64,000 nt of DNA, taken from Candidatus Dependentiae bacterium (GTDB taxonomy: Bacteria > Babelota > Babeliae > Babelales > Vermiphilaceae). Location: assembly GCA_020431705.1 (NCBI GenBank), contig JAGQHQ010000006.1:1-64000 (forward strand), written 5' to 3'. Position 1 is the first letter of the stretch, and each line of letters begins with the position of its first letter. Under the pieces are notes generated by a model. That model did no database searches. It was not told where the DNA came from and saw only the letters and a list, made by a program, of their open reading frames with translations. The translations under genes and the position numbers were made by a program. Positions 1 to 64,000 of this stretch are shown in pieces.

Positions 1-50
1 GGCTACCACTGAGTTCTACACTCTCGCTCTTCACGACGCTCTTCTGATAT
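1..50. other. Residual sequencing-adapter sequence at contig edge (artefact)
   Basis: Bases 1-50 align without gaps to the last 50 bases of the Illumina P5/TruSeq universal adapter, with 41 of 50 identical. Mismatches are at 4, 10, 14, 25, 26, 28, 31, 45 and 49. Landmarks include the CTACACTCT block at 16-24 and the CACGACGCTCTTC block at 32-44. From base 51 onward the sequence returns to an exact copy of a coding repeat found again at 297. I read this as an untrimmed, error-containing adapter at the end of a contig, so nothing in 1-50 should be treated as genomic. Confidence 0.88.
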
Positions 51-1467
51 GTAATTCATCACAGCATGTTTCTACAACTTCAATTCGCGATTCTATAATC
101 TCTCGTTCTGACGTATGCCTATCGTCCAGTTCATCAATCTGCGATTGCAACTCTCCAGTGCTTGTTGCTAACGCATCACAACACGATTGTATAAGATCAT
201 CTATTGCATCAATTTGTGACTGTAATTGCCCTGTACTTGTTTTCAGACTTGAGCAACATTCATCAATTATCGATATCAATTCTCCTGTGCTTGTACGTAA
301 TTCATCACAGCATGTTTCTACAACTTCAATTCGAGTAATAAGACTTTGTAATGCAGAGGTACTTGCACCTCCTTTATCATCATTACCACCATATTTATAT
401 GCAGTTGCACCATAGTTAAGCAATGTCAATTGACTAGTTGAATCAGTAAATACTATATCACCTCCAATTGGTGCTCCTGCACGATCTTTCCAAAGAGTAA
501 CTCCATCAACAGTAAACGATGCCATATCATCGAAGTACCAATTATAAGCCTTCAAAACTAATGTTGTAGGCCCTTTAGCCAACATTCCACCATATACAGT
601 ATAGCTACCCACTAACTCAATTGTAGAATCAGAAAACTCCAACTCTGCCTTATCACATCCTAGAGTACCACCACCATAACCTATCCCTTTTACAGATATA
701 TTGTTCAGATATAACTTCGAACCAACATCAGCAATTAGCGCTCCCCCTTTGCTTAAATCAATTACATTTCCATGACCATTTATTGTACAATCTCCACGAA
801 AGCACAAAACACCAGTTAAATCAATCTTAGTATGCAGCTCAAGATTACTACCATCCTGCCATGTTATAGTAGCAGACCAAGTAAACGGTTTATCACCCGT
901 TGAAACCTTCCTATTCTTTCCCTGTATATAACCAGCACCAGTAAAAATATTAGAACCTGCAAACTTTACATCATCATCTAAATAAACAGTACCTTCATTC
1001 AATACAATATTTTTAGTTATTGCACTACGAACAGCAAGGCTCAAGGTTGTATTTTGATCTTGTAATACAATATCATTATCAAAAATTGGTTGCCCAACTA
1101 ATAAATTATTAATACCAGTAACAATTACCGATTGCTTAAGAATTCCATTTTTGGCTTCTAACTTATTGCCAGAAAGAATGATTTCATTTGTTGAAGGCTT
1201 AAAAACAGCATTAAGTAATAAATCATTCTCAATATCACACAGAAACCCCCCATTAAAACTAATATTTTCACCTGATATAGTACCACCTAAATCTCTAATT
1301 AATGCGCCACCAAAAGAAACAATTGGCTGCTCTGCAACAAATGTCGCTCCAGAAGAAACCTTTATAAAAGAAGAATTACCACGCATCTTTAAATTTGCGC
1401 GACAAATACAAAAAATCGATAAAAAAATAAATAATAAAGCAACTAACACACTACTGCGGCGCTTCAT
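31..1467 (-). CDS. Exported beta-helix-like protein with Cys-pair coiled-coil tail, 3' end truncated by contig edge
   Basis: An N-terminal signal peptide (residues about 1-24) is followed by a Gly/Asn/Ser-rich body with regularly spaced hydrophobic strands (about 25-370). It includes the family motif CTINGHGNVIDLS near 230, shared with the genes to its right. From about 375 the protein becomes coiled coil with repeated CC-x-x-L-x-TSTG-x-L units. The start is ATG at 1467 with an AAAGGGAG Shine-Dalgarno. The stop at 31-33 and roughly the last six residues fall in the adapter-like bases 1-50, so the true C terminus is unknown and the gene is partial. It is the last gene of the minus-strand array, 79 bp after its neighbour. 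It is probably a secreted or surface fibre-like protein; function unknown. Confidence 0.75.
   Translation of the reverse strand: MKRRSSVLVALLFIFLSIFCICRANLKMRGNSSFIKVSSGATFVAEQPIVSFGGALIRDLGGTISGENISFNGGFLCDIENDLLLNAVFKPSTNEIILSGNKLEAKNGILKQSVIVTGINNLLVGQPIFDNDIVLQDQNTTLSLAVRSAITKNIVLNEGTVYLDDDVKFAGSNIFTGAGYIQGKNRKVSTGDKPFTWSATITWQDGSNLELHTKIDLTGVLCFRGDCTINGHGNVIDLSKGGALIADVGSKLYLNNISVKGIGYGGGTLGCDKAELEFSDSTIELVGSYTVYGGMLAKGPTTLVLKAYNWYFDDMASFTVDGVTLWKDRAGAPIGGDIVFTDSTSQLTLLNYGATAYKYGGNDDKGGASTSALQSLITRIEVVETCCDELRTSTGELISIIDECCSSLKTSTGQLQSQIDAIDDLIQSCCDALATSTGELQSQIDELDDRHTSEREIIESRIEVVETCCDELHIRRAS
51..333 (-). repeat. Coding direct repeats of the Cys-pair coiled coil
   Basis: Bases 51-87 and 297-333 are an exact 37-base direct repeat. 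They encode the same coiled-coil segment ending in ETCCDEL. Two further diverged copies of the CC...TSTG unit lie between them. Distances between successive CC pairs are 18, 25 and 39 residues. Repeats of this kind at a contig end are a usual reason for an assembly to stop. Confidence 0.85.
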
Positions 1468-1546
1468 ACACCACGCTCCCTTTTTACGTCACTACAAATT
1501 ACTATCAATACGTGATGATCACTACTACAATTTTACGTTAGCCTTC

Positions 1547-3595
1547 CTAGACGTTTTTGTAAACTAAAAAACCTGATTTGATATCTAAGCAAGACTCAGG
1601 TAATATCCTAACGTAAAGATTATTAGATTGGTAAATTCCATCACCAAAATTAATTCCCTCCTCCAATACAGATGCATCACTTTTAATAAAACAGTTTCCC
1701 TCTATCACCAAAGTCCCTCTAGTCAACTGCAATCCTGTTTCTGTTGAGTGAAATACTGTATCATACAAATGAAGAATCGATGTTTGATCTATCATAGCCA
1801 GTAAGTCTCGAGCGACTGTTTTAGGGTCATAACTTAATGTCATACCTTTATCAAAAAAAACTTTTGTATAAGGAAAAATCGTACTTTGCTGATCTGATTG
1901 ATAAGAAAATGTATGTGTTCCAGTAATTGCTACATCACCAACAATATCAATATAGCCACTTGTAAAAGTGTAGTCTTGCTCTTGCATCCAAATAATATTT
2001 GCTAATGATAGTGTACTTGAACTATCTAAACACCGAACATTCGTACCAACAACACCTTTAAGAGTAGCATCACAAAGTAAGAGCGAAGATCTACTATCAA
2101 CAATAATTGCTCCCTGTGAATCTAGATCAATTATGTACCCATTACCTTTCACAGTACAATTACCCTCAAAACATACTTTATTTTTAAGCGTTACATTTGA
2201 ATTAAACGTTATTTTAGCATTTTTAAATATCAAATTACCAGAAGGATTTTCTGGACCAACAATCTCATAAATATTAACCTCGTAATTTGAATCTCCCCAT
2301 ACTAGATACTTATCATTGTGAGACCATCTAATATCATTAACACCTGCAGAAGTATCAAGTTCATATTTCAAAGTAAGCAGTGTTTGTTTTTTATCAAATT
2401 CATAAACACGGACCTCACTGGTATCAGAAGAATATGCTAAACCAACAGCCAGAAAATTTCCATCAGAATTCCAATGAAGAGAATTTACCATTTTTCTCTC
2501 AACAATTTGTGCTCCTGATTGATTTGTTAACGTTTTCGACACTGCATTATGCTTGAATACACTAATATTATTTGCACTATCTGAAAATCCAACCGCAATA
2601 AAAGAATCACCGCTCATCCAGTCAATTGCTTGCACCGATTTCCCAATATCTACACTAGAATCAAGTGTCAACTTTGAACCATTAAAATTATATATCTTCA
2701 ATTCAGCCCCCTTATTAACAGCTAAACCGACAGCGATATAATTTCCTGTAGAATCCCAAGAAATTGCTTTTTTTCCAATTATTGCACCAGTAGCCACACT
2801 ATTAACAAATGTCAGTTGACCATTCGAGTATGAGTAAACAGACAATACGGAGCTACCAACAGCCAAATAAGTACCGTTTTTATTAAACACAACACATTTA
2901 CCAGAGACAAATTTTTCCACATCAGTAATAGTTAAAGAGTTTGTATCTGGATTATAAATCTCTATACCAACAACGTTACCCTTTGCAGTCTTTGCAAAAT
3001 GATATGAATCAATCGGCAAAAAACGCGCTCCATAGACCGATCTTTGCTGCTGTTCTGCCACATCAAAAAGTAATTGCTCTCCATCAAAATTATACGCTCT
3101 TACTATGCCATTAGATGAAGCAGAAAGAACATGCTCATCATCGAAAGACCAATCAACAGATATTATTGCAGAAGAATCAATGTAATTATCTATAAATCTT
3201 ATTCCACCAACTATGCGTCCAATACCCGATGGCAACTGAATAGAGCCCGTAGTAGTAAATCTCACAGCGTGAAAATTTCCATCAATTTTTCCCACAGAAT
3301 CAAAGCTAGCCCCTAAAAGTAAATCCTTGGACAATTCAAGAATTCCACCATTCAACGTTATTGAACCTGAAACAGGAAAAAGTGAATTATACGTAACACG
3401 CGTAGCAGAATTTTCTAATTTAAATCCATCATCAAACGCAGTAAAACCCACTACTTCATTATCGCTTTCTTTAGATGAATATGTAACGTTTGATTCCTTC
3501 GAGACTTCTACTTCAGAGCCAACTGTAGCAGACTCAAGATGCGGCGTTAATAAGAACAAAAAAATGATAAAATATATCATATTACACTTATACAT
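1547..3595 (-). CDS. Exported beta-helix-like protein with inserted WD-like propeller
   Basis: 682 residues. After a signal peptide (about 1-22) comes the family N-terminal module with LNGGILELSKDLL near 80 and the site that ends in a GRI/GGI strand near 125. A propeller-like insert follows at about 135-450, with repeated W-S/N-x-D/N-G-x-Y/F-L-A-V-G blades, some six to seven. The beta-helix resumes at KNAKITFNSNV and continues with CTVKGNGYIIDL, the RCLDSS motif, a QDYTFTSG strand and LQLTRGTL. The protein stops at YKNV, about 60 residues before the end of its longer paralogs. The ATG at 3595 lies within the end of the upstream gene (8-base overlap ATGTATAA), which suggests translational coupling. 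An alternative ATG is at 3580. Probably exported; ligand or function unknown. Confidence 0.82.
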   Translation of the reverse strand: MYKCNMIYFIIFLFLLTPHLESATVGSEVEVSKESNVTYSSKESDNEVVGFTAFDDGFKLENSATRVTYNSLFPVSGSITLNGGILELSKDLLLGASFDSVGKIDGNFHAVRFTTTGSIQLPSGIGRIVGGIRFIDNYIDSSAIISVDWSFDDEHVLSASSNGIVRAYNFDGEQLLFDVAEQQQRSVYGARFLPIDSYHFAKTAKGNVVGIEIYNPDTNSLTITDVEKFVSGKCVVFNKNGTYLAVGSSVLSVYSYSNGQLTFVNSVATGAIIGKKAISWDSTGNYIAVGLAVNKGAELKIYNFNGSKLTLDSSVDIGKSVQAIDWMSGDSFIAVGFSDSANNISVFKHNAVSKTLTNQSGAQIVERKMVNSLHWNSDGNFLAVGLAYSSDTSEVRVYEFDKKQTLLTLKYELDTSAGVNDIRWSHNDKYLVWGDSNYEVNIYEIVGPENPSGNLIFKNAKITFNSNVTLKNKVCFEGNCTVKGNGYIIDLDSQGAIIVDSRSSLLLCDATLKGVVGTNVRCLDSSSTLSLANIIWMQEQDYTFTSGYIDIVGDVAITGTHTFSYQSDQQSTIFPYTKVFFDKGMTLSYDPKTVARDLLAMIDQTSILHLYDTVFHSTETGLQLTRGTLVIEGNCFIKSDASVLEEGINFGDGIYQSNNLYVRILPESCLDIKSGFLVYKNV

Positions 3596-4649
3596 TTTTA
3601 TTACTCACAAATCCGGATTCAATCTTTAAGCCTGATTCATCAAGAATATTTACAAAAAGATTATTATTGCTCAGCACACCATCTCCAAAAATGATTCCTC
3701 CAGAAGCTTCCGTCGCATCACTAAATATTGAACATTCACCCTCAACAACCAATGATCCCTTTGTAAGTTGCAATCCAATAGAAGTCACATATAAATTTGT
3801 CTCACGCAAATATAACAATGCCTTTTCATCCTCCAACGCAATGAACTGTGAACTAGAAGATGCATAGCTAAAACTCATATTAATATCAAAAAGCCAAGTC
3901 GCACCTGACCTAACAGTACTCGTTTGATCACTTTCATATGTAAAAACATGCGAACCAGACATTTTCAATTTTCCTCCTATAACTTCTATCGAACCTTGAG
4001 TAAAACTGTAATTAGCATCTTGAATCAATAAAACATTTTCAAAACAGAATACTCCGCTATTATGTGTACAATATAGTCTTTCCTGTGCTACTCCAGAAAT
4101 AGTAGTATTTTTTATAGTAACAATGCTTCCTTCGCCCACCGCTAGTGCACCACTAGAAACATTCATTTGATAGCCATTACCTTCAATCTGACACTCTCCC
4201 TCAAAGCGAATCTCCCCATTTAAATTAAGATGAGAATTTAAAACAATATCGACATTATTAAAAACCATTGCCCCGCCAAAGCTAAATACCGTTATCTTAT
4301 CTGGTAAAAAGATTATGTTACCATTACCAAAAATAGTACCACCATTTTCCAGCACAGCATTACTTTCAAATAAAAGGTCACGATTTAAATTAAGTATCCC
4401 ACCATTTAGTTTCACAGAGCCGCCAACAGGAAAAAATGAGTTAAAAAGACACTCTGTATAAGAATTTTGAAAAACAAAACCATTTTCAAACGCAGCAAAA
4501 CCACGCATTTCATTATCTGTATCAGAAGATAAAAATGTTACTGCAGATTGCCGAGAAGGTACCGTATCAGAACCAACGACGATGGCCAAAGTATCTGTAA
4601 TAAAAAAGAAAAGATACAACAGTAAATAAAAAATAATTTTAGGCTTCAC
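3588..4649 (-). CDS. Exported beta-helix-like protein, short form without propeller
   Basis: 353 residues, GTG start at 4649 backed by a strong GGAGG Shine-Dalgarno four bases upstream (the nearby ATG is out of frame and hits a stop at once). Signal peptide about 1-22, then the family N-terminal module (SDTDNEMRGFAAFENGF, LNGGILNLNRDLL). The second half has CQIEGNGYQMNVS, FTQGSIEV, a YESDQTSTV strand and LQLTKGSLVVEG. Where three paralogs carry a propeller this one runs straight through (FLPDKITVFSFGG then NNVDIVLNS). It ends in SNKNV, at the same place as its downstream neighbour, so both lack the C-terminal module of the longer paralogs. Function unknown. Confidence 0.82.
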   Translation of the reverse strand: MKPKIIFYLLLYLFFFITDTLAIVVGSDTVPSRQSAVTFLSSDTDNEMRGFAAFENGFVFQNSYTECLFNSFFPVGGSVKLNGGILNLNRDLLFESNAVLENGGTIFGNGNIIFLPDKITVFSFGGAMVFNNVDIVLNSHLNLNGEIRFEGECQIEGNGYQMNVSSGALAVGEGSIVTIKNTTISGVAQERLYCTHNSGVFCFENVLLIQDANYSFTQGSIEVIGGKLKMSGSHVFTYESDQTSTVRSGATWLFDINMSFSYASSSSQFIALEDEKALLYLRETNLYVTSIGLQLTKGSLVVEGECSIFSDATEASGGIIFGDGVLSNNNLFVNILDESGLKIESGFVSNKNV

Positions 4650-4676
4650 ATCACCTCCAGCTTATTACAAAACTAG

Positions 4677-6965
4677 TTACAAATTTCTAAAAACCAGTGC
4701 TCCTAAAACATCTATTGCACCTATAATATTTTTTCCATCGGCCTTAGCACAAACTGTATTATTTTGAAATCGAGCTCTACCATTACCCAAATTAATTGAT
4801 TGATGTAAAGCAAGCCGCGCTCCTGAGACAATCGATAAGATAGAAGTTTGACCCACCATACTCCATGATGATGGATCCACATTTCTATATGTAAGCGACC
4901 CTTCTAAAACTCGTAACATTTGATTGCTCAAAATTTCAATAGACATATCATTGCTTTCTTGAATTCCATCACCAAGTATAATTCCTTCATCAATGGTCAA
5001 ATACTCATCAATAATTTCCTTTTCTGAAGAAAGATATGAATCCCTTTCTACACGCAAAGTACCTCTTGTTAACTGCAAACCAGTAACTGTAGTATGTAAT
5101 GTTGAACTATTCAGAATCAAAACAGAACTCTTATTCTCAAATTCCAAAAGACTTTGTGATGTTAGCACGATCGGATCATAACTAAATGTAAACCCTTCAT
5201 CTAACTTCCATGATGATTTGGCAAGTAAAGTACTTGTTCTGCTTGACTGATAAACAAACATATGATTACCAGACATTACAACATCTCCACTAAAACGTAT
5301 TGCACCATGTGAGAATGTCACTATATCATCTTGTAACCACTTCACATCACGCAACGTCAATACACCAGTATCATCAACACATCTCAAATCTTCACCACTA
5401 AGCCCTTTTATTTTTCCCTTTTCAATTATTAAATTAGCATCCTTATCAACCGTTACTTCACCACCAGACAAGTCTAGGGAATATCCTCCACAATCGAACG
5501 TACAGCTTCCCTGAATAATGATATTTCCCCCAACATTAACATTTGAATTAAAAAATAATTTTGCATTTTTCAATACTAGCGGTTGATCAACAAACTCTAA
5601 AACAGTTATTTTTTGTTGAGCTGCAACAGCCAAATAGTCACCATTACCTGTCCAATGCAACTGATGCCAGCCTACCGTGGAAGGCTTATAACCACCAACA
5701 TGAACAAGTTTTTTATTCTCTAAATCAAACTTAAGTACCTTCACTCCATAATCATTAGTTGATGGCGGCTTAGTATATGCTAAAAAACCACCGTTATTTC
5801 GCCAGTGAACACCATAAACAGCAGAAAACTCACCAAAAAAACTATCCGTCACGTCTATTAACGTAGCATTGTTCATGTTATATTCATAAACACGTAATTT
5901 TTGTGATCCAGTCAAATAACCTACAGCAATAAAAGAAGTTTCAGGTAAGCAATTGATAGAATAAATTCTTTCTGAAGAATTATTATTGATACCAACACTG
6001 AAATTTAATGAAGAACCAGTAAAACTAAATATTTGAAACGCTGGCATAGTATTGTGCAAATAAAATCCAATCGCTATGTTATCATCATCCTTCCACTCAA
6101 GACAATTCATGAGAACATAACCTAACTCTCCGAAATTGCCTGTATATTTTGCTCCAAGTACACCATCAGTAATATCAAAAACATCAAAACTATTGGCATA
6201 CAGTCTACTAACAGCTACATGATCACCATTAGGACTCCACGCAACCGATGAAACATATTGCAAGTTAGCACTATCAGTTAAGGTGAGATCATATGTATGT
6301 TCGTCAAAGTATAGAACTTTAAATGCATATGTACTTCCGTATGAAGCAAGAGCCAAATAGTAATCACTTGGATGCCACCGAACATTATATGCATATGTAG
6401 CTTCTGGCACATCATATTCTGCACGTTTAACTATAGAACTTCCATCAAATTCCAAAATTTGCAATTCTTTACCTGTAGCATAGCCATAACCACTTAAAGC
6501 AATAAAACGATTGTCATGTGACCAATCAACACTATATCCGAGCATCTGAATGGTATACTCATCAACAGTATTAAGCAATCTTGTATGACCAGTTGTTGGT
6601 AATGTAATTGTTGAAATATTCCTCGGAAATGTAATTGCAAAGCCATTACCATTTATTGTACCAGATCCAAATTTCACCGGCTTTTCTACCGTCAAATCAT
6701 GTGCCAAATGTAATGTTCCACCATTGAGAACTAAACTACCTGCAACCGGAAAAAAGCCATCAAATGTTGTACTTGTTACACTATCCTCCAAAAAAATACC
6801 ATTTTTAAATGAAGAAAAACCAAGTAATGTATTATTAGTATCAGATTTAATAAAGAAAGGTGCCGATTGCCTCGCAACTGTCGTATCGGCACCAGCAACA
6901 ATAGCATAGATGTGTAAAAAAGTAACACTAGAACAAAATATAATAACAAAAAAACATTTTATCAT
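4677..6965 (-). CDS. Exported beta-helix-like protein with inserted WD-like propeller, long form
   Basis: 762 residues. Signal peptide about 1-22; N-terminal module with GADTTVARQ, LLGFSSFKNGIFLED and LNGGTLHLAHDL. The propeller insert spans about 130-455: SVDWSHDNRFIALSG, VRWHPSDYYLALAS, VAWSPNGDHVAVS and similar blades. The helix then resumes with KNAKLFFNSNVNVGG, CTFDCGGYSLDLS, RCVDDTGVLTLRDVKWLQDD, FVYQSSRTSTL and GLQLTRGTLRVE. Unlike the two genes downstream it continues past YRNV with a 60-residue C-terminal module (LGNGRARFQN, IIGAIDVLGAL). The ATG at 6965 has no clear Shine-Dalgarno but sits 21 bp after the previous stop, as expected in an operon. Confidence 0.83.
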   Translation of the reverse strand: MIKCFFVIIFCSSVTFLHIYAIVAGADTTVARQSAPFFIKSDTNNTLLGFSSFKNGIFLEDSVTSTTFDGFFPVAGSLVLNGGTLHLAHDLTVEKPVKFGSGTINGNGFAITFPRNISTITLPTTGHTRLLNTVDEYTIQMLGYSVDWSHDNRFIALSGYGYATGKELQILEFDGSSIVKRAEYDVPEATYAYNVRWHPSDYYLALASYGSTYAFKVLYFDEHTYDLTLTDSANLQYVSSVAWSPNGDHVAVSRLYANSFDVFDITDGVLGAKYTGNFGELGYVLMNCLEWKDDDNIAIGFYLHNTMPAFQIFSFTGSSLNFSVGINNNSSERIYSINCLPETSFIAVGYLTGSQKLRVYEYNMNNATLIDVTDSFFGEFSAVYGVHWRNNGGFLAYTKPPSTNDYGVKVLKFDLENKKLVHVGGYKPSTVGWHQLHWTGNGDYLAVAAQQKITVLEFVDQPLVLKNAKLFFNSNVNVGGNIIIQGSCTFDCGGYSLDLSGGEVTVDKDANLIIEKGKIKGLSGEDLRCVDDTGVLTLRDVKWLQDDIVTFSHGAIRFSGDVVMSGNHMFVYQSSRTSTLLAKSSWKLDEGFTFSYDPIVLTSQSLLEFENKSSVLILNSSTLHTTVTGLQLTRGTLRVERDSYLSSEKEIIDEYLTIDEGIILGDGIQESNDMSIEILSNQMLRVLEGSLTYRNVDPSSWSMVGQTSILSIVSGARLALHQSINLGNGRARFQNNTVCAKADGKNIIGAIDVLGALVFRNL

Positions 6966-6986
6966 TTTATTTGTGTCATAATTGAG

Positions 6987-8261
6987 TTATAAAACTTCTG
7001 TTACCACCGCACCACCAATATCTAAAGATCCAATAACTTTTTTTTCTGGATATCTAGCAAATGTCGTATCATTAGAAAAATATAAAACACCTTTTCCTAG
7101 CGTAATATCTTGATATAAACCAAGCCTTGCACCAGAAGCAATGGATAGTCTTGAACGTTCATTAAACATTCTCAAAGATCCAGCATTAACATTATCATAA
7201 AATAACGTACCACTTGAAAGCTCTAAGATACTGCCACTTAAAATAGTACAACGAACATCATTTTCTGAAACACCACTGCCAAATATTATACCCTCATCAA
7301 TTAGCTGCTCACCAAAACTTGTAACCTCGGATGATAAAAATGAGTCTCGTTTGACCAACAAATCTCCGCGGGTCAACTGCAAACCAGTTACAGTCGCATG
7401 TAAGGTAGCACCATCCAGTATAAGACGAGAAGTATCACTCTGAAATTCTAACAATATTTTAGAAGCAACTCTAATTGGATCATAGCTAAACGTAAAATCA
7501 GAATCTAATAGCAACGATGAGCGGCTCGCAATAGTAAACGTTTTACTTGTTTGGTAAGCAAAGCTCCCCTTGCCAGTCATCACTACATCATTTTTAATTA
7601 TTAAGCCACCATATAAAAAAACAAAATCGTCATCCTGCTTCCAAACAACATCATCTAATGTCATCACACCAGTATCGTCATAACAGCGTATATTATCTTC
7701 TTTTAATCCCTTAATAACACCATTTTCAAAGTGTAATCGACTATCATTAGCTACTGTTATTGACCCACTATCACCTATAGATAAAGCATAACCGCCACAA
7801 TTAATTACACAGCTTTTCTTAATCATTATATCTTCTGTAATCGTAGCATCTGATTGTAAAAAAATTTTAACATTGTTGAGTGAAACTGGAATGTCTACAT
7901 TAGAACTACTTCCCGGGAATTCAACAGCAAAACCATTTCCATAGATCCACCCACTATGTAGCTGCAGTGGATTTTTAAACTTTAAGTCATGAGCTAAGTG
8001 CAACGAACCTCCATTTAGTTCTACAATTCCAGCAATTGGAAAAAAAGCATCAAATGTACATGTTGTTTTAGAATCTTCCAAATAAATACCATTTTCAAAA
8101 ACCGAAAACCCCAACATTGTATTGTCAACATCCTGCGATGGAAATTTTGGCTTTCTTTGACGAGCAACAGTTGTATCAGAGCCAACAACTATGCCATATG
8201 ATTGAGTACAAAAACTCAGATAAAATATTAAAGCAAACGTAAATATATTGAATATATGCAT
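6987..8261 (-). CDS. Exported beta-helix-like protein, long form without propeller
   Basis: 424 residues with ATG at 8261 and an AGGGG Shine-Dalgarno seven bases upstream. Signal peptide about 1-23. It is close to its downstream neighbour in every module except that the propeller is absent: GNGFAVEFPGSS is followed almost directly by LNNVKIFLQSDATI. Other family landmarks are CVINCGGYALSI, RCYDDTGVMTLDDVVW, YQTSKTFTIASRSS, LQLTRGDLLV and the C-terminal LGKGVLYFSN...VIGSLDIGG. The pair 4677/6987 is therefore the clearest with/without comparison for the propeller insertion. Function unknown; probably secreted or attached to the surface. Confidence 0.83.
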   Translation of the reverse strand: MHIFNIFTFALIFYLSFCTQSYGIVVGSDTTVARQRKPKFPSQDVDNTMLGFSVFENGIYLEDSKTTCTFDAFFPIAGIVELNGGSLHLAHDLKFKNPLQLHSGWIYGNGFAVEFPGSSSNVDIPVSLNNVKIFLQSDATITEDIMIKKSCVINCGGYALSIGDSGSITVANDSRLHFENGVIKGLKEDNIRCYDDTGVMTLDDVVWKQDDDFVFLYGGLIIKNDVVMTGKGSFAYQTSKTFTIASRSSLLLDSDFTFSYDPIRVASKILLEFQSDTSRLILDGATLHATVTGLQLTRGDLLVKRDSFLSSEVTSFGEQLIDEGIIFGSGVSENDVRCTILSGSILELSSGTLFYDNVNAGSLRMFNERSRLSIASGARLGLYQDITLGKGVLYFSNDTTFARYPEKKVIGSLDIGGAVVTEVL

Positions 8262-8277
8262 AACAGTACCCCTGTTC

Positions 8278-11200
8278 TTAGTCAGTCATGATTACTGAAC
8301 CAACAACCTTCTGGCCAGGCTGAAGATTAATTACTGCTCGCTTACTCAACATTAGCCTGCCAGCACCTAAATTCAATGTTTTCTCTACATCTAACCTAGC
8401 CTCTGGATCAACAACAAATGAAGATACTGCATTGCCCATATTTAATGACCAACTATCAACGTTGTTGTAAATTAATGCTCCTTGTTTAACTCGTAATATT
8501 GATCCAATACCTATTTCAACATAAAGATCATCTTCAATATTTCCCGAACCAATAGTAACTCCCTCATCAATAGTAGTTTCAAAATCAACTACTTGAGTTT
8601 CAGAGCTTATACAACAATTGCCTTTAATATTTAACCTACCAGAATCTAACTGCATGCCTGTCGTAGTTATATGCAGTGACGCATCTCGCAATGCAAGAGT
8701 TGCTGTATCACTTTCAAATACCAACAAATTTTTAGATGCAACAACAACGGGATCGTAACTAAATGTTAAACCTGTATCTAACTTCAGAGTAGCGGCAGAC
8801 TTGATAGTACTTGTTCGCGAAGATTGATAAATAAACTTCGTACCATCGCCATGAAATACTACATTATTTATAAACGACATGCTTCCTATAGAAAAAGTAT
8901 AATCACCATCCTGCTGCCAATCAACATTATCAATTATAAGAGACCCATCATTATCTACACAACAAATATTATGCTCTGCTACCCCTTGAATAACCAGATC
9001 TTTCAATACCAAGGTTGAACCTTCAGATACAATTATTTGCCCATTCTGTGCGAGAGATAGAACACTCCTATTACCATTTATTTGGCACACACCATCAACA
9101 GTCCAACTACTTGAAAGATCGAGGCTACCACGCAAGTTAATACTTGCGCCACTGCCAGACAACATTAATGGTGTTGTCCAAGAATACTCACCAGCACCAA
9201 GAACAATTTGATTACTATTCATGGTAACTAATCCAGGCCCAATTAGACCAAAACCCTTGGTAAATTCAAGATCTCTTTCCAATGTGAGCGATCCACCTGT
9301 AAGCATAATATTATTTGAAACAACACCATTTAATCGATACAACATGTGTGCAGAGCTATCATTAAACATAATTCCACCAGTAATAATACCATTGCCATGC
9401 AGAATATTATTGATACCCGCAATAAGTACGTAAGTAGGTAAAATACCTTTATTAACAAAAATTGATTGGTTACCAGCAAGCATATTCATAAACCAGTTAA
9501 CTCGACTACCAATTACCTCAAATTCACCGTTGGTATCAAGAGCAACAATCGGGTTATAACTTAATACTTTTCCAGCAGCAACATTTAACGTTGCAGCAAG
9601 ACCTGCTTCCACTGTAATATTTGAAAGCTCAATATTCTGAGCTATGTATAAAATACTATTATCCGTTCTTACGATTTTCGCTGTTTTTGAACGAGATCTA
9701 ATACCATTCTGTAAAGTTACATCATACGTAAGTGCACCTTTTTCAACGCGCACAGTTGTGCCTGGATACAACTCAAAAACCATGTCATTATCAGAAGTTC
9801 CATCACCAAAAATAAGACCGTTTTGAGTAGTAGTCGAAACTATTTCTACAGCAACATCACGCTCAGCAGTAATAGTTCCTTTTGTACCTCGCATACCATA
9901 TTCACTCACATAAAATGTACAATTATTTAGACCAAGTACAGAGGTGGAATCAGTAAACGCCAACGGTTCATTTCCATCAGCTGCTAATTTACCAATCTCA
10001 AGCGTCATTCGATTTGTAATATTCCAAGATGATTTGACATCCACAGTACTTGTTTGTGAGCTTTGGTAAAAAAATGTATGCTCTCCTGCAAAATCAACAT
10101 CATCAACAAAATAAATAGAGCCCATTGTAAAACTAAAATCATTATCCTGAAGCCACACAACATCATCCAAAATGAGCCTTCCTGTATTGGTAAGACACCT
10201 GATATTATTATTCTTAAGCCCTTTAAGACGAACGTTCTTAAGAAGGAGTGTTGCATCACTGGCAATAACTAAATTACCCTCATCCCCAAAGTTAATTGTA
10301 TTACCATTTCCCTGAATAACACAACTTTCTTGCATAGTCCATGTTGCAGAAAGATTTAAAATTCCATTAATAGAAAGAACACCCCCATCACCAGACCAGC
10401 CGATTGATTGATCCCACGTAGTTTCCTTTTGAGAAAGTTCTAGTGTATAAACATCTAAATTAATGCTACCAGGACCTTTCAATATAACGCCTGAGTCAAA
10501 TTTAACATCTCGATTCAAAATAATTTTACCACCTGAAAGCTGAATCGATTGAAGTATATCCCCATTTAAGTCAATAGTAAGCGAAGAACTTTTATTTTGT
10601 AGCGATACTAACCCACTAACACGCCCAGTCCCACTCAATAAATTATTATCATCAATAACTTGGACATCAAACGGCATAACTCCTTGATTCAACGTTAAAT
10701 TATCAGCAGATCCATCCATCTTATATACACCAGCCTCCTGCTGAAGACTCTTAAGTGTATGAGAGCCTATAGGCATAACAATACGAGATCCATCAAATTC
10801 TAGTGAAACACCTGATGCTATTTCGATAGGAGCAAGATTCATCGACTCTGCTTCTAGCTTAAATGATGGAAATACAACATCTTTAGCTATATAGCTGCGA
10901 GAACCCTCAAGTCGCTTATAGACAGCACTATTTGAAGGTGCATAGATTCGATAAGGAGAACCATTATTATAAACAAAATAGCCACCTTTATGTACAACAG
11001 CAGAACCAGGATCAAATCTAACAACAACGTCATTCTCACTATTACCATCACCCCAAATAAGACCATGCTCTGTTGTCGTTGAAAGGACATCGAACAACAC
11101 ATCTCTGTCAAAGGTAACAGTCCCACGCGTCAACTGCATTCCTGAAGATGTTATGATAAGTGAACTTTGATCAAAATTTATTGATGAACTTGAGTCCACA

Positions 11201-14200
11201 AAATACAATGGTTCAATAGCATTAGCAGGATTGTGTCGCCCAATACGAAGATGCAAACCTTCTGTGATAAACAACCCAGAATCCGATTCAATAGTACTTG
11301 TTTGAGACGATTCATATGAAAATGTATGCGTTCCCATTATCGAAACATTATTCTCAAATGAAATACTACCGGTATCAAAAGTAAAATCGCCATTCTGAAC
11401 CAATTCAACATTATTCAGTTGAATAGATGAAGAGTCATCTAGACATCGAATATTACTACTACTTAAACCATTTAATGTTATATCTTTAAATTGTATAGTT
11501 GAACCGCCAGTAATCTCAATACTACCCCCGCCAGAAAGGTCTAACTCGTTACCCTTACCGTTAATAATACATGAGTTATTTAATGTCCACGTCCCACTCA
11601 AAGATAAATTAGCACCAAGCTCTAATTCCGCATTTTCACCCTGCCAATAAATGTCCGTTATCCAAGAAGTATTTTTTGATCCAATCGATAGCTTATACGC
11701 ACCAAGATTGACAACACCAGGCCCGTTAATTAAAACACCACTTCCTAAGTTCATGTTACCACTCAATAATAACATTCCACCAGAGAGTATAATATGGTTG
11801 TTGACAAAACCATTAACACTATAATCAAATGATGACGATGCATTTTGAAGAATAATCTGACCTGTCAAATTACCATTTCCCTGCAAAATATTATTCGCTC
11901 CTGAAATAGCAAGGTATGAAGCAATTAGCCCCTTATTTAAAAAGATAGAACTATTACCGGTAAGAGCATTCATAAACCAGCTTACTCTACTTCCAGTAAT
12001 TTCAAATTCACCATCATCTTGTAATGCAACAAACCGATCATAGCTGAGTGTTTTACCATCAGCAACATTCAACACTGCTAGCGGCCCAGCTTCAACGGTC
12101 AAATTCGAAAGAAATAAGTCTTGTTTTATATAAATGTTACTTGTGTTTGATCTATAAAATTTTACAGTCTGAGAGCTAGACTTAATACCATTTACATCTA
12201 CCACATCATAAACAAAGGAACCGTTTATAATACTAATAGTTGCACCAGCGTTTAACTCAAGAACAGCATTACCATCTATGGTTCCGTTACCAAGTATCAA
12301 ACCCTCAGGCGTAGTTGTTGCAAGAATATCTACAACTACATCGCGAGAACATGAGATTTTACCCTTTGTTATCGTCGTTCCAGAATTGGTTATACATAAC
12401 GTACAATTTTCTAATCCAAGAATCGATGAACTGCCCTCAAATACAATCGGCTCTACATCATCTACAGACAGCTTACCTACTTTTAGTGTCGCACCGTCAG
12501 AAAAATTCCATCTTGATTTAAGATCGATTGTTGATGTTTGCGCACTTTCATAAGAAAACGTATAAGAACCAGAAAAATCTACATCATCTAAAATTTTAAG
12601 ACTTCCTATTGAAAATGTTATATTGTCGCTCATTAAAAATGTAACATCGTCAAGAAGAATTTTACTTGTATCAGACAGACAACGAATCTTTGTGCCTTCA
12701 ACATATTTAATTGTCATATTTTTAAGAACAAGAATAGAATCAGGACTAACAATAATTTCAGCAAAGTCTCCCAGTGTTAATGTGTTACTCTGACCATCTA
12801 TTGAGCAATCTCCATTAAAGGTCCAAGCTGTATTCAAATTGATGTTTGATTGCAACCCAACAAAACCACCATTCCCTTCCCATGTTATAGCAGTTTCCCA
12901 ACTTGTGTCTTGTCTTCCTGTTAATAAACCACAGGTTGTTAAATCAACAGTTCCCGGCCCAGTAATAATAGTACTCGGACCAAGCTGCAAGTTTGATTCT
13001 AAACCAAAAAAACCACCGTTAAGAGTTGCATCTCCCTGCATTTCTCCATTAATAGAAATAGATAATTCTGCTGCTGGGGAAAGGAAAACAATTGGAGAAA
13101 CGATATCTCCATTGCCAGTAACACTGTTACCAGTTCCATTAACCACGATCCCTCTTGGAAAGCTTCCCGTGGAAATAGAAATAGTACCATCACCATTTAA
13201 CAATAATGCTGTATCACCATACCGTTGGGCAGTTATTTGAAATAAACCAATAGGTGACTCTGCACGAGAGTTTTTATTTAGAACAGTAACCCCTGGTGCA
13301 ACTTGCACTTGCTCAACGGCCATTGATGCAATCTCGATAGTAAACGAGGGCATTGTTACATCTTGAGCTATATAAAGATGAGAACCTAAATACCGGACCA
13401 GTCGAGACTCTATAGATGTCGATTCTATACCGTTTGATACGCCATTATTATAAACTAAATGACCAGAAATATGGTTTACTACAGCACCAGAATTAAAACG
13501 TATCTTTACATCGTTTTCCGCGGTACCATCACCCCAAATTAATCCCGTTTGAGTATTTGTCGATTGTATATCAAGATTAACGGCATTATAAAAATCAAGA
13601 ACACCACGAGTCAACACCATCCCATTTGAGGAAACTATCAATGAACCATTATCAATTCTTAGTATTGATGTTTGATCATCGAAGTGAAGTGGTTCAACAC
13701 CATTATCACTTTTACCAGCACAAAAAAGCATACCCTCGGTTATAAGTAAAGACGAATTTGATCGAATAGTACTTGTTCGAGAACTTTCATAGACAAAATG
13801 ATACTGGCCAATACAATCAACTTGATCAACAAAAGTAATGCTTCCCATGCTAAATGTATAATGAGAATCTTGTATCCATTTAACCCTATTAAAAACAAGA
13901 GAAGCGGTATCATCTGCACATCTCACTTTATATCCAGAAACATTTTTTAATTCTATATCTCTAAGTTCAAGCATCGCGCCTTGATCAATAATAAGAGCTG
14001 CATCATCACCCAACACAAGCGCATTCCCCTTACCGTTAATTATACAATTATTTTTAAAATGCACCGTAGTATTTAATGTCAGATCATGCTCAAAAGAAAA
14101 AACAAGATTATCAAAGCGCTCAGTATCATCTGGTAAATACGTAATAGTAGAACAAAAATCAATAAGCTGAGCACCATTATTAACAATAGATCCCAAACCT

Positions 14201-14502
14201 AAAAGAATTGTTTTATTATTAAAAAAAAGATCTTGACTTAAATAGAGGGTTCCACCATTACAATTTACTTCTCCTGAAATAGGAAAAACAGAATTAAAAT
14301 CACATTCTGTACTGGAATTTTCTAACGTAAACCCATTGCGAAACCAAGCAAATCCACGCATTTCATTGTTGTTATCTGAGCTAGGAAACGTTACTGTTGG
14401 TTGAACCGAAACAAGTATCTCCGATCCATAAATAATTGCCTCAATATGACGAGAGAACAACACTACGAAAGAAAAAAACAAAATCCTAATAGATTTATTC
14501 AT
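8278..14502 (-). CDS. Giant exported protein of five beta-helix-like modules
   Basis: About 2074 residues from ATG at 14502 (GTG at 14511 is also possible). Signal peptide about 1-23. Five copies of one module follow; the conserved R/C-C-x-D/N-x motif recurs near residues 197, 611, 1022, 1438 and 1850, a period of about 413. Modules 1 and 3 resemble each other (GLIWGDG..END, YNNG, SYIA.DV..PSF) and modules 2 and 4 resemble each other (NILxGNGxxTG, SRVxWFMN, LNVAxGKxLSY), while module 5 resembles the C termini of the shorter paralogs. This reads as duplication of a two-module block. No membrane anchor or known catalytic motif is seen. It lies 16 bp upstream of the next gene, so it is probably in the same operon. 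Likely a long surface or secreted fibre; this is inference. Confidence 0.85.
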   Translation of the reverse strand: MNKSIRILFFSFVVLFSRHIEAIIYGSEILVSVQPTVTFPSSDNNNEMRGFAWFRNGFTLENSSTECDFNSVFPISGEVNCNGGTLYLSQDLFFNNKTILLGLGSIVNNGAQLIDFCSTITYLPDDTERFDNLVFSFEHDLTLNTTVHFKNNCIINGKGNALVLGDDAALIIDQGAMLELRDIELKNVSGYKVRCADDTASLVFNRVKWIQDSHYTFSMGSITFVDQVDCIGQYHFVYESSRTSTIRSNSSLLITEGMLFCAGKSDNGVEPLHFDDQTSILRIDNGSLIVSSNGMVLTRGVLDFYNAVNLDIQSTNTQTGLIWGDGTAENDVKIRFNSGAVVNHISGHLVYNNGVSNGIESTSIESRLVRYLGSHLYIAQDVTMPSFTIEIASMAVEQVQVAPGVTVLNKNSRAESPIGLFQITAQRYGDTALLLNGDGTISISTGSFPRGIVVNGTGNSVTGNGDIVSPIVFLSPAAELSISINGEMQGDATLNGGFFGLESNLQLGPSTIITGPGTVDLTTCGLLTGRQDTSWETAITWEGNGGFVGLQSNINLNTAWTFNGDCSIDGQSNTLTLGDFAEIIVSPDSILVLKNMTIKYVEGTKIRCLSDTSKILLDDVTFLMSDNITFSIGSLKILDDVDFSGSYTFSYESAQTSTIDLKSRWNFSDGATLKVGKLSVDDVEPIVFEGSSSILGLENCTLCITNSGTTITKGKISCSRDVVVDILATTTPEGLILGNGTIDGNAVLELNAGATISIINGSFVYDVVDVNGIKSSSQTVKFYRSNTSNIYIKQDLFLSNLTVEAGPLAVLNVADGKTLSYDRFVALQDDGEFEITGSRVSWFMNALTGNSSIFLNKGLIASYLAISGANNILQGNGNLTGQIILQNASSSFDYSVNGFVNNHIILSGGMLLLSGNMNLGSGVLINGPGVVNLGAYKLSIGSKNTSWITDIYWQGENAELELGANLSLSGTWTLNNSCIINGKGNELDLSGGGSIEITGGSTIQFKDITLNGLSSSNIRCLDDSSSIQLNNVELVQNGDFTFDTGSISFENNVSIMGTHTFSYESSQTSTIESDSGLFITEGLHLRIGRHNPANAIEPLYFVDSSSSINFDQSSLIITSSGMQLTRGTVTFDRDVLFDVLSTTTEHGLIWGDGNSENDVVVRFDPGSAVVHKGGYFVYNNGSPYRIYAPSNSAVYKRLEGSRSYIAKDVVFPSFKLEAESMNLAPIEIASGVSLEFDGSRIVMPIGSHTLKSLQQEAGVYKMDGSADNLTLNQGVMPFDVQVIDDNNLLSGTGRVSGLVSLQNKSSSLTIDLNGDILQSIQLSGGKIILNRDVKFDSGVILKGPGSINLDVYTLELSQKETTWDQSIGWSGDGGVLSINGILNLSATWTMQESCVIQGNGNTINFGDEGNLVIASDATLLLKNVRLKGLKNNNIRCLTNTGRLILDDVVWLQDNDFSFTMGSIYFVDDVDFAGEHTFFYQSSQTSTVDVKSSWNITNRMTLEIGKLAADGNEPLAFTDSTSVLGLNNCTFYVSEYGMRGTKGTITAERDVAVEIVSTTTQNGLIFGDGTSDNDMVFELYPGTTVRVEKGALTYDVTLQNGIRSRSKTAKIVRTDNSILYIAQNIELSNITVEAGLAATLNVAAGKVLSYNPIVALDTNGEFEVIGSRVNWFMNMLAGNQSIFVNKGILPTYVLIAGINNILHGNGIITGGIMFNDSSAHMLYRLNGVVSNNIMLTGGSLTLERDLEFTKGFGLIGPGLVTMNSNQIVLGAGEYSWTTPLMLSGSGASINLRGSLDLSSSWTVDGVCQINGNRSVLSLAQNGQIIVSEGSTLVLKDLVIQGVAEHNICCVDNDGSLIIDNVDWQQDGDYTFSIGSMSFINNVVFHGDGTKFIYQSSRTSTIKSAATLKLDTGLTFSYDPVVVASKNLLVFESDTATLALRDASLHITTTGMQLDSGRLNIKGNCCISSETQVVDFETTIDEGVTIGSGNIEDDLYVEIGIGSILRVKQGALIYNNVDSWSLNMGNAVSSFVVDPEARLDVEKTLNLGAGRLMLSKRAVINLQPGQKVVGSVIMTD

Positions 14503-14617
14503 TACTACCACATTACCACTTTTTTTGAGCTCTACTTCCTAGTAAGAAAAACTAACAACAAACCTCATTTAGTCAAGGACACAAATATAATTTTAATACA
14601 TGATAATATACACACGC

Positions 14618-16897
14618 TCAATCAAACATAACAGTACCCAAAGCGTGTACTCCACCCAAAAGCTCTCTCCCTGCCATTCGACGTAATATTGCATTCTTAG
14701 AAAGTATTGCCATACCTAAGCCAAGATCAAGAGACTGTAGTAAACAAAGCTCTGCAGCAGAACCTAATTTTAATACTGACCCACTACTTACCATACGCCA
14801 TGAATCAGCAGAAATATTGTTGTAATTCAATATTCCCTTTTTCAACAATAATAATGCCCCGCTTGCAATAGTACATGTACAATCTTCACCTTGTACACCA
14901 GTACCAATAACTATACCATCTTCAATGCCACTATTATTTGATGAAAAAGTTGAATCTGTCTTTACTTTTAAACTTCCATTTTTTAGTAATAATTTTTGAG
15001 CAGATGAATGGAGAGTTGCTCCATGCAAAATTAACTGCGAAGAGCTATCTGCCATCCCTAATAAATCACAACGAGAAAGACAAGTCGGATCATAGCTAAA
15101 AGTGATCCCCCCATCAAGTATTAAACTTGATCTTGGCAAAATAAGACTCCTTTGATTTGAACAATAAGCAAAAATACTATTGCCCTCCATAGTAACTCTG
15201 TTTTTAATACACAATTTCCCCGTAGAGAATGTAAAATCATTATCTTGCAACCACATCAAATCACGTAAAACTAAAACACCAGTATCACTCAGACATTTTA
15301 TATTTGTTTGAGCAACACCTGTAAGAATTGCATTTTCTAAAACTAATTTGCTATTTTCTCCAACTTGAATAGCACCTTTACAGCCCAAGTCAAAAATGTT
15401 ACCACCACCATTTAAAATACAATGCCCATAAAAAATAATAGGAACTTCAAGAAAAACATCTGTCCTAAAAAATAATTTTGCATCTTCAACAACAAACCTT
15501 GCTGGAGCAATTTCAAAAACATATAGTTTTCCATTTTTATCTAACACAGAAAAACGGTCCTGTGCTTTAACACTGGTAAGCGTTTTTATTTCTTGCATAA
15601 AATGATTTTTTGCAATAATTGTAATCTCATTTCTTGACTGCGATATTGCAAATACATATGGCCCATGTAAGTTTTTTTTGCTACTCACTAAACTTACAAA
15701 AAATGAACCGTCTTTCGACCAGATAGCATTATAAAGTCCATCTATTTTCAGTGAGGTAAATGGAAGTTCTTCTATCAACCGACTACTTTCAGCATCGAAA
15801 TAATATAAGATTCCTTTTGTTTTAATATCAGAAAAACCAACAACAAGTAATGGGCGCTCAGTATGCCACGCAAGGGCAGTTATCTGCCGTTTTGCTTCAA
15901 GAAGCAAATCTGAGGTAATACCATCTTTACCAATGTTTAAAATTGATACAATACACTGATTTTTTTTATCATATCCAGCAACAACAACATAAGTATTTGT
16001 GTGATCCCAAGAAATCATGTTTTTTAATGGAAAAAATCCTTTTTTCATCAAGGCATATCCGATCGAAACAAGACGAGAATTTTCCCATTTATATATCCTA
16101 ACACCACATTTATTTTTGTTTTCAGCAATAACTGAACTACTTGCTGCTAAATACTTGCCATCAGAAGACCAAGAAAGCCCACTCGTTACATCACTATCTA
16201 TACGCACGTACTCATTCAAGCATTTTTTAATAGAATCAAATGAAATGACTCTTAGTATTGAACATTCATGCTCTGACAAGACAAAAATATATTCAGATGG
16301 ATGCCAACAAAGAACTTGTATACCATTTGGACAATCAATTTTTTTAGAGACAACCAAAGAAAGTTTGTTATCTTCCACAGAAAAAATCTTAAGGGTAACT
16401 CCTTCATTGACGACATTCTCTGAAATTGCAAGATATGAACCATCATAAGACCAATCCATTACAATGTTTGATCCAGTAAAAGTAGCTGTTGCAACTAAAT
16501 TTAATTGCTTTGAATATTCACTAGCCGGAAATTCAAACACAGAAGCATTTGTTGGAAATTCAATAGCAAAGTTATTACCATTGATATAGCCTGCCCCAAA
16601 TCTAACTGGACCGCGCAGAAGCAAATCTTGAGTCAAATACAAACTGCCACCATTTAAAGCAATTGTTCCAGATACCGGAAAATAAAGCCCCAGACTACAG
16701 GTTGTATTCATATCCTCAAGTGTAAAACCATTTTGAAGAACCCCAAAACCAGAAAGGATATTATTAGTATCTTTTGATGGGAAATATACTGCTTTTTCTA
16801 CCGTAATACTGTTCATGTCCCCAATTACTACAGCAAAGGTAGAGGTAATATACAGATATACAAAAAGAAAAAAGAAAAGATAGCGATAGTGCCTCAT
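14618..16897 (-). CDS. Exported beta-helix-like protein with inserted WD-like propeller, first gene of the array
   Basis: 759 residues, ATG at 16897 with a GAGG Shine-Dalgarno. Signal peptide about 1-22. N-terminal module: SKDTNNILSGFGVLQNGFTLED and LNGGSLYLTQDLLL. The propeller covers about 135-455 with blades such as MDWSYDGSYLAIS, LCWHPSEYIFVLS, LSWSSDGKYLAAS and LAWHTERPLLVVG. The helix returns with VEDAKLFFRTDVFL, CILNGGGNIFDLG, KCLSDTGVLVLRDLMWLQDN, FSTGKL and a full C-terminal module ending GGVHALGTVMFD. This is the most diverged of the three propeller-bearing paralogs. It is first in the transcription order of the array; 106 bp separate it from the giant gene, enough for an additional promoter. 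Confidence 0.82.
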   Translation of the reverse strand: MRHYRYLFFFLFVYLYITSTFAVVIGDMNSITVEKAVYFPSKDTNNILSGFGVLQNGFTLEDMNTTCSLGLYFPVSGTIALNGGSLYLTQDLLLRGPVRFGAGYINGNNFAIEFPTNASVFEFPASEYSKQLNLVATATFTGSNIVMDWSYDGSYLAISENVVNEGVTLKIFSVEDNKLSLVVSKKIDCPNGIQVLCWHPSEYIFVLSEHECSILRVISFDSIKKCLNEYVRIDSDVTSGLSWSSDGKYLAASSSVIAENKNKCGVRIYKWENSRLVSIGYALMKKGFFPLKNMISWDHTNTYVVVAGYDKKNQCIVSILNIGKDGITSDLLLEAKRQITALAWHTERPLLVVGFSDIKTKGILYYFDAESSRLIEELPFTSLKIDGLYNAIWSKDGSFFVSLVSSKKNLHGPYVFAISQSRNEITIIAKNHFMQEIKTLTSVKAQDRFSVLDKNGKLYVFEIAPARFVVEDAKLFFRTDVFLEVPIIFYGHCILNGGGNIFDLGCKGAIQVGENSKLVLENAILTGVAQTNIKCLSDTGVLVLRDLMWLQDNDFTFSTGKLCIKNRVTMEGNSIFAYCSNQRSLILPRSSLILDGGITFSYDPTCLSRCDLLGMADSSSQLILHGATLHSSAQKLLLKNGSLKVKTDSTFSSNNSGIEDGIVIGTGVQGEDCTCTIASGALLLLKKGILNYNNISADSWRMVSSGSVLKLGSAAELCLLQSLDLGLGMAILSKNAILRRMAGRELLGGVHALGTVMFD

Positions 16898-16945
16898 GTA
16901 CTACCTCAAATAAAAACAAATCAGTTATATATTTGGCCAAAAAAG

Positions 16946-16967
16946 ACAAATACTCCTCTTTGAGGAG
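16946..16967 (-). terminator. Possible weak terminator after the OPT transporter gene
   Basis: CTCCTC (16953-16958), a three-base loop and GAGGAG form a six-pair hairpin between the OPT gene stop (17038) and the first array gene. Read on the minus strand it is followed by TATTTGTCTTTTTT, a broken T tract. Stem is short, so this could equally be a leader element of the array. Confidence 0.35.
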
Positions 16968-17037
16968 AGGTTACAATAGAAAATTTTTTAGTCAAAAAAA
17001 CGAAGTTAAAACAAAAAGAATACTGTCATTGAAATTT

Positions 17038-18678
17038 TTAACCCATAAATGCTTTAATCAACATCCAGACAGAATTTCCTGCAAATACACCAGACCAAAA
17101 CGGAACTACCTCTTCTTTTTCTTTATAAAAAAGCGTAAGAACACCACCAAGCACAAGACCAAGAGAAATTGCTGTTGGCATTAACAAACCACCAAGAACC
17201 AACATTGGATGAATTCTAATAAACTTTAATAACCACCCAAACATAAAACCAAGCAGTAAAACATACACATTAAAACTCTTAACATCGATCAAAAGTCGCC
17301 GTGCGAATGCTTTTTGCGCAAATAGCTCTGCAGAACCTAAACCAAAATGTTTAATTAAAACACAAAAAACAATACCTATAGCCAGTACACTCACAAGCAA
17401 CCCTAGATACTGATAACACTGTAATTTCCTATGATTAAGATTAGCAAGAACACCCAACTTTCTGCTAAATAAAACATCAGCACACACACCGCCAGCAATC
17501 TGCACAAATGTTGAAATAAAAACAATCTGTACAAAATCAAGATTAAACAAAAACATTGCTGGCACCATTACAAACGTTGCAAATCGTCCAAGTTGAGCCA
17601 GCCCTATTTTACCCGCAATAACCGCAACTTGATACGTGCACATAAACGTAAAAAACAATAAATACAATTGCGTAAGCAATGAAAAATCAAAATAGGTTAA
17701 AAATACAACACATACCGCAAGTAATAAAATTAGTTCTAGAGCACATTCCTTAGTTAGTCCAGAAAATAACATTGAACTACACATACCCACATCATTGCAC
17801 ACATTTATGTCATTTTGATTATTTTTCTTATCAAGAAATTTTTTCACTTTTTTTAAAAACATCTTTGGTGTTTTAATAAAACCAACAACTGCCCCAGCGA
17901 TCACCATACCACTACAAAATGCTAACAAAAATTCCACAGAGCTTATCCATGAAAAAAACCATATATTTAGTGGGCCTGTTACAAATATTTTTGCAAACGC
18001 ACCAACAAAAAGCGGCACAGTAATTAAATGTCCTGCAATAAACCCTATAGCCAAAAGCATCGGGAAAATCGCAAAATCAACTTGAGTCAATGGAATATGC
18101 AAGACGCCAAATCGCATACGCGGCACTAAAACTAAAAAACGTGGAATATGGCACGTATACTTTAAATACGCAAGGCCACTTTGAAAAAAAGAAAACAACA
18201 TGGCACCAACAAAACCTATTGCAAGCTCTAATGATTTGCGAGCTTGCTGTTGCGCTTCAATCATTTTATAAATCACCTGCCCAATAGGAAATTCATAATT
18301 TTCTTGCACAATTAAACGCTCTTCAATAACGTTTGCTACCCATACCCCAAACCAACCTGCAGTAAACGCAAGACCTGCCATCACAGTTACAAAATAAACT
18401 GGCTGTACTAACCACGAATTAAATAATTCTGGATCTAAAAAGAACAGTGTAGGAAAAGAAAAACCACACGCGGTCGCCAAAATACCACCAATTGAAGCTG
18501 AGGACACAACAAGTGCTATTTTTTTGTTAGTATCATTTTTTATCGTCAAAAGTCTAAAAAAAAGTGATGCTATTAGTACAAGCATCGGCGCGATCCAAGG
18601 TCCAATTGGTACGGCCATCGAGATATAGCCCATAACCGCTGTAGAAAAAACTGAAAGTATAATACTGAGTAACAACAT
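17038..18678 (-). CDS. OPT-family oligopeptide/metal-chelate transporter
   Basis: About 546 residues, nearly all membrane: at least twelve hydrophobic segments. The run FSFPTLFFLDPELF near 75 and EFPIGQVIYKMIEAQ near 135 match what I know of bacterial OPT-superfamily permeases (the OPT_2 branch), which import small peptides or siderophore-metal complexes by proton coupling. It is a little shorter than most family members (600-700 residues). A soluble loop near 285-300 is Lys/Asn-rich. ATG at 18678 (or TTG at 18681) lies after AAGGAG. It is divergent from the hydrolase gene at 18780 and not obviously part of the array downstream. The substrate cannot be read from sequence. Confidence 0.72.
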   Translation of the reverse strand: MLLLSIILSVFSTAVMGYISMAVPIGPWIAPMLVLIASLFFRLLTIKNDTNKKIALVVSSASIGGILATACGFSFPTLFFLDPELFNSWLVQPVYFVTVMAGLAFTAGWFGVWVANVIEERLIVQENYEFPIGQVIYKMIEAQQQARKSLELAIGFVGAMLFSFFQSGLAYLKYTCHIPRFLVLVPRMRFGVLHIPLTQVDFAIFPMLLAIGFIAGHLITVPLFVGAFAKIFVTGPLNIWFFSWISSVEFLLAFCSGMVIAGAVVGFIKTPKMFLKKVKKFLDKKNNQNDINVCNDVGMCSSMLFSGLTKECALELILLLAVCVVFLTYFDFSLLTQLYLLFFTFMCTYQVAVIAGKIGLAQLGRFATFVMVPAMFLFNLDFVQIVFISTFVQIAGGVCADVLFSRKLGVLANLNHRKLQCYQYLGLLVSVLAIGIVFCVLIKHFGLGSAELFAQKAFARRLLIDVKSFNVYVLLLGFMFGWLLKFIRIHPMLVLGGLLMPTAISLGLVLGGVLTLFYKEKEEVVPFWSGVFAGNSVWMLIKAFMG

Positions 18679-18739
18679 CAAAGCAACATCTCCTTGTAGT
18701 AGAGGCTTTTTTGCGACATGCGTTTAAAACTGTAGCAGA

Positions 18740-18768
18740 TTGCTAAAGTTGCGCAAGAAAAGTATTAT
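18740..18768 (+). promoter_or_regulatory. Predicted sigma70-type promoter for the 18780 hydrolase
   Basis: TTGCTA (18740-18745), 17-base spacer, TATTAT (18763-18768). The start codon is only 11 bases after the -10 box, so the transcript leader would be about five bases, with no Shine-Dalgarno. Confidence 0.5.
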
Positions 18769-18779
18769 ACTCTACTAAC

Positions 18780-19778
18780 ATGAAATATGTAACATATACA
18801 CTACTAACAATCATCTTTTTATCTCATTCACTCATCAACACATATTGGGAAACTGATCCATTTTTTGATACAAAATTTTTACGTCAATCAAAACGAGTAA
18901 AAAACACACTTGTTGATAAACATAATTTCCTAGAGGTAATGTTTTCTACTGAAGATAACGTGCAACTATCTGGATTATTAAAAATACATCAGCAAGCTCT
19001 TTGTAACATAGTTTGCTGCGCAGGATTTTATCCCGGCCTCAAAGAGAGTATGGCTACTTTTTTTAGAATATTCCCCCAAAATTGCAATATCTTGTTTTTT
19101 GATGCACGTGGGCATGGACAAAGTAACGGTACATTCTGGTCTAATATACATAATTATGGGCTTAATGACTATCAAGATATTGTTGGAGCCATTAAATACA
19201 TACACAAAATTGCTCCGATTAAAACAATCATTATTGGATTGTGCTCTGGAGCTTTTAATGCAGTACATGCATTATTATATATACAAGAAAAAGCATCTTT
19301 AGAAAAATATGCAATTAAAGGTTTAATTTTTGATAGCGGATTTGGTTCTATTAGTGACACCATTCATATTTTATCATATCACACAAAACAGCACGTATTA
19401 CCACCATTTTTTACTACTTGCTATCAAAATGATTCAAAAAAATCAGTACAAAAAAAGTATCCATATCGGATAACATACTATATTTTTTCAAAAATTATTA
19501 ATATTACAACCTATTTTATACGATCATACTTGCAAAAAAACGACAAGCAGACTAATCTATTTGATAAGATTGGAAAAATTAAATGTCCTATCTTTTTTAT
19601 ACATGCGTATAATGATCGTTACGTTTCCATTGAACATGCAATAAGACTTGCAAGTACTGCTTTAAAAGGCAGCTGTTGGTGGATCGAATATTCAACTCAC
19701 GCATGCAACCATTTAAAACATAAATACGTATATCAAGAAAAAGTGCTTGAATTTTTTAAAACAGTACTTGATACTTAA
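18780..19778 (+). CDS. Exported or membrane-anchored alpha/beta hydrolase with Cys in the nucleophile elbow
   Basis: 332 residues with an N-terminal hydrophobic segment (about 4-20; signal peptide or anchor). The fold landmarks are FFDARGHGQSNG near 107 (oxyanion region), the nucleophile elbow G-L-C-S-G at 153-157, an aspartate in HAYNDRYV near 280 and a late histidine in STHACNH near 309. The elbow would normally be G-x-S-x-G; here Cys155 occupies the nucleophile position, as in dienelactone-hydrolase-type enzymes, though Ser156 is adjacent. It is paralogous to the gene at 20713, which keeps Ser. Substrate unknown. The next gene begins eight bases after the stop, so the two are probably co-transcribed. 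Confidence 0.75.
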   Translation: MKYVTYTLLTIIFLSHSLINTYWETDPFFDTKFLRQSKRVKNTLVDKHNFLEVMFSTEDNVQLSGLLKIHQQALCNIVCCAGFYPGLKESMATFFRIFPQNCNILFFDARGHGQSNGTFWSNIHNYGLNDYQDIVGAIKYIHKIAPIKTIIIGLCSGAFNAVHALLYIQEKASLEKYAIKGLIFDSGFGSISDTIHILSYHTKQHVLPPFFTTCYQNDSKKSVQKKYPYRITYYIFSKIINITTYFIRSYLQKNDKQTNLFDKIGKIKCPIFFIHAYNDRYVSIEHAIRLASTALKGSCWWIEYSTHACNHLKHKYVYQEKVLEFFKTVLDT

Positions 19779-19785
19779 CAATAAT

Positions 19786-20700
19786 ATGATATTAATAATT
19801 TTACTTTATGCACTTTTTGGTGCCTCATTCCCGATGGGAAAAGTGCTTTTACATTACACAACCCCACTTTTTTTAGCCGGATCTCGAATGTTTTTGGCTG
19901 GGCTTGTTTTACTTGCATATCAATATTTTCATACCCATGCTGAATTTAAATTTAAGCGTAAACATATTTTTTACTATGCACAAATTATATTTTGCGGTAT
20001 TTATATGGCCTATATTCTTCGCTTCTGGGCATTAAGTGAACTCACTGCAACAAAAACATGCTTTATTTACAATCTTTCACCATTTTTTGCTTCATTATAT
20101 TCATACTTATTTTTTAAGGAAGTAATAACTAGCAAACAATGGTTAGGTCTCATAATTGGTTTCTGTGGTTTTATACCAATTCTTCTCAACACATCATCCA
20201 CAGAACAAGCTGCTGGTGAATTTTTCTTTCTATCGTGGTATGAAATTGCTGTCATTGGTTCAGTTGCCCTACACAGCTACAGTTGGATTGTGATGCGAAA
20301 ACTAGTTAAGGATAAAAGTTACGAACCCCCTATGGTTAACGGTATCACTATGACAGCAGGCGGCCTTCTCAGCTTAATTACATCTGTTTTTTGGGACGGT
20401 TTTGCACCGGTGTCTGACGTTATGCCATTTCTTGGCTATCTCACTGGTGTAATTATTATTAGTAATATCATTTGCTTTAATTTATATGGTCACCTACTTC
20501 GCTACTACACCGCAACATTTGTTTCTTTTGCTGGATTCATGGGCCCATTGTTCACGGCATTTTACGGTTGGTTTTTCTTAGAAGAATCAGTAACCTGGCA
20601 TTTTTATATCTCAGCAGCTATTGTATTTCTTGGCCTCTACTTATTCTATCAAGACGAACTTAGCAGTACTAATAAAGAACGAGAAGAACCAATTCCATAA
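19786..20700 (+). CDS. EamA/DMT-superfamily membrane transporter
   Basis: 304 residues with about ten hydrophobic segments in two halves of five, the usual EamA arrangement. Family landmarks are the N-terminal ALFGASFPMGKVLL, AGSRMFLAGLVLL, a YNLSPFFASLYSYLFFKE segment near 95-112 (typical of EamA first halves) and GPLFTAFYGWFFLEES near 260-275 in the second half. Members export or import small metabolites such as amino acids or nucleotides. The ATG at 19786 follows the hydrolase stop by eight bases; an upstream TTG would overlap the hydrolase and adds nothing conserved. Tail-to-tail with the gene at 20713, only 12 bases apart. Confidence 0.82.
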   Translation: MILIILLYALFGASFPMGKVLLHYTTPLFLAGSRMFLAGLVLLAYQYFHTHAEFKFKRKHIFYYAQIIFCGIYMAYILRFWALSELTATKTCFIYNLSPFFASLYSYLFFKEVITSKQWLGLIIGFCGFIPILLNTSSTEQAAGEFFFLSWYEIAVIGSVALHSYSWIVMRKLVKDKSYEPPMVNGITMTAGGLLSLITSVFWDGFAPVSDVMPFLGYLTGVIIISNIICFNLYGHLLRYYTATFVSFAGFMGPLFTAFYGWFFLEESVTWHFYISAAIVFLGLYLFYQDELSSTNKEREEPIP

Positions 20701-20712
20701 TATAAAAAACAA

Positions 20713-21615
20713 TTAAATACCGTATAGCATAAGAAACTCTTCAACTTTTTTCTTATATATCCGTGGATATTTCTTGCCACTTTGCGCATGTTTCGCATTA
20801 TCAACAAGCCAAATATGTCTTGAACTTGCTAGATTTTGGTATATTTTACGTCCGTGTTCAACGGGCGTAAACGTATCATGTGGTGAATGAATTACCAAAA
20901 CCGGACATGTTATAGTGCGTGAATACTCTTCCGGATTAATATCTGCAATACTACTTCCACTTAAATACTCAAACCAATGTGGTGTAAAAAACATGAAGGG
21001 AATCTTTGGCAATCCAGTTTTATGAGTAAAAACATGCTCAACTTGTTTATGCAGATTTGCAAAAGAAGAATCAATAATCAATGCGTCAAACTTAAGACCA
21101 CCCGCAGCAGCTGCAAGCAGTGTTGCACCACCCATAGAGCGACCAAGGCCAACTAATGGTAGACATTCCGTTGATTTATATGTACGTAAAAAATCTACTA
21201 TAGCCTTAATATCATACTTTTCATGATAACCAAATGTTGTAAATTCACCGCCACTTGCACCATGCGCACGAAAGTCAAAAAGAACAATCGTGTCGCGGTC
21301 AAATAGTTTTACAAAGCGCCGCATTTTTTCTTTATTTTCTCGATAGCCATGACACAAAATAAATATGTGTTCTGCATTCTCTCTTTCAATTAAAACAGTT
21401 GAAAGTAAAACGCCATCATCAGTAATCAAGGAAATATGTTTCGCACCATATTTGTTTACAAGCTTTGCCGATTGCTTCTGCCATTTTTGATTTTTGTCTT
21501 GAGCAACAACTGACCGATAACATAATTTTGCAACAATCAAAGCTGCTATACCTACCAATACAAGTACGCTAAAAACTACTATACCAAAAAAATATTTAAG
21601 TATTGTCTTGGACAT
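20713..21615 (-). CDS. Membrane-anchored alpha/beta hydrolase (serine type)
   Basis: About 300 residues. An N-terminal transmembrane segment (about 8-30) should anchor it facing the periplasm. Landmarks: CHGYRENK near 88, FDFRAHGASGG near 113 and the nucleophile elbow GLGRSMGGA with Ser160. The catalytic acid lies in HSPHDTFTPVEHG near 250 and the histidine in NAKHAQS near 280. This matches the COG1073-like group of single-TM hydrolases. It resembles the hydrolase at 18780, with the normal serine. ATG 21615 is chosen over TTG 21621. Nine bases separate it from the HIT gene upstream, so they probably share a transcript. Confidence 0.82.
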   Translation of the reverse strand: MSKTILKYFFGIVVFSVLVLVGIAALIVAKLCYRSVVAQDKNQKWQKQSAKLVNKYGAKHISLITDDGVLLSTVLIERENAEHIFILCHGYRENKEKMRRFVKLFDRDTIVLFDFRAHGASGGEFTTFGYHEKYDIKAIVDFLRTYKSTECLPLVGLGRSMGGATLLAAAAGGLKFDALIIDSSFANLHKQVEHVFTHKTGLPKIPFMFFTPHWFEYLSGSSIADINPEEYSRTITCPVLVIHSPHDTFTPVEHGRKIYQNLASSRHIWLVDNAKHAQSGKKYPRIYKKKVEEFLMLYGI

Positions 21616-21630
21616 TACCAATACTCTGTA

Positions 21631-21975
21631 TTAAAGACCAATAACTTTTTTGCCAGACAAAAAATGAAAATGTAAATGAAATACGCTTTGCCCAGCATCT
21701 TGTCCGTTATTAGTAACTAACTGAAATGATTGTGACCCAGAAAGTTTTTTAGCACACTTTTTCACTGCCTGGACAACAGCAGCAAGAACACCGCTATCAC
21801 CCGCTTGAAGTGATATAAAATCTTTGATGTGTTTTTTAGGAAAAATTAAATAATGCACTGGCGCTTTGGATGCAATGTCTTCAATCACCATTACATCATC
21901 ATTTTCTAGAACAATCTTTGATGGCAACTCTTTTTTAATAATTCGGCAAAAAATACAAGGTTTCACGGTAATCAT
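21631..21975 (-). CDS. HIT-family nucleotide hydrolase/transferase
   Basis: 114 residues. The N-terminal C-I-F-C-R-I-I-K-K-E-L-P-S and the C-terminal HLHFHF (the H-x-H-x-H-x-x triad) define the HIT family, close to the Hint/HinT branch that hydrolyses adenosine phosphoramidates. GQ(D)AGQSVFHLHFHFLSGKK is typical. The two N-terminal cysteines in CxxC spacing may bind zinc, as in many bacterial HinT proteins. The start is ATG at 21975; an upstream TTG at 22002 would add nine poorly conserved residues. Confidence 0.9.
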   Translation of the reverse strand: MITVKPCIFCRIIKKELPSKIVLENDDVMVIEDIASKAPVHYLIFPKKHIKDFISLQAGDSGVLAAVVQAVKKCAKKLSGSQSFQLVTNNGQDAGQSVFHLHFHFLSGKKVIGL

Positions 21976-22067
21976 AATCAGAACTTTCTTGATAAAATAC
22001 AACTTTAATGTTTAATAGCTAAATAAAATGTACAAGAAAGCAAAATGAATGAAAAGTAATTCGTTTC

Positions 22068-22159
22068 TGGAGGAGAGGGAGGGATTCGAACCCTCGAAAC
22101 CGTTCTCACGGTTTAACGGTTTTCAAGACCGCCGCATTCGACCGCTCTGCCACCTCTCC
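22068..22159 (-). tRNA. tRNA-Ser (UGA anticodon)
   Basis: Acceptor stem GGAGAGG/CCTCTCC, encoded CCA, long variable arm with a CCGT...ACGG stem, and anticodon loop C-T-TGA-A-A. First base at 22159, CCA at 22070-22068. First of the three clustered minus-strand tRNA genes by coordinate. Confidence 0.96.
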
Positions 22160-22180
22160 ATTGAGAAAAATATTTCAACA

Positions 22181-22257
22181 TGGTGCGCCCGGAAGGAGTC
22201 GAACCCTCAACCTTCAGATCCGTAGTCTGACGCTCTATCCAATTGAGCTACGGGCGC
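22181..22257 (-). tRNA. tRNA-Arg (ACG anticodon)
   Basis: Acceptor stem GCGCCCG/CGGGCGC, discriminator A, encoded CCA. Anticodon stem TCAGA/TCTGA with loop CT-ACG-GA; the wobble A is expected to be edited to inosine. T-loop GGTTCGACTCC is intact. Confidence 0.96.
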
Positions 22258-22418
22258 CAACAATCTATTTCAACGTGCTTTTATTATACTTGTAAGACGT
22301 AAAAAATCAATTTCTCATACCGACAGATTTGCGTCTAACTACTTATAAAATTTATTCAATACCAAGTCATCAAAGCCAGACAAAGAGTGCCCGGCCAAAA
22401 AAAAATCTAAGAATAGAC

Positions 22419-22509
22419 TGGTGGAGAGAGAGGGATTCGAACCCTCGTGCCCGGTTTCCCAGACTCTTGCTTAGCAGGCAAGCGCTTTAGACCACTCAGC
22501 CATCTCTCC
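22419..22509 (-). tRNA. tRNA-Ser (GCU anticodon)
   Basis: Acceptor stem GGAGAGA/TCTCTCC, encoded CCA, long variable arm and anticodon loop CT-GCT-AA. It is separated by about 160 bp from tRNA-Arg; that gap holds no gene I can support. Confidence 0.96.
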
Positions 22510-22527
22510 ACTACAAAACACACAATT

Positions 22528-22557
22528 TGTATAATTTCAAGGCACTTATGATGTAAA
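22528..22557 (-). promoter_or_regulatory. Predicted promoter of the tRNA-Ser/Arg/Ser cluster
   Basis: On the minus strand TTTACA (22557-22552), an 18-base spacer and TATACA (22533-22528). The expected transcription start is about 12 bases before tRNA-Ser(GCU). Confidence 0.42.
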
Positions 22558-22695
22558 AAGGATAAAGTATTTATGCTGATTGTGCAAGTCCAAACCTGGT
22601 ATTTGAGCTTACCAACATGATTTGTCATGAATAAATATGGTATACTGCTATGTCTATAATGCCTGCTACTACATAAACTAAAATAAAGGGTTTTT

Positions 22696-22989
22696 ATGGC
22701 ACTCATTTTTGACGTGAAGGTAATTCCCAGCTCCGGTAGAAACAAATGGTTGCTTGATTCTGCAGGCCAATTAAAATGTTACTTAAACAATCCTCCAGAA
22801 AATGGCAAGGCCAATCAAGAGCTTGTAAAAATCATTGCCAAACAGTTAAAAATATCACAGAAAGAAGTAACCATTATTTATGGACAAACGAGTAGAAAAA
22901 AAAGAATTAAGCTAGAGCATAATATTAGCTATGACAGCCTATTGCGTATATTTGGTATTGAAAAACAATTAGGTTTGTTCCAATCCTAA
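22696..22989 (+). CDS. DUF167 / UPF0235 family protein (YggU-like)
   Basis: 97 residues, matching the whole length of the small DUF167 family. The conserved core is KCYLNNPPENGKANQELVK near 32-50 followed by SQKEVTIIYGQTSRKKRIKL. The family has a known compact alpha/beta fold but no settled function; it may bind nucleic acid. ATG at 22696 follows an AAGGG Shine-Dalgarno. An extended -10 element (TGGTATACT, 22638-22646) upstream is the likely promoter. The pilus/secretion gene gspF begins 14 bases after the stop, so the two are probably co-transcribed. Confidence 0.9.
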   Translation: MALIFDVKVIPSSGRNKWLLDSAGQLKCYLNNPPENGKANQELVKIIAKQLKISQKEVTIIYGQTSRKKRIKLEHNISYDSLLRIFGIEKQLGLFQS

Positions 22990-23003
22990 AAAGGAGTATT
23001 ATT

Positions 23004-24200
23004 ATGCCGTATTTTAAATGGCGTGGTGTAAATTTAGCTGGCAATATAAAAAAAGGAAGACTATTTGCATACTCGCAAGATCATTTAGATAGCTTGTTAT
23101 TCAAACGTGATATTGCACTTCTTTCGTGCTCACCAGCTAGTTGTTATTTTACCAAAGCGATTACTCTACAAACAAAAATACAGTTTTTCAAGCAGCTATC
23201 TTCACTTGTCCGCTCAGGCCTCTTAGTCCACGATGCATTACACATAATTTGTCAACAAATGAGTAATATTCGTTTTCAAGAAATCGCTCTCACTTTAGCC
23301 CAAGAAACACAAAAAGGTAAATCATTACACACGATTTTAGAAAACTATCCCAATATTTTTGACACAATAACAATAACTATGTGCAATGTTGGACAACAAT
23401 CAGGAACTATTGCTGATATAGCAGACTCAATTTCACATTATTTAAATACAAAAGAACAATTTCATAAACAACTTCGCTCTGGCGCAATAATGCCATTTAT
23501 TACTCTTTTATTTTTTGCTTTCGTCCTTCTCGTTATTTTCATCGGCGTGATCCCACGCTTTGCTGATATTTTCGCCTCAAGTAACAAACCGTTGCCATCC
23601 ATAACGCAAATAATGATTCGAGTCAGCAGTTTTTTGCGCAGCTGGTCCGCACTTATTTTTGCTTGTTGCACAATGACCCTTTTTATTGGAATAAAAAATA
23701 TTGCTTATAAAAGTGGTAAACACTTTTTTGATCAGATTATTTTATATATGCCACTGCTTGGTACGATTACTCAGCAAAAGGCCATTGTACATTTTTCCAT
23801 CGCACTCTCGTTATTACTCAATAGCGGCATGCAGCTAGCTCCTGCGATTGCTGTCGCAAAAAAAGCAGTCGCCAACACCACGCTTGAAAAATACATTGAT
23901 ATTATCAATTCTGACGTTGCAGCAGGCAACACTTTAAGTGACGCAATGGCGCGTCAACAAGAATGGTTTGGACAAGAAAGTATAGCCATGATTTCCATTG
24001 CACAAAAATCTGGTAATATTAGTGCTATGCTACGCAATATAGCCGAATTGCATGAAAAAAAAATTAATCATATGCTATCATTTATTACTAAGATTTTTCA
24101 GCCACTTTTAATGATTATTTTAGGACTTTTAGTTACGGCTTTACTATTCTCTATCTACTTACCAATATTTAGTTTATCTGAAGTAGTCGGTTTTAATTGA
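23004..24200 (+). CDS. gspF: Type II secretion / type IV pilus inner-membrane platform protein GspF/PilC
   Basis: 398 residues, the usual GspF length. Two T2SF domains: FFKQLSSLVRSGLLVHDAL near 68-86 with ALTLAQETQKGKSL near 105, and the repeat HFSIALSLLLNSGMQLAPAI near 267-286 with DVAAGNTLSDAM near 310. Three membrane segments at about 165-190, 212-235 and 365-390. In the family this protein sits in the inner membrane and couples the GspE/PilB ATPase to pseudopilin assembly. The matching ATPase is in this window at 59237/60502, some 35 kb away, so the machinery is scattered. Shine-Dalgarno AAAAGGAG supports ATG 23004. gspF versus pilC cannot be decided. Confidence 0.9.
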   Translation: MPYFKWRGVNLAGNIKKGRLFAYSQDHLDSLLFKRDIALLSCSPASCYFTKAITLQTKIQFFKQLSSLVRSGLLVHDALHIICQQMSNIRFQEIALTLAQETQKGKSLHTILENYPNIFDTITITMCNVGQQSGTIADIADSISHYLNTKEQFHKQLRSGAIMPFITLLFFAFVLLVIFIGVIPRFADIFASSNKPLPSITQIMIRVSSFLRSWSALIFACCTMTLFIGIKNIAYKSGKHFFDQIILYMPLLGTITQQKAIVHFSIALSLLLNSGMQLAPAIAVAKKAVANTTLEKYIDIINSDVAAGNTLSDAMARQQEWFGQESIAMISIAQKSGNISAMLRNIAELHEKKINHMLSFITKIFQPLLMIILGLLVTALLFSIYLPIFSLSEVVGFN

Positions 24201-24247
24201 CGATTACTGTCTTTTTGGCTACCATTAAAAACACCTTGAAATTATAC

Positions 24248-24334
24248 GCCGGGGTGGCGAAATTGGCAGACGCACGGGACTCAAAATCCCGCGGTAGCGA
24301 TACCATGCCGGTTCGAGTCCGGCCCCCGGCACCA
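24248..24334 (+). tRNA. tRNA-Leu (CAA anticodon)
   Basis: Acceptor GCCGGGG/CCCCGGC, encoded CCA, long variable arm (GCGGTAGCGATACCATGC) and anticodon loop CT-CAA-AA. It is the only plus-strand tRNA in the window. Confidence 0.97.
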
Positions 24335-24413
24335 TACTTTACCCATAAATTAATTTCGTATAGTTAATCAATTATTTATATAAACTATCTGTGATAAAAA
24401 AAATTTAAAAATA

Positions 24414-25034
24414 ATGATTCTTTTATTATACAAAGGTCTTACTTTTGGTTTCTTAATTGCAATGATTGTCGGTCCCATAGGTATTTTGTGTATTCGCAAT
24501 ACATTGGCGCGTGGTTTTTGGCCAGGTCTTGCTACCGGTCTTGGCGCTGCGACAGCAGATGCATTATTTGGTTGTATCGCGGGCTTTAGTATGACTTTTA
24601 TTACTCAACTTTTATTTGATTATCAAACCTATTTACAGTTTTTTGGTGGATTATTTTTGTGTTACTTAGGTGTTAAAGCATTTCTTAGTTCAGTTAATAG
24701 CAGTAACGTTACATCATCAACAGAAAGTTTGCCTGTAATTTATGCAAGCACAGTACTACTTACTTTGACAAATCCAACAACTATTTTATCTTTTATTAGC
24801 CTGTTTGCTGGACTCGGCATTGGTACAGCAAATTCTGATTATCTGAGTGCTCTCGTTTTTGTTCTCGGTGTTTTTTTAGGCTCGACTGCATGGTGGATCT
24901 TATTATGTAATATCGTTACACTTCTACGAAAAAAATTTAGTATCACAATGCTCAGATACACAAACAAGACCTCTAGTATTTTTATCACCGCCTTTGGTTT
25001 ATATTCTTTAGTAAAAGCACTTTTAATTCTTTAG
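24414..25034 (+). CDS. LysE-family amino-acid exporter
   Basis: 206 residues with six hydrophobic segments, the normal LysE/RhtB size. The N-terminal GLTFGFLIAMIVGPIGILCIRNTLARG contains the conserved GP motif; GLGAATADALFG near 43 and LTLTNPTTILSF near 117 (the family's NP motif) support the call. LysE proteins export amino acids or related compounds; the substrate here is unknown. The ATG at 24414 has no clear Shine-Dalgarno. Flanked by tRNA-Leu and an SbtA-type permease. Confidence 0.87.
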   Translation: MILLLYKGLTFGFLIAMIVGPIGILCIRNTLARGFWPGLATGLGAATADALFGCIAGFSMTFITQLLFDYQTYLQFFGGLFLCYLGVKAFLSSVNSSNVTSSTESLPVIYASTVLLTLTNPTTILSFISLFAGLGIGTANSDYLSALVFVLGVFLGSTAWWILLCNIVTLLRKKFSITMLRYTNKTSSIFITAFGLYSLVKALLIL

Positions 25035-25136
25035 AATCCAAACCAATAGTAAATAGTTCACCAATTGTGTTACATGTACTATAATGGAAGCTCATGTCAT
25101 CTGAAAATATCCACTTAAAACCATCTGAGTACTATT

Positions 25137-26072
25137 ATGTTTTTTGATCCTATTGTTTATTTCTTTATTATTGGCATTATCTCTTCCGTCTGGGGCGCAA
25201 GCTTACACCTACCAAAGGCAATGTACGACACAATAAGTTTATATCTATTAATAGCAATTGGTTTAAAAGGCGGATATGAGCTAGCTCACTGGATGAGTAC
25301 AACCGTGATTATGCAATCTATAGCAGTTATTCTTCTTGGACTTGCCTGCATTAGCATTGCACTTTTTATATTAAAACTTCTAACCAAGCATCCTCATCGC
25401 GATGTTATTGTTATCGCAGCACATTATGGATCAGTCAGTGTTGGTACCTACGCGGTTGCAACATCAATTGTAAACTCTGCCGGTATTTTGTATGAGCCAT
25501 ATATGCCACTCTTTGTTGCCTTATTAGAGTTTCCTGCAATTATTGTTGCCGCCCTTTTACTTGAATACGGCGAACAAGAAAAACATAGTATTTTTGAGCC
25601 ACTTATTGCATCACTTAAATCAAAAAGCATTTTTGCACTTATTACTAGTATTGTTATCGGCCTACTCATGGGACAACATGGTGCTAACAGCATTGCTCCG
25701 CTCTTCTTTGATTTATTTAAAGGTGTACTTGCTTTCTTTTTACTTCAAATGGGTACAATCGTCGGAAAAAAACTCCCAGAAATAAAAAAACATTTGAAAG
25801 AGATTATTTTCACTAGCATCATTCTCTGTCTTGCTGGGGCAATACTTGGACTATTCTTTGCAAAGTTAATTGGCCTCAGTCAAGGCGGCTGTATCTTATT
25901 GATGACGTTAGCTGCAAGCGCTTCATATATTGCCGTTCCCGCCTCGCTTGAAGCAAGTTATCCAAATGACAATATTCCACTTGCTCTTACCTACTCTCTG
26001 GGCGCAACATTGCCATTCAATATTTTAATTGGAATCAACCTCTATGTCTGGCTATCAGGATTCTTTTACTAG
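25137..26072 (+). CDS. SbtA-type sodium-dependent bicarbonate permease family protein
   Basis: 311 residues with about ten membrane segments in two inverted halves. LYLLIAIGLKGGYELA near 34-50 and the mid-protein HYGSVSVGTYAVATSIV near 100 are characteristic of the SbtA/DUF897 family; the C-terminal ASASYIAVPASLEASYPN near 260 is also typical. SbtA imports bicarbonate with sodium in cyanobacteria. In a heterotroph such homologs may supply bicarbonate or transport another anion, so the substrate is inference. TTCACC-17-TATAAT upstream (TATAAT at about 25080) is a possible promoter. Confidence 0.82.
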   Translation: MFFDPIVYFFIIGIISSVWGASLHLPKAMYDTISLYLLIAIGLKGGYELAHWMSTTVIMQSIAVILLGLACISIALFILKLLTKHPHRDVIVIAAHYGSVSVGTYAVATSIVNSAGILYEPYMPLFVALLEFPAIIVAALLLEYGEQEKHSIFEPLIASLKSKSIFALITSIVIGLLMGQHGANSIAPLFFDLFKGVLAFFLLQMGTIVGKKLPEIKKHLKEIIFTSIILCLAGAILGLFFAKLIGLSQGGCILLMTLAASASYIAVPASLEASYPNDNIPLALTYSLGATLPFNILIGINLYVWLSGFFY

Positions 26073-26241
26073 CTTAACTTATCAAATATTAATACAATTT
26101 TTACACTAAACTATGGTGTTAACCTAATATTTTTAGATATAATAATACTATTAGAAAAAAGGATAGGGTGGCAGTTTATAACTTTTGTAGCTCATTAACA
26201 AAAGAAAATTCGCTGCGTAAGCAAAAAAAAGGAAAAAATCA

Positions 26242-26796
26242 ATGAAACATAGAAAATATATAGGTATAGCATCCGCACTAATATTCATATACAACATTGC
26301 TATTGCTCAATCAGAAAAAATTATACAACTAAATACTGGTTTAACTGATAAACAATGTAGTGGATCAGCTCAAATACTCAATGCATTATTGGCTAATGAA
26401 TATGTTTTATACACGAAAACACTCAACTATCATTGGAATATTAAGGGTGTACATTTTGGTAGCTTACACACCTTTTTTGGTGATCAATACGAAATACTAC
26501 TTAAAATAATCGATTCAATTGCCGAACGCATCAAAGCCCTCAATCAACATGCTATTGGAACGTTACAAGAATTCAGCCGACTTAGTTCACTTACAGAACA
26601 AGTTGATCAATTACTCTCTGAAAAAGAAATGGTGCAGGATTTATTAAACAATCATGAAGCAATTATCCGTCAGTTACGTATTGATTTGCAACGTGCTGCT
26701 GACGAATTTAATGATATGGGTACCAATAATTTCTTAACAGATTTACTTGAAAAACACGAAAAAATGGCATGGATGTTACGAGCTCATCTGCAATAA
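26242..26796 (+). CDS. dps: Dps/ferritin-like protein with an N-terminal signal peptide
   Basis: 184 residues. The four-helix Dps core (about 38-184) carries the ferroxidase signature: YHWNIKG near 68, then LHTFFGDQYEILLKIIDSIAERI with its conserved His, Asp and Glu. Dps proteins form 12-subunit shells that oxidise and store iron and protect DNA. Here the core is preceded by about 22 residues that look like a signal peptide (basic start, IASALIFIYNIAIAQS), which is unusual because Dps is normally cytoplasmic. The start ATG follows AAGGAAAAA. A TATAAT at 26138 suggests a leader of about 95 bases. Stands alone, ended by the hairpin at 26802. Confidence 0.88.
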   Translation: MKHRKYIGIASALIFIYNIAIAQSEKIIQLNTGLTDKQCSGSAQILNALLANEYVLYTKTLNYHWNIKGVHFGSLHTFFGDQYEILLKIIDSIAERIKALNQHAIGTLQEFSRLSSLTEQVDQLLSEKEMVQDLLNNHEAIIRQLRIDLQRAADEFNDMGTNNFLTDLLEKHEKMAWMLRAHLQ

Positions 26797-26801
26797 GTAA
26801 A

Positions 26802-26837
26802 AGAACCCTACATCATAATAATGATTTGTGGGGTTCT
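26802..26837. terminator. Hairpin terminator between dps and the 26900 gene
   Basis: AGAACCCTACA pairs with TGTGGGGTTCT (eleven pairs including one G-U) around a loop of about a dozen bases. On the minus strand it is followed by TTTTACTTATT. It lies between two convergent genes and could serve both. Confidence 0.65.
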
Positions 26838-26899
26838 CAAAACTTAATATTAATTCACTAGTTCGATATTACAGTTCTATTTTAACAGCTTGTTTAAAT

Positions 26900-27298
26900 T
26901 TAAAATCTTCGAACTCTTTTATAAGTAAATTTTCTAGTAGCTCGTCCAGTACCATTGTAGCATTTTCTTAATTTTACAAATGATTTCAATAAACCTTTTG
27001 AGCCTTTAAAAGCCGTTAACATTGCAAGAATACCAAGAGCCTTAAAATAAGGATCATCTTCATTTTTACTAGAACGATCAAAAGAATAATACGAATATCC
27101 AAATCCACAAACTGTAAGAGCCGCATCTGTAGCAAAATCAAACAAATGAGATGTACATGATGTTATTTTGGTAAACGACCAGGCTCTAGATACTATTTGT
27201 TCCGCTGCAGAGCCCCACAAAATTCTACGCCAGTTTGCCTCTGAACTAGTATAAGAGAACACTGAAAACACGAATATAACTGTCATTAACTTTTTCAT
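26900..27298 (-). CDS. Small exported protein of unknown function
   Basis: 132 residues. A signal peptide (about 1-21, MKKLMTVIFVFSVFSYTSSEA) is followed by a short region with four cysteines and hydrophobic segments near 52-72 and 88-108, then a strongly basic C terminus (RKFTYKRVRRF). I do not recognise a family. ATG at 27298 with GGGGG upstream and a good promoter at 27340-27367 make it a convincing gene. Confidence 0.7.
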   Translation of the reverse strand: MKKLMTVIFVFSVFSYTSSEANWRRILWGSAAEQIVSRAWSFTKITSCTSHLFDFATDAALTVCGFGYSYYSFDRSSKNEDDPYFKALGILAMLTAFKGSKGLLKSFVKLRKCYNGTGRATRKFTYKRVRRF

Positions 27299-27339
27299 AT
27301 TATTGCCCCCCTATAAACTTACCATTTTTACTTATTATT

Positions 27340-27367
27340 ATTTTATCAAATAGAAAACATTTGTCAA
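27340..27367 (-). promoter_or_regulatory. Predicted promoter for the 26900-27298 gene
   Basis: Minus-strand TTGACA (27367-27362), 16-base spacer, TAAAAT (27345-27340) preceded by TGA as an extended -10. The leader would be about 35 bases. Confidence 0.6.
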
Positions 27368-27747
27368 CATCAATTAAAAAAAAATCCAAATGGCATCAAC
27401 ATTCATAAAAGCTATCTGAAGGCGCTTTTTACGATATATCGCTCTAAAAGGAAACTTTAGCAGCTAAAAATCATAAAACTTACAAACTAGCCATCTATTG
27501 TAGCAAGCTCTGTTATTAGCTAAAAACAGTTCTTCATATCAACTTACATTAGCTTAAAACAACATTGTCAAATTGAAAATGTTTGCTGTAAGCCCGAGAG
27601 GATAGCTATTCACAACAAAAACCCCTTTAAATAACCTTAAATAGGTATCCGACGCCATAGTTTATGGACAGAAGCTTCAGATTTCGGTATATTAAAAATT
27701 AACAATTTAGCATTATTTTTTTACCCTGCCTAAGGGAGGCAATACTT
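27368..27747. other. Gene-free stretch upstream of the carotenoid oxygenase
   Basis: No open reading frame with a start and Shine-Dalgarno is seen on either strand. There are small inverted repeats, for example CCATA-GTT-TATGG near 27655 and CTGTT...AACAG near 27510, and a GC-richer patch around 27590-27680 (AAGCCCGAGAGG, ATCCGACG). It does not match any riboswitch, tmRNA, RNase P or SRP RNA signature I know. It may be a long leader or decayed sequence. Confidence 0.4.
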
Positions 27748-29322
27748 ATGAAAAAACCTATAATTATTATTAGCACCCTTTTTGGGGCTATCGCTGCCGG
27801 TATCTTCATTTACGTTGATACACCTATTTCGAGTATTTTTCAAAGTTTTGTTGTAATAAAAAAACATACCCACAAGCATAGTTTCACTAATATAGACACT
27901 ATGCCATTCTCTATAGGCTTTACTACACTCAATGAAAAATCAAAAAATAAAGAACTAACAATACAAGGAAAAATACCAACATGGCTTTCTGGAACTCTTT
28001 TGCGAGTTGGCCCTGGTAAATTTGAAATAAAAGATAACGATAATAACAGTGAAGTTTCTCAAGCAGACCATTGGCTCGATGGATTTTCTATGGCACATCG
28101 CTTTGAAATCAAAAAAGGTAAAGTATCCTACAGCAACAAATTACTGAAAAGTCATTATTATAAAAAAGCGAAAAAAACAGGAATTTTAGAACCTCCGCAA
28201 ATCAATAAAGGTAAGTCATTTATTGGACGTTTAGCTTCATCCTTTTCTACGCCAAAACAACTTTATGACAATGTTAACGTAAATATTTTAAAATATGGTG
28301 ACCATTGCGTTGCAGTTACAGAAACACCAACGCCGCTTGCCTTTGATCCAAATACCCTTAAAACCATAGAGTCATTAAAGTTTAAAGACAAACTCGGTGG
28401 TCACTTTTGTTGCGCACACCCACAATTTGACTCAAAAAAACAACAATGGTACAACTATTTTATTTCCTACGGAAATACAAGTTCATACGTCATTTATACG
28501 ATGGACAAAAAAAGCATAACAAGAAAAAAATTAGCATCTATCTCGGTTAAACGTCCTGGATATATGCATAGCTTTGCTTCAACAGATAATTATGTTGTAT
28601 TAACTGAAGTACCCTTTACCATCAAACCTATAGATCTTCTTTTTGGTAAGAAAACATTTCTAGAATATTTTAAATGGGAGCCCAACAAAGGAACACGATT
28701 TATCGTTATTGATAAGAACAGCGGAAAAAAAATTGGTGATTACAAAACAGATGCGTTTTTCTCTCTTCACCATATCAATGCATTTGATAATAAAGAAACT
28801 ATCACACTTGATATTCCTACTTATCAAGATACATCAGTAATCAACGCATATCATTTTAATAATTTGTGCGACAAAAAACGTTGTAGCTTTCCACGCGCAA
28901 AATTTGAACGTTTTGTAATCAATCTTGGAGGCAAAAGCGTAGATAGAAAAACAATATCAGAAGAAAATATAGAAATGCCACGGATTAACGACAAGTGTAA
29001 TGGTTGCGCATATCGTTATGCATATGGCACTAGCCACGAAAATCAAGACAGCTTTGCCGACAGTATTATAAAAATAGATGCACATAAGAAATCACATTGC
29101 CACTGGCATCAAGCAGGGTGCTATACAACAGAACCTATTTTTGTAGCAAAACCTGGTGCAAAAGAAGAGGATGATGGTATATTACTTTCAGTTGTACTTG
29201 ATGCGCATAAAAAACAGTCGTTCTTGCTTGTTCTTAACGCAAAAACAATGAAAGAACTTGCACGCGCATCAGTTGAACATCATATACCATTTACTATGCA
29301 CGGCCAGTTCTATCATAGCTAA
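27748..29322 (+). CDS. Carotenoid cleavage oxygenase (RPE65/BCO family), membrane-anchored or exported
   Basis: 524 residues. An N-terminal hydrophobic segment (about 4-24) is followed by the family core: PTWLSGTLLRVGPGKFE near 77-93 and ADHWLDGFSMAHRF near 106-119. All four iron-binding histidines of the propeller can be placed: H224 (CAHPQF), H274 (YMHSF), H341 (LHHINAF) and H518 (FTMHGQF). Family enzymes use Fe(II) and O2 to cleave carotenoids or related alkenes. YRYAYG near 423 resembles the animal BCO/RPE65 branch as much as bacterial apocarotenoid oxygenases. No carotenoid synthesis gene is nearby, so a host- or diet-derived substrate is possible (inference). ATG 27748 has a GGGAGG Shine-Dalgarno. 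Confidence 0.88.
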   Translation: MKKPIIIISTLFGAIAAGIFIYVDTPISSIFQSFVVIKKHTHKHSFTNIDTMPFSIGFTTLNEKSKNKELTIQGKIPTWLSGTLLRVGPGKFEIKDNDNNSEVSQADHWLDGFSMAHRFEIKKGKVSYSNKLLKSHYYKKAKKTGILEPPQINKGKSFIGRLASSFSTPKQLYDNVNVNILKYGDHCVAVTETPTPLAFDPNTLKTIESLKFKDKLGGHFCCAHPQFDSKKQQWYNYFISYGNTSSYVIYTMDKKSITRKKLASISVKRPGYMHSFASTDNYVVLTEVPFTIKPIDLLFGKKTFLEYFKWEPNKGTRFIVIDKNSGKKIGDYKTDAFFSLHHINAFDNKETITLDIPTYQDTSVINAYHFNNLCDKKRCSFPRAKFERFVINLGGKSVDRKTISEENIEMPRINDKCNGCAYRYAYGTSHENQDSFADSIIKIDAHKKSHCHWHQAGCYTTEPIFVAKPGAKEEDDGILLSVVLDAHKKQSFLLVLNAKTMKELARASVEHHIPFTMHGQFYHS

Positions 29323-29356
29323 CTGTTATATTACATAAAAATACCTTATAGATATA

Positions 29357-31396
29357 TCATTTAAAATAGCCAGAACCAACAACATATGAACGTTCACCTT
29401 TATCGACTCGTTCAATAAATACAATACGCTGAATACCATTAATAGTATATGTAACTTTACCAGAGCCTTGTCTGACCGTATTTATAAGCACCTGTACATA
29501 CGGCATGTTTTTATCATCTTTTGCATCCAGCATATTACGCCAAATAAAACTATTATTATCTGCATTAGCTAAACAAATACCATTAAAGGCATAAACAAAT
29601 ATGCCAAGATCACCTTGAATAAATTTACCATTTGTTTCTATAAATGCAGCAAATGCTTTCTTCTCCGTTTCTGTTCTCAAAAAACCCGCACCACTATGCA
29701 CTAACAATACCGTCGTTTCTTTTTTGGTAATAGGAAAAAGACCACCAACAATTACATATTCTTTTAGGCCAAGTCGTATTGGTTTAACATACGCTGAAAC
29801 AAAAGAATTCTTTATTTTATAGTTCACCCATGCACCATCGGCCTCACCAGATGCTGATTTAAGGCGTTGCTTTTTTGCTTGCTCTATTATTTCACGAACA
29901 TAATAACGTCCATCTTGATCTTGTATATTATAAAAGTTTTGTCCAACAAAGTCGGCATTACCACCATGTGCTACCACTTCTCCTTTCATATCAAAAATAA
30001 TTAAATACAGATCGCCGTATCTAAATGTTCCTATCTTTTTATCAGTAAACTCACTTACAGCCAGACTCTCTCCATGGCCTTTCATGTATTCATAGCCACG
30101 ACGAACAAGCTCAACTAATTGTTTGCGATTGGCATCCGGATAGTACCCACAGGCAATGAAATACTCGTTACCAGCACTGTCAGTAACCTTTTCTGCATAG
30201 GAACGCTTTGGTGCATTTTTTGAAATATATTCAATCCAAACACCATCAGCACCCTCCTTAAGCTTATTAATAATTTCCTGATTAACCAATTTACCAGTAG
30301 CATCTTTATAGTTGATAGCATTAGTACCAATCAAGCCTGGCCTATCACCATGAGCCATATGAATACCTTTAAAGTCAAGCGCATATAAATATAAATCACC
30401 AAAAATAAAGCGCCCGAGTGGATAACTCAACGCGCTAAACGCTTCTTCTTTAGTTCCTCTATTTTTCATCGCTTGCTTGAACATTGCAACTGCACCTTTA
30501 ACCAAACTAACAACTGCATCAGCTTTTGAATGTGGATAATATCCCGCCCCAATAACAAAGGTTCTACCCTTTACGTTCACTTCTTTTACGTATGAAATTT
30601 TAGTTGCACCACGCCATTGATACGTAACCCATCCGCCACCACGATGTGCTTTTTTTAGCATTACTTTTACAAAAGGAGAACCGAATGTATCACGCATATT
30701 TACTGCATTTTGCCAAATTAAATCACTACGCTGCCCATGCGCAAGCCACGTTCCATCACGATCTAACACAAATAAATAGATTTCACCCTTAATAAAATCT
30801 TTGTTGTGCGTAAACATATTAAACGCTTCATATGGCTGATGCTCTTTAAGATATTTTTCACCTTTTTCTATCAATGCCATTACTTGTTCACGTTTTGTTT
30901 GCAAATTAACAGCATCTGGATCATCAGAGTCATCTTGATATGATTGTTCTGACACATCGCCAACAGATTCTTCTAACACTTTATCATCAACCGTTGGCTT
31001 CTCTTTTTGCTCCCGTACAGACTCAACTGAAGGCTCATCTTGCTCTCCTAAATCAACTGGTTCTTGCTCCCTATCTAGAACCTTTGGTTCCATTTCGTCT
31101 ACAAACTCTTGCTGATCATTTTCTTCTGTACCTTCTGGTTGTTCTTGAATACCATCTTCATATTCGTTAGAAGTATGCTCAAACCCCTGAGTATCCGCAA
31201 CTTCTACAACCCCTTCATCCATCAATCGATTAAGTTCACTTTCTTTTGATGCATGCCAATATTTTTTAGTATCTTGCGATTGCCGAGAGCAAGTTCTGAT
31301 ACATCTTTTATGCTTTTTTGAACGAGAATAGAGAATTTCAGGAAATAAAATAACACAACTTATAAAAAATAATAATGTTGCAAAATGACACCTCAT
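29357..31396 (-). CDS. Secreted protein with four tandem Cache-like sensor domains
   Basis: 679 residues. Signal peptide about 1-24; an acidic Glu/Gln/Asp-rich linker about 45-160; then four repeats of about 125 residues starting near 165, 300, 430 and 560. Each repeat has the pattern ...F..G.F..GDLYLF..D..G..LAHG....IGQN..N..D..G..F...I...A..G.GWV.Y......K..YV......Y.IG.GYYP, the hallmark of single Cache (Cache_2-like) ligand-binding domains. Such domains usually sit outside chemoreceptors or kinases; here no transmembrane or cytoplasmic output domain follows the fourth copy. It could be a periplasmic ligand-binding protein or a secreted factor. Tail-to-tail with the carotenoid oxygenase, 34 bases apart. 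Confidence 0.82.
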   Translation of the reverse strand: MRCHFATLLFFISCVILFPEILYSRSKKHKRCIRTCSRQSQDTKKYWHASKESELNRLMDEGVVEVADTQGFEHTSNEYEDGIQEQPEGTEENDQQEFVDEMEPKVLDREQEPVDLGEQDEPSVESVREQKEKPTVDDKVLEESVGDVSEQSYQDDSDDPDAVNLQTKREQVMALIEKGEKYLKEHQPYEAFNMFTHNKDFIKGEIYLFVLDRDGTWLAHGQRSDLIWQNAVNMRDTFGSPFVKVMLKKAHRGGGWVTYQWRGATKISYVKEVNVKGRTFVIGAGYYPHSKADAVVSLVKGAVAMFKQAMKNRGTKEEAFSALSYPLGRFIFGDLYLYALDFKGIHMAHGDRPGLIGTNAINYKDATGKLVNQEIINKLKEGADGVWIEYISKNAPKRSYAEKVTDSAGNEYFIACGYYPDANRKQLVELVRRGYEYMKGHGESLAVSEFTDKKIGTFRYGDLYLIIFDMKGEVVAHGGNADFVGQNFYNIQDQDGRYYVREIIEQAKKQRLKSASGEADGAWVNYKIKNSFVSAYVKPIRLGLKEYVIVGGLFPITKKETTVLLVHSGAGFLRTETEKKAFAAFIETNGKFIQGDLGIFVYAFNGICLANADNNSFIWRNMLDAKDDKNMPYVQVLINTVRQGSGKVTYTINGIQRIVFIERVDKGERSYVVGSGYFK

Positions 31397-31559
31397 TACT
31401 TTTCCTTTCCGTATACTGCCTTTTTAAGCAAACACATAGACACACCGATATTACCATAGCTCTAGCAATAAGAGTTGTCCAGCCAGTTCTTGCACCAGCA
31501 ATACAACTTCTGTAAAGTGATACATATTAACTCAAAAAAATAGTTATGTAGGAGAGTAT

Positions 31560-32153
31560 ATGAGACATGTCTATCACGTATCCTTCATTTTCACCATTTT
31601 TATAGTATGCATCAATTGGAGCGAGCAAAGCACGAGCGTTGAAGGCAGAAAAAAGCAGGCAATTAATTTTAAAGGAATTATAACGACACAAAACAATGAA
31701 AAAATTAGCGTAGAAAATATTTCTATTGCGCGTCTGTATAAACAAATACCAGTTTATGATGCACCCGATAAAAAAACAAAAAAAGGAAAACTAGAAAAAA
31801 ATCCCAAAGAAGGAATCGTAACGCGTATTGATTTATCTGAAATTGATAAAATCATAGTGCCAGAGCCTGAGACAATCTGGAGCTTTCAGCCAGAAAAACG
31901 AATGCGGAAGCTTGAATATGTCGAAATTATTGTTATTTCAAGTAATACAGAAAAAACAAAACATCGCTATTTAATAGAAGTTGATCGCAAAATTATTTGT
32001 GATGAAATCAACAGCGCTGGCCCCATAGAAAAAGATATTCCATTACCTGCAATTAAAAACATACAAATTACTGGTTTTACCTCACGCGAAAGCGAAACTC
32101 AGCAAGGTAAGCAATGCCCTACTACACCATCATGCCCAGTAGACAAGAGATAA
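31560..32153 (+). CDS. Exported protein of unknown function
   Basis: 197 residues with a signal peptide (about 1-24, FTIFIVCINWSEQS) and a GAGAG-type Shine-Dalgarno (AGGAGAG) before ATG 31560. The mature part is Lys/Glu-rich and looks like a small beta-sandwich (INFKGIITTQNNEKISVENISIA at the start of it, then charged loops). The C terminus has two cysteines in a Pro/Thr-rich tail (QCPTTPSCPVDKR). No family recognised. Divergent from the Cache protein; TTGCAC-17-TAAAGT upstream could be its promoter. Confidence 0.65.
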   Translation: MRHVYHVSFIFTIFIVCINWSEQSTSVEGRKKQAINFKGIITTQNNEKISVENISIARLYKQIPVYDAPDKKTKKGKLEKNPKEGIVTRIDLSEIDKIIVPEPETIWSFQPEKRMRKLEYVEIIVISSNTEKTKHRYLIEVDRKIICDEINSAGPIEKDIPLPAIKNIQITGFTSRESETQQGKQCPTTPSCPVDKR

Positions 32154-32258
32154 TTATTATGCACATTACTACACAATAGTTGTCTGACTCTAATTACATA
32201 TGATATTCTTGTTGTGATATAAGACATAAAAAACTCCCAAGATTAAGAGGAAATATAC

Positions 32259-32579
32259 ATGGTAGTAACAATTACCAACGAAAATATTCATAAAGAAATC
32301 AAAGATGTTACCAGCCCTATTGTACTTGAAATTTACGCAACATGGTGTGGACCATGCCAGCAAATGGAACCTATTTTTGCAGAACTCGCAACTGAACTTA
32401 AAGATAAGTATAAGTTTGCAAAACTGAATGTTGATGAGGCGCGAGAAATTTCTATTGAATATGGTGTCAGCTCAGTACCAACTTTTATATTTATCAATGA
32501 TGGAGAGGTTAAAGCAAAAGAAACTGGCTACATGAGCAAAGATGATCTAAAAACAAAATTAGAAACATATTTTGGCTAA
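32259..32579 (+). CDS. trxA: Thioredoxin
   Basis: 106 residues, standard thioredoxin length. The redox active site W-C-G-P-C is at about 30-34 in the strand-helix context IYATWCGPCQQMEP, with the conserved cis-Pro in VSSVPTFIF near 74 and KLNVDEAREISIEYGV before it. It reduces protein disulfides in the cytoplasm (no signal peptide). AGAGGAA Shine-Dalgarno before ATG 32259. Its stop overlaps the stop of the convergent cysS by three bases, a sign of tight packing. Confidence 0.95.
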   Translation: MVVTITNENIHKEIKDVTSPIVLEIYATWCGPCQQMEPIFAELATELKDKYKFAKLNVDEAREISIEYGVSSVPTFIFINDGEVKAKETGYMSKDDLKTKLETYFG

Positions 32580-33913
32580 CTTTTTTTATCTTGTACATCA
32601 ACACCAAGCTCACGTAGCTTGTCACGAATTTCATCAGCACGGGCCCAGTTTTTCTCGGCTCGTGTTTTTTTTCGTTCTTCAATAAGCGCTTCTATTTCTG
32701 GTGTTAGCTTAATCATTTTTTCTGGCAAAGGTTCTAGTGTTAGACCGAGTACATGCTGCAAAAACTGTTTTATTGCACACAAAGTTTTTTTATCCTGTTG
32801 TATTTTATCGAGATTTTCAAACAAAATACCAAACATACCTGATGTGTTAAGATCATCTTTTAAACATGCAAGCATACTTTGTATAAGAATTATTTGTTGT
32901 AGCTCCTCTTTCTTAATCTGCATAAATACATCACATTGTTCAAACACTCGCACTAATCGGCGATAGCTTTTTTCAAAACCTTTAATATCATCAAAGGAAA
33001 AGTCCATTGGCCCACGATAGTGATGCTGTAATAAATAATAGCGGACAACTATTGGATCAAATTGTTTAAATACATCTTGCAAAGTAAAAAAATTGCCTAG
33101 CGATTTAGACATCTTTTCTTCATTCACTCGAACTAAACCGTTATGCATCCAATAGTTAGCAAACGTTTTTTTGTGTAATGCTTCTGATTGAGCAATTTCG
33201 TTTTCATGATGGGGAAACACCAAGTCAAGGCCGCCGGCATGAATATCAATTGTTTTACCTAAATACTTTGCAGCAAGCGCAGAACACTCAATATGCCAAC
33301 CAGGTCTGCCGTATCCCCACGGACCTTGCCAGCATTCACCTTCTGGCTCACTTTTCCACAATGCAAAATCTAGTACATTTTTTTTCTTCTCATTAATTTG
33401 CACGCGTGCACCTGCGAAAATATCTTCTAACTTATGCTTTGAAAGTTTACCATATGTAGAAAAACTTGTGATATCAAAATACACATCGCCATCAGATTCA
33501 TACGCATGTCCTGCCTCAATTAAACCAGAAATAAACGATATAATTTCTGGAATATGATCAGTAACGCGAGGCTCATACTTCGGAGATAAGCAATTAAGCG
33601 CTTTCATATCTTCGTGATACTGCTTGATAAAACGATCGGCAATCTTTTTATATTGTAGTCGATCACCAAGTTCTTTGTGCGCTCGATTTAGAAGTTTATC
33701 ATCTATATCAGTAAAATTGCGACAATACACCACTTCAAAATCAAGGAACAAAAGTAACCTATATAATAAATCAAAAGCTGTATAACAACGGCCATGGCCA
33801 ATATGCGCAGCATCATACGGTGTTACACCACATACATACAATGTCACTTTTTGCGGTCGCTGGGCCTTGAAAATTTCGCGTTTTCCGGTTACCGTATTAG
33901 TAATTTTCATCAT
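32576..33913 (-). CDS. cysS: Cysteinyl-tRNA synthetase
   Basis: About 445 residues. The class I signatures are clear: HIGH in PYDAAHIGHGR near 32-42 and KMSKS in VNEEKMSKSLGNF near 268. Zinc-site residues lie in CGVTPYD, GWHIECSALA and HHENEIAQSEA. It charges tRNA-Cys, whose gene is at 62204. The reading frame stays open upstream to 34153, but family N termini begin at the M-K-I-T-N-T segment, so ATG 33913 (or 33910) is chosen. This leaves a 77-base divergent promoter region with bamA. The C terminus contains the normal ARAEKNWARADEIRDKL helix. Confidence 0.95.
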   Translation of the reverse strand: MMKITNTVTGKREIFKAQRPQKVTLYVCGVTPYDAAHIGHGRCYTAFDLLYRLLLFLDFEVVYCRNFTDIDDKLLNRAHKELGDRLQYKKIADRFIKQYHEDMKALNCLSPKYEPRVTDHIPEIISFISGLIEAGHAYESDGDVYFDITSFSTYGKLSKHKLEDIFAGARVQINEKKKNVLDFALWKSEPEGECWQGPWGYGRPGWHIECSALAAKYLGKTIDIHAGGLDLVFPHHENEIAQSEALHKKTFANYWMHNGLVRVNEEKMSKSLGNFFTLQDVFKQFDPIVVRYYLLQHHYRGPMDFSFDDIKGFEKSYRRLVRVFEQCDVFMQIKKEELQQIILIQSMLACLKDDLNTSGMFGILFENLDKIQQDKKTLCAIKQFLQHVLGLTLEPLPEKMIKLTPEIEALIEERKKTRAEKNWARADEIRDKLRELGVDVQDKKS

Positions 33914-33990
33914 ACGGAACAACATAGCATAAAACATCGTGATAAAAAAGCTTACATTCTCATATTTGCTTTCCCAAGCAGGAGCAGTAC

Positions 33991-36486
33991 ATGTCATCAA
34001 TGAGCAGGAAACGTTATAAAAAAAATACAGCAGTACTTTTTTTCTTGAGCATACTTTTTGTAGTCCCTGATACACATTCAATGGGCAACTATAGTACAGT
34101 AGATAATAATACGCCACAAACACAACAACAAAATGTTGCAATTGCCACACCACGTAGAATCAAAAAAATTATTGTTATGGGAAACAATTTAGTACCTGAT
34201 GATGCAATAACAAACCGTTTAACATTTAAAGAAAAAGAATTGTTTGACCCAAGAAAAACCGGACCAAGCATCAAAAATCTATATAAGTTAGGTCGCCTGA
34301 GAAATATTACAATTCAAGCAGAACACATAGGTACTGATGAAATCATTATTTACATCTTCGTAGAAGAAAAAACACTTATAAAAGAAGTTATTTTTCGTGG
34401 TAACAGTGCCATTTCGGAAAAAGATATTCGTAAAAAAATTAATTTTGATGATATGCGTGGACTCGACGAGCAAGAACTCAAAAAATTCATCCGTGCTATC
34501 AAACGATTATACTTAGACAAAGGATTTCACCGTGTTGTTATCGACGCACGTATGGAAATAGATAAACAAAATAAAGCACAGGCCATCTTTACCATTAAAG
34601 AAAATAATCGCTCATTAGTTAAGCGCATTTTATTTGAAGGTAACGAACATATACGCAGTAAAGAATTACGTAGCATTCTCTTTACCCATGAAGACTGGAT
34701 TGGTTCTATGTTAGATAAAACAGGCATATACCAACCAGATCGCCTTGAAGCTGATAAGCATATGATTGAACAGTTTTACCAAAACCAAGGTTTTTTAAAC
34801 GCGCATATTATTGATATAAAACAAAATATGGATCAATACGGTAATTTCATTATCACATTTGTTATTCAAGAAGGGGACTTATATACAATCAAACGAATCA
34901 ACGCACCTGGTAATGATGTGCTGCCTGAAGAATATTTACTTGCACGTATTGGTATTCGGCCTGGTTATTTATATTCACGTCAAATGATTGTGGATACCAT
35001 TAAAATGTTAGAATTTATTTGGGGTGATCTTGGTTATTTGTTTGCACATATCGAACCATCAATTATTCCAAATGATGAAGACAAAACAGTATCACTTACC
35101 TTTCACTCAGAATTAGGCAACCAAGTCACCCTTAACGAAATCAATATTAAAGGCAACCATAAGACAAAAGATAAAATTATTCGTCGTCAAATTTTACTTG
35201 ATGAGGGAAGTTTAATTACCAACTCGAAAATGGAAATTACCAAAGCACGCATCGAGTCACTTGGCTACTTTGACCAACGTGATGGTGTAAACTGGAAAAT
35301 TAAACGAATAGATAAAGATATTGCCGATCTCGATTTAATGGTCAAAGAAGCAAAAACAGGTAACGCTAGTATTCAAGTAAGTTTTGGAGGTTCAGAGCAC
35401 ACAATCCAATCACCATTGAGTGGTGTTGCTTTTGAAGGTAATATTTCCGATCGCAATTTACTTGGTACTGGTATTAGGTTAAATTTAACCGGTAAACTGT
35501 CAAAGGATGAGCAAAACGTATTATTCAATGTCACACAACCATGGCTATTTGACCGGCCAATTCATCTTTCACTCGACGCATACCATCGCCGCCTTGGTTA
35601 TGAAGAGTTTAATCATACACGCCCGGTTAACGAAACACATACTGGTGGTTCAATCACAACTGGTATGATGACCAGTTGGAATCATCAATTATTACGTGAT
35701 ATATTTTTCCGTACCACTGTTGGTGGCGACCATGTACGCTATGAAAGCATGCCATCTGCATCTGTTTTTTCTCTCGATGGTACACAACGAACCTTGGCTG
35801 AACAGCAATACAACACTATTTTAACAAGATTGTTTGAGCCTGGTAATTATGTATGGCTTGCTCTACATGCAGGGCAAGAAAAAAAGAATCACCCAATTCA
35901 CCCAAGTAGAGGCTTAGGCTGGCTCTCTCGTGCACAATGTGCTATTCCAAGTTTAGGAAGTAATATTGGCTTTTTAAAATTTGATATTGACACACACTGG
36001 TATACACCAATTATTGGTGAACGTGATTTGGTATTACATTTACACGGATATGTCGGTTTAATTCATTTGTTTAAAAATCGTGCCATTCCATATCGTGAAT
36101 TATTCCATATTGGTGGCCCGGCAAGTGTTCGTGGTTTCCTATTTGGCCAACTTGGGCCACAGTTTAATGCTGGCGGTACCAGCGATTCAATTGGTGGCAA
36201 AAAAGCATTATTTGTTAATGTAGAACTTATTTTCCCAATCACACCTGATCTGAATATGAAAGGCTTACTATTTTATGATGGTGGTACCGGTTGGGATACA
36301 CCATTTAGATGCGATATTACACAAAATTTTTTAAAAAATAACTCGTTCCACTATCGTCATGCCGTTGGCGTAGGTATTCGATTGCTAAGCCCTGTTCCAC
36401 TCAGCGTTGATTGGGGATTTAAAATCGACCCACGCAAAGGTGAAACATCCAGTGAAGTACATTTTAATATGTCATACGGTTGGTAA
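33991..36486 (+). CDS. bamA: Outer-membrane protein assembly factor BamA
   Basis: 831 residues, typical BamA length. Signal peptide about 1-30. Five POTRA domains span about 55-440 (IKKIIVMGNNLVPDDAI, IKEVIFRGNSAISEKDI, VKRILFEGNEHIRSKEL, IKRINAPGNDVLPEEYL, LNEINIKGNHKTKDKII). The 16-strand barrel follows, with the loop-6 signature VRGFLFGQLGP near 710 and a C-terminal aromatic strand ending SYGW. BamA folds and inserts outer-membrane beta-barrels, so its presence shows an outer membrane. ATG 33991 is supported by AGGAG six bases upstream. Candidate clients in this window include the 42610 product. Confidence 0.96.
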   Translation: MSSMSRKRYKKNTAVLFFLSILFVVPDTHSMGNYSTVDNNTPQTQQQNVAIATPRRIKKIIVMGNNLVPDDAITNRLTFKEKELFDPRKTGPSIKNLYKLGRLRNITIQAEHIGTDEIIIYIFVEEKTLIKEVIFRGNSAISEKDIRKKINFDDMRGLDEQELKKFIRAIKRLYLDKGFHRVVIDARMEIDKQNKAQAIFTIKENNRSLVKRILFEGNEHIRSKELRSILFTHEDWIGSMLDKTGIYQPDRLEADKHMIEQFYQNQGFLNAHIIDIKQNMDQYGNFIITFVIQEGDLYTIKRINAPGNDVLPEEYLLARIGIRPGYLYSRQMIVDTIKMLEFIWGDLGYLFAHIEPSIIPNDEDKTVSLTFHSELGNQVTLNEINIKGNHKTKDKIIRRQILLDEGSLITNSKMEITKARIESLGYFDQRDGVNWKIKRIDKDIADLDLMVKEAKTGNASIQVSFGGSEHTIQSPLSGVAFEGNISDRNLLGTGIRLNLTGKLSKDEQNVLFNVTQPWLFDRPIHLSLDAYHRRLGYEEFNHTRPVNETHTGGSITTGMMTSWNHQLLRDIFFRTTVGGDHVRYESMPSASVFSLDGTQRTLAEQQYNTILTRLFEPGNYVWLALHAGQEKKNHPIHPSRGLGWLSRAQCAIPSLGSNIGFLKFDIDTHWYTPIIGERDLVLHLHGYVGLIHLFKNRAIPYRELFHIGGPASVRGFLFGQLGPQFNAGGTSDSIGGKKALFVNVELIFPITPDLNMKGLLFYDGGTGWDTPFRCDITQNFLKNNSFHYRHAVGVGIRLLSPVPLSVDWGFKIDPRKGETSSEVHFNMSYGW

Positions 36487-36609
36487 TAAAAAAAGAAAAA
36501 TTATTTGAATAAAAAGCATATATAAGATATTATAACCTATGAGGTTATGTAGTTTTAGTTATCGAATTCATATTGCATTATTAATATCTTACTAATAGGG
36601 GAATAATAC

Positions 36610-37287
36610 ATGAATAGATATTTATTGGCTCTTATTTTTTCAATTAATTTCGGTGTTTGCAATACTTTTTGCTTTAAAGAAAATATCAAGTCTAAAACAG
36701 AAGAAGTAGTAAAATGTCACTTTAAAACTATGATTAAGCCAAAAGTATACGAAAAACCTTTCTTATCAAAAAAAGAACACATCGGTAATTTCATATGTAT
36801 AGTGCTTGATGGTAAAAAACATATTGTATATTATACAATAAATTATTCATATTCACGATTCGGAAAAGAAACAGTTGCATATGGTGATTTTACCATAGTA
36901 AGCCCAGGTAAACCAATATATACAGGTTCTATACCATTGATAAAATCCTATAATGATATCGTTATTAATAATAAATTAGAAAAAATTTTCATCTCGGAAA
37001 TAACCAGAGGCGTTCTGGTGCAATTTGAAACAGAAATAGAAAAAAAAACTATTAAAAAAAAAGGCATTCAACAATCAAAAAATCATATGATAGCAGAAGA
37101 AAGTAAAATAACAGAAGAAGATAAAGAAAAAGTTGAAAATAATTTTCTAAAAAAAATCTATAACTGTGTAAACATAATCGATGTATTAAAAGATATTTAT
37201 AAACGACACGAAGAATACGAACGCTCTTTAAGCCCTGCTGAAAAATCATTAGAGAAAGAAGGAACACTTCTTCAAGAGGAATGGTAA
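36610..37287 (+). CDS. Exported protein of unknown function
   Basis: 225 residues with a signal peptide (about 1-20), ATG 36610 and an AGGGG Shine-Dalgarno. The middle (about 55-140) alternates hydrophobic residues as in a beta-sandwich (GNFICIVLDGKKHIVYYTINYSY); the last 80 residues are Lys/Glu-rich helix. A palindrome ATAACCT-ATG-AGGTTAT (36532-36548) lies upstream and may be an operator or the end of the bamA transcript. A strong terminator follows at 37329. I do not recognise a family. Confidence 0.65.
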   Translation: MNRYLLALIFSINFGVCNTFCFKENIKSKTEEVVKCHFKTMIKPKVYEKPFLSKKEHIGNFICIVLDGKKHIVYYTINYSYSRFGKETVAYGDFTIVSPGKPIYTGSIPLIKSYNDIVINNKLEKIFISEITRGVLVQFETEIEKKTIKKKGIQQSKNHMIAEESKITEEDKEKVENNFLKKIYNCVNIIDVLKDIYKRHEEYERSLSPAEKSLEKEGTLLQEEW

Positions 37288-37328
37288 AAATAAGAAAATC
37301 ACACAATAAAAGAGTATAAGAAAAAAAA

Positions 37329-37362
37329 AGCTCTGCGTTATTAACCGCAGAGCTTTTTTTTT
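37329..37362 (+). terminator. Strong rho-independent terminator
   Basis: AGCTCTGCG and CGCAGAGCT form a perfect nine-pair stem around an eight-base loop, followed by eight T. A run of A on the left side gives a T tract on the other strand too, so it can act in both directions. It separates the 36610 gene from the ftsL-ftsI group. Confidence 0.92.
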
Positions 37363-37454
37363 ACCATTAGAGTATGCTATCTTCCTTAAAACAAACCATG
37401 TAATACAGAAAAAAATTTGTACAATAAATAAACCGATTAAATAGTGAGCAAAAA

Positions 37455-37727
37455 ATGAAGCAAAAAACATTTATTACTGTTTTTGTTGGTGCCCATATCC
37501 TTTTTATCTTTCTACAAATACATAAGCATAGCCAAATAGTTAAGAATTCGTATACCAAACAAAAATTTGAACAAGAAAAAACACTACTTATAAAAAAGAA
37601 ACAGGCACTTACCCATCAACTATATGCATACAAAAATAAATCTGCTATCAAAGATTTTGCTACCAAGAAACTCGGTATGCAACCACTGCGACTCAGCCAA
37701 ATAAAAACATTAACGAGTGCTGGATAA
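37455..37727 (+). CDS. ftsL: FtsL/DivIC-like cell-division protein
   Basis: 90 residues: a short cytoplasmic start, one transmembrane segment (about 7-23), a coiled coil (about 30-65) and a C-terminal KDFATKKLGMQPL motif. This layout and the A-x-x-L-G-M ending are those of FtsL/FtsB/DivIC septum proteins. The gene lies four bases upstream of ftsI, the standard place of ftsL in division clusters. It would hold FtsI in the divisome. Sequence conservation in this family is low, so position carries much of the call. Confidence 0.72.
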   Translation: MKQKTFITVFVGAHILFIFLQIHKHSQIVKNSYTKQKFEQEKTLLIKKKQALTHQLYAYKNKSAIKDFATKKLGMQPLRLSQIKTLTSAG

Positions 37728-37731
37728 GACA

Positions 37732-39390
37732 ATGACAAACGGCTATAAGATTCGTACCACGTTTGTTTTTCTATTATTCTGCGCTTTGTATAGCATCATT
37801 ATTTTTAATTTATATCTAGTGCAAATCACCCAAAGCACTTTTTTTGCACGTCTTGGGCATAAACAATATAATTTTGCGATTACAACACATCCTCCACGTG
37901 CACCAATTTACGATAGAAGCGGTAAAAAAATTGCGCTCAATAGAGATGTACTTACTGCATTTATTATGCCCAATAAACTAGAACAACCCAAAAAACTTAT
38001 TGCTTTTTTAAGTCAACATTTTCCTCATACAATACAAAAACTTGAGCAACACAGAAAAAAAAGTTTCATGTATATACAACGCCGTTTGAATGCACAACAA
38101 ATTGCTGCAATAAAAAATAGCAATGTACCAGATATACATTTATTACAAGAACCAAATAGAATGTATCCAATTCCTTCAGCTGCATGTATTACTGGCATCA
38201 CTGACATCGATAACAATGGTGTATGCGGTATTGAGTTAATCTGCAATACTCAATTGGCCGGAACACCAACAACCCATCAATTACAAAAAGATGCGCGTTC
38301 AGGACATTTCTATTTTACAAAAGAAACACGGGTCAGCGGTAAAGCGGGTACACCAGTTACTCTTACTATTGATGGTAATCTTCAATTCTTAGCCCAAGAA
38401 GAACTTAATAAAACGGTAAAAATCTTTAATGCACCTGAAGGCGCAGTAATTATTATCAATCCAGCCAATGGCCATATTCACGCAATGGTACAATATCCTG
38501 ACTTTGATCCAGAAAATCGTAATATCATAGCAGCTGTACATACTAAAAATAAAATATCAACTGAAGCATATGAACTTGGCTCTGTTATGAAAATTTGTAC
38601 CGCACTTGCCGCGCTTGAAGAAGGAGTCATTACACTTAATGAAGAAATCGATTGCCATAATAAAAAAACAAGTTATATTGACGGTAGAAAAATAAATACC
38701 GTTATCGCACAAGACATCGTTCCTTTTTGGGATGTTATTGCGCGTTCAAATAATATTGGCATTGCACAAGTTGCTAAACGATTAGACCATTTATTATACA
38801 ATCATTATAAACGCCTAGGATTTGGTGAAAAAACTGGTATCCCTATCGCTGGTGAGCAAGCCGGTTTTGTTAATCCACCGCACAATTGGTCTAAACAATC
38901 TATTTTTTCTTTATCATATGGTTATGAAATTCGTGCAACGTTACTACAACTTGCACGTGCGTTTTGTATTATTGCTAATGATGGCTATGCTGTTGAACCA
39001 AAGCTAATTATAGAGCCCTTAGTAAAAGGATCTCTACAAACATTAATAGACATGCCAGAAAAAAAGCGACTTTATAGCCAAAAAGCAATTGAAGATATAA
39101 AAATAATTTTACACAAAACAACGCAGGAAGGCAGCGGACGTAAAGCACACATTAAAGGTTATAATATCATGACAAAAACTGGTTCGGCAAATTTACTTAT
39201 CGATGGTATATATGACCATAATAAAAGTATCTTTACCTGTGCTGGCATTGTAGAAAAAGGTGATTATAAACGCGTAATTGTTACGTTTATAAAAGAACCA
39301 CAATGCAAACAAGTATATGCCTCTACCGTTGCGGCACCACTCTTTGAACAAGTTGCACAAAAAATGTTAATTCATGATAAAATTCTTTAA
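37732..39390 (+). CDS. ftsI: Peptidoglycan D,D-transpeptidase FtsI (class B penicillin-binding protein)
   Basis: About 552 residues. One N-terminal membrane anchor (about 7-30), a PBP dimerisation domain (RAPIYDRSGKKIALN near 56) and a transpeptidase domain with S-V-M-K (Ser284, Lys287), S-N-N (near 339) and K-T-G (near 482). It cross-links septal peptidoglycan in the periplasm. All catalytic motifs are intact, so the cell should make peptidoglycan and be sensitive to beta-lactams in principle. ATG 37732 is chosen; a GTG 15 bases upstream would overlap ftsL. The aldolase gene follows 18 bases later. Confidence 0.94.
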   Translation: MTNGYKIRTTFVFLLFCALYSIIIFNLYLVQITQSTFFARLGHKQYNFAITTHPPRAPIYDRSGKKIALNRDVLTAFIMPNKLEQPKKLIAFLSQHFPHTIQKLEQHRKKSFMYIQRRLNAQQIAAIKNSNVPDIHLLQEPNRMYPIPSAACITGITDIDNNGVCGIELICNTQLAGTPTTHQLQKDARSGHFYFTKETRVSGKAGTPVTLTIDGNLQFLAQEELNKTVKIFNAPEGAVIIINPANGHIHAMVQYPDFDPENRNIIAAVHTKNKISTEAYELGSVMKICTALAALEEGVITLNEEIDCHNKKTSYIDGRKINTVIAQDIVPFWDVIARSNNIGIAQVAKRLDHLLYNHYKRLGFGEKTGIPIAGEQAGFVNPPHNWSKQSIFSLSYGYEIRATLLQLARAFCIIANDGYAVEPKLIIEPLVKGSLQTLIDMPEKKRLYSQKAIEDIKIILHKTTQEGSGRKAHIKGYNIMTKTGSANLLIDGIYDHNKSIFTCAGIVEKGDYKRVIVTFIKEPQCKQVYASTVAAPLFEQVAQKMLIHDKIL

Positions 39391-39408
39391 TTGTTAATGG
39401 AAAAAATA

Positions 39409-40323
39409 ATGACTACACAATATACCGTTAAAGTACCAGCAGATGTACCAAAACAAAAACATCAAACATACATAGAGAATTATAAGATTATTACTAAACA
39501 AACCGACAACTTGTTGTTATTTGCATATGATCAAAAAATAGAACATCTAAATGATGATTTTTATGGCAAAAGTATTCACCCTGATGCGGCAAGTCCATTA
39601 CATGCATTTGAAATTGCACAACATGAAGCAGCTGGCGCGTTTGCAACTCATTTAGGCTTGATTGCACGCTATGGTAGCGATTATAAAAACATTAACTACA
39701 TTGTTAAGTTGAATGGTAAAACAAACTTAATACACAAAGATCTGTTGGATCCTGTTAATGCACCATTATATACTGTTAATGATGTAGTTACCTTCGCAAT
39801 CAATAGCGGCTTGCATATCCGCGGTGTTGGTATAACCCTCTATTTGGGAAGTATATATGAAAGAGAAATGCTTGGCTTTGCTGCACAACAAATCTTACAT
39901 GCACACCAACATGGCTTAATTACTACTTTATGGGTATATCCACGCGGAAAAAGTATCAGCAATCCTACCGACCCAATGATTATTGCTGGCGCTGCAGGTA
40001 TTGCCAATAGTTTGGGTAGTGACTTTGTTAAGCTACAGTCCCCACAAGCAATAAATGACAAAACAAGCTCGCAATGGCTTAAAGTTGCAGCGCAAGCAGC
40101 TGGTAATACAAAAATTATTTGTTCTGGCGGTGCACAGAAAGAGCTAGAATTACTTTTACAGGACGTACACAATCATATACACCTTGGTGGTATTGCTGGC
40201 AGTGCTATAGGAAGAAATATTTTTCAGCATTCGCAAAAAAAAGCTTTAACCACGATACATGCACTTGCAAGAATTATATATGAACGTAAGACAGTAGAAC
40301 AAACACTAAGTTTGGCTCAATAA
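39409..40323 (+). CDS. fbaB: Class I fructose-bisphosphate aldolase (DhnA/FbaB type)
   Basis: 304 residues. LLLFAYDQKIEHLN near 34-47, SGLHIRGVGITLYLGS near 130-145, WVYPRG near 176 and FVKLQSP near 205 (the lysine there is the expected Schiff base) are those of DhnA/FbaB-type class I aldolases. The closing strand ICSGGAQKE and phosphate-binding GGIAGSAIGRNIF also match. It interconverts fructose 1,6-bisphosphate with two triose phosphates. ATG 39409 is preferred over ATG 39397 because it has GGAA at the right distance. Probably co-transcribed with ftsI; the two have no functional link I can name. Confidence 0.9.
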   Translation: MTTQYTVKVPADVPKQKHQTYIENYKIITKQTDNLLLFAYDQKIEHLNDDFYGKSIHPDAASPLHAFEIAQHEAAGAFATHLGLIARYGSDYKNINYIVKLNGKTNLIHKDLLDPVNAPLYTVNDVVTFAINSGLHIRGVGITLYLGSIYEREMLGFAAQQILHAHQHGLITTLWVYPRGKSISNPTDPMIIAGAAGIANSLGSDFVKLQSPQAINDKTSSQWLKVAAQAAGNTKIICSGGAQKELELLLQDVHNHIHLGGIAGSAIGRNIFQHSQKKALTTIHALARIIYERKTVEQTLSLAQ

Positions 40324-40330
40324 TAAGCAT

Positions 40331-42373
40331 TTATACTGCTACATGCTGCTGCTCAGTATCTCTTTTTTCTTTGTCATCAACAAGTATTTTCAGCTTATCT
40401 TTTAGCTCAGTAAACTGTTCTTGCAGTTTTTGCTCATCATCAATAGCTTGTTTTTCTAATGTATTAAACTGTGCTAAATATTTTTCTGCTGCCTTTTCAT
40501 CCAGTAGTATAAAGCTACGTATTGAAGGCTCTTTGCAATCTTCTACTTTACGTGCATATGAGCAAAACACTTTACCATCTTTTGTCTCAAACACCATACG
40601 TACCAACGGCTTACTTTTTTGAATCAGTATAACATTACGTAGTATTACCTTTTCTTCAGTTGCATTTATTGCTTTAGCAAGTGGACTTTCTGGATCATTT
40701 GCTAATACAAGCTCTTTAAACAAAAAAAGAACATCAAAAGTCTGATCACCAAATGGCCAGAAGCTACTAATTATATCTTCTACATGAATACATGATGCAT
40801 CTAATTTTTCAAATACGTGAACCGCTCTACCACCCATAACGGATAATAATCCAACTATAGTACTATCAATGCGGGACTTATTCATAATAACAGGCACATA
40901 TATATATGGGGTATTTATTAATGCTACCTTTTTTTCAGATATATCTATAGAGCCACCAGATACCTTTTTTAGCATAACAAGCTTGGTATCAATAGTTTGA
41001 TACGTATTGTATGGATACAAAAGCACAAAGTTCTTTTTACCTGCAAATCGTACCCAAGGGATATTACATAGCATATGAGGAGCTATATCACTAATAATAA
41101 CCTCACGCAGTTCTGCTGCATCACGTACAGAAATAATTTTTTCAAAAAACGCACCAAAATGTGCTGAGCTTCTAAAGCGTAATTGAGGAATTCCTTGCTG
41201 CTCGTCCCACATAATGGAATCTACACAAAGAAGTCCATTTTTATCAAAAATAACAGGAAAGCACCATGTAGTAATACTAGCTACATCAGATATACAGTCT
41301 GTTACAATTGTGTATGAATAACAATCGGCCACATCACCTGTTGTATATGGAGTTTTCAAATGCATACCGCCAGCATAACAAGTGCTATACATTAGAAACT
41401 TCGTGATAATATCGTGTTCTAAAAACTGTAAAAAATTTTTAAATTCTTCTACAGATAAATCAGCTATTATGTCACACTTTGTTTTTACAGCTCCTGGACT
41501 ATTATAACCATGCCCTGATAGATATATAATCCAACTAGAGGTCTCTTGTTCAGTATCATTTTTGGTAACAAATATCGAACGCAACGTATTAATAAAAGTA
41601 CCAGGCTCTCTTTCATAGTCACCCAAAAGTTCTGAAGTCAAACAACTGTCTAAAATCAAATCCTTATCTAAATGATCAACTTTTAATCCAAGAATACGTT
41701 CTTTCTCGGTTATATATTCAATATCACCATTTCCTAATTGTTCTGTAGGAAGTGCTGTTAAAACCTCTTGCGGCACTAATAATCGAAAATCCTTATTAAT
41801 TTTATAAACAGACCACTCTGACGCATTAAAATACGTCAAATAATATGGAAGTAGCTTTTGAATATATGAACACATATCATTATGAAGTAACATATTGTTC
41901 TTACGTAATTTATCAGCAGCTTCCGGACTAAAAAACTCATTATTAATACAATCAACAACCATAGAGCGATGATGTAACATATCATCGCACGAGTCAGTAT
42001 TAAGCATTTTTGATAGCTCTACTAAACGCTCTTCTAGCGCGGTAAGATATGAAAGCGCACTGCACTCAGCAGTACCATTTACATTACCTAAAATCCGTAG
42101 TTCATTCAATTTTTCCAAAAATATTTGCCATACCGGGGTACTTATCAGACAAATCTGCTTCTCTTTAATAGCACTGATAAGCTTCACCTGAATAGGCTTT
42201 ATTTCACTGACACCATCTTCAAAAATACCCTGCTCAAGAAGCACTACAATACTACGAGTTCGACAACCATAACTTTTATTTTTTTCTAAAGAAAATAAAA
42301 GCATAGAGCAGAAAAATGGAACTAACGTAAAAGTAAATAAAAGTTTCTTTGTAAGCATACAAAATCGAAACAT
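40331..42373 (-). CDS. Exported caspase-like (clan CD) cysteine peptidase candidate
   Basis: About 680 residues. An N-terminal hydrophobic signal (about 8-30) precedes a helical region. The clan CD dyad is visible: a strand ending SSWIIYLSGHG (His about 288) and, 44 residues later, FLMYSTCYAGG (Cys about 332). Each is a hydrophobic strand followed by the catalytic residue, as in caspases, gingipains and C13 peptidases. A C-terminal coiled coil (about 630-675) follows. A segment near 520 (VGLLSVMGGRAVHVF) recurs in the protein at 49031. Substrate and host or self target unknown. Start ATG 42373; ATG 42358 is an alternative that still keeps the signal. Tail-to-tail with the aldolase, seven bases apart. 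Confidence 0.68.
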   Translation of the reverse strand: MFRFCMLTKKLLFTFTLVPFFCSMLLFSLEKNKSYGCRTRSIVVLLEQGIFEDGVSEIKPIQVKLISAIKEKQICLISTPVWQIFLEKLNELRILGNVNGTAECSALSYLTALEERLVELSKMLNTDSCDDMLHHRSMVVDCINNEFFSPEAADKLRKNNMLLHNDMCSYIQKLLPYYLTYFNASEWSVYKINKDFRLLVPQEVLTALPTEQLGNGDIEYITEKERILGLKVDHLDKDLILDSCLTSELLGDYEREPGTFINTLRSIFVTKNDTEQETSSWIIYLSGHGYNSPGAVKTKCDIIADLSVEEFKNFLQFLEHDIITKFLMYSTCYAGGMHLKTPYTTGDVADCYSYTIVTDCISDVASITTWCFPVIFDKNGLLCVDSIMWDEQQGIPQLRFRSSAHFGAFFEKIISVRDAAELREVIISDIAPHMLCNIPWVRFAGKKNFVLLYPYNTYQTIDTKLVMLKKVSGGSIDISEKKVALINTPYIYVPVIMNKSRIDSTIVGLLSVMGGRAVHVFEKLDASCIHVEDIISSFWPFGDQTFDVLFLFKELVLANDPESPLAKAINATEEKVILRNVILIQKSKPLVRMVFETKDGKVFCSYARKVEDCKEPSIRSFILLDEKAAEKYLAQFNTLEKQAIDDEQKLQEQFTELKDKLKILVDDKEKRDTEQQHVAV

Positions 42374-42609
42374 GTACACTATCCACTACATTATCATGAA
42401 ATTATTGAATTCTTGCTTCTAATAATATCAAATTTAATAAAAAAATCAATTTAAATAAGTTCAAATAAAAATATATCGCTCTGATTGATAGATTATTACT
42501 TCAGCCTGTAAAAACAAGTTATTACTAAGAATAATAAGCTTTGGCTTGTCATTATATTCAACCTATCCTAAGCTACATGATATACAGAGTATAAAAAAGG
42601 ACTCTTAAT

Positions 42610-44097
42610 ATGAAAAAATATAGTATCATTGTTTTATTGCTTATAATAATCAACACGCATGCTCGATCGAGCATAGAACGTAACAGTCAGACCTTTATGA
42701 CAACTCGCCCTATTAATCAAAATATTGCTGCTACACAATCAGGCTGGCACACTATTTTGTACAATAAGCCTGGCAAAAATAAAATAAGTTTTCAGTGTTA
42801 TAGTATCTACCAAGCATCAATTGATAGTAAAAAAAACGCCCGTTATTTTTTGCCATTTGAATGTAAAAATGAACTCCTTGTTACGGGAGATCAATCTTCA
42901 AATGTAAAAAATCGTGATATCAGAGCTGAATGGCTTGGTATCAATAACTCAGAGTTTAGTGGTAAATTTAGCATCGACCCTCATCAAAAACAAATGGCTA
43001 TTTTCTTAGAAGCAAATAAAGATTTAAATAGTATCATCGAAAGTAGCTTTTTTGAAAACATGTGGTTAAGCATTAATGTACCAGTTGTTGCAGTAGAAAA
43101 TGATCTACGCATAAAGCAATTTGATATTATAAATCGAGCACAAACCTTTCCAGAAGATATTATTGAAGCACTTTGCAGAAAACAGTTGCGCTTTTCTCGT
43201 ATCGCAAAAAACGGCAGAAATGATTTGGGTATTGCAGAAATTAATATTAAGCTCGGCCGTACATATCTTGCTCAAGACAACTTTGAGGTTATTTACTATA
43301 GTGGCTTACGCATACCTGGATCGCATGCACAAAATGCACACTTTTTATTTGATTCATATCTTGGCAATAACAAACATTTTGGTTTTCAAACTGGCGTACA
43401 TTTTCAAATCAACTTAAGTCATGAAACAAGCTATTTTACCGGCTGCTTTTTTGCAAACCTTGAAACTACTTTTTTTATTCGTAATGAGCAACTGCGTACA
43501 TTTGATTTAAAAAATAAACCATGGAGCCGATATATGCTACTCAATCGAAAAGGTGGCCCGCCAGATCAAAATATTCCTGCAACAAAAATTTTTACCCTAA
43601 GAACACAAGTAAAACCATACAATATAGTTGAGTTATCTACTGGTTGGCGCATTAAAATAAACTCAATTGAAGCAGAATTTGGCTATGATTTATGGGCACA
43701 CGGTAATGAAGATCTAGAATGTGTTTGCACATTCGAAGAAGTATATGGTATTGCGGGAAACGGAGCTAACATGCTAGGGTTAGCAAGATCCGCAAGCCAG
43801 AGTACCATAACTACCCGCGCAGAGAATGATATGATACAACAAACAATCTGCAATGATAATCAGCTGCAATGCGAAAATATTGAAACATTCATTACCATTG
43901 ATAGAAATGATCTTGACATAAAATCGGCTGGTGCACGTGCTGCCATAAATCATAAATTTCATGCTGCACTTTCATATGTCGCTCATGGCAAAAACACAGA
44001 AGGTTGTATAACTATCGGCGCATTATATGAATACCCTCAAAAAAATACAGCGCTGGAACTCTGGGCGTTTTGGATCAAATGTGGAGTATCATTTTAA
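42610..44097 (+). CDS. Probable outer-membrane beta-barrel protein
   Basis: 495 residues, signal peptide about 1-19 and ATG 42610 with AAGGA. The C-terminal two thirds are a run of amphipathic strands ended by aromatic residues (for example ELSTGWRIKINSIEAEFGYDLWAHG), and the protein ends ELWAFWIKCGVSF, with a terminal phenylalanine as in BamA-folded barrels. I place it as an outer-membrane barrel of unknown family. It is divergent from the caspase-like gene and tail-to-tail with the Cys-rich gene. Possible role: porin or surface contact, by inference only. Confidence 0.7.
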   Translation: MKKYSIIVLLLIIINTHARSSIERNSQTFMTTRPINQNIAATQSGWHTILYNKPGKNKISFQCYSIYQASIDSKKNARYFLPFECKNELLVTGDQSSNVKNRDIRAEWLGINNSEFSGKFSIDPHQKQMAIFLEANKDLNSIIESSFFENMWLSINVPVVAVENDLRIKQFDIINRAQTFPEDIIEALCRKQLRFSRIAKNGRNDLGIAEINIKLGRTYLAQDNFEVIYYSGLRIPGSHAQNAHFLFDSYLGNNKHFGFQTGVHFQINLSHETSYFTGCFFANLETTFFIRNEQLRTFDLKNKPWSRYMLLNRKGGPPDQNIPATKIFTLRTQVKPYNIVELSTGWRIKINSIEAEFGYDLWAHGNEDLECVCTFEEVYGIAGNGANMLGLARSASQSTITTRAENDMIQQTICNDNQLQCENIETFITIDRNDLDIKSAGARAAINHKFHAALSYVAHGKNTEGCITIGALYEYPQKNTALELWAFWIKCGVSF

Positions 44098-44104
44098 AAA
44101 AAAT

Positions 44105-44284
44105 TTAACTATCAATGCACGATTCAACGCATAACTCTTTGCATATATTGCAACACCCTTTACAGGTTTTTTCACAGTTATATTGACCTTGTTCACGCAT
44201 AGCTAAACACTCTGATACACATGACTTTTTGCACCCATCACAACTACTAATACACATTACTTGGCACGCCTTATTGTGATCCAT
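44105..44284 (-). CDS. Very Cys-rich 59-residue protein, possible metal-binding
   Basis: ATG 44284 to TAA 44105, 59 residues with 13 cysteines (positions 7, 11, 15, 18, 22, 26, 37, 41, 44, 45, 48, 52, 56). AGGGGATAAGGT gives a good Shine-Dalgarno before the ATG. The Cys spacing is almost all C-x3-C or C-x2-C in two blocks divided by AMREQGQYN, as for two helices lined with thiols. This recalls DUF326/Csp-type copper-storage proteins, though it is half their length, and metallothioneins. No signal peptide, so probably cytoplasmic. Metal binding is inference. Its length falls below common gene-calling cut-offs. Confidence 0.72.
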   Translation of the reverse strand: MDHNKACQVMCISSCDGCKKSCVSECLAMREQGQYNCEKTCKGCCNICKELCVESCIDS

Positions 44285-44492
44285 ACCTTATCCCCTATTT
44301 TTGTGCGGTTTTTACCTTGAATCTATTACTTCTAGTGTAGTAAAAAAAATTACAAATAGGCAAGAGTGGAGTGCGTTTAAATTACACATAAACATCAATT
44401 TAATGATTTACAGGCAACATCAAAACAACAATAAAAATAGACCTTAGTTTTAAACTATTATTCGCATTGAACCTATTATATGTGCACCCCAA

Positions 44493-44521
44493 TTGATTAT
44501 TTTTGTAAAAAAGCCTATATT
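44493..44521 (+). promoter_or_regulatory. Predicted promoter for the 44571 gene
   Basis: TTGATT (44493-44498), 17-base spacer, TATATT (44516-44521). The leader would be about 43 bases and places the start at ATG 44571 behind AAGGGGG. Confidence 0.5.
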
Positions 44522-44570
44522 TAAAAAGACAATTAGTATGATCAAAGTTAATAAAAGGGGGTTTGTTCCT

Positions 44571-45464
44571 ATGCGTTTATTAGCTTTTTCCATCATTTTA
44601 TGTACTGCAGTCCTGTATTCACATACGGAAGACACATTACCCGATGACAAAGAAACCCCACAATATGCCGCTAAAGATACCCGCCATTCTAACATTATTT
44701 TCACCTTAGAAAAGTTTTTGTTTGGTGTAGATAGTAAAGCAGTAACAGACCGTCTTGGCTACATCAGTTTGGCTCGGTGTATCGGGTGGCTTAAAGCTGC
44801 ACAGTTGGCAATTCCCGGCATTACCGGTGCTAGCCAACAAGAAGAATTTTTTAATCTCCTTGCCAAAATACAGCTTCCTGAATTTAAAAAACATCAATCA
44901 ATACGCTATAGAGACAAAGAAATTCCCGATATTTTGTATCATTGCTGGCTTGGTACAACAGACAACAAAACATTGTTGAGAATATATCGTGCCAATATTA
45001 AACAAAATACAGAGCTTTATGATGTAGAAAAGAAAACATTATATAACGGCGCAGCACTAGCAACAACGGACTATCATACTATTTTGACACGCATAGATGA
45101 TGGTATTGAGCTTGTTAAACAGTTAAAAGAGAATACACAACACAAACTATATCTTATTTTAAATGGCAATAAAGAAATTGTTGCTACACTTAAAAAAGAG
45201 CACACCGATGTTTTTGATTTATTTGATGAAGTAATTACTTCATCTGAAGCACAAGCAATCAACACACAAAAAGAAATGTACCAGTACATAATGAAAGAGT
45301 ATAACCTTAACCCAGAAAATACCGTTGCTGTTATTACATTTAACTCAAACAAAAAGGCAGCATTACAGGCTGGTTTACAAATTATCAATGCTAAAAAACA
45401 ACAATTTGGCTATGCAGAAGAGCAACTGAAGAATATGGGATTATTCAAAAAATCAAAATCATAA
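44571..45464 (+). CDS. Exported protein with HAD-like C-terminal region, catalytic residues not apparent
   Basis: 297 residues. ATG 44571 has AAGGGGG nine bases upstream and gives a good signal peptide (MRLLAFSIILCTAVLYSHTED); an ATG at 44538 would spoil it. The C-terminal part reads like the second half of a HAD hydrolase: a strand with LILNGNKEIVATL, FDEVITSSEAQAINTQKEMYQYIMKEYNLNPENTVAVITFNSNKKAALQAG, split here by spacing of strand, helix and turn. The usual DxDxT at the start and the paired acidic residues at the end are missing. So it may be a non-catalytic HAD relative, or only similar by chance. Function unknown. Confidence 0.6.
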   Translation: MRLLAFSIILCTAVLYSHTEDTLPDDKETPQYAAKDTRHSNIIFTLEKFLFGVDSKAVTDRLGYISLARCIGWLKAAQLAIPGITGASQQEEFFNLLAKIQLPEFKKHQSIRYRDKEIPDILYHCWLGTTDNKTLLRIYRANIKQNTELYDVEKKTLYNGAALATTDYHTILTRIDDGIELVKQLKENTQHKLYLILNGNKEIVATLKKEHTDVFDLFDEVITSSEAQAINTQKEMYQYIMKEYNLNPENTVAVITFNSNKKAALQAGLQIINAKKQQFGYAEEQLKNMGLFKKSKS

Positions 45465-45469
45465 AAAAC

Positions 45470-46150
45470 TCATTTCATAACATATCGTCGCACAATCATG
45501 GGAAGTAATGCCAATAGTGCGAGCAAGCATAAAATAATAATTGCCGGCCACGACATAATATCATTGAGTGACTTAATCACATGCAATTGCCTACCTGCAA
45601 TAGCATAGATGAGTGTACCAGGTAAAATACCCACTGCTGTTGTCCACATATATGTCCATAAAGAAATAGGAATCACACCCGCAAAAAGATTAATAGCAAA
45701 CGTCGGAGTTATTGGTAATAGTTGTAACATCAATAAATAACTACTGCCATATTTTTTTATATCATCATTAAACATCTGAAGCGCATCTGCATATTTTTCT
45801 TGCACACGATTGCCAATTGCATACCGCACTACCAATAACATAATAGCACCGCCACATGTTGCACTCAATAGAACCAATAATGTCCCAATACTCACCCCAA
45901 ATAAAAATCCTGCAGCAAGTGTCAATAGTACAGTAATAGGTAGAAAAAGAAATGTTGCTGTTGTAAACAATGCACAAAAAATAAACACTGAAAAGACAAA
46001 ATATCTTTGTACAAAAAAATATAGTGCACTGGCATTTTGTTGTAATGTAGTAAGGGTAACAGCCTCAAATAAGCCCAAATAATATGCGATAAAGAAAACA
46101 AATAAAAAGAAAACAATTCCTGCAATATGCCACGTATAATTACGAACCAT
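45470..46150 (-). CDS. VTT-domain (TVP38/TMEM64, DedA-like) membrane protein, copy 3
   Basis: 226 residues with about six hydrophobic segments. The VTT domain is visible: LTLAAGFLFGVSIGTLLVLLSATCGG near 78, LLPITPTFAINLFAGVIPIS near 147 and GILPGTLIYAIAGRQL near 180. Family members act in lipid scrambling or ion handling in the membrane. The ATG at 46150 overlaps the stop of copy 2 by 11 bases, so they are translationally coupled. Last of three tandem paralogs behind the flavoprotein gene. Confidence 0.85.
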   Translation of the reverse strand: MVRNYTWHIAGIVFFLFVFFIAYYLGLFEAVTLTTLQQNASALYFFVQRYFVFSVFIFCALFTTATFLFLPITVLLTLAAGFLFGVSIGTLLVLLSATCGGAIMLLVVRYAIGNRVQEKYADALQMFNDDIKKYGSSYLLMLQLLPITPTFAINLFAGVIPISLWTYMWTTAVGILPGTLIYAIAGRQLHVIKSLNDIMSWPAIIILCLLALLALLPMIVRRYVMK

Positions 46151-46820
46151 AACCAACTCGTTTTAATAACGTCGGCAACAATGTAAGAAATGCAAAAAAA
46201 ATAAATGCAAGCAACACTGTCATAGAAAACACATCAGTAATCGAGGTAAGTGTACTCAATTGCCTACCCGCATAGGCATATATCAATGATACTGGCACAA
46301 TACCAATACTCGTTGTCCATACAAAATCAAATAGAGACACATCAGTTAAACTAATAGCTGCGTTAGCGATAGGGAAAGGAATAAAGGCGATTAAGCGCAA
46401 TAAAAGCAAATACCATACTCCGTTTTTTTGAATCGCTCGGTTGATTTTTTGTACATAATAAGCATACTTTTTGCGTATTATATCATATAATAAATAGCGT
46501 ACTAATAAAAAACCACATGTTGCACCAATGGTCGCACCAATGTTTGCATATAAAACACCTGCGGTTATTCCAAAAAAGAAACCACCGCTTAAGGTAAGCA
46601 GCGATGCAAAAGGTAATGAAAAAAAAATAGTAACAATATATAAACATATAAAAACTAGCACTGCTACAGTGTAATTATTTTGTATACTATTTTTTAAGTA
46701 GACACTGTTTTGTTGGATTACTGCTAAGTTTATGTAGCTTGTGATACCAGAAAAGTAGAAAACTATAATTAACACTATAAATATAAGTGTGATAATAATT
46801 TTATTATATACCTGCTTCAT
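46140..46820 (-). CDS. VTT-domain membrane protein, copy 2
   Basis: 226 residues, same plan as its neighbours: LTLSGGFFFGITAGVLYANIGATIGA, RLIAFIPFPIANAAISLTDVS and GIVPVSLIYAYAGRQLSTL. The mid-domain P-x-x-x-x-N-x-x-x-x segment is less like the others than the GRQL end, so this copy has diverged most. ATG 46820 has no obvious Shine-Dalgarno; the gene lies 19 bases after copy 1, so coupling may carry ribosomes over. Confidence 0.84.
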   Translation of the reverse strand: MKQVYNKIIITLIFIVLIIVFYFSGITSYINLAVIQQNSVYLKNSIQNNYTVAVLVFICLYIVTIFFSLPFASLLTLSGGFFFGITAGVLYANIGATIGATCGFLLVRYLLYDIIRKKYAYYVQKINRAIQKNGVWYLLLLRLIAFIPFPIANAAISLTDVSLFDFVWTTSIGIVPVSLIYAYAGRQLSTLTSITDVFSMTVLLAFIFFAFLTLLPTLLKRVGYGS

Positions 46821-46839
46821 TTGTTGCACATTTTTATGC

Positions 46840-47514
46840 TCACTTCCTATATAACCTTTTTATAACAATTGGCGAAAATGCTAATGCTGCCAGTAGTAAC
46901 AAAAATATCATAACTGGCCAGGAAATAATACCATGAGTAGATTTAAGCGTACGCAATTGCCTACCGACAAATGCATAAATAAGTAGTACAGGAAAACTAC
47001 CAACAGTCGTAGTCCAAATAAAGGTAAACCACGATATTGGCGTTACGGCAGCAAGCACATTAATAATAGAGAATGGTACAAGCATAAAGTGCATAGTAAG
47101 TAAATAACTATGCCCTTCTTCTTTTATTTTTTGGTTAAATATAACTAAACGATCTTTGTAATGTTGCTGAACCGTTTTTGCAAACACATAACGAAAAAGC
47201 GCAAATGAAATGAGCGAACCAACCGTTGCAGCTAAGCAAGAATAAAGGGTGCCCGGTAATACACCAAATGAATAACCACCAAGCAAAGTCAAAGGTACAA
47301 CAATAGGAAATGATGCGGTGATAAGTGCAGCAAAAATGACGCAAAATAAAAAAATTGCCATCAAATAATTTGTTCTGATCAACACATCTAATGCACGAGT
47401 ATATCTACTAATTGCCCCAATAGAAAAACAATCACCAAAGCCCATGCAATAAATCATGATAAGTATACTTATGCTAATTAGTAGCGCCAAAAAATATTTG
47501 ATGTACTTTTCCAT
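46840..47514 (-). CDS. VTT-domain membrane protein, copy 1
   Basis: 224 residues. LTLLGGYSFGVLPGTLYSCLAATVGS near 77, HFMLVPFSIINVLAAVTPIS near 143 and GSFPVLLIYAFVGRQLRTL near 177 mark the VTT domain. ATG 47514 follows TTGGAAG and lies 12 bases after the flavoprotein stop. In several bacteria TVP38-type proteins are encoded beside, or fused to, MerA/Lpd-like flavoproteins; this locus shows the same pairing with the membrane part triplicated. Confidence 0.86.
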   Translation of the reverse strand: MEKYIKYFLALLISISILIMIYCMGFGDCFSIGAISRYTRALDVLIRTNYLMAIFLFCVIFAALITASFPIVVPLTLLGGYSFGVLPGTLYSCLAATVGSLISFALFRYVFAKTVQQHYKDRLVIFNQKIKEEGHSYLLTMHFMLVPFSIINVLAAVTPISWFTFIWTTTVGSFPVLLIYAFVGRQLRTLKSTHGIISWPVMIFLLLLAALAFSPIVIKRLYRK

Positions 47515-47526
47515 AAACTTCCAATA

Positions 47527-48960
47527 TTACTTACCGAACAATTTCTTTAGTATCATCAAAAATATATTTTGTTGCAACCCTTGCACATATGCCTTTTTAG
47601 CAACATGCCACACAATTTCTGCATACGTTGGATATGCATGGACGATTGACACTAAATCAGAAAATTTAATTTTTTTTACTTTTGCTATTTGCAGCTCATG
47701 AATAATATCACCCGCGTGCGCACCTACTGCGTGCGCACCAATAATAAAACCTTTTTTATCACAAATAACTTTGAGCATACCAATTTTTTGATCATCGCAC
47801 ACAGCACGGTCAAAATATTTATATTCTTTTTTATATACCCTGATTTTTTTACCATATTTTTTGCGTGCAGCACCTTCAGTCAAACCTGCTGTTGCCAATT
47901 CTGGGCAAGTAAAAGTAACCCACATTGCATTTTTATAGTCAACCGTTTTTTTAAAAAAGAAAAGAAAAGCATTATATACAGCTGTCGTTGCTTGATGCCA
48001 TGCCATATGACTAAATTGATAAGGCCCCACTACATCACCAGCTGCAAAAATATTACGCGCAGTCGTGCATAAATACTTGTCAACAATAATACCACGTTTG
48101 CGAGTTTTGACACCTGCTCTTTCTAAGTACAAACCACCTATATTTACCGCACGCCCAACAGCTATCAACAACGCATCTGTATAGATATCTTGTTGTTTAC
48201 CCGCACTATTTACACACGTAAGAGCAATATTGCCGTTTTCCTGTTTTACAATTTTTGCTGCTTTATGATCAGCAAGAATACGAATACCTGCTTGTTGCAT
48301 ATGGCGAGAAAGTAATGTTACACACTCGCTATCTTCATGTAGTAAAATACGTTTTTGCTTTTCGATAATAGTAATTTGCACACCAAGTCTATTAAACGCA
48401 CATGCAAACTCTGAACCAATAGCACCACCACCCAAAATAACCAATGATCGTGGCAATGAATCGATATTAAAAATAGTATTGTTTGTGTAATAATCGACGG
48501 CATCTAACCCTTCAATATGTGGAATATATGGGCGTGATCCAGTTGCTATAATACACTTTTTAAACGAAATTGTTTTGTCGTCAACTACAACTGTATGTTT
48601 ATCCTTAAAAACAGCTGCTCCTATCAACACTCCAATACCAAGTCTTCTAAGAACTTCTGGCGTATGCGCTGCATATACATCTTGCACCCGTTGGCGAACA
48701 ACACTCATACAATTATCTGCGTTGATTTCTACAGGATGCAGTGTTTTTAAACCAAAATCACTCAAGCGGTTTGCATAATGCGACACTTGAGCGATTTTTA
48801 TTAATGCTTTACTCGGCACGCACCCTGTCCAAGTGCATTCTCCACCCAATTGTTTTTTCTCTATAATTAAAACTTTCTTTCCAAAGCCTTGTGCCGTTTT
48901 TGCAGCAGTCAGACCTGCTGCACCACCGCCAATAATAACCAAATCATAGTCGCACGCCAT
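47527..48960 (-). CDS. Class I pyridine nucleotide-disulfide oxidoreductase (MerA/Lpd-like)
   Basis: 477 residues. FAD motif G-G-G-A-A-G-L near 12; redox disulfide GGECTWTGCVPSK near 41-53; NAD(P)H motif GGGAIGSEFACAF near 172; second FAD motif FAAGDVVGP near 305; and the C-terminal HAYPTYAEI, equivalent to the H-x-H/Y-P-T-x-x-E of Lpd partners. No N-terminal metal-binding domain as in true MerA and no 2-oxo-acid dehydrogenase genes nearby. With the three VTT genes downstream it may serve a membrane redox role rather than Lpd function; that is inference. ATG 48960 follows GGGGAG. Confidence 0.88.
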   Translation of the reverse strand: MACDYDLVIIGGGAAGLTAAKTAQGFGKKVLIIEKKQLGGECTWTGCVPSKALIKIAQVSHYANRLSDFGLKTLHPVEINADNCMSVVRQRVQDVYAAHTPEVLRRLGIGVLIGAAVFKDKHTVVVDDKTISFKKCIIATGSRPYIPHIEGLDAVDYYTNNTIFNIDSLPRSLVILGGGAIGSEFACAFNRLGVQITIIEKQKRILLHEDSECVTLLSRHMQQAGIRILADHKAAKIVKQENGNIALTCVNSAGKQQDIYTDALLIAVGRAVNIGGLYLERAGVKTRKRGIIVDKYLCTTARNIFAAGDVVGPYQFSHMAWHQATTAVYNAFLFFFKKTVDYKNAMWVTFTCPELATAGLTEGAARKKYGKKIRVYKKEYKYFDRAVCDDQKIGMLKVICDKKGFIIGAHAVGAHAGDIIHELQIAKVKKIKFSDLVSIVHAYPTYAEIVWHVAKKAYVQGLQQNIFLMILKKLFGK

Positions 48961-48988
48961 ACCGCTCCCCTTTTTCAATTAGGTTTTT

Positions 48989-49019
48989 AGTATACCGTAT
49001 TTAGTTGTTATAAATGCAA
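48989..49019 (-). promoter_or_regulatory. Predicted promoter of the flavoprotein-VTT operon
   Basis: Minus-strand TTGCAT (49019-49014), 19-base spacer, TATACT (48994-48989). Both boxes equal those at 61493-61522, though the spacer here is long. Confidence 0.4.
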
Positions 49020-49030
49020 GATATGAATTA

Positions 49031-51271
49031 CTAGTCTTCCTCTTTTCTACTATCTTCTTGCTGATAGTCGCTATTATTAAATACAGATTTCGCTTCACCA
49101 CCCATACTCGCAAGGACACCAACAAAAAGCGGATTTACATTATTATTATAACTTACCATTACTATTCCTTGTGCCTTGCTCCATCCGTTATTATTCGCAG
49201 CACTTGATCCTTTATTTACTCTATCAGAATTTTTAGATGCCTCAATTCTTCTATTAGAATCAACGACTTCTCCTCTTACACTATATATAGCATCCATCAA
49301 TTGTTTTTGATTCATATCAGTTTGTGCCACAAATAATTCTTGTCTTTGCTTATTATCTTCCACATCTCTTTTACGATTTTTTTCATTCTCAGTTAGCTGC
49401 TTGCTCATTTGTTCTACTTGTTTCTGCATATTTTCAAGTAATTGTTTAAGTTCATTATTTTCTACAACTAATGTATCAAGAGTCAACCCTTGATTTTTAA
49501 TTGCTTCTACTTGCTTCGCTTGCTCTTGCTCTATATTATCAATTTTTTTCTCTGTCTCTACCAGTCTTTTCTCAACATCCTTAAGCAAAGCTGTCTTAAA
49601 ATTATTAAGCGTATTCAAATCAGAACCATTAAAAATATTTGACATCTTTTCATCAAGATTATTAATTTTACCATCTACCTTTTGTACACTCTCTAAAATT
49701 TCATTAATAGTCTTTTCTCGTACCTCAGTTTCAGCTCTTTGTAGCTCATAACAAGCATTTTGAAGCTGATTTTGAAAGATATCATTATCCACTAGATTAA
49801 AGGTACTCTCTTCAGGAAACGTTAGCCATCCTTCTATATTAGGCTGTTCTTCCTTCTCATCCTGTTTCTCCTGCTTATGCCGAGCCAAAAGAAACGCATT
49901 AAACGCATCATATCTTTTTCTCAAACCTTCTTTTTGCTGATTAAGCAACTCTCTATTTTTTTGCTCACGTTCTTCATCTTTTTTTTGTTTATTTTCATAT
50001 TCTTGTAGTGAAGACAATTGAGCTTTTTTCATATCACTTACATCATTTTGAATATGACCCAATGTATCATTAGTATTGTTTTGCCATAAATTGTACTTTT
50101 CACTCTGCACACTTAATTGATTACTGATTTGTTTTACCTCTTTTTCAATGCTTGCTAAACGGTCAAGCATTAATCCAAAATTATTAATTTGTTGTATAAA
50201 TTGTTTTTTTTCTTCTTCAGAAAGACACTTATTATCAACTAATTCAATTGCATCTAGTATCTCTTCTTTATCCTTCTGCATCTGCTCAACAAACTTTTTT
50301 GTTTGATTATCATTTGCTTTACCTACAATACGTTGCACTTTTTCGTTAAATGTATTTATGTGTATCTCCAACGTTTTTTTTGCATCACTAAGGTTAGCTT
50401 TAACGTCAGCAAAACCTTCCTCGCTCTTATTACTAAGATCACTTAATATATTTTTTGTATTCTGTAAGTCATCTTTAAGAGAGGTCAGTGCATCGAATGT
50501 AGAATCATGTTTTTCTTGACGATCTCTTTTAGCACTTTCAAGGCCACTGTAAAGATCCTTGTGTAGATCATCAACCCTGCTATTAACAGCTCTCAGCCTG
50601 CGATTATTATCTGCACTGATACCAACATGTGCTAACTGCAGACCTTTCCAAATAGCACCGCCACTTAAAATACTTAAAACCGACAACTGAACTCTGCCTT
50701 TTGGTGATGCTCCAGTCCATAACTCTACCGCCTTACTAACTCCTAAATACGAACCTTTCGCGCCATATAAAATAATTTGGCCGGCACATTCTTCAACAAC
50801 TTCTTTGCTTGCAGACATAGCTAAACCACGCAATAGACCACGCCAATGCGGATTCACCTGATCTTCTTTTGAAAACCATTGATCTGCAGCTAAAACACAA
50901 TGAACCAGACTAATTCCTTTACAAACACTTTTGCCAAGCCACGTTCCACCATGCTCAAGGTAATAGGAAGGTGAAAGCAGACTGCATAATGAATAAGGCG
51001 AAGATTCTTCTCTTCCACTATCATTATCTTGTATTCCTATATTGTTGTCTTCATCAGAATTATAATCAAGAACATAACCAATTCCCCCTCTAAAACTTTT
51101 TTCGTCAGAATTTAACCTATTTTTAGTTTTTGTATCAAAAGCAGAATCATTTGTATTTTTTTCTAACATTGCATGTATATGAACAGGCACAAATAAAAAA
51201 CAACAAATAAGAACATTGATGAAGACAATACGATACATAGCTGTGTATAAAAAAATTAAAATATTTTTCAT
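49031..51271 (-). CDS. Exported long coiled-coil protein of unknown function
   Basis: 746 residues. Signal peptide or anchor about 12-35. Residues about 100-215 hold a hydrophobic segment with EECAGQIILYGAKGSYLG. From about 220 to 690 almost everything is coiled coil, rich in Lys, Glu, Gln and Asp, with one Pro-containing break near 480. The C terminus (about 705-730) has NNNVNPLFVGVLASMGGEAKSVF, a motif also found in the caspase-like protein at 40331. ATG 51271 has GGGG upstream. It could tether membranes or span the envelope. No family recognised. Confidence 0.7.
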   Translation of the reverse strand: MKNILIFLYTAMYRIVFINVLICCFLFVPVHIHAMLEKNTNDSAFDTKTKNRLNSDEKSFRGGIGYVLDYNSDEDNNIGIQDNDSGREESSPYSLCSLLSPSYYLEHGGTWLGKSVCKGISLVHCVLAADQWFSKEDQVNPHWRGLLRGLAMSASKEVVEECAGQIILYGAKGSYLGVSKAVELWTGASPKGRVQLSVLSILSGGAIWKGLQLAHVGISADNNRRLRAVNSRVDDLHKDLYSGLESAKRDRQEKHDSTFDALTSLKDDLQNTKNILSDLSNKSEEGFADVKANLSDAKKTLEIHINTFNEKVQRIVGKANDNQTKKFVEQMQKDKEEILDAIELVDNKCLSEEEKKQFIQQINNFGLMLDRLASIEKEVKQISNQLSVQSEKYNLWQNNTNDTLGHIQNDVSDMKKAQLSSLQEYENKQKKDEEREQKNRELLNQQKEGLRKRYDAFNAFLLARHKQEKQDEKEEQPNIEGWLTFPEESTFNLVDNDIFQNQLQNACYELQRAETEVREKTINEILESVQKVDGKINNLDEKMSNIFNGSDLNTLNNFKTALLKDVEKRLVETEKKIDNIEQEQAKQVEAIKNQGLTLDTLVVENNELKQLLENMQKQVEQMSKQLTENEKNRKRDVEDNKQRQELFVAQTDMNQKQLMDAIYSVRGEVVDSNRRIEASKNSDRVNKGSSAANNNGWSKAQGIVMVSYNNNVNPLFVGVLASMGGEAKSVFNNSDYQQEDSRKEED

Positions 51272-51379
51272 AAAAACCCCTACCTAGTATTCGATAACAA
51301 CACTTAAACTCACGTTACAAAGAGTAAACTTACTTTTAAAAAAATCAATACATCAGCAAAAACAAATTTTCTTTTGCTT

Positions 51380-52171
51380 TCAAATCAGACTTTGTAATAT
51401 ACCACGAATAGACCATGTACCATAGCAAATAATAATCCGCACAATTGAACGAATTGTACGTGCTGTACCACCATTTCTTGTAATACCTAGTTGATCACAT
51501 ATAACATTGGTAACAACTTCCCCCGAAAGAGTAATAACTGCATTGTGAGTAATATTGACTCCAGCATTTTTTATATCTGTATCACCACTCGCCAATAAAA
51601 TTATTTCCTGCCCACCACTAGCAATCATTGTAGCCAAAAGATGTTTTTGTGAATCAAATGAAACAGTGTCTTTCATAATTTCATTTAATTTTTTTCCCAA
51701 TTCTAGAAGCTGTGTTTTACTGGTTGTATCAGCTTTTTCTGTTCCTGAATCAGTATCAATATTTTTTGATTGAGCTTTATTTCTCCTTAAAACTCCTTTT
51801 TTAATTATCCTTCTTTTTCTTGGAGTTTCATTTTGTTTTTGTGCACTATCTTGACCCATTTTTTTTTCTAATCTTTTTTCTGGATCAGTCTTATTTTTAA
51901 ACAACCAGTTAGCTATTGCAGGAGCAATAAGTATATGTGATAATAATGTACTAGAAGTAAGCAAAAATCGCCTAAAATTTTCATCTCTATTGTTTTCATT
52001 TACTTTAATCTTAGAAGAAGGAAAAAGCCAACAAGAGCAATTTTCCAAATTTTTAATTTTTTCTTCTTCTATAAGTAACTCATCCTTAAAGCCATGGGCA
52101 ACAAGATTTTGAGAAAAAATATGTATAAGTAAAAGAAAAAAGTATACAAAATCAAGAAATGATTTCTTCAT
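51380..52171 (-). CDS. Exported protein of unknown function
   Basis: 263 residues with a signal peptide (about 1-25). A basic, Gln/Lys/Arg-rich linker (about 100-150) separates a short N-terminal hydrophobic region from a C-terminal region with hydrophobic helices (about 180-263). GGQEIILLASGDTDIKNAG near 185 loosely resembles the EECAGQIILYGAKG of the next gene, so the two may share a small membrane-associated domain. The two genes are 108 bases apart. A good promoter precedes it at 52222-52250. No family recognised. Confidence 0.62.
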   Translation of the reverse strand: MKKSFLDFVYFFLLLIHIFSQNLVAHGFKDELLIEEEKIKNLENCSCWLFPSSKIKVNENNRDENFRRFLLTSSTLLSHILIAPAIANWLFKNKTDPEKRLEKKMGQDSAQKQNETPRKRRIIKKGVLRRNKAQSKNIDTDSGTEKADTTSKTQLLELGKKLNEIMKDTVSFDSQKHLLATMIASGGQEIILLASGDTDIKNAGVNITHNAVITLSGEVVTNVICDQLGITRNGGTARTIRSIVRIIICYGTWSIRGILQSLI

Positions 52172-52221
52172 ACCTTTTTGTACCCCACCACAATAGTTTA
52201 ATATGATAACATTGATTATAA

Positions 52222-52250
52222 ACTATACTTACCTTTAATACTTTTGCCAA
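52222..52250 (-). promoter_or_regulatory. Predicted promoter for the 51380-52171 gene
   Basis: Minus-strand TTGGCA (52250-52245), 17-base spacer, TATAGT (52227-52222); leader about 45 bases. Confidence 0.52.
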
Positions 52251-52324
52251 TAGCCTTCACCGTTTTCTACTCTTGTGTACTATTTATTTCCGTGTTAGAT
52301 AAAATGAAAAGAGGAGAATAAGTT

Positions 52325-52966
52325 ATGTGTTTTTCTGCGTCTGCAAGTTTTACTGCTGGTGCGCTACTTTCTATGGTTGGCACTGCAAGTATCATAAAGC
52401 ACAAAAAAACACCATATCGTTTTTTAGCTATGACTCCGCTGCTATTCGGATTACAACAGCTCAATGAAGGCCTTATATGGATCACACACACACAAGAACA
52501 TACAACCACACTTACACGCGCAATGCCATATTCTTTTTTATTTTTTTCTCTACTGCTATGGCCCGTATGGATTTCTAGTGTATTATGGCCAACATTACCA
52601 AAAAATAATACATGGAGAAAAAAAGCCCTTGCATTAACCCTTGTAATAGGATGTATCACCTCTACTTATTTTTTATTTCGTCTAATGATGTATGGTGTAG
52701 TTACTAGTATTTCGTGTAGTCACATTATGTATGATCTTCATCTAATGGAACAACCGTACATTATTATTATGATACTGTATGGATGTACTACTGTATTGCC
52801 ATGCTTTATTTCTCCTAATGCCATGGTATGGTTGCTTGGTATTGGATTAACTGTTGCGTATGCCATTACATACTTTTTCTATATTAATTTTTTAACATCT
52901 ATTTGGTGTTTTTTTGCCGCATTTTTGAGTAGTATTATTTTATTTATCCCTAAAGAAAAAAATTAA
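52325..52966 (+). CDS. DUF6629-family membrane protein
   Basis: 213 residues, about seven membrane segments. The start MCFSASASFTAGALLSMVG is the signature of this family, followed by PLLFGLQQLNEGLIW near 38-52. Function is unknown for the family. ATG 52325 has GAGGAG upstream. The CDP-alcohol phosphatidyltransferase gene starts one base after its stop, so they are co-transcribed; a membrane-lipid role would fit, by association only. Confidence 0.82.
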   Translation: MCFSASASFTAGALLSMVGTASIIKHKKTPYRFLAMTPLLFGLQQLNEGLIWITHTQEHTTTLTRAMPYSFLFFSLLLWPVWISSVLWPTLPKNNTWRKKALALTLVIGCITSTYFLFRLMMYGVVTSISCSHIMYDLHLMEQPYIIIMILYGCTTVLPCFISPNAMVWLLGIGLTVAYAITYFFYINFLTSIWCFFAAFLSSIILFIPKEKN

Positions 52967-52967
52967 A

Positions 52968-53561
52968 ATGATCGAAACGAAAATACGAAGCAATATACAA
53001 CCATTTTTTGATATACTTGGAAAAACATTAGTTTTTTTTAAACTAACGCCAAACATAATAACATTAATCGCCTTTTTGTTTGGTATTGCGGCTGGTGGAT
53101 GTATTTATTGTGCACACTTATACATTGCACTTGTGTTACTTTTATTTTCTGTGCTTTTTGATGTACTTGATGGTACCGTCGCTCGATTAACAAATAATAC
53201 ACAAAAAATTGGAGCTTACTACGATTTAATTGCCGATCGCATGGTAGAAGCAGCTTTTATCATGGGTTTTGCTTTTTTATATCCACAACATTATTTATGG
53301 TATTTGTTTTTTTTCGTTGCACTTCTTTTGCACTTTTCTACCTTTGTAGTAGCCGGTACGCTGTTTCCCAATATAAGCAGTAAAAGTATACATTATGATA
53401 AAAGCTTGGTAGAGCGAGCTGAAGCATTTATTGCCTTTTCATCAATGCTTTTGTTTCCTCAATACATTCATATTATTCTTGGTATTCTTAGTACGCTAGT
53501 TCTTTGGTGTAGTATCACACGATTTGTACGCGTTATTGAATATGTAAACAACGTAGATTAA
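52968..53561 (+). CDS. CDP-alcohol phosphatidyltransferase
   Basis: 197 residues with about six membrane segments. The family catalytic motif D-G-x2-A-R-x8-G-x3-D-x3-D is complete: LDGTVARLTNNTQKIGAYYDLIADR at about 66-90. These enzymes move a phosphatidyl group from CDP-diacylglycerol to an alcohol (glycerol phosphate, serine, inositol phosphate) in the inner membrane. The motif gives the chemistry but not the acceptor, so no symbol is given. Start ATG 52968 is forced by the upstream stop. Confidence 0.9.
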   Translation: MIETKIRSNIQPFFDILGKTLVFFKLTPNIITLIAFLFGIAAGGCIYCAHLYIALVLLLFSVLFDVLDGTVARLTNNTQKIGAYYDLIADRMVEAAFIMGFAFLYPQHYLWYLFFFVALLLHFSTFVVAGTLFPNISSKSIHYDKSLVERAEAFIAFSSMLLFPQYIHIILGILSTLVLWCSITRFVRVIEYVNNVD

Positions 53562-53576
53562 AATTTTTTGTTATCC

Positions 53577-54224
53577 TTAGAATATATGAGGCAGAATATA
53601 GCAACCCACACATTCATCTATCAATAATTCGAATGTACTTTTAACTGCCTTTTTGGCAACCTTTGCAAATACGGCACAGTAGCCATCTTTTCCAATCCAC
53701 CAACGCGAAGTCGACTCAAGACAATTATTAATACCAAGCAGTGCTGTTAGCACTAAAAATTTGTTGGTTATATAATGTGCTGGTACTTTACGCACAAACA
53801 TTTTATACAAAGTATATAATACTCTTTGTCTTAATGTACCTTCTGCAAACACAACGCTATAGACACCATTAACACTGTAATACGAAACAGTTTTACTACT
53901 CACTTTCACTGTACCAATACCCCATTTATTATCTTTACCAAGCAATGTTTCACCTGCACTAGAAGCTGTTTTTTTTACTTTTGTACCAACTGTTGGTACC
54001 ACACCGCGACAACTATGCGCAGCAATATGTAATAATTTATTTTTATACGTATTTTCTACATCAAGTAGCTCATTTCTTGGTTTAATATCAATAATAAAAT
54101 TCAGCGGACTGAAATCCATAATATTTTTTTTAATCCACCACATTGAAGGTAGCCCATACGCCATACTACCATTAAAAAAAACGAGCAATAAAAATAAAAA
54201 CTTTTTTTTCTTAAAAAAGATCAT
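53577..54224 (-). CDS. Exported protein of unknown function
   Basis: 215 residues. ATG 54224 with GGAG upstream gives a signal peptide of about 21 residues (KKKKFLFLLLVFFNGSMAYG). An open frame continues upstream to 54338 but has no Shine-Dalgarno and would bury the signal. The mature part has a Gly/Ser/Thr segment (about 85-130), and a C-terminal region of about 70 residues with cysteines (NNCLES, DGYCAVF, DECVGCYIL). It lies 117 bases after sufS on the same strand. No family recognised. Confidence 0.6.
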   Translation of the reverse strand: MIFFKKKKFLFLLLVFFNGSMAYGLPSMWWIKKNIMDFSPLNFIIDIKPRNELLDVENTYKNKLLHIAAHSCRGVVPTVGTKVKKTASSAGETLLGKDNKWGIGTVKVSSKTVSYYSVNGVYSVVFAEGTLRQRVLYTLYKMFVRKVPAHYITNKFLVLTALLGINNCLESTSRWWIGKDGYCAVFAKVAKKAVKSTFELLIDECVGCYILPHIF

Positions 54225-54341
54225 ACCTACTCCAATGATATAACAAATTGTATATAAAGATGTTAAAAAAAGCCGAACACCCATTCGGTCAAAAAAATTA
54301 TATCGGCAGAGTATATCCATAGTTATACATAAATACAATAA

Positions 54342-55559
54342 TCACGAAAATAGTGAAACAAGATCAGAAAGTTTTGCAAGTAAAAAGTCAACTTCTTGTG
54401 GCGTATTATAGAGATAAAAACTAACACGTACTGATGCAGTAATACCTAATTTTTTATGTAATGGCTGCGTGCAATGATGACCCGCACGTACACAAATGCC
54501 ATACTGATTCAAATAAGCAGCAACATCATGCGCATGCACACCATCAACTACAAAGCTCACTATATGGCCACTTTTTTTTAGTTCTTCCATGGGCCCCAAA
54601 ATAGTTATGCCTCTTATTTTTTGCAGCCCATCAATTAATTGTGCACATAAAGTAGCCTCATGTTTTTGTAGCTCATCAAAATCAACATTATTATTAAGAT
54701 AATTAATTGCAGCACCCAAGCCAATCACTTGAGCTATTGGTGGAGAACCTGCTTCAAATTTATACGGTGCTTTTGTAAAGATAGCAGTATGCCAGTCAAC
54801 AGAGAAAACCATGCCACCACCAAACTGATAAGGCAGCACTTCATCTTGAAGTTCTTTTTTTATATATAGAATTCCTAGCCCTGTTGGCCCCAGCATTTTT
54901 TGTGAAGAAAACGCCAAAAAATCGCAATTTAATGTTGTTACATCAATTTTTTTGTGTGGAACTGTTTGTGGCGCATCAAGAAATACTTTAGCCCCAACCG
55001 CATGTGCAGCTTGAATAATGGCATCAACATTATTTGTTATTCCTAATGCATTAGAAGTATATACAACAGAAACAAGTTTTGTTTTGTTAGTAATTAGGTG
55101 TAACAAATACTCTAAATCAAGTACTCCATTTTGCTTGACTGGGATAAACTTCAACACTGCACCCTTTTTTTGTGCTATTTGTTGCCAAGGAACCAAATTT
55201 GAATGATGCTCCATTTCGGTCAATAAAATTTCATCACCCTTTTGTATGTGCTCAAACCCCCACCCAGTTGCTATAAAATTTATACTGGCTGTTGTGCCAC
55301 TCGTAAAAACAATTTCTTCTGATCGCACACCAATAAAATGAGCTACCTTACTACGTGCATACTCATACTCCTGAGTTGCTTTTTCGGCAAGAAAATACAA
55401 ACCACGGCCAACATTTGCATTATCATTGGTATAAAAGCGTACTAATGCATCAACCACATGCTGCGGCTTTTGTGATGCTGAAGCACTATCCAAATATACT
55501 AACGGATAATCGTTAATTTTTTTTTGTAAAATAGGAAAATCTGCTCTCAAGTTTTTCAT
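54342..55559 (-). CDS. sufS: Cysteine desulfurase SufS
   Basis: 405 residues, the exact class length. HHSNLVPWQ near 123, the PLP lysine in SSQKMLGPTGLGI near 224 and the sulfur-carrying cysteine in RAGHHCTQPLH near 362 are all present. It takes sulfur from cysteine for Fe-S assembly on SufBCD. Two normally conserved spots differ: Y-L-D-S-A-S-A-S in place of YLDNAATS, and N-V-G-R-G-L-Y-F in place of NVHRGVH. The first 47 bases lie inside the sufD gene in another frame; later starts would lose the DFPIL N terminus typical of SufS, so the overlap looks real. Confidence 0.93.
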   Translation of the reverse strand: MKNLRADFPILQKKINDYPLVYLDSASASQKPQHVVDALVRFYTNDNANVGRGLYFLAEKATQEYEYARSKVAHFIGVRSEEIVFTSGTTASINFIATGWGFEHIQKGDEILLTEMEHHSNLVPWQQIAQKKGAVLKFIPVKQNGVLDLEYLLHLITNKTKLVSVVYTSNALGITNNVDAIIQAAHAVGAKVFLDAPQTVPHKKIDVTTLNCDFLAFSSQKMLGPTGLGILYIKKELQDEVLPYQFGGGMVFSVDWHTAIFTKAPYKFEAGSPPIAQVIGLGAAINYLNNNVDFDELQKHEATLCAQLIDGLQKIRGITILGPMEELKKSGHIVSFVVDGVHAHDVAAYLNQYGICVRAGHHCTQPLHKKLGITASVRVSFYLYNTPQEVDFLLAKLSDLVSLFS

Positions 55560-56175
55560 TAATTTTTTTTACCAAAATACTATGCTTTGCATTATCGCTC
55601 ATATTATTGAGTATATCAGCAAAAAACCCTTGTAACAAAAGCTTTTTTGCCACATCATCACCTAATCCTCTACTTTGCAGATAAAATAACTGATCTTGAG
55701 ATACTTGACCACTAGCACTACCATGCGCACACTGCACATCATTGGTCAATACTTCAAGACTTGGATTTGCCCATATATAAGCCTCTGAACTCAATAGCAT
55801 GTTTTTATTGTGCTGTTGTGCTACTGATTTATGAGCATCTTTTTCAATAATAATTGATCCATTATAGGTTAAGCGTGCCGCATCACACATAATACTTTTG
55901 ACAAGCACCTGACTTTCAGTTCGGGATGAACTATGCTTTTGTTGAGTATTAATAACTACTGTTTGCTCTTCAGAAAGCAAACAAATACAAAAAATAGTAG
56001 CCTGCGCTTTAGGCCCCAGCAATTGAATAAAAATAGTAATATCAGCAGAATCAGTTACTAAAAAAAAATACGTAAGATGAGCATTTTCATGCACTGAAAA
56101 GTGCTTGATACTATGCTTTGCGTTTTCTAACTCAGAAAGTACAATAATTGAATTTTTTTCAATTATATGCTGCAT
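55513..56175 (-). CDS. sufD: SufD, shortened Fe-S scaffold component
   Basis: 220 residues, about half the usual SufD. What remains is the beta-helix core and C-terminal helices: YIWANPSLEVLTNDVQCAHGSASGQVSQDQLFYLQSRGL with the conserved C-x-H-G histidine, and KKLLLQGFFADIL. The N-terminal helical domain is absent. SufB ends and SufD begins at TAATG, sharing one base, so there is no room for a lost N terminus and no frameshift to restore it. It should still pair with SufB through the C-terminal part. Its last 47 bases overlap sufS. Confidence 0.85.
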   Translation of the reverse strand: MQHIIEKNSIIVLSELENAKHSIKHFSVHENAHLTYFFLVTDSADITIFIQLLGPKAQATIFCICLLSEEQTVVINTQQKHSSSRTESQVLVKSIMCDAARLTYNGSIIIEKDAHKSVAQQHNKNMLLSSEAYIWANPSLEVLTNDVQCAHGSASGQVSQDQLFYLQSRGLGDDVAKKLLLQGFFADILNNMSDNAKHSILVKKINEKLESRFSYFTKKN

Positions 56176-57509
56176 TATCCTATAGATCCTTCCATCTCCA
56201 TAGCAATAAGTCGATTAATCTCAACCGCATATTCCATAGGTAACTGCTGAGTAAACGCGTCAATAAAACCATTTACAATCATTGTACGTGCTGTTTGCTC
56301 TGAAAATCCACGAGACATCACATAAAACAATTGTTCTTCAGATAATGTAGAAACTGACGCCTCATGGCCCACATCAGAAGTATTATTATTATTAACTGAA
56401 ACAATAGGATATGTATCAGAACGAGAAATATCGTCCAGTAATAACGCATCACACTGCACACGCGAATATGCATGTTGCGCTTTTTCTGTAACCTTTAATA
56501 AACCGCGATAACTAGAACGACCACCATTTTTACTAACTGATTTTGAAACAATAGAAGAGATAGTCTGTGGTGCTAGATGAATAACCTTACCACCCGCATC
56601 TTGATGTTGCCCCTTGCCAGCAACAGCAATAGAAATAATCTGTGCCTGCGCTTTTTTACCAGCTAAAATAACACACGGATATTTCATAGTAACTTTACTA
56701 CCAAAATTACCATCAATCCATTCAACTGTAGCATTTTCATGTGCAACTGCGCGTTTGGTTACCAAATTATATACATTATTTGACCAATTTTGAATTGTAG
56801 TATAGCGAATATGCGAACCGGGCAATGCAATTAATTCCACTACCGCACTGTGCAATGAGTTTTTTTTATAAATTGGCGCACTACACCCTTCAACATAATG
56901 TACAAAACTACCAGCTTCAGCAATAATAAGCGTCCGCTCAAATTGTCCCATACTCTGGGCATTAATTCTGAAATAGGCTTGTAGCGGCATATCAATCTTT
57001 ATATTCTTAGGAATATATACAAAGCTACCGCCAGACCATACAGCAGAATTAAGAGCAGCAAATTTGTTATCATGTGGCGGTACAACAGTTGCAAAGTATT
57101 TTTTGAATAGTTCAGGATATTGTTTAAGTGCTGTTTCAGTATCACAAAAAATGACACCACAGTCTGCCCATTTTTTTTTTAGCTGTTTGTAGACAACCTC
57201 TGATTCATATTGCGCACCAACACCAGCCAAATATTTTTGCTCCGCTTTTCTGATTCCCAGTTTATCAAACGTATTTTTTATCTTATCTGGTACATCATCC
57301 CACGATGTTTTTTTTTCAACTAATGGCTTAACGTAAAAATATAAATCGCTTGGATCTAACCCCGACAGATCACTACCCCATTGCGGCATTTGTTTTTGCT
57401 CAAAAATTTCTAGCGCTTTTAAACGAAAATCTGTCATCCAACTCGGTTCATTTTTTTGTGTAGAAATATCTTTTACAATTTTTTTGTTGAGGCCTTTTTG
57501 TAAACTCAT
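56175..57509 (-). CDS. sufB: SufB, Fe-S cluster scaffold
   Basis: 444 residues, slightly shorter than usual. Family landmarks: [18 protein letters not shown] near 18-35, [17 protein letters not shown] near 43, [20 protein letters not shown] near 160 and the C-terminal [20 protein letters not shown] near 378-397. It forms the SufBC2D scaffold on which clusters are built. Its ATG overlaps the sufC stop by four bases (ATGA). Confidence 0.95.
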
Positions 57510-58228
57510 ACCGCATAGCCATGTTCATCAATTTTTAGTGCAAGTGTTGCATCACCAGAACTACAAATATGACCATCTTTCAAAACATATACAACATCAG
57601 GAATAATATACTGTAAAATACGCTGATAATGAGTGATCAAAACAATACTCATACTTGGATTTTCTTTTCGTGCATATTGTATACCGCTAGCAACCATATG
57701 TAATGCATCAACATCAAGACCAGAATCAATTTCATCTAAAATCGCTAGTTTTGGTTGTAATATTAGAAGTTGTAGCAATTCAAAACGTTTTTTTTCTCCA
57801 CCAGAAAACCCATCATTAAGTGCACGTTGCGAAAAAGAAAAATCAGTATTTAGAATTGACATTTTCTTTTTTAAAAGAGCTGTAAAATCCTTTGCAGCAT
57901 GTTTATTCTCGTTTATAGCATGATACGCTTCATATAAAAATGTAAAAACAGTAACACCTGGTAGTGCAATCGGCTGCTGAAAACTTAAAAATATACCGAG
58001 ACGTGCTCGTTTATCAGCAGAAAGTTCAGTAACACTTTTTCCGTCAAATATAATATCACCCATTACTTTATACGCTGGATGACCCATAATAGCATGAGCA
58101 AGAGTACTTTTGCCCGAACCATTTGGACCCATTAAAGCACAAATCTGACCGCTTGGTACGGTCAGATTTATATTTGTGATAATTTTTTTTTTATCTATGA
58201 AAACTGAAACATTTTTAATTTTAAACAT
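57506..58228 (-). CDS. sufC: SufC, Fe-S assembly ATPase
   Basis: 240 residues. Walker A G-P-N-G-S-G-K-S at 34-41, ABC signature in [12 protein letters not shown] near 143 (the FSGGE form typical of SufC), Walker [13 protein letters not shown] near 166, and switch His in LITHYQRIL. It drives conformational changes in SufB/SufD and has no membrane partner. First gene of the sufCBDS operon. An 11-pair palindrome lies in its first codons (58141-58169). Confidence 0.95.
58141..58169. repeat. Perfect inverted repeat inside the start of sufC
   Basis: AAATCTGACCG (58141-58151), seven-base loop, CGGTCAGATTT (58159-58169). It covers about codons 20-30 of sufC. No T tract follows on the coding strand, so it is not a standard terminator. 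Confidence 0.6.
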
Positions 58229-58346
58229 TATTTTTCAAAATATTTCATAATCTTTACGTCTAATATTAAGTCACTATTTTTAATTATGGGTCACCATCTT
58301 TAGAGTTAATCACTTGACTATATATTTCCGCTAAAATAACTTTTTG

Positions 58347-58634
58347 CTAGTCCAAAGTAAGTTTTTCACATCTAGAGCAACTTACGATCGCATCAAGTGT
58401 TAAAAAAAGTTTCTTAAGCTCTAGCCAATATTGTTCTGTAGTAATTTCTTTCTTTTCAAACCGATGAAAAGCTTCTAAGTTAGTTTTTTTAAATAGATTC
58501 AAAAACTCAGCGCGACAATGTATAGGCCTATACAACTCCGCTAGCTCATCTTGAATCGTCGACTCTACTTGAAAGTTAATATCATCCTGAGCGCGTATAA
58601 AAGAAAATGAAAGAAAAAAACTAAAAATAAGCAC
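58347..58634 (-). CDS. Small exported protein of unknown function
   Basis: 95 residues from a GTG at 58634; a stop codon 6-8 bases upstream leaves no earlier start. The first 15 residues are a plausible signal peptide (MLIFSFFLSFSFIRAQ). The rest is helical with three cysteines, two in S-C-S-R-C near the end. No Shine-Dalgarno is visible. It may be a decayed or marginal gene. Confidence 0.42.
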   Translation of the reverse strand: MLIFSFFLSFSFIRAQDDINFQVESTIQDELAELYRPIHCRAEFLNLFKKTNLEAFHRFEKKEITTEQYWLELKKLFLTLDAIVSCSRCEKLTLD

Positions 58635-58669
58635 GTATTTTTATCTAAAAATAGCATAACCAACAAAAA

Positions 58670-58699
58670 TTGCTATAAAAAAAGCAAATGAGGTATCAT
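58670..58699 (+). promoter_or_regulatory. Predicted promoter for the 58744 gene
   Basis: TTGCTA (58670-58675), 18-base spacer, TATCAT (58694-58699); leader about 38 bases. Confidence 0.42.
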
Positions 58700-58743
58700 T
58701 TCTACAAAGTTGCTCCACACACTACACAAAGAAAGATAATAGA

Positions 58744-59247
58744 ATGCAAATAAGAAATATTTTCATATTTTTACCGCTTTTTTTAAACCTTGTTGGTATG
58801 GAAAAAAAGACCACAACTCTTGCATTATACCAAGCAGATGAAAACTCCATATCTCCACCAACAGCTATCAGTCTAAAAATATACGGAAAAAATGAAAATA
58901 TCTTGCTGGATAAAGAGAATATTGTAGTAATAATAAAAAATAAAAATGACTTAACTACCTTTTTTATTTTAAATACGTTCGGTATACTCAAGGATTTTTC
59001 TGAAATAAATACAGTTGTTTGTAACAAAAAAAAATATAAGTTATATGAACCAATAACCTATTTTAAGTACAGTGGCTACATAGAAATTATTCAACAAGGA
59101 GAAGTGACTAACATAACGGTAAACTACACCGGCAAACATGAAAACAATAATCCATTTGAAGAAATACTAGCACAGACTCTTGCCAAAAAACTAGCCATCG
59201 CCAATTACACAATTGGATTTTTTAATAGAAAACAATCTACAAAATAA
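58744..59247 (+). CDS. Exported protein of unknown function
   Basis: 167 residues, signal peptide about 1-18 and ATG 58744 after AAGAAAGATAATAGA. The mature part looks beta-rich with Lys/Asn loops (NENILLDKENIVVIIKNKN, FKYSGYIEIIQQG). A faint likeness to the 36610 and 31560 products exists only in general character (signal plus beta-sandwich-like strands). Its stop overlaps the convergent gspE by 11 bases. No family recognised. Confidence 0.6.
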   Translation: MQIRNIFIFLPLFLNLVGMEKKTTTLALYQADENSISPPTAISLKIYGKNENILLDKENIVVIIKNKNDLTTFFILNTFGILKDFSEINTVVCNKKKYKLYEPITYFKYSGYIEIIQQGEVTNITVNYTGKHENNNPFEEILAQTLAKKLAIANYTIGFFNRKQSTK

Positions 59248-60412
59248 CTCGCATAAGCTCTGCTAACGTAATTTCTCCACACTGTAACTTTTCAAGGCCA
59301 TCATAGAGCAATATATGCATACCATCAGACAATGCTTGTTTATAAAACTCATCAATAGATGCATGAGCACTTACAAGAGAACGAAACTTAGGAGAAACTT
59401 CAAGCAACTCATATATACCAGTTCTTCCTTTATATCCTGTTTTATGGCAACTATCACAGCCGATACCACGGTATAATTTGTGTATATCAGAAAAGTTACT
59501 TAACTTTTTCAAAAGACGTTTTTCTTCGACTCCCGGCTCATAATGCTCTCTACACTGCTGGCAAACTTTTCTGACAAGTCGTTGTGCAAGCACTCCAGTT
59601 AACGATGCATTAATTAAAAATGGTTCAATACCCATATCAATCAATCGCATAACAACATGTACTGCATCATTAGTATGCACAGTACTGAAAACTAAATGAC
59701 CAGTCAGCGCCGCTTCGATAGCAATATGTGCTGTTTGTTTATCGCGAATTTCTCCCACCATCACAATATCAGGATCGTGCCGCAATAATGCTCGCATACC
59801 CTTTTCAAAAGTAAAACCCGCTGGTGGATAAATATGCCCTTGCGTAATACCTGGCATATTATACTCAACAGGATCTTCTAATGTAATAATATGTTTTTCC
59901 GGTGAGTTAAGTTCAGAAAGAGCTGCGTACAGTGTAGTTGTTTTACCAGAACCGGTTGGCCCAGAGACTAAAAAAAATCCTGATGATTTCTTAATTAAAT
60001 TATTAAATTTTTTAAAAATTGTTCTGTTCATTCCCAATTGATCTAACGCAATATTATTACTCTCTCGATCTAAAATGCGAATAACAATTTTTGGACCATG
60101 AAGCGAGGGAAATGTAGAAACCCGGAAATCAATTAGGCGATGTCCATACATAATACTGAATGTACCATCATGTGGAATACGCTTTTGCGAACCATCAATA
60201 CCACCAAGTACTTCTATTCGTGCACACACCTGTTGTGCTACCGATTGAGAGATGCTTTCTTGATCATATAAAAGACCATCAAGACGAAATCGTACTCGTA
60301 AGTCATGTTCTGTTGGCTCAAGATGAATATCCGAAACTTGTTGATGCACGGCACACACGAGCAACGTATTAACAAGTTCTATTATATCGTTTACGTATTT
60401 TGCATATGACAT
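59237..60412 (-). CDS. gspE: GspE/PilB secretion or pilus ATPase, catalytic part
   Basis: 391 residues, beginning at the N2 domain (VNDIIELVNTLLVCAVHQQVSDIHLEP). Walker A G-P-T-G-S-G-K-T at 151-158, Asp box DPDIVMVGEIRD near 213, His box TGHLVFSTVHTNDA near 237. The zinc-binding cysteines C284-x2-C287 and C319-x2-C322 sit in the C-terminal module with HKTGYKGRTGIYELL. It powers pseudopilin/pilin assembly through GspF (23004). The N1 domain normally present in one chain is encoded by the next gene upstream, 89 bases away. ATG 60412 has AAGGGGG. Confidence 0.93.
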   Translation of the reverse strand: MSYAKYVNDIIELVNTLLVCAVHQQVSDIHLEPTEHDLRVRFRLDGLLYDQESISQSVAQQVCARIEVLGGIDGSQKRIPHDGTFSIMYGHRLIDFRVSTFPSLHGPKIVIRILDRESNNIALDQLGMNRTIFKKFNNLIKKSSGFFLVSGPTGSGKTTTLYAALSELNSPEKHIITLEDPVEYNMPGITQGHIYPPAGFTFEKGMRALLRHDPDIVMVGEIRDKQTAHIAIEAALTGHLVFSTVHTNDAVHVVMRLIDMGIEPFLINASLTGVLAQRLVRKVCQQCREHYEPGVEEKRLLKKLSNFSDIHKLYRGIGCDSCHKTGYKGRTGIYELLEVSPKFRSLVSAHASIDEFYKQALSDGMHILLYDGLEKLQCGEITLAELMRVIL

Positions 60413-60501
60413 GCTTCCCCCTTTTTGTTAACAACAACCAACACTGTTTTTAGTTAAACAAAACAACGGGAAAAGAAAAAAGAAAATCTATAATTATTCA
60501 G

Positions 60502-60981
60502 CTATAAAGAACCAGAGTCATCAGTAGACTCCGTAAGCGAACGATCATAAAATTCTTTAATCGCATCAGTAATGTCTTTCCGCAGGCCAACCATATACGC
60601 AACATCATACGAAACATACTCTCGTATAGCCGACTCTAACCCCTCTTGCTCTGGCTGATTGGCTACTACAATAAGCATGTCACCATCAACTTCAAAAGGA
60701 AGAATTACATTACGCAATAAAAAATCTTTGGGAAACTTACGCAATAAGAATGTATCAACAAATTGCCCTGTGACATCAAGTGCTGGTACTTGGTAGTAAG
60801 TAGAAAGAGCTCGCAGAAGATCTGATTCCTCGACAAGACCCTCCTCTAGTAAAAAGTCATCAAAATAATCTTGTGGCGCATCTGCAAATGATACATGTAT
60901 TGTTTCGAGATCCTTTGCTTCAATTGATCCTTGTTTAACCAAAATATCCGCAAATTTCTGTACAAACGTTTCTTGAGCCAT
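60502..60981 (-). CDS. Stand-alone GspE/PilB N-terminal domain protein
   Basis: 159 residues from ATG 60981 (AGAGG upstream). LGDILVKQGSI-like and LLEEGLVEESDLLRALSTYYQVPALDV (about 45-70) followed by LLRKFPKDFLLRNVILPFEVDGDMLIVVANQPE are those of the T2SSE_N/MshEN domain that begins GspE and PilB proteins. In those it binds cyclic di-GMP or the GspL/PilM partner. Here it is a separate gene directly before the ATPase. The ending is a normal stop after a Ser/Asp tail, without any sign of a frameshift into gspE. Confidence 0.82.
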   Translation of the reverse strand: MAQETFVQKFADILVKQGSIEAKDLETIHVSFADAPQDYFDDFLLEEGLVEESDLLRALSTYYQVPALDVTGQFVDTFLLRKFPKDFLLRNVILPFEVDGDMLIVVANQPEQEGLESAIREYVSYDVAYMVGLRKDITDAIKEFYDRSLTESTDDSGSL

Positions 60982-61000
60982 TACTACCTCTTTATTGAGA

Positions 61001-61402
61001 TTAGCCAACCTTAAGACCAAAGAAAAAGCCTATAGAAAAACTTAATACAAGCCAAATATGTAACCTTACCCACTCGAAATAGGAATTAACCACATCACTG
61101 CTAACCATTGTTTGTTGTACACCAAAGAGTTCTTGAATCTTTTCCCAATTAATCACTATGTGCAACACACCAAGTTGCTGCAATACTGTAATACCAACAA
61201 CCAGTAAGATGAAAACGATGACATATTGTGCATATTTTTTAAGTAAAAAGCCAATTAAAAATCCTGCTCCCAGATAGATACCCAATTCGACAATCTTATC
61301 CTTAGACGCACTTATTTTTTCCATAATAGTATCAATTTTTAAACTTGACTTAACTCTATCAAGCCAACCTATCTGTTCTGTTATTGACATATCCTTAACC
61401 AT
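61001..61402 (-). CDS. FUN14-like membrane protein
   Basis: 133 residues from ATG 61402 (AGGGGG upstream). Two or three hydrophobic segments: IVELGIYLGAGFLIGFLLKKYAQYVIVFILLVVG and, at the end, WLVLSFSIGFFFGLKVG. GFLxGFxxKK then QLGVLHIVINWEKIQ resembles the bacterial FUN14 family. Function unknown in bacteria. First gene of the transcript that contains the split gspE; 19 bases separate it from the N-domain gene. Confidence 0.5.
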   Translation of the reverse strand: MVKDMSITEQIGWLDRVKSSLKIDTIMEKISASKDKIVELGIYLGAGFLIGFLLKKYAQYVIVFILLVVGITVLQQLGVLHIVINWEKIQELFGVQQTMVSSDVVNSYFEWVRLHIWLVLSFSIGFFFGLKVG

Positions 61403-61492
61403 GTTTTCCCCCTTGAATAAAAACAACTCAACATATTTTTTTAGTATGCACAATCTGTCAGTCAACACAAGAACTTGATGCTACCGGTATTT

Positions 61493-61522
61493 AGTATACC
61501 CTCATACCACAAATCTATGCAA
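61493..61522 (-). promoter_or_regulatory. Predicted promoter of the FUN14-like/gspE operon
   Basis: Minus-strand TTGCAT (61522-61517), 18-base spacer, TATACT (61498-61493). It sits just after the HU terminator, as expected for a new transcription unit. Confidence 0.55.
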
Positions 61523-61547
61523 TAAAGTCATACCTCTTTTATTAGAC

Positions 61548-61580
61548 ACAAAAAAGGAGGTACTTTTGAAGCACCTCCTT
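61548..61580 (-). terminator. Rho-independent terminator of the HU gene
   Basis: On the minus strand AAGGAGGT...ACCTCCTT, an eight-pair stem extended by CTT/AAG past one mismatch, followed by six T. About 40 bases after the HU stop. Confidence 0.9.
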
Positions 61581-61620
61581 CGTGGTAATTTATGCTTATG
61601 GCATAAGATAATAGACTCTT

Positions 61621-61896
61621 TTAACCCACCACCAATTCCTTTAATGCTTTGCCAGCACTAAATTTCGGAACTTTTTTTGCAGGAATGGTCATTTTCTTAC
61701 CAGTAGCAGGATTCACACCTATCCTGCTCTTTCGTTGCATTACTTTAAAAGTACCAAAACCAGTCAAAACAACATTTTTGTTTTGTCTGAGAGCTGTACC
61801 GATAGCCACAATAAACGCTTCTAATGCATCTTTGCATGTAGACTTAGGCATTCTTGAAATCTTTGCCATTTGCTCAACTAATTTTGCTTTATTCAT
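61621..61896 (-). CDS. hup: HU-family DNA-binding protein
   Basis: 91 residues, full HU length. TLR-type arm GFGTFKVMQRKSRIGVNPATGKKMTIPAKKVPKFSAGKALKE is intact with the conserved R-x-G-x-N-P (R-I-G-V-N-P near 60). It bends and compacts DNA. ATG 61896 follows AAGGAA. Its leader holds a ten-pair hairpin (61911-61939) just before the ribosome-binding site, and it ends at a strong terminator. Confidence 0.96.
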   Translation of the reverse strand: MNKAKLVEQMAKISRMPKSTCKDALEAFIVAIGTALRQNKNVVLTGFGTFKVMQRKSRIGVNPATGKKMTIPAKKVPKFSAGKALKELVVG

Positions 61897-61910
61897 GAAA
61901 ATTCCTTCAC

Positions 61911-61939
61911 TTGTTTGTTCTCAGGCCTCGAACAAACAA
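61911..61939 (-). promoter_or_regulatory. Ten-pair hairpin in the HU leader
   Basis: TTGTTTGTTC (61911-61920) pairs perfectly with GAACAAACAA (61930-61939) around a nine-base loop containing AGGCCT. It would lie in the 5' leader, about four bases upstream of the Shine-Dalgarno. No T tract follows. Confidence 0.6.
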
Positions 61940-61957
61940 AACTAGTACTTAAAAGTA

Positions 61958-61985
61958 ACCTTATTAACTCAACAGCTTTTGTCAA
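61958..61985 (-). promoter_or_regulatory. Predicted HU promoter
   Basis: Minus-strand consensus TTGACA (61985-61980), 16-base spacer, TAAGGT (61963-61958). The leader of about 55 bases contains the hairpin. Confidence 0.5.
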
Positions 61986-62063
61986 GCTAGTTGTTAAAAT
62001 ATATAAAAATCCTTTTAAAAAATGATAGCACCAGAACTTGCTCTCCATAAAGAAAACAAAAAC

Positions 62064-62150
62064 TGGTGCCGAGGGCCGGACTCGAACCGGCACAGACAAA
62101 AGTCCGAAGGATTTTAAGTCCTTTGCGTCTACCTATTCCGCCACCCCGGC
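62064..62150 (-). tRNA. tRNA-Leu (UAA anticodon)
   Basis: Acceptor GCCGGGG/CCTCGGC, encoded CCA, long variable arm and anticodon loop CT-TAA-AA. Second leucine tRNA of the window. Confidence 0.97.
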
Positions 62151-62203
62151 TTAATTGCTTACCCCTAACTATCTCTTTTTTGTAATTTTCAAAATAAAAA
62201 CTA

Positions 62204-62278
62204 TGGAGGCGGCACCCGGATTCGAACCGGGGAATCAGGGATTTGCAGTCCCGTGCCTTACCGCTTGGCTATGCCGCC
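62204..62278 (-). tRNA. tRNA-Cys (GCA anticodon)
   Basis: Acceptor GGCGGC/GCCGCC, encoded CCA, anticodon loop CT-GCA-AA and short variable loop. Its first ten bases include the stop codon of the upstream rhodanese gene. Confidence 0.96.
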
Positions 62279-62781
62279 GCATCATACATTTTTTTATATA
62301 GCTTATCAGCAGTAATAACATTTGTTGATACAACATCACGATCGGTATACTCATAATGCACACTGCCTTTTTGTTTGTTATTAGGCTGTTCAATTACTAA
62401 TTTCAAATACTTTTGAGCACAGAGCCCTTCAACTGGATATCCCAATTGATACCATTGCGCCATACCGCCTTCATATACCCACACATTAGTAAAACCACTT
62501 GCAACAAGCTCTTCATACGCCAAATGGCTCGAACCGCACATGTAATTACTGCAGTACACAACAATTTCCGAATCTTTTTCTAATGAGCTAACAAAAGATG
62601 TCAACTGATCCAGTGGCACATTAACTGAACCTTTTATATGACAATCAGTATACAACTGTTCATCAAGAAGGTTAATAACATATAATGATTTTTCTTTCGG
62701 CGTGTCTCCTGTTACTCTTTGCCAACAAGAGGGCAAAACAACTAAAAACATCACACATATTAAAAACCTTATTTTCTTCAC
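62269..62781 (-). CDS. Rhodanese-domain lipoprotein
   Basis: 170 residues. GTG start at 62781 behind AAAGGG. A lipobox L-P-S-C with Cys near 19 follows a short signal peptide, so the protein should be a lipoprotein in the envelope. The rhodanese domain (about 30-115) has HIKGSVNVPLDQL and the active-site loop VVYCSNYMCGSS with the catalytic Cys at its start, then VWVYEGGMAQWYQLGYPVEG. Such proteins move sulfur or act as redox sensors. The C-terminal 50 residues are unassigned. The last codons and the TAG stop overlap tRNA-Cys by ten bases on the same strand. Confidence 0.85.
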   Translation of the reverse strand: MKKIRFLICVMFLVVLPSCWQRVTGDTPKEKSLYVINLLDEQLYTDCHIKGSVNVPLDQLTSFVSSLEKDSEIVVYCSNYMCGSSHLAYEELVASGFTNVWVYEGGMAQWYQLGYPVEGLCAQKYLKLVIEQPNNKQKGSVHYEYTDRDVVSTNVITADKLYKKMYDAAA

Positions 62782-62895
62782 AACAACTGCCCTTTACTTT
62801 ACCATAAAAACACTCTCATGCAAGCTTTTCTGCATGATTCGATCAAAAATGCCATTGACATATTCGTCAACACTTTGATAACTCCATATTACCAG

Positions 62896-63864
62896 CTACC
62901 CAAGCCAGGTAAAAAATCTACCCCAACGCATACGAGACCAAAAATCAATCGGATGCTTAATAAGATCAACAATCCACCATGATTCATAGCTATCGCTAGA
63001 CCATATCAAGAAGAGTATTTTACCGTGTATAAGCCGCCCATCAACTGGCCCTAAAAATCGAGAGTCATTACTCCCAAGACGATTATCTCCCATTAACCAA
63101 TATTGGTTAGGACCAAGTTCAACATGAAAAACATCAGTACCGCTCCATACATTTTTTTGCGAAGCTTCAACCACTACCTCACTTCCAGCAAGTGGTGTAT
63201 TTGGTTCTCTCAAAAGCGGAGCTCCTTCTTGATCTTTAATGACAAGTTGCTCATTCATACGATAGAATGGTTGTTTATTATAGGCATATGCATCATCATA
63301 CGAACGCCACATAATATAATTATTCAGCATTCTTTCCATATATACCGCACGATGCTGACCAGGAAGTTGGCCTTCTAGCACCAGTCGCGCTGTTTGCTGC
63401 TCAACTTTTTGGCGTAGTACAACAGGATGTTCTGTCCACAGCCCAATAAGTGGATATTTATTAACAAATGGCTGCGCAAGCTTTTTACCATTGCGATACA
63501 TAACTGGTTGGCCGTTTTCAATTTTGCCTTCTATTGTATCACCAGGAATACCTATTACTCGTTTTGTCCAATTTGATGGACCCCATACATATTCCTGAAA
63601 AAGACGAACAACTGGATTGCTTGAATAATCAAACAATGGATCATTGAATGCAATGATGTCGCCATGCTTCGGCTTGGTAAATAGATAACTGAGTTTGTCA
63701 GCAAAAAAACGCTCTCCCACAAGCATAGTAGTTTCCATTGAACCACTGGGCACTTGATACAAACCAAATCCAAACGTACGAATTAAGAATACAATTAAAA
63801 GAAGAACAATAATTTCTCTGATAGTTGCCAAAAAACCTTGCTGCTGCTGTTTTGTACGAGCCAT
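62896..63864 (-). CDS. lepB: Signal peptidase I
   Basis: 322 residues. One N-terminal membrane segment (about 14-34), catalytic Ser42 in QVPSGSMETTM, catalytic Lys101 in KRVIGIPGDTIEG, and the box YWLMGDNRLGSNDSRFLGPV near 270. The insert between Lys and that box is long (about 150 residues), as in E. coli-type enzymes. It cleaves signal peptides of exported proteins, of which this window encodes many. ATG 63864 follows AAGGAT. No gene is visible from 63865 to the window end. Confidence 0.95.
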   Translation of the reverse strand: MARTKQQQQGFLATIREIIVLLLIVFLIRTFGFGLYQVPSGSMETTMLVGERFFADKLSYLFTKPKHGDIIAFNDPLFDYSSNPVVRLFQEYVWGPSNWTKRVIGIPGDTIEGKIENGQPVMYRNGKKLAQPFVNKYPLIGLWTEHPVVLRQKVEQQTARLVLEGQLPGQHRAVYMERMLNNYIMWRSYDDAYAYNKQPFYRMNEQLVIKDQEGAPLLREPNTPLAGSEVVVEASQKNVWSGTDVFHVELGPNQYWLMGDNRLGSNDSRFLGPVDGRLIHGKILFLIWSSDSYESWWIVDLIKHPIDFWSRMRWGRFFTWLG

Positions 63865-64000
63865 ACAATATCCTTATGTTGATCAAATAACATTCATATA
63901 TCGAATTATGCTACCACGGATGAGACATTTTTGAAATACAAGCCTCACTTATTATCTATCCGCACAGCAAGAAACCACTTGTTATATGATGTATCACCAT

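Follow-up and report, generated by a model that had tools for sequence, protein, structure and literature searches.

The Dependentiae are protist parasites represented by very few isolates. Passages of the Chromulinavorax description assign secretion signals to 44% of the inferred proteins, many of which lack recognisable relatives of known function (PMC6561590), and passages on the Babela massiliensis genome report several WD40 and other β-propeller proteins, some of them predicted to be secreted (PMC4378268). The proteins studied here belong to the same phylum and share the WD40-type propeller and predicted secretion with those of B. massiliensis, for which the same passages describe no solenoid host, fixed site or pairs of proteins with and without a propeller head. 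Export had been regarded as unusual for WD-type repeats in the first-pass annotation of the present DNA, a view weakened by the Babela precedent.

Like members of the WD40 superfamily, the propeller described here has seven four-stranded blades built on W-core repeats, with THOC3 and CIAO1 as best sequence matches and CIAO1 (3fm0/6tbl) and PkwA (5yzv) as the closest solved seven-bladed folds (TM about 0.76-0.82 by target length). It differs from typical WD40 proteins in its predicted export, its β-solenoid host, its few canonical WD motifs and its highly diverged blades. The host resembles HMW1, Ag43, TibA and SRRP, which are among its top but weak structural matches, in being an exported β-solenoid rod (here by prediction); unlike for these adhesins, no match has an E-value below 1e-3 and Pfam reveals no autotransporter barrel or known translocator. 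As a working analogy only, PilB, a modular type IV pilin of Streptococcus sanguinis, is described as a fibre subunit with a binding module (PMC8179133); its folds and assembly are unrelated to those of the present proteins. Within the scope of open PMC text, the solenoid family, its fixed-site head and the locus are new, while the folds were already known.

A propeller at one site of a tandem solenoid family

The window, i.e. the whole 64,000-nucleotide stretch of a Candidatus Dependentiae bacterium contig analysed here, begins with a run of seven ORFs (31-16897), all on the minus strand and spaced by 16-106 bp or overlapping. Genes are named below by their lower coordinate.

14618-16897, minus strand: predicted exported β-solenoid protein of 759 aa with propeller, which opens the same-strand run
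15500-16534, minus strand: propeller insert of 14618, residues about 122-466
8278-14511, minus strand: multi-unit solenoid protein of five units without propeller, 2077 aa
14119-14142, minus strand: empty insertion point of 8278, located in its first unit between the N- and C-flank matches
6987-8261, minus strand: solenoid protein of 424 aa without propeller, the paralog closest to 4677 (AlphaFold2 model, pLDDT 89.4)
7896-7904, minus strand: empty insertion point of 6987
4677-6965, minus strand: solenoid protein with propeller, 762 aa (AlphaFold2 model, pLDDT 89.5)
5580-6605, minus strand: predicted seven-bladed propeller insert of 4677, residues about 121-462
3588-4649, minus strand: solenoid protein without propeller, 353 aa
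4278-4292, minus strand: empty insertion point of 3588
1547-3595, minus strand: solenoid protein with propeller, 682 aa
2237-3238, minus strand: propeller insert of 1547, residues about 120-453
31-1467, minus strand: degenerate solenoid with Cys-rich coiled-coil repeats (CCDELRTSTGELQSQID), last gene of the locus

Gene 31 adds a seventh member to the family, a degenerate one that the contig end probably truncates. The first-pass annotation had counted six full paralogs, three of them interrupted at the same point by a propeller. Of these, 8278 is no plain paralog: it consists of five tandem solenoid units, of which the first alone is comparable with the other proteins.

Pfam and alignment placed the propeller at one site in 1547, 4677 and 14618, and structural models were obtained for 4677 and 6987. 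WD40-type repeats were detected in these three proteins with best E-values of 1.7e-15, 4e-7 and 3.6e-11, respectively (THOC3, CDC20, WD40 and ANAPC4 models); ANAPC4_WD40 exceeded its cut-off in all three, and PF00400 did so in 1547 (39.3 vs 27), with 4677 (24.5) and 14618 (26.6) just below. No propeller was matched by Pfam in 3588, 6987 or 8278, with only a sub-threshold Bactofilin hit in 3588 (E 0.06). In the alignment, the insertion point lies between the GNGFAxxFP...LP segment and the KNAKxxFNSNV strand, and the insert comprises about 335-345 residues rather than the 320 first proposed. The description of the insertion as clean was borne out, its occurrence being all or none.

Modelling of 4677 (with 27 relatives) and 6987 (with 15 relatives) predicted an uninterrupted β-solenoid for 6987 and, for 4677, a true propeller between consecutive solenoid rungs. 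The solenoid strands of both models run in the same register, offset by -2 before and +337 after the insert, so that about 339 residues are inserted net between the rungs. In 4677, seven W-core repeats at residues 148, 197, 243, 291, 339, 388 and 438 correspond to seven blades, with Cys replacing Trp in the repeat at 339, and Foldseek matched the predicted toroid to CIAO1 (3fm0, TM 0.80) and bacterial PkwA (TM 0.78). These analyses establish the predicted fold and its site.

Among the three window copies, pairwise identity is 21-27% in the propeller and 36-46% in the flanks. The blades at the solenoid site share little sequence with one another (median identity over 16 residues, 0.12-0.38), as is characteristic of an old propeller. 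Most propeller columns with conservation in 70% or more of the rows are of the fold type (W, G, P and hydrophobics), and a survey of these columns brought out no evident active-site set or conserved surface patch among the propellers; judged from sequence, varied ligands would fit this pattern better than one shared active site. Two candidate hallmarks of the insert were rejected: a stem disulfide, as Cys flank both sides in only 11 of 45 inserts and in none of the three window copies, and the blade signature F[DN]G..LT as an indicator of a single lineage, as it is missing from the coiled-coil and NosD contexts described below.

The solenoid itself gave only weak Foldseek matches, to adhesin and lyase β-helices and none with E below 1e-3, and has no sequence relative in the PDB. 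There was no fitting PHROG model and no NCBIfam model at its cut-off; the solenoid part had no Pfam or NCBIfam match, hence none to a C-terminal membrane barrel or TpsA-type secretion domain, the 4677 model ends in solenoid strands, Pfam revealed no known translocator, and no anchor was identified in the locus. An N-terminus resembling an export signal was found by a simple rule in 86 of the 95 comparable family members, in line with the earlier proposal that the propeller would be exported.

Profile searches of the genome from which the window derives uncovered more solenoid copies on contigs C23 and C31, one of them carrying a fourth propeller; these four are all the detectable propellers of the window type in this genome, and each lies inside a solenoid. 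The contigs of the window (C6), C23 (locus L021) and C31 (L022) all end within CCDELRTSTGELQSQID or coiled-coil repeats, and the ends of C23 and C31 are near-identical over about 570 bases. This genome likely contains several copies of the locus, joined at CCDELRTSTGELQSQID repeats. On C31, one gene is divided in two at the propeller site: a DUF5122 (delta-60) propeller is fused ahead of the N-flank (L022 2081-3709), and the C-flank is encoded by an ORF of its own that has a signal-like start (L022 1265-2047). Two more genes are split just after or just before the propeller (L062 2031-4017 and L090 8241-10227), which may reflect assembly error or real fission.

Gene order and a putative extracellular fibre

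The solenoid family was detected in 38 of 101 genomes of the order, with the same number of genomes in a phylum-wide search, and a strong propeller match in 28 of the 101. The solenoid profile retrieved 13 named loci, all from metagenome assemblies, of which 12 carry the labels Candidatus Dependentiae, Babeliales or TM6 and the remaining one is called simply 'bacterium'. A pattern scan of viral contigs returned no relatives. A first contig scan with a four-paralog alignment was without matches, profile A4 was too variable, and profile A8 gave matches.

A recurrent gene order was established, in which a multi-unit solenoid gene is followed by a varying number of single-unit genes with or without the propeller (headed or headless) and then by a gene for a coiled-coil protein. 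It is found in genomes G010, G013, G014, G015 and G020 and, with variations, in the window, G022, G007 and G064; it is not uniform across all genomes, and in the window the headed 14618 precedes the multi-unit gene. In one relative, the last gene of the locus (L058 12587-16306) encodes collagen-like GPTGPTG repeats together with a Cys-rich coiled coil. The recurrent order and the collagen-like last gene fit a putative extracellular fibre. A transporter-like gene (17041-18681) and a HIT-family gene (21631-22002) adjoin the locus in the window, and look-alikes flank the loci of several relatives (e.g. L065 and L066), suggesting a stable chromosomal site.

We favour, as the probable explanation, an ancient propeller insert that mostly descended jointly with its host, was repeatedly lost, and provides optional heads on exported fibre rods. 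An ancient WD40-type seven-bladed propeller would have become seated in a loop between two rungs of an exported Dependentiae β-solenoid, tandem duplication would have multiplied the solenoid gene, and repeated loss of the whole domain would have produced propeller-less paralogs that stayed in the same gene row; whole-domain loss is presumably the only tolerated change because a partial propeller cannot fold. The genes of the locus would be co-expressed and their products would pass the inner membrane via the predicted signal peptide. A putative extracellular fibre may then consist of the long multi-unit rod, single rods and the coiled-coil or collagen-like protein, from which the propeller, held on a short stem by its two adjacent ends, would project sideways as a putative head that binds either a host molecule or a neighbouring one. 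Rods with and without the head would be variants of one part present together rather than an on/off switch.

The propeller might instead, with the same history, serve in assembly, as the contact through which adjacent rods dock in a surface lattice, a proposal that competes with the functional part of this explanation and not with its history. One gene row does hold headed and headless rods, long rods and a coiled-coil protein; however, no conserved surface patch is evident among the propellers and many paralogs and genomes manage without a head, and we regard a lattice contact as rather unlikely.

All-or-none occupancy and loss-favoured history of the site

Across 95 comparable proteins of the order, with multi-unit proteins entered by their first unit, the gap between the flanks measured 3-29 aa in 50 and 345-379 aa in 45, with nothing in between, demonstrating an all-or-none distribution. 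The script would have excluded any row that combined a long gap with the lack of a propeller match, and it reported none. Presence of the propeller at the same point in 45 of the 95 proteins excludes chance.

On the flank tree, which is moderately resolved, propeller presence changes 19 times (shuffled mean about 32), at least 10 of these changes falling on well-supported branches, and headed and headless proteins often pair within one genome, such as 4677 with 6987 or the C23 genes at 3002 and 5228. A loss-only model outperformed a gain-only model by 8-13 log units under either rooting (lnL -48.9 to -53.8 vs -62.0), establishing a loss-favoured history; when the tree was rooted on the multi-unit clade, allowing a few gains gave a slightly better fit than loss-only (lnL -51.0 vs -53.8) at the cost of one more parameter. 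The propeller and flank trees agree in their broad groups. In a control with random halves, quartet distances were 0.19-0.20 between flank halves, 0.32-0.33 between propeller halves and 0.32-0.34 between flank and propeller. Flank-propeller distance therefore equals the noise of the propeller halves, and no independent propeller history is detectable overall. These results thus yielded the outcome that the first-pass annotation had itself named as refuting a mobile cassette: at the solenoid site, the propeller appears for the most part to have been inherited together with its flanks and to have been lost repeatedly. Close pairs are under purifying selection (omega 0.07-0.24 in the propeller, 0.03-0.30 in the flanks), and positive selection on the propeller was not found, the highest omega being 0.41 in a distant pair, with most synonymous sites approaching saturation.

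That the propeller is an exchangeable cassette, moved among paralogs or hosts by recombination in conserved flanks so that binding specificity is swapped as a module, appears unlikely, since the tree signal does not exceed noise, gain-only histories fit worse and no repeats bracket the insert, its borders showing only diverged coding paralogy. Self-movement at the site was thus not upheld, but isolated movement-like cases occur, as do apparently independent insertions of WD propellers into other solenoids (see below). The best case of propeller transfer to another host protein is provided by genome G022 (contig C8, L064 3-3293 and 3506-8833), in which two coiled-coil proteins of the locus-closing type carry two propellers each. 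These group with solenoid propellers of another genome, G007 (support 97/90), bring similar stem cysteines and have blades as diverged as those at the solenoid site (identity 0.12-0.25), which marks them as the same old kind. One candidate propeller replacement is L055 2385-4523, which is 55-59% identical to its sisters in the flanks and 28-31%, the background level, in the propeller; it may also be one fast-evolving propeller, as an arrangement holding the three together is not rejected by the AU test (p 0.18). In line with exchange, the KNAKxxFNSNV border strand matches strongly at the DNA level between 1547 and 4677 (84% over 37 nt), and the propeller data disfavour one flank clade, that of 4677-like proteins whose C-terminus is longer (AU p 0.037). 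AU tests were otherwise weak or borderline and mostly not significant, conflicts involving G010 and G088 not being rejected, and their p-values are too small if anything because clades were picked after viewing the trees.

Gene conversion of flanks within tandem arrays, which could mimic co-descent or state changes by turning headed into headless neighbours and vice versa without propeller travel between genomes, agrees with the mostly same-genome origin of the closest headed/headless pairs and the frequent clustering of paralogs by genome in the flank tree, but we consider it improbable, as simple tandem duplication accounts for the same pattern and no recent tract is visible, most of the pairs tested having synonymous sites close to saturation (pS about 0.5-0.76).

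Propellers on other exported scaffolds

Among the selected loci inspected, beyond which more hosts may exist, WD propellers also occur in the solenoid family itself close to its C-terminal rungs (G086, G088, G091 and G099) and within NosD/Beta_helix proteins (G002, G013, G024 and G077). In the latter (L116 2-1990, L121 868-3009, L118 2-3373, L131, L130 and L128), the propeller lies between a GFxxPYGILL motif and the next coil, and no empty-site homolog was present among the seven matches. Blade identity in the propellers measured at these two kinds of sites is 0.38-0.75; such more alike blades suggest more recent amplification and hence parallel events rather than copies of the window insert. 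Long WD40 arrays with very similar blades were also seen outside the solenoid (G087, L119 3234-6485 and L120 1797-3464).

Tentatively, and with considerable doubt, Dependentiae may equip several unrelated exported scaffolds with WD40-type propellers as plug-in heads, a phylum-wide modular display in which old heads are transplanted and new ones amplified in place from single blades. The scaffolds would include a single solenoid family with more than one site, NosD-type β-helices and coiled-coil stalks.

An orphan family of predicted exported proteins, found in more than a third of the searched genomes, now has a predicted fold and a locus architecture. The natural comparison of proteins with and without the head makes its role directly testable, and 95 proteins with repeated whole-domain change at a single point offer a good system for studying gain and loss of inserted domains.
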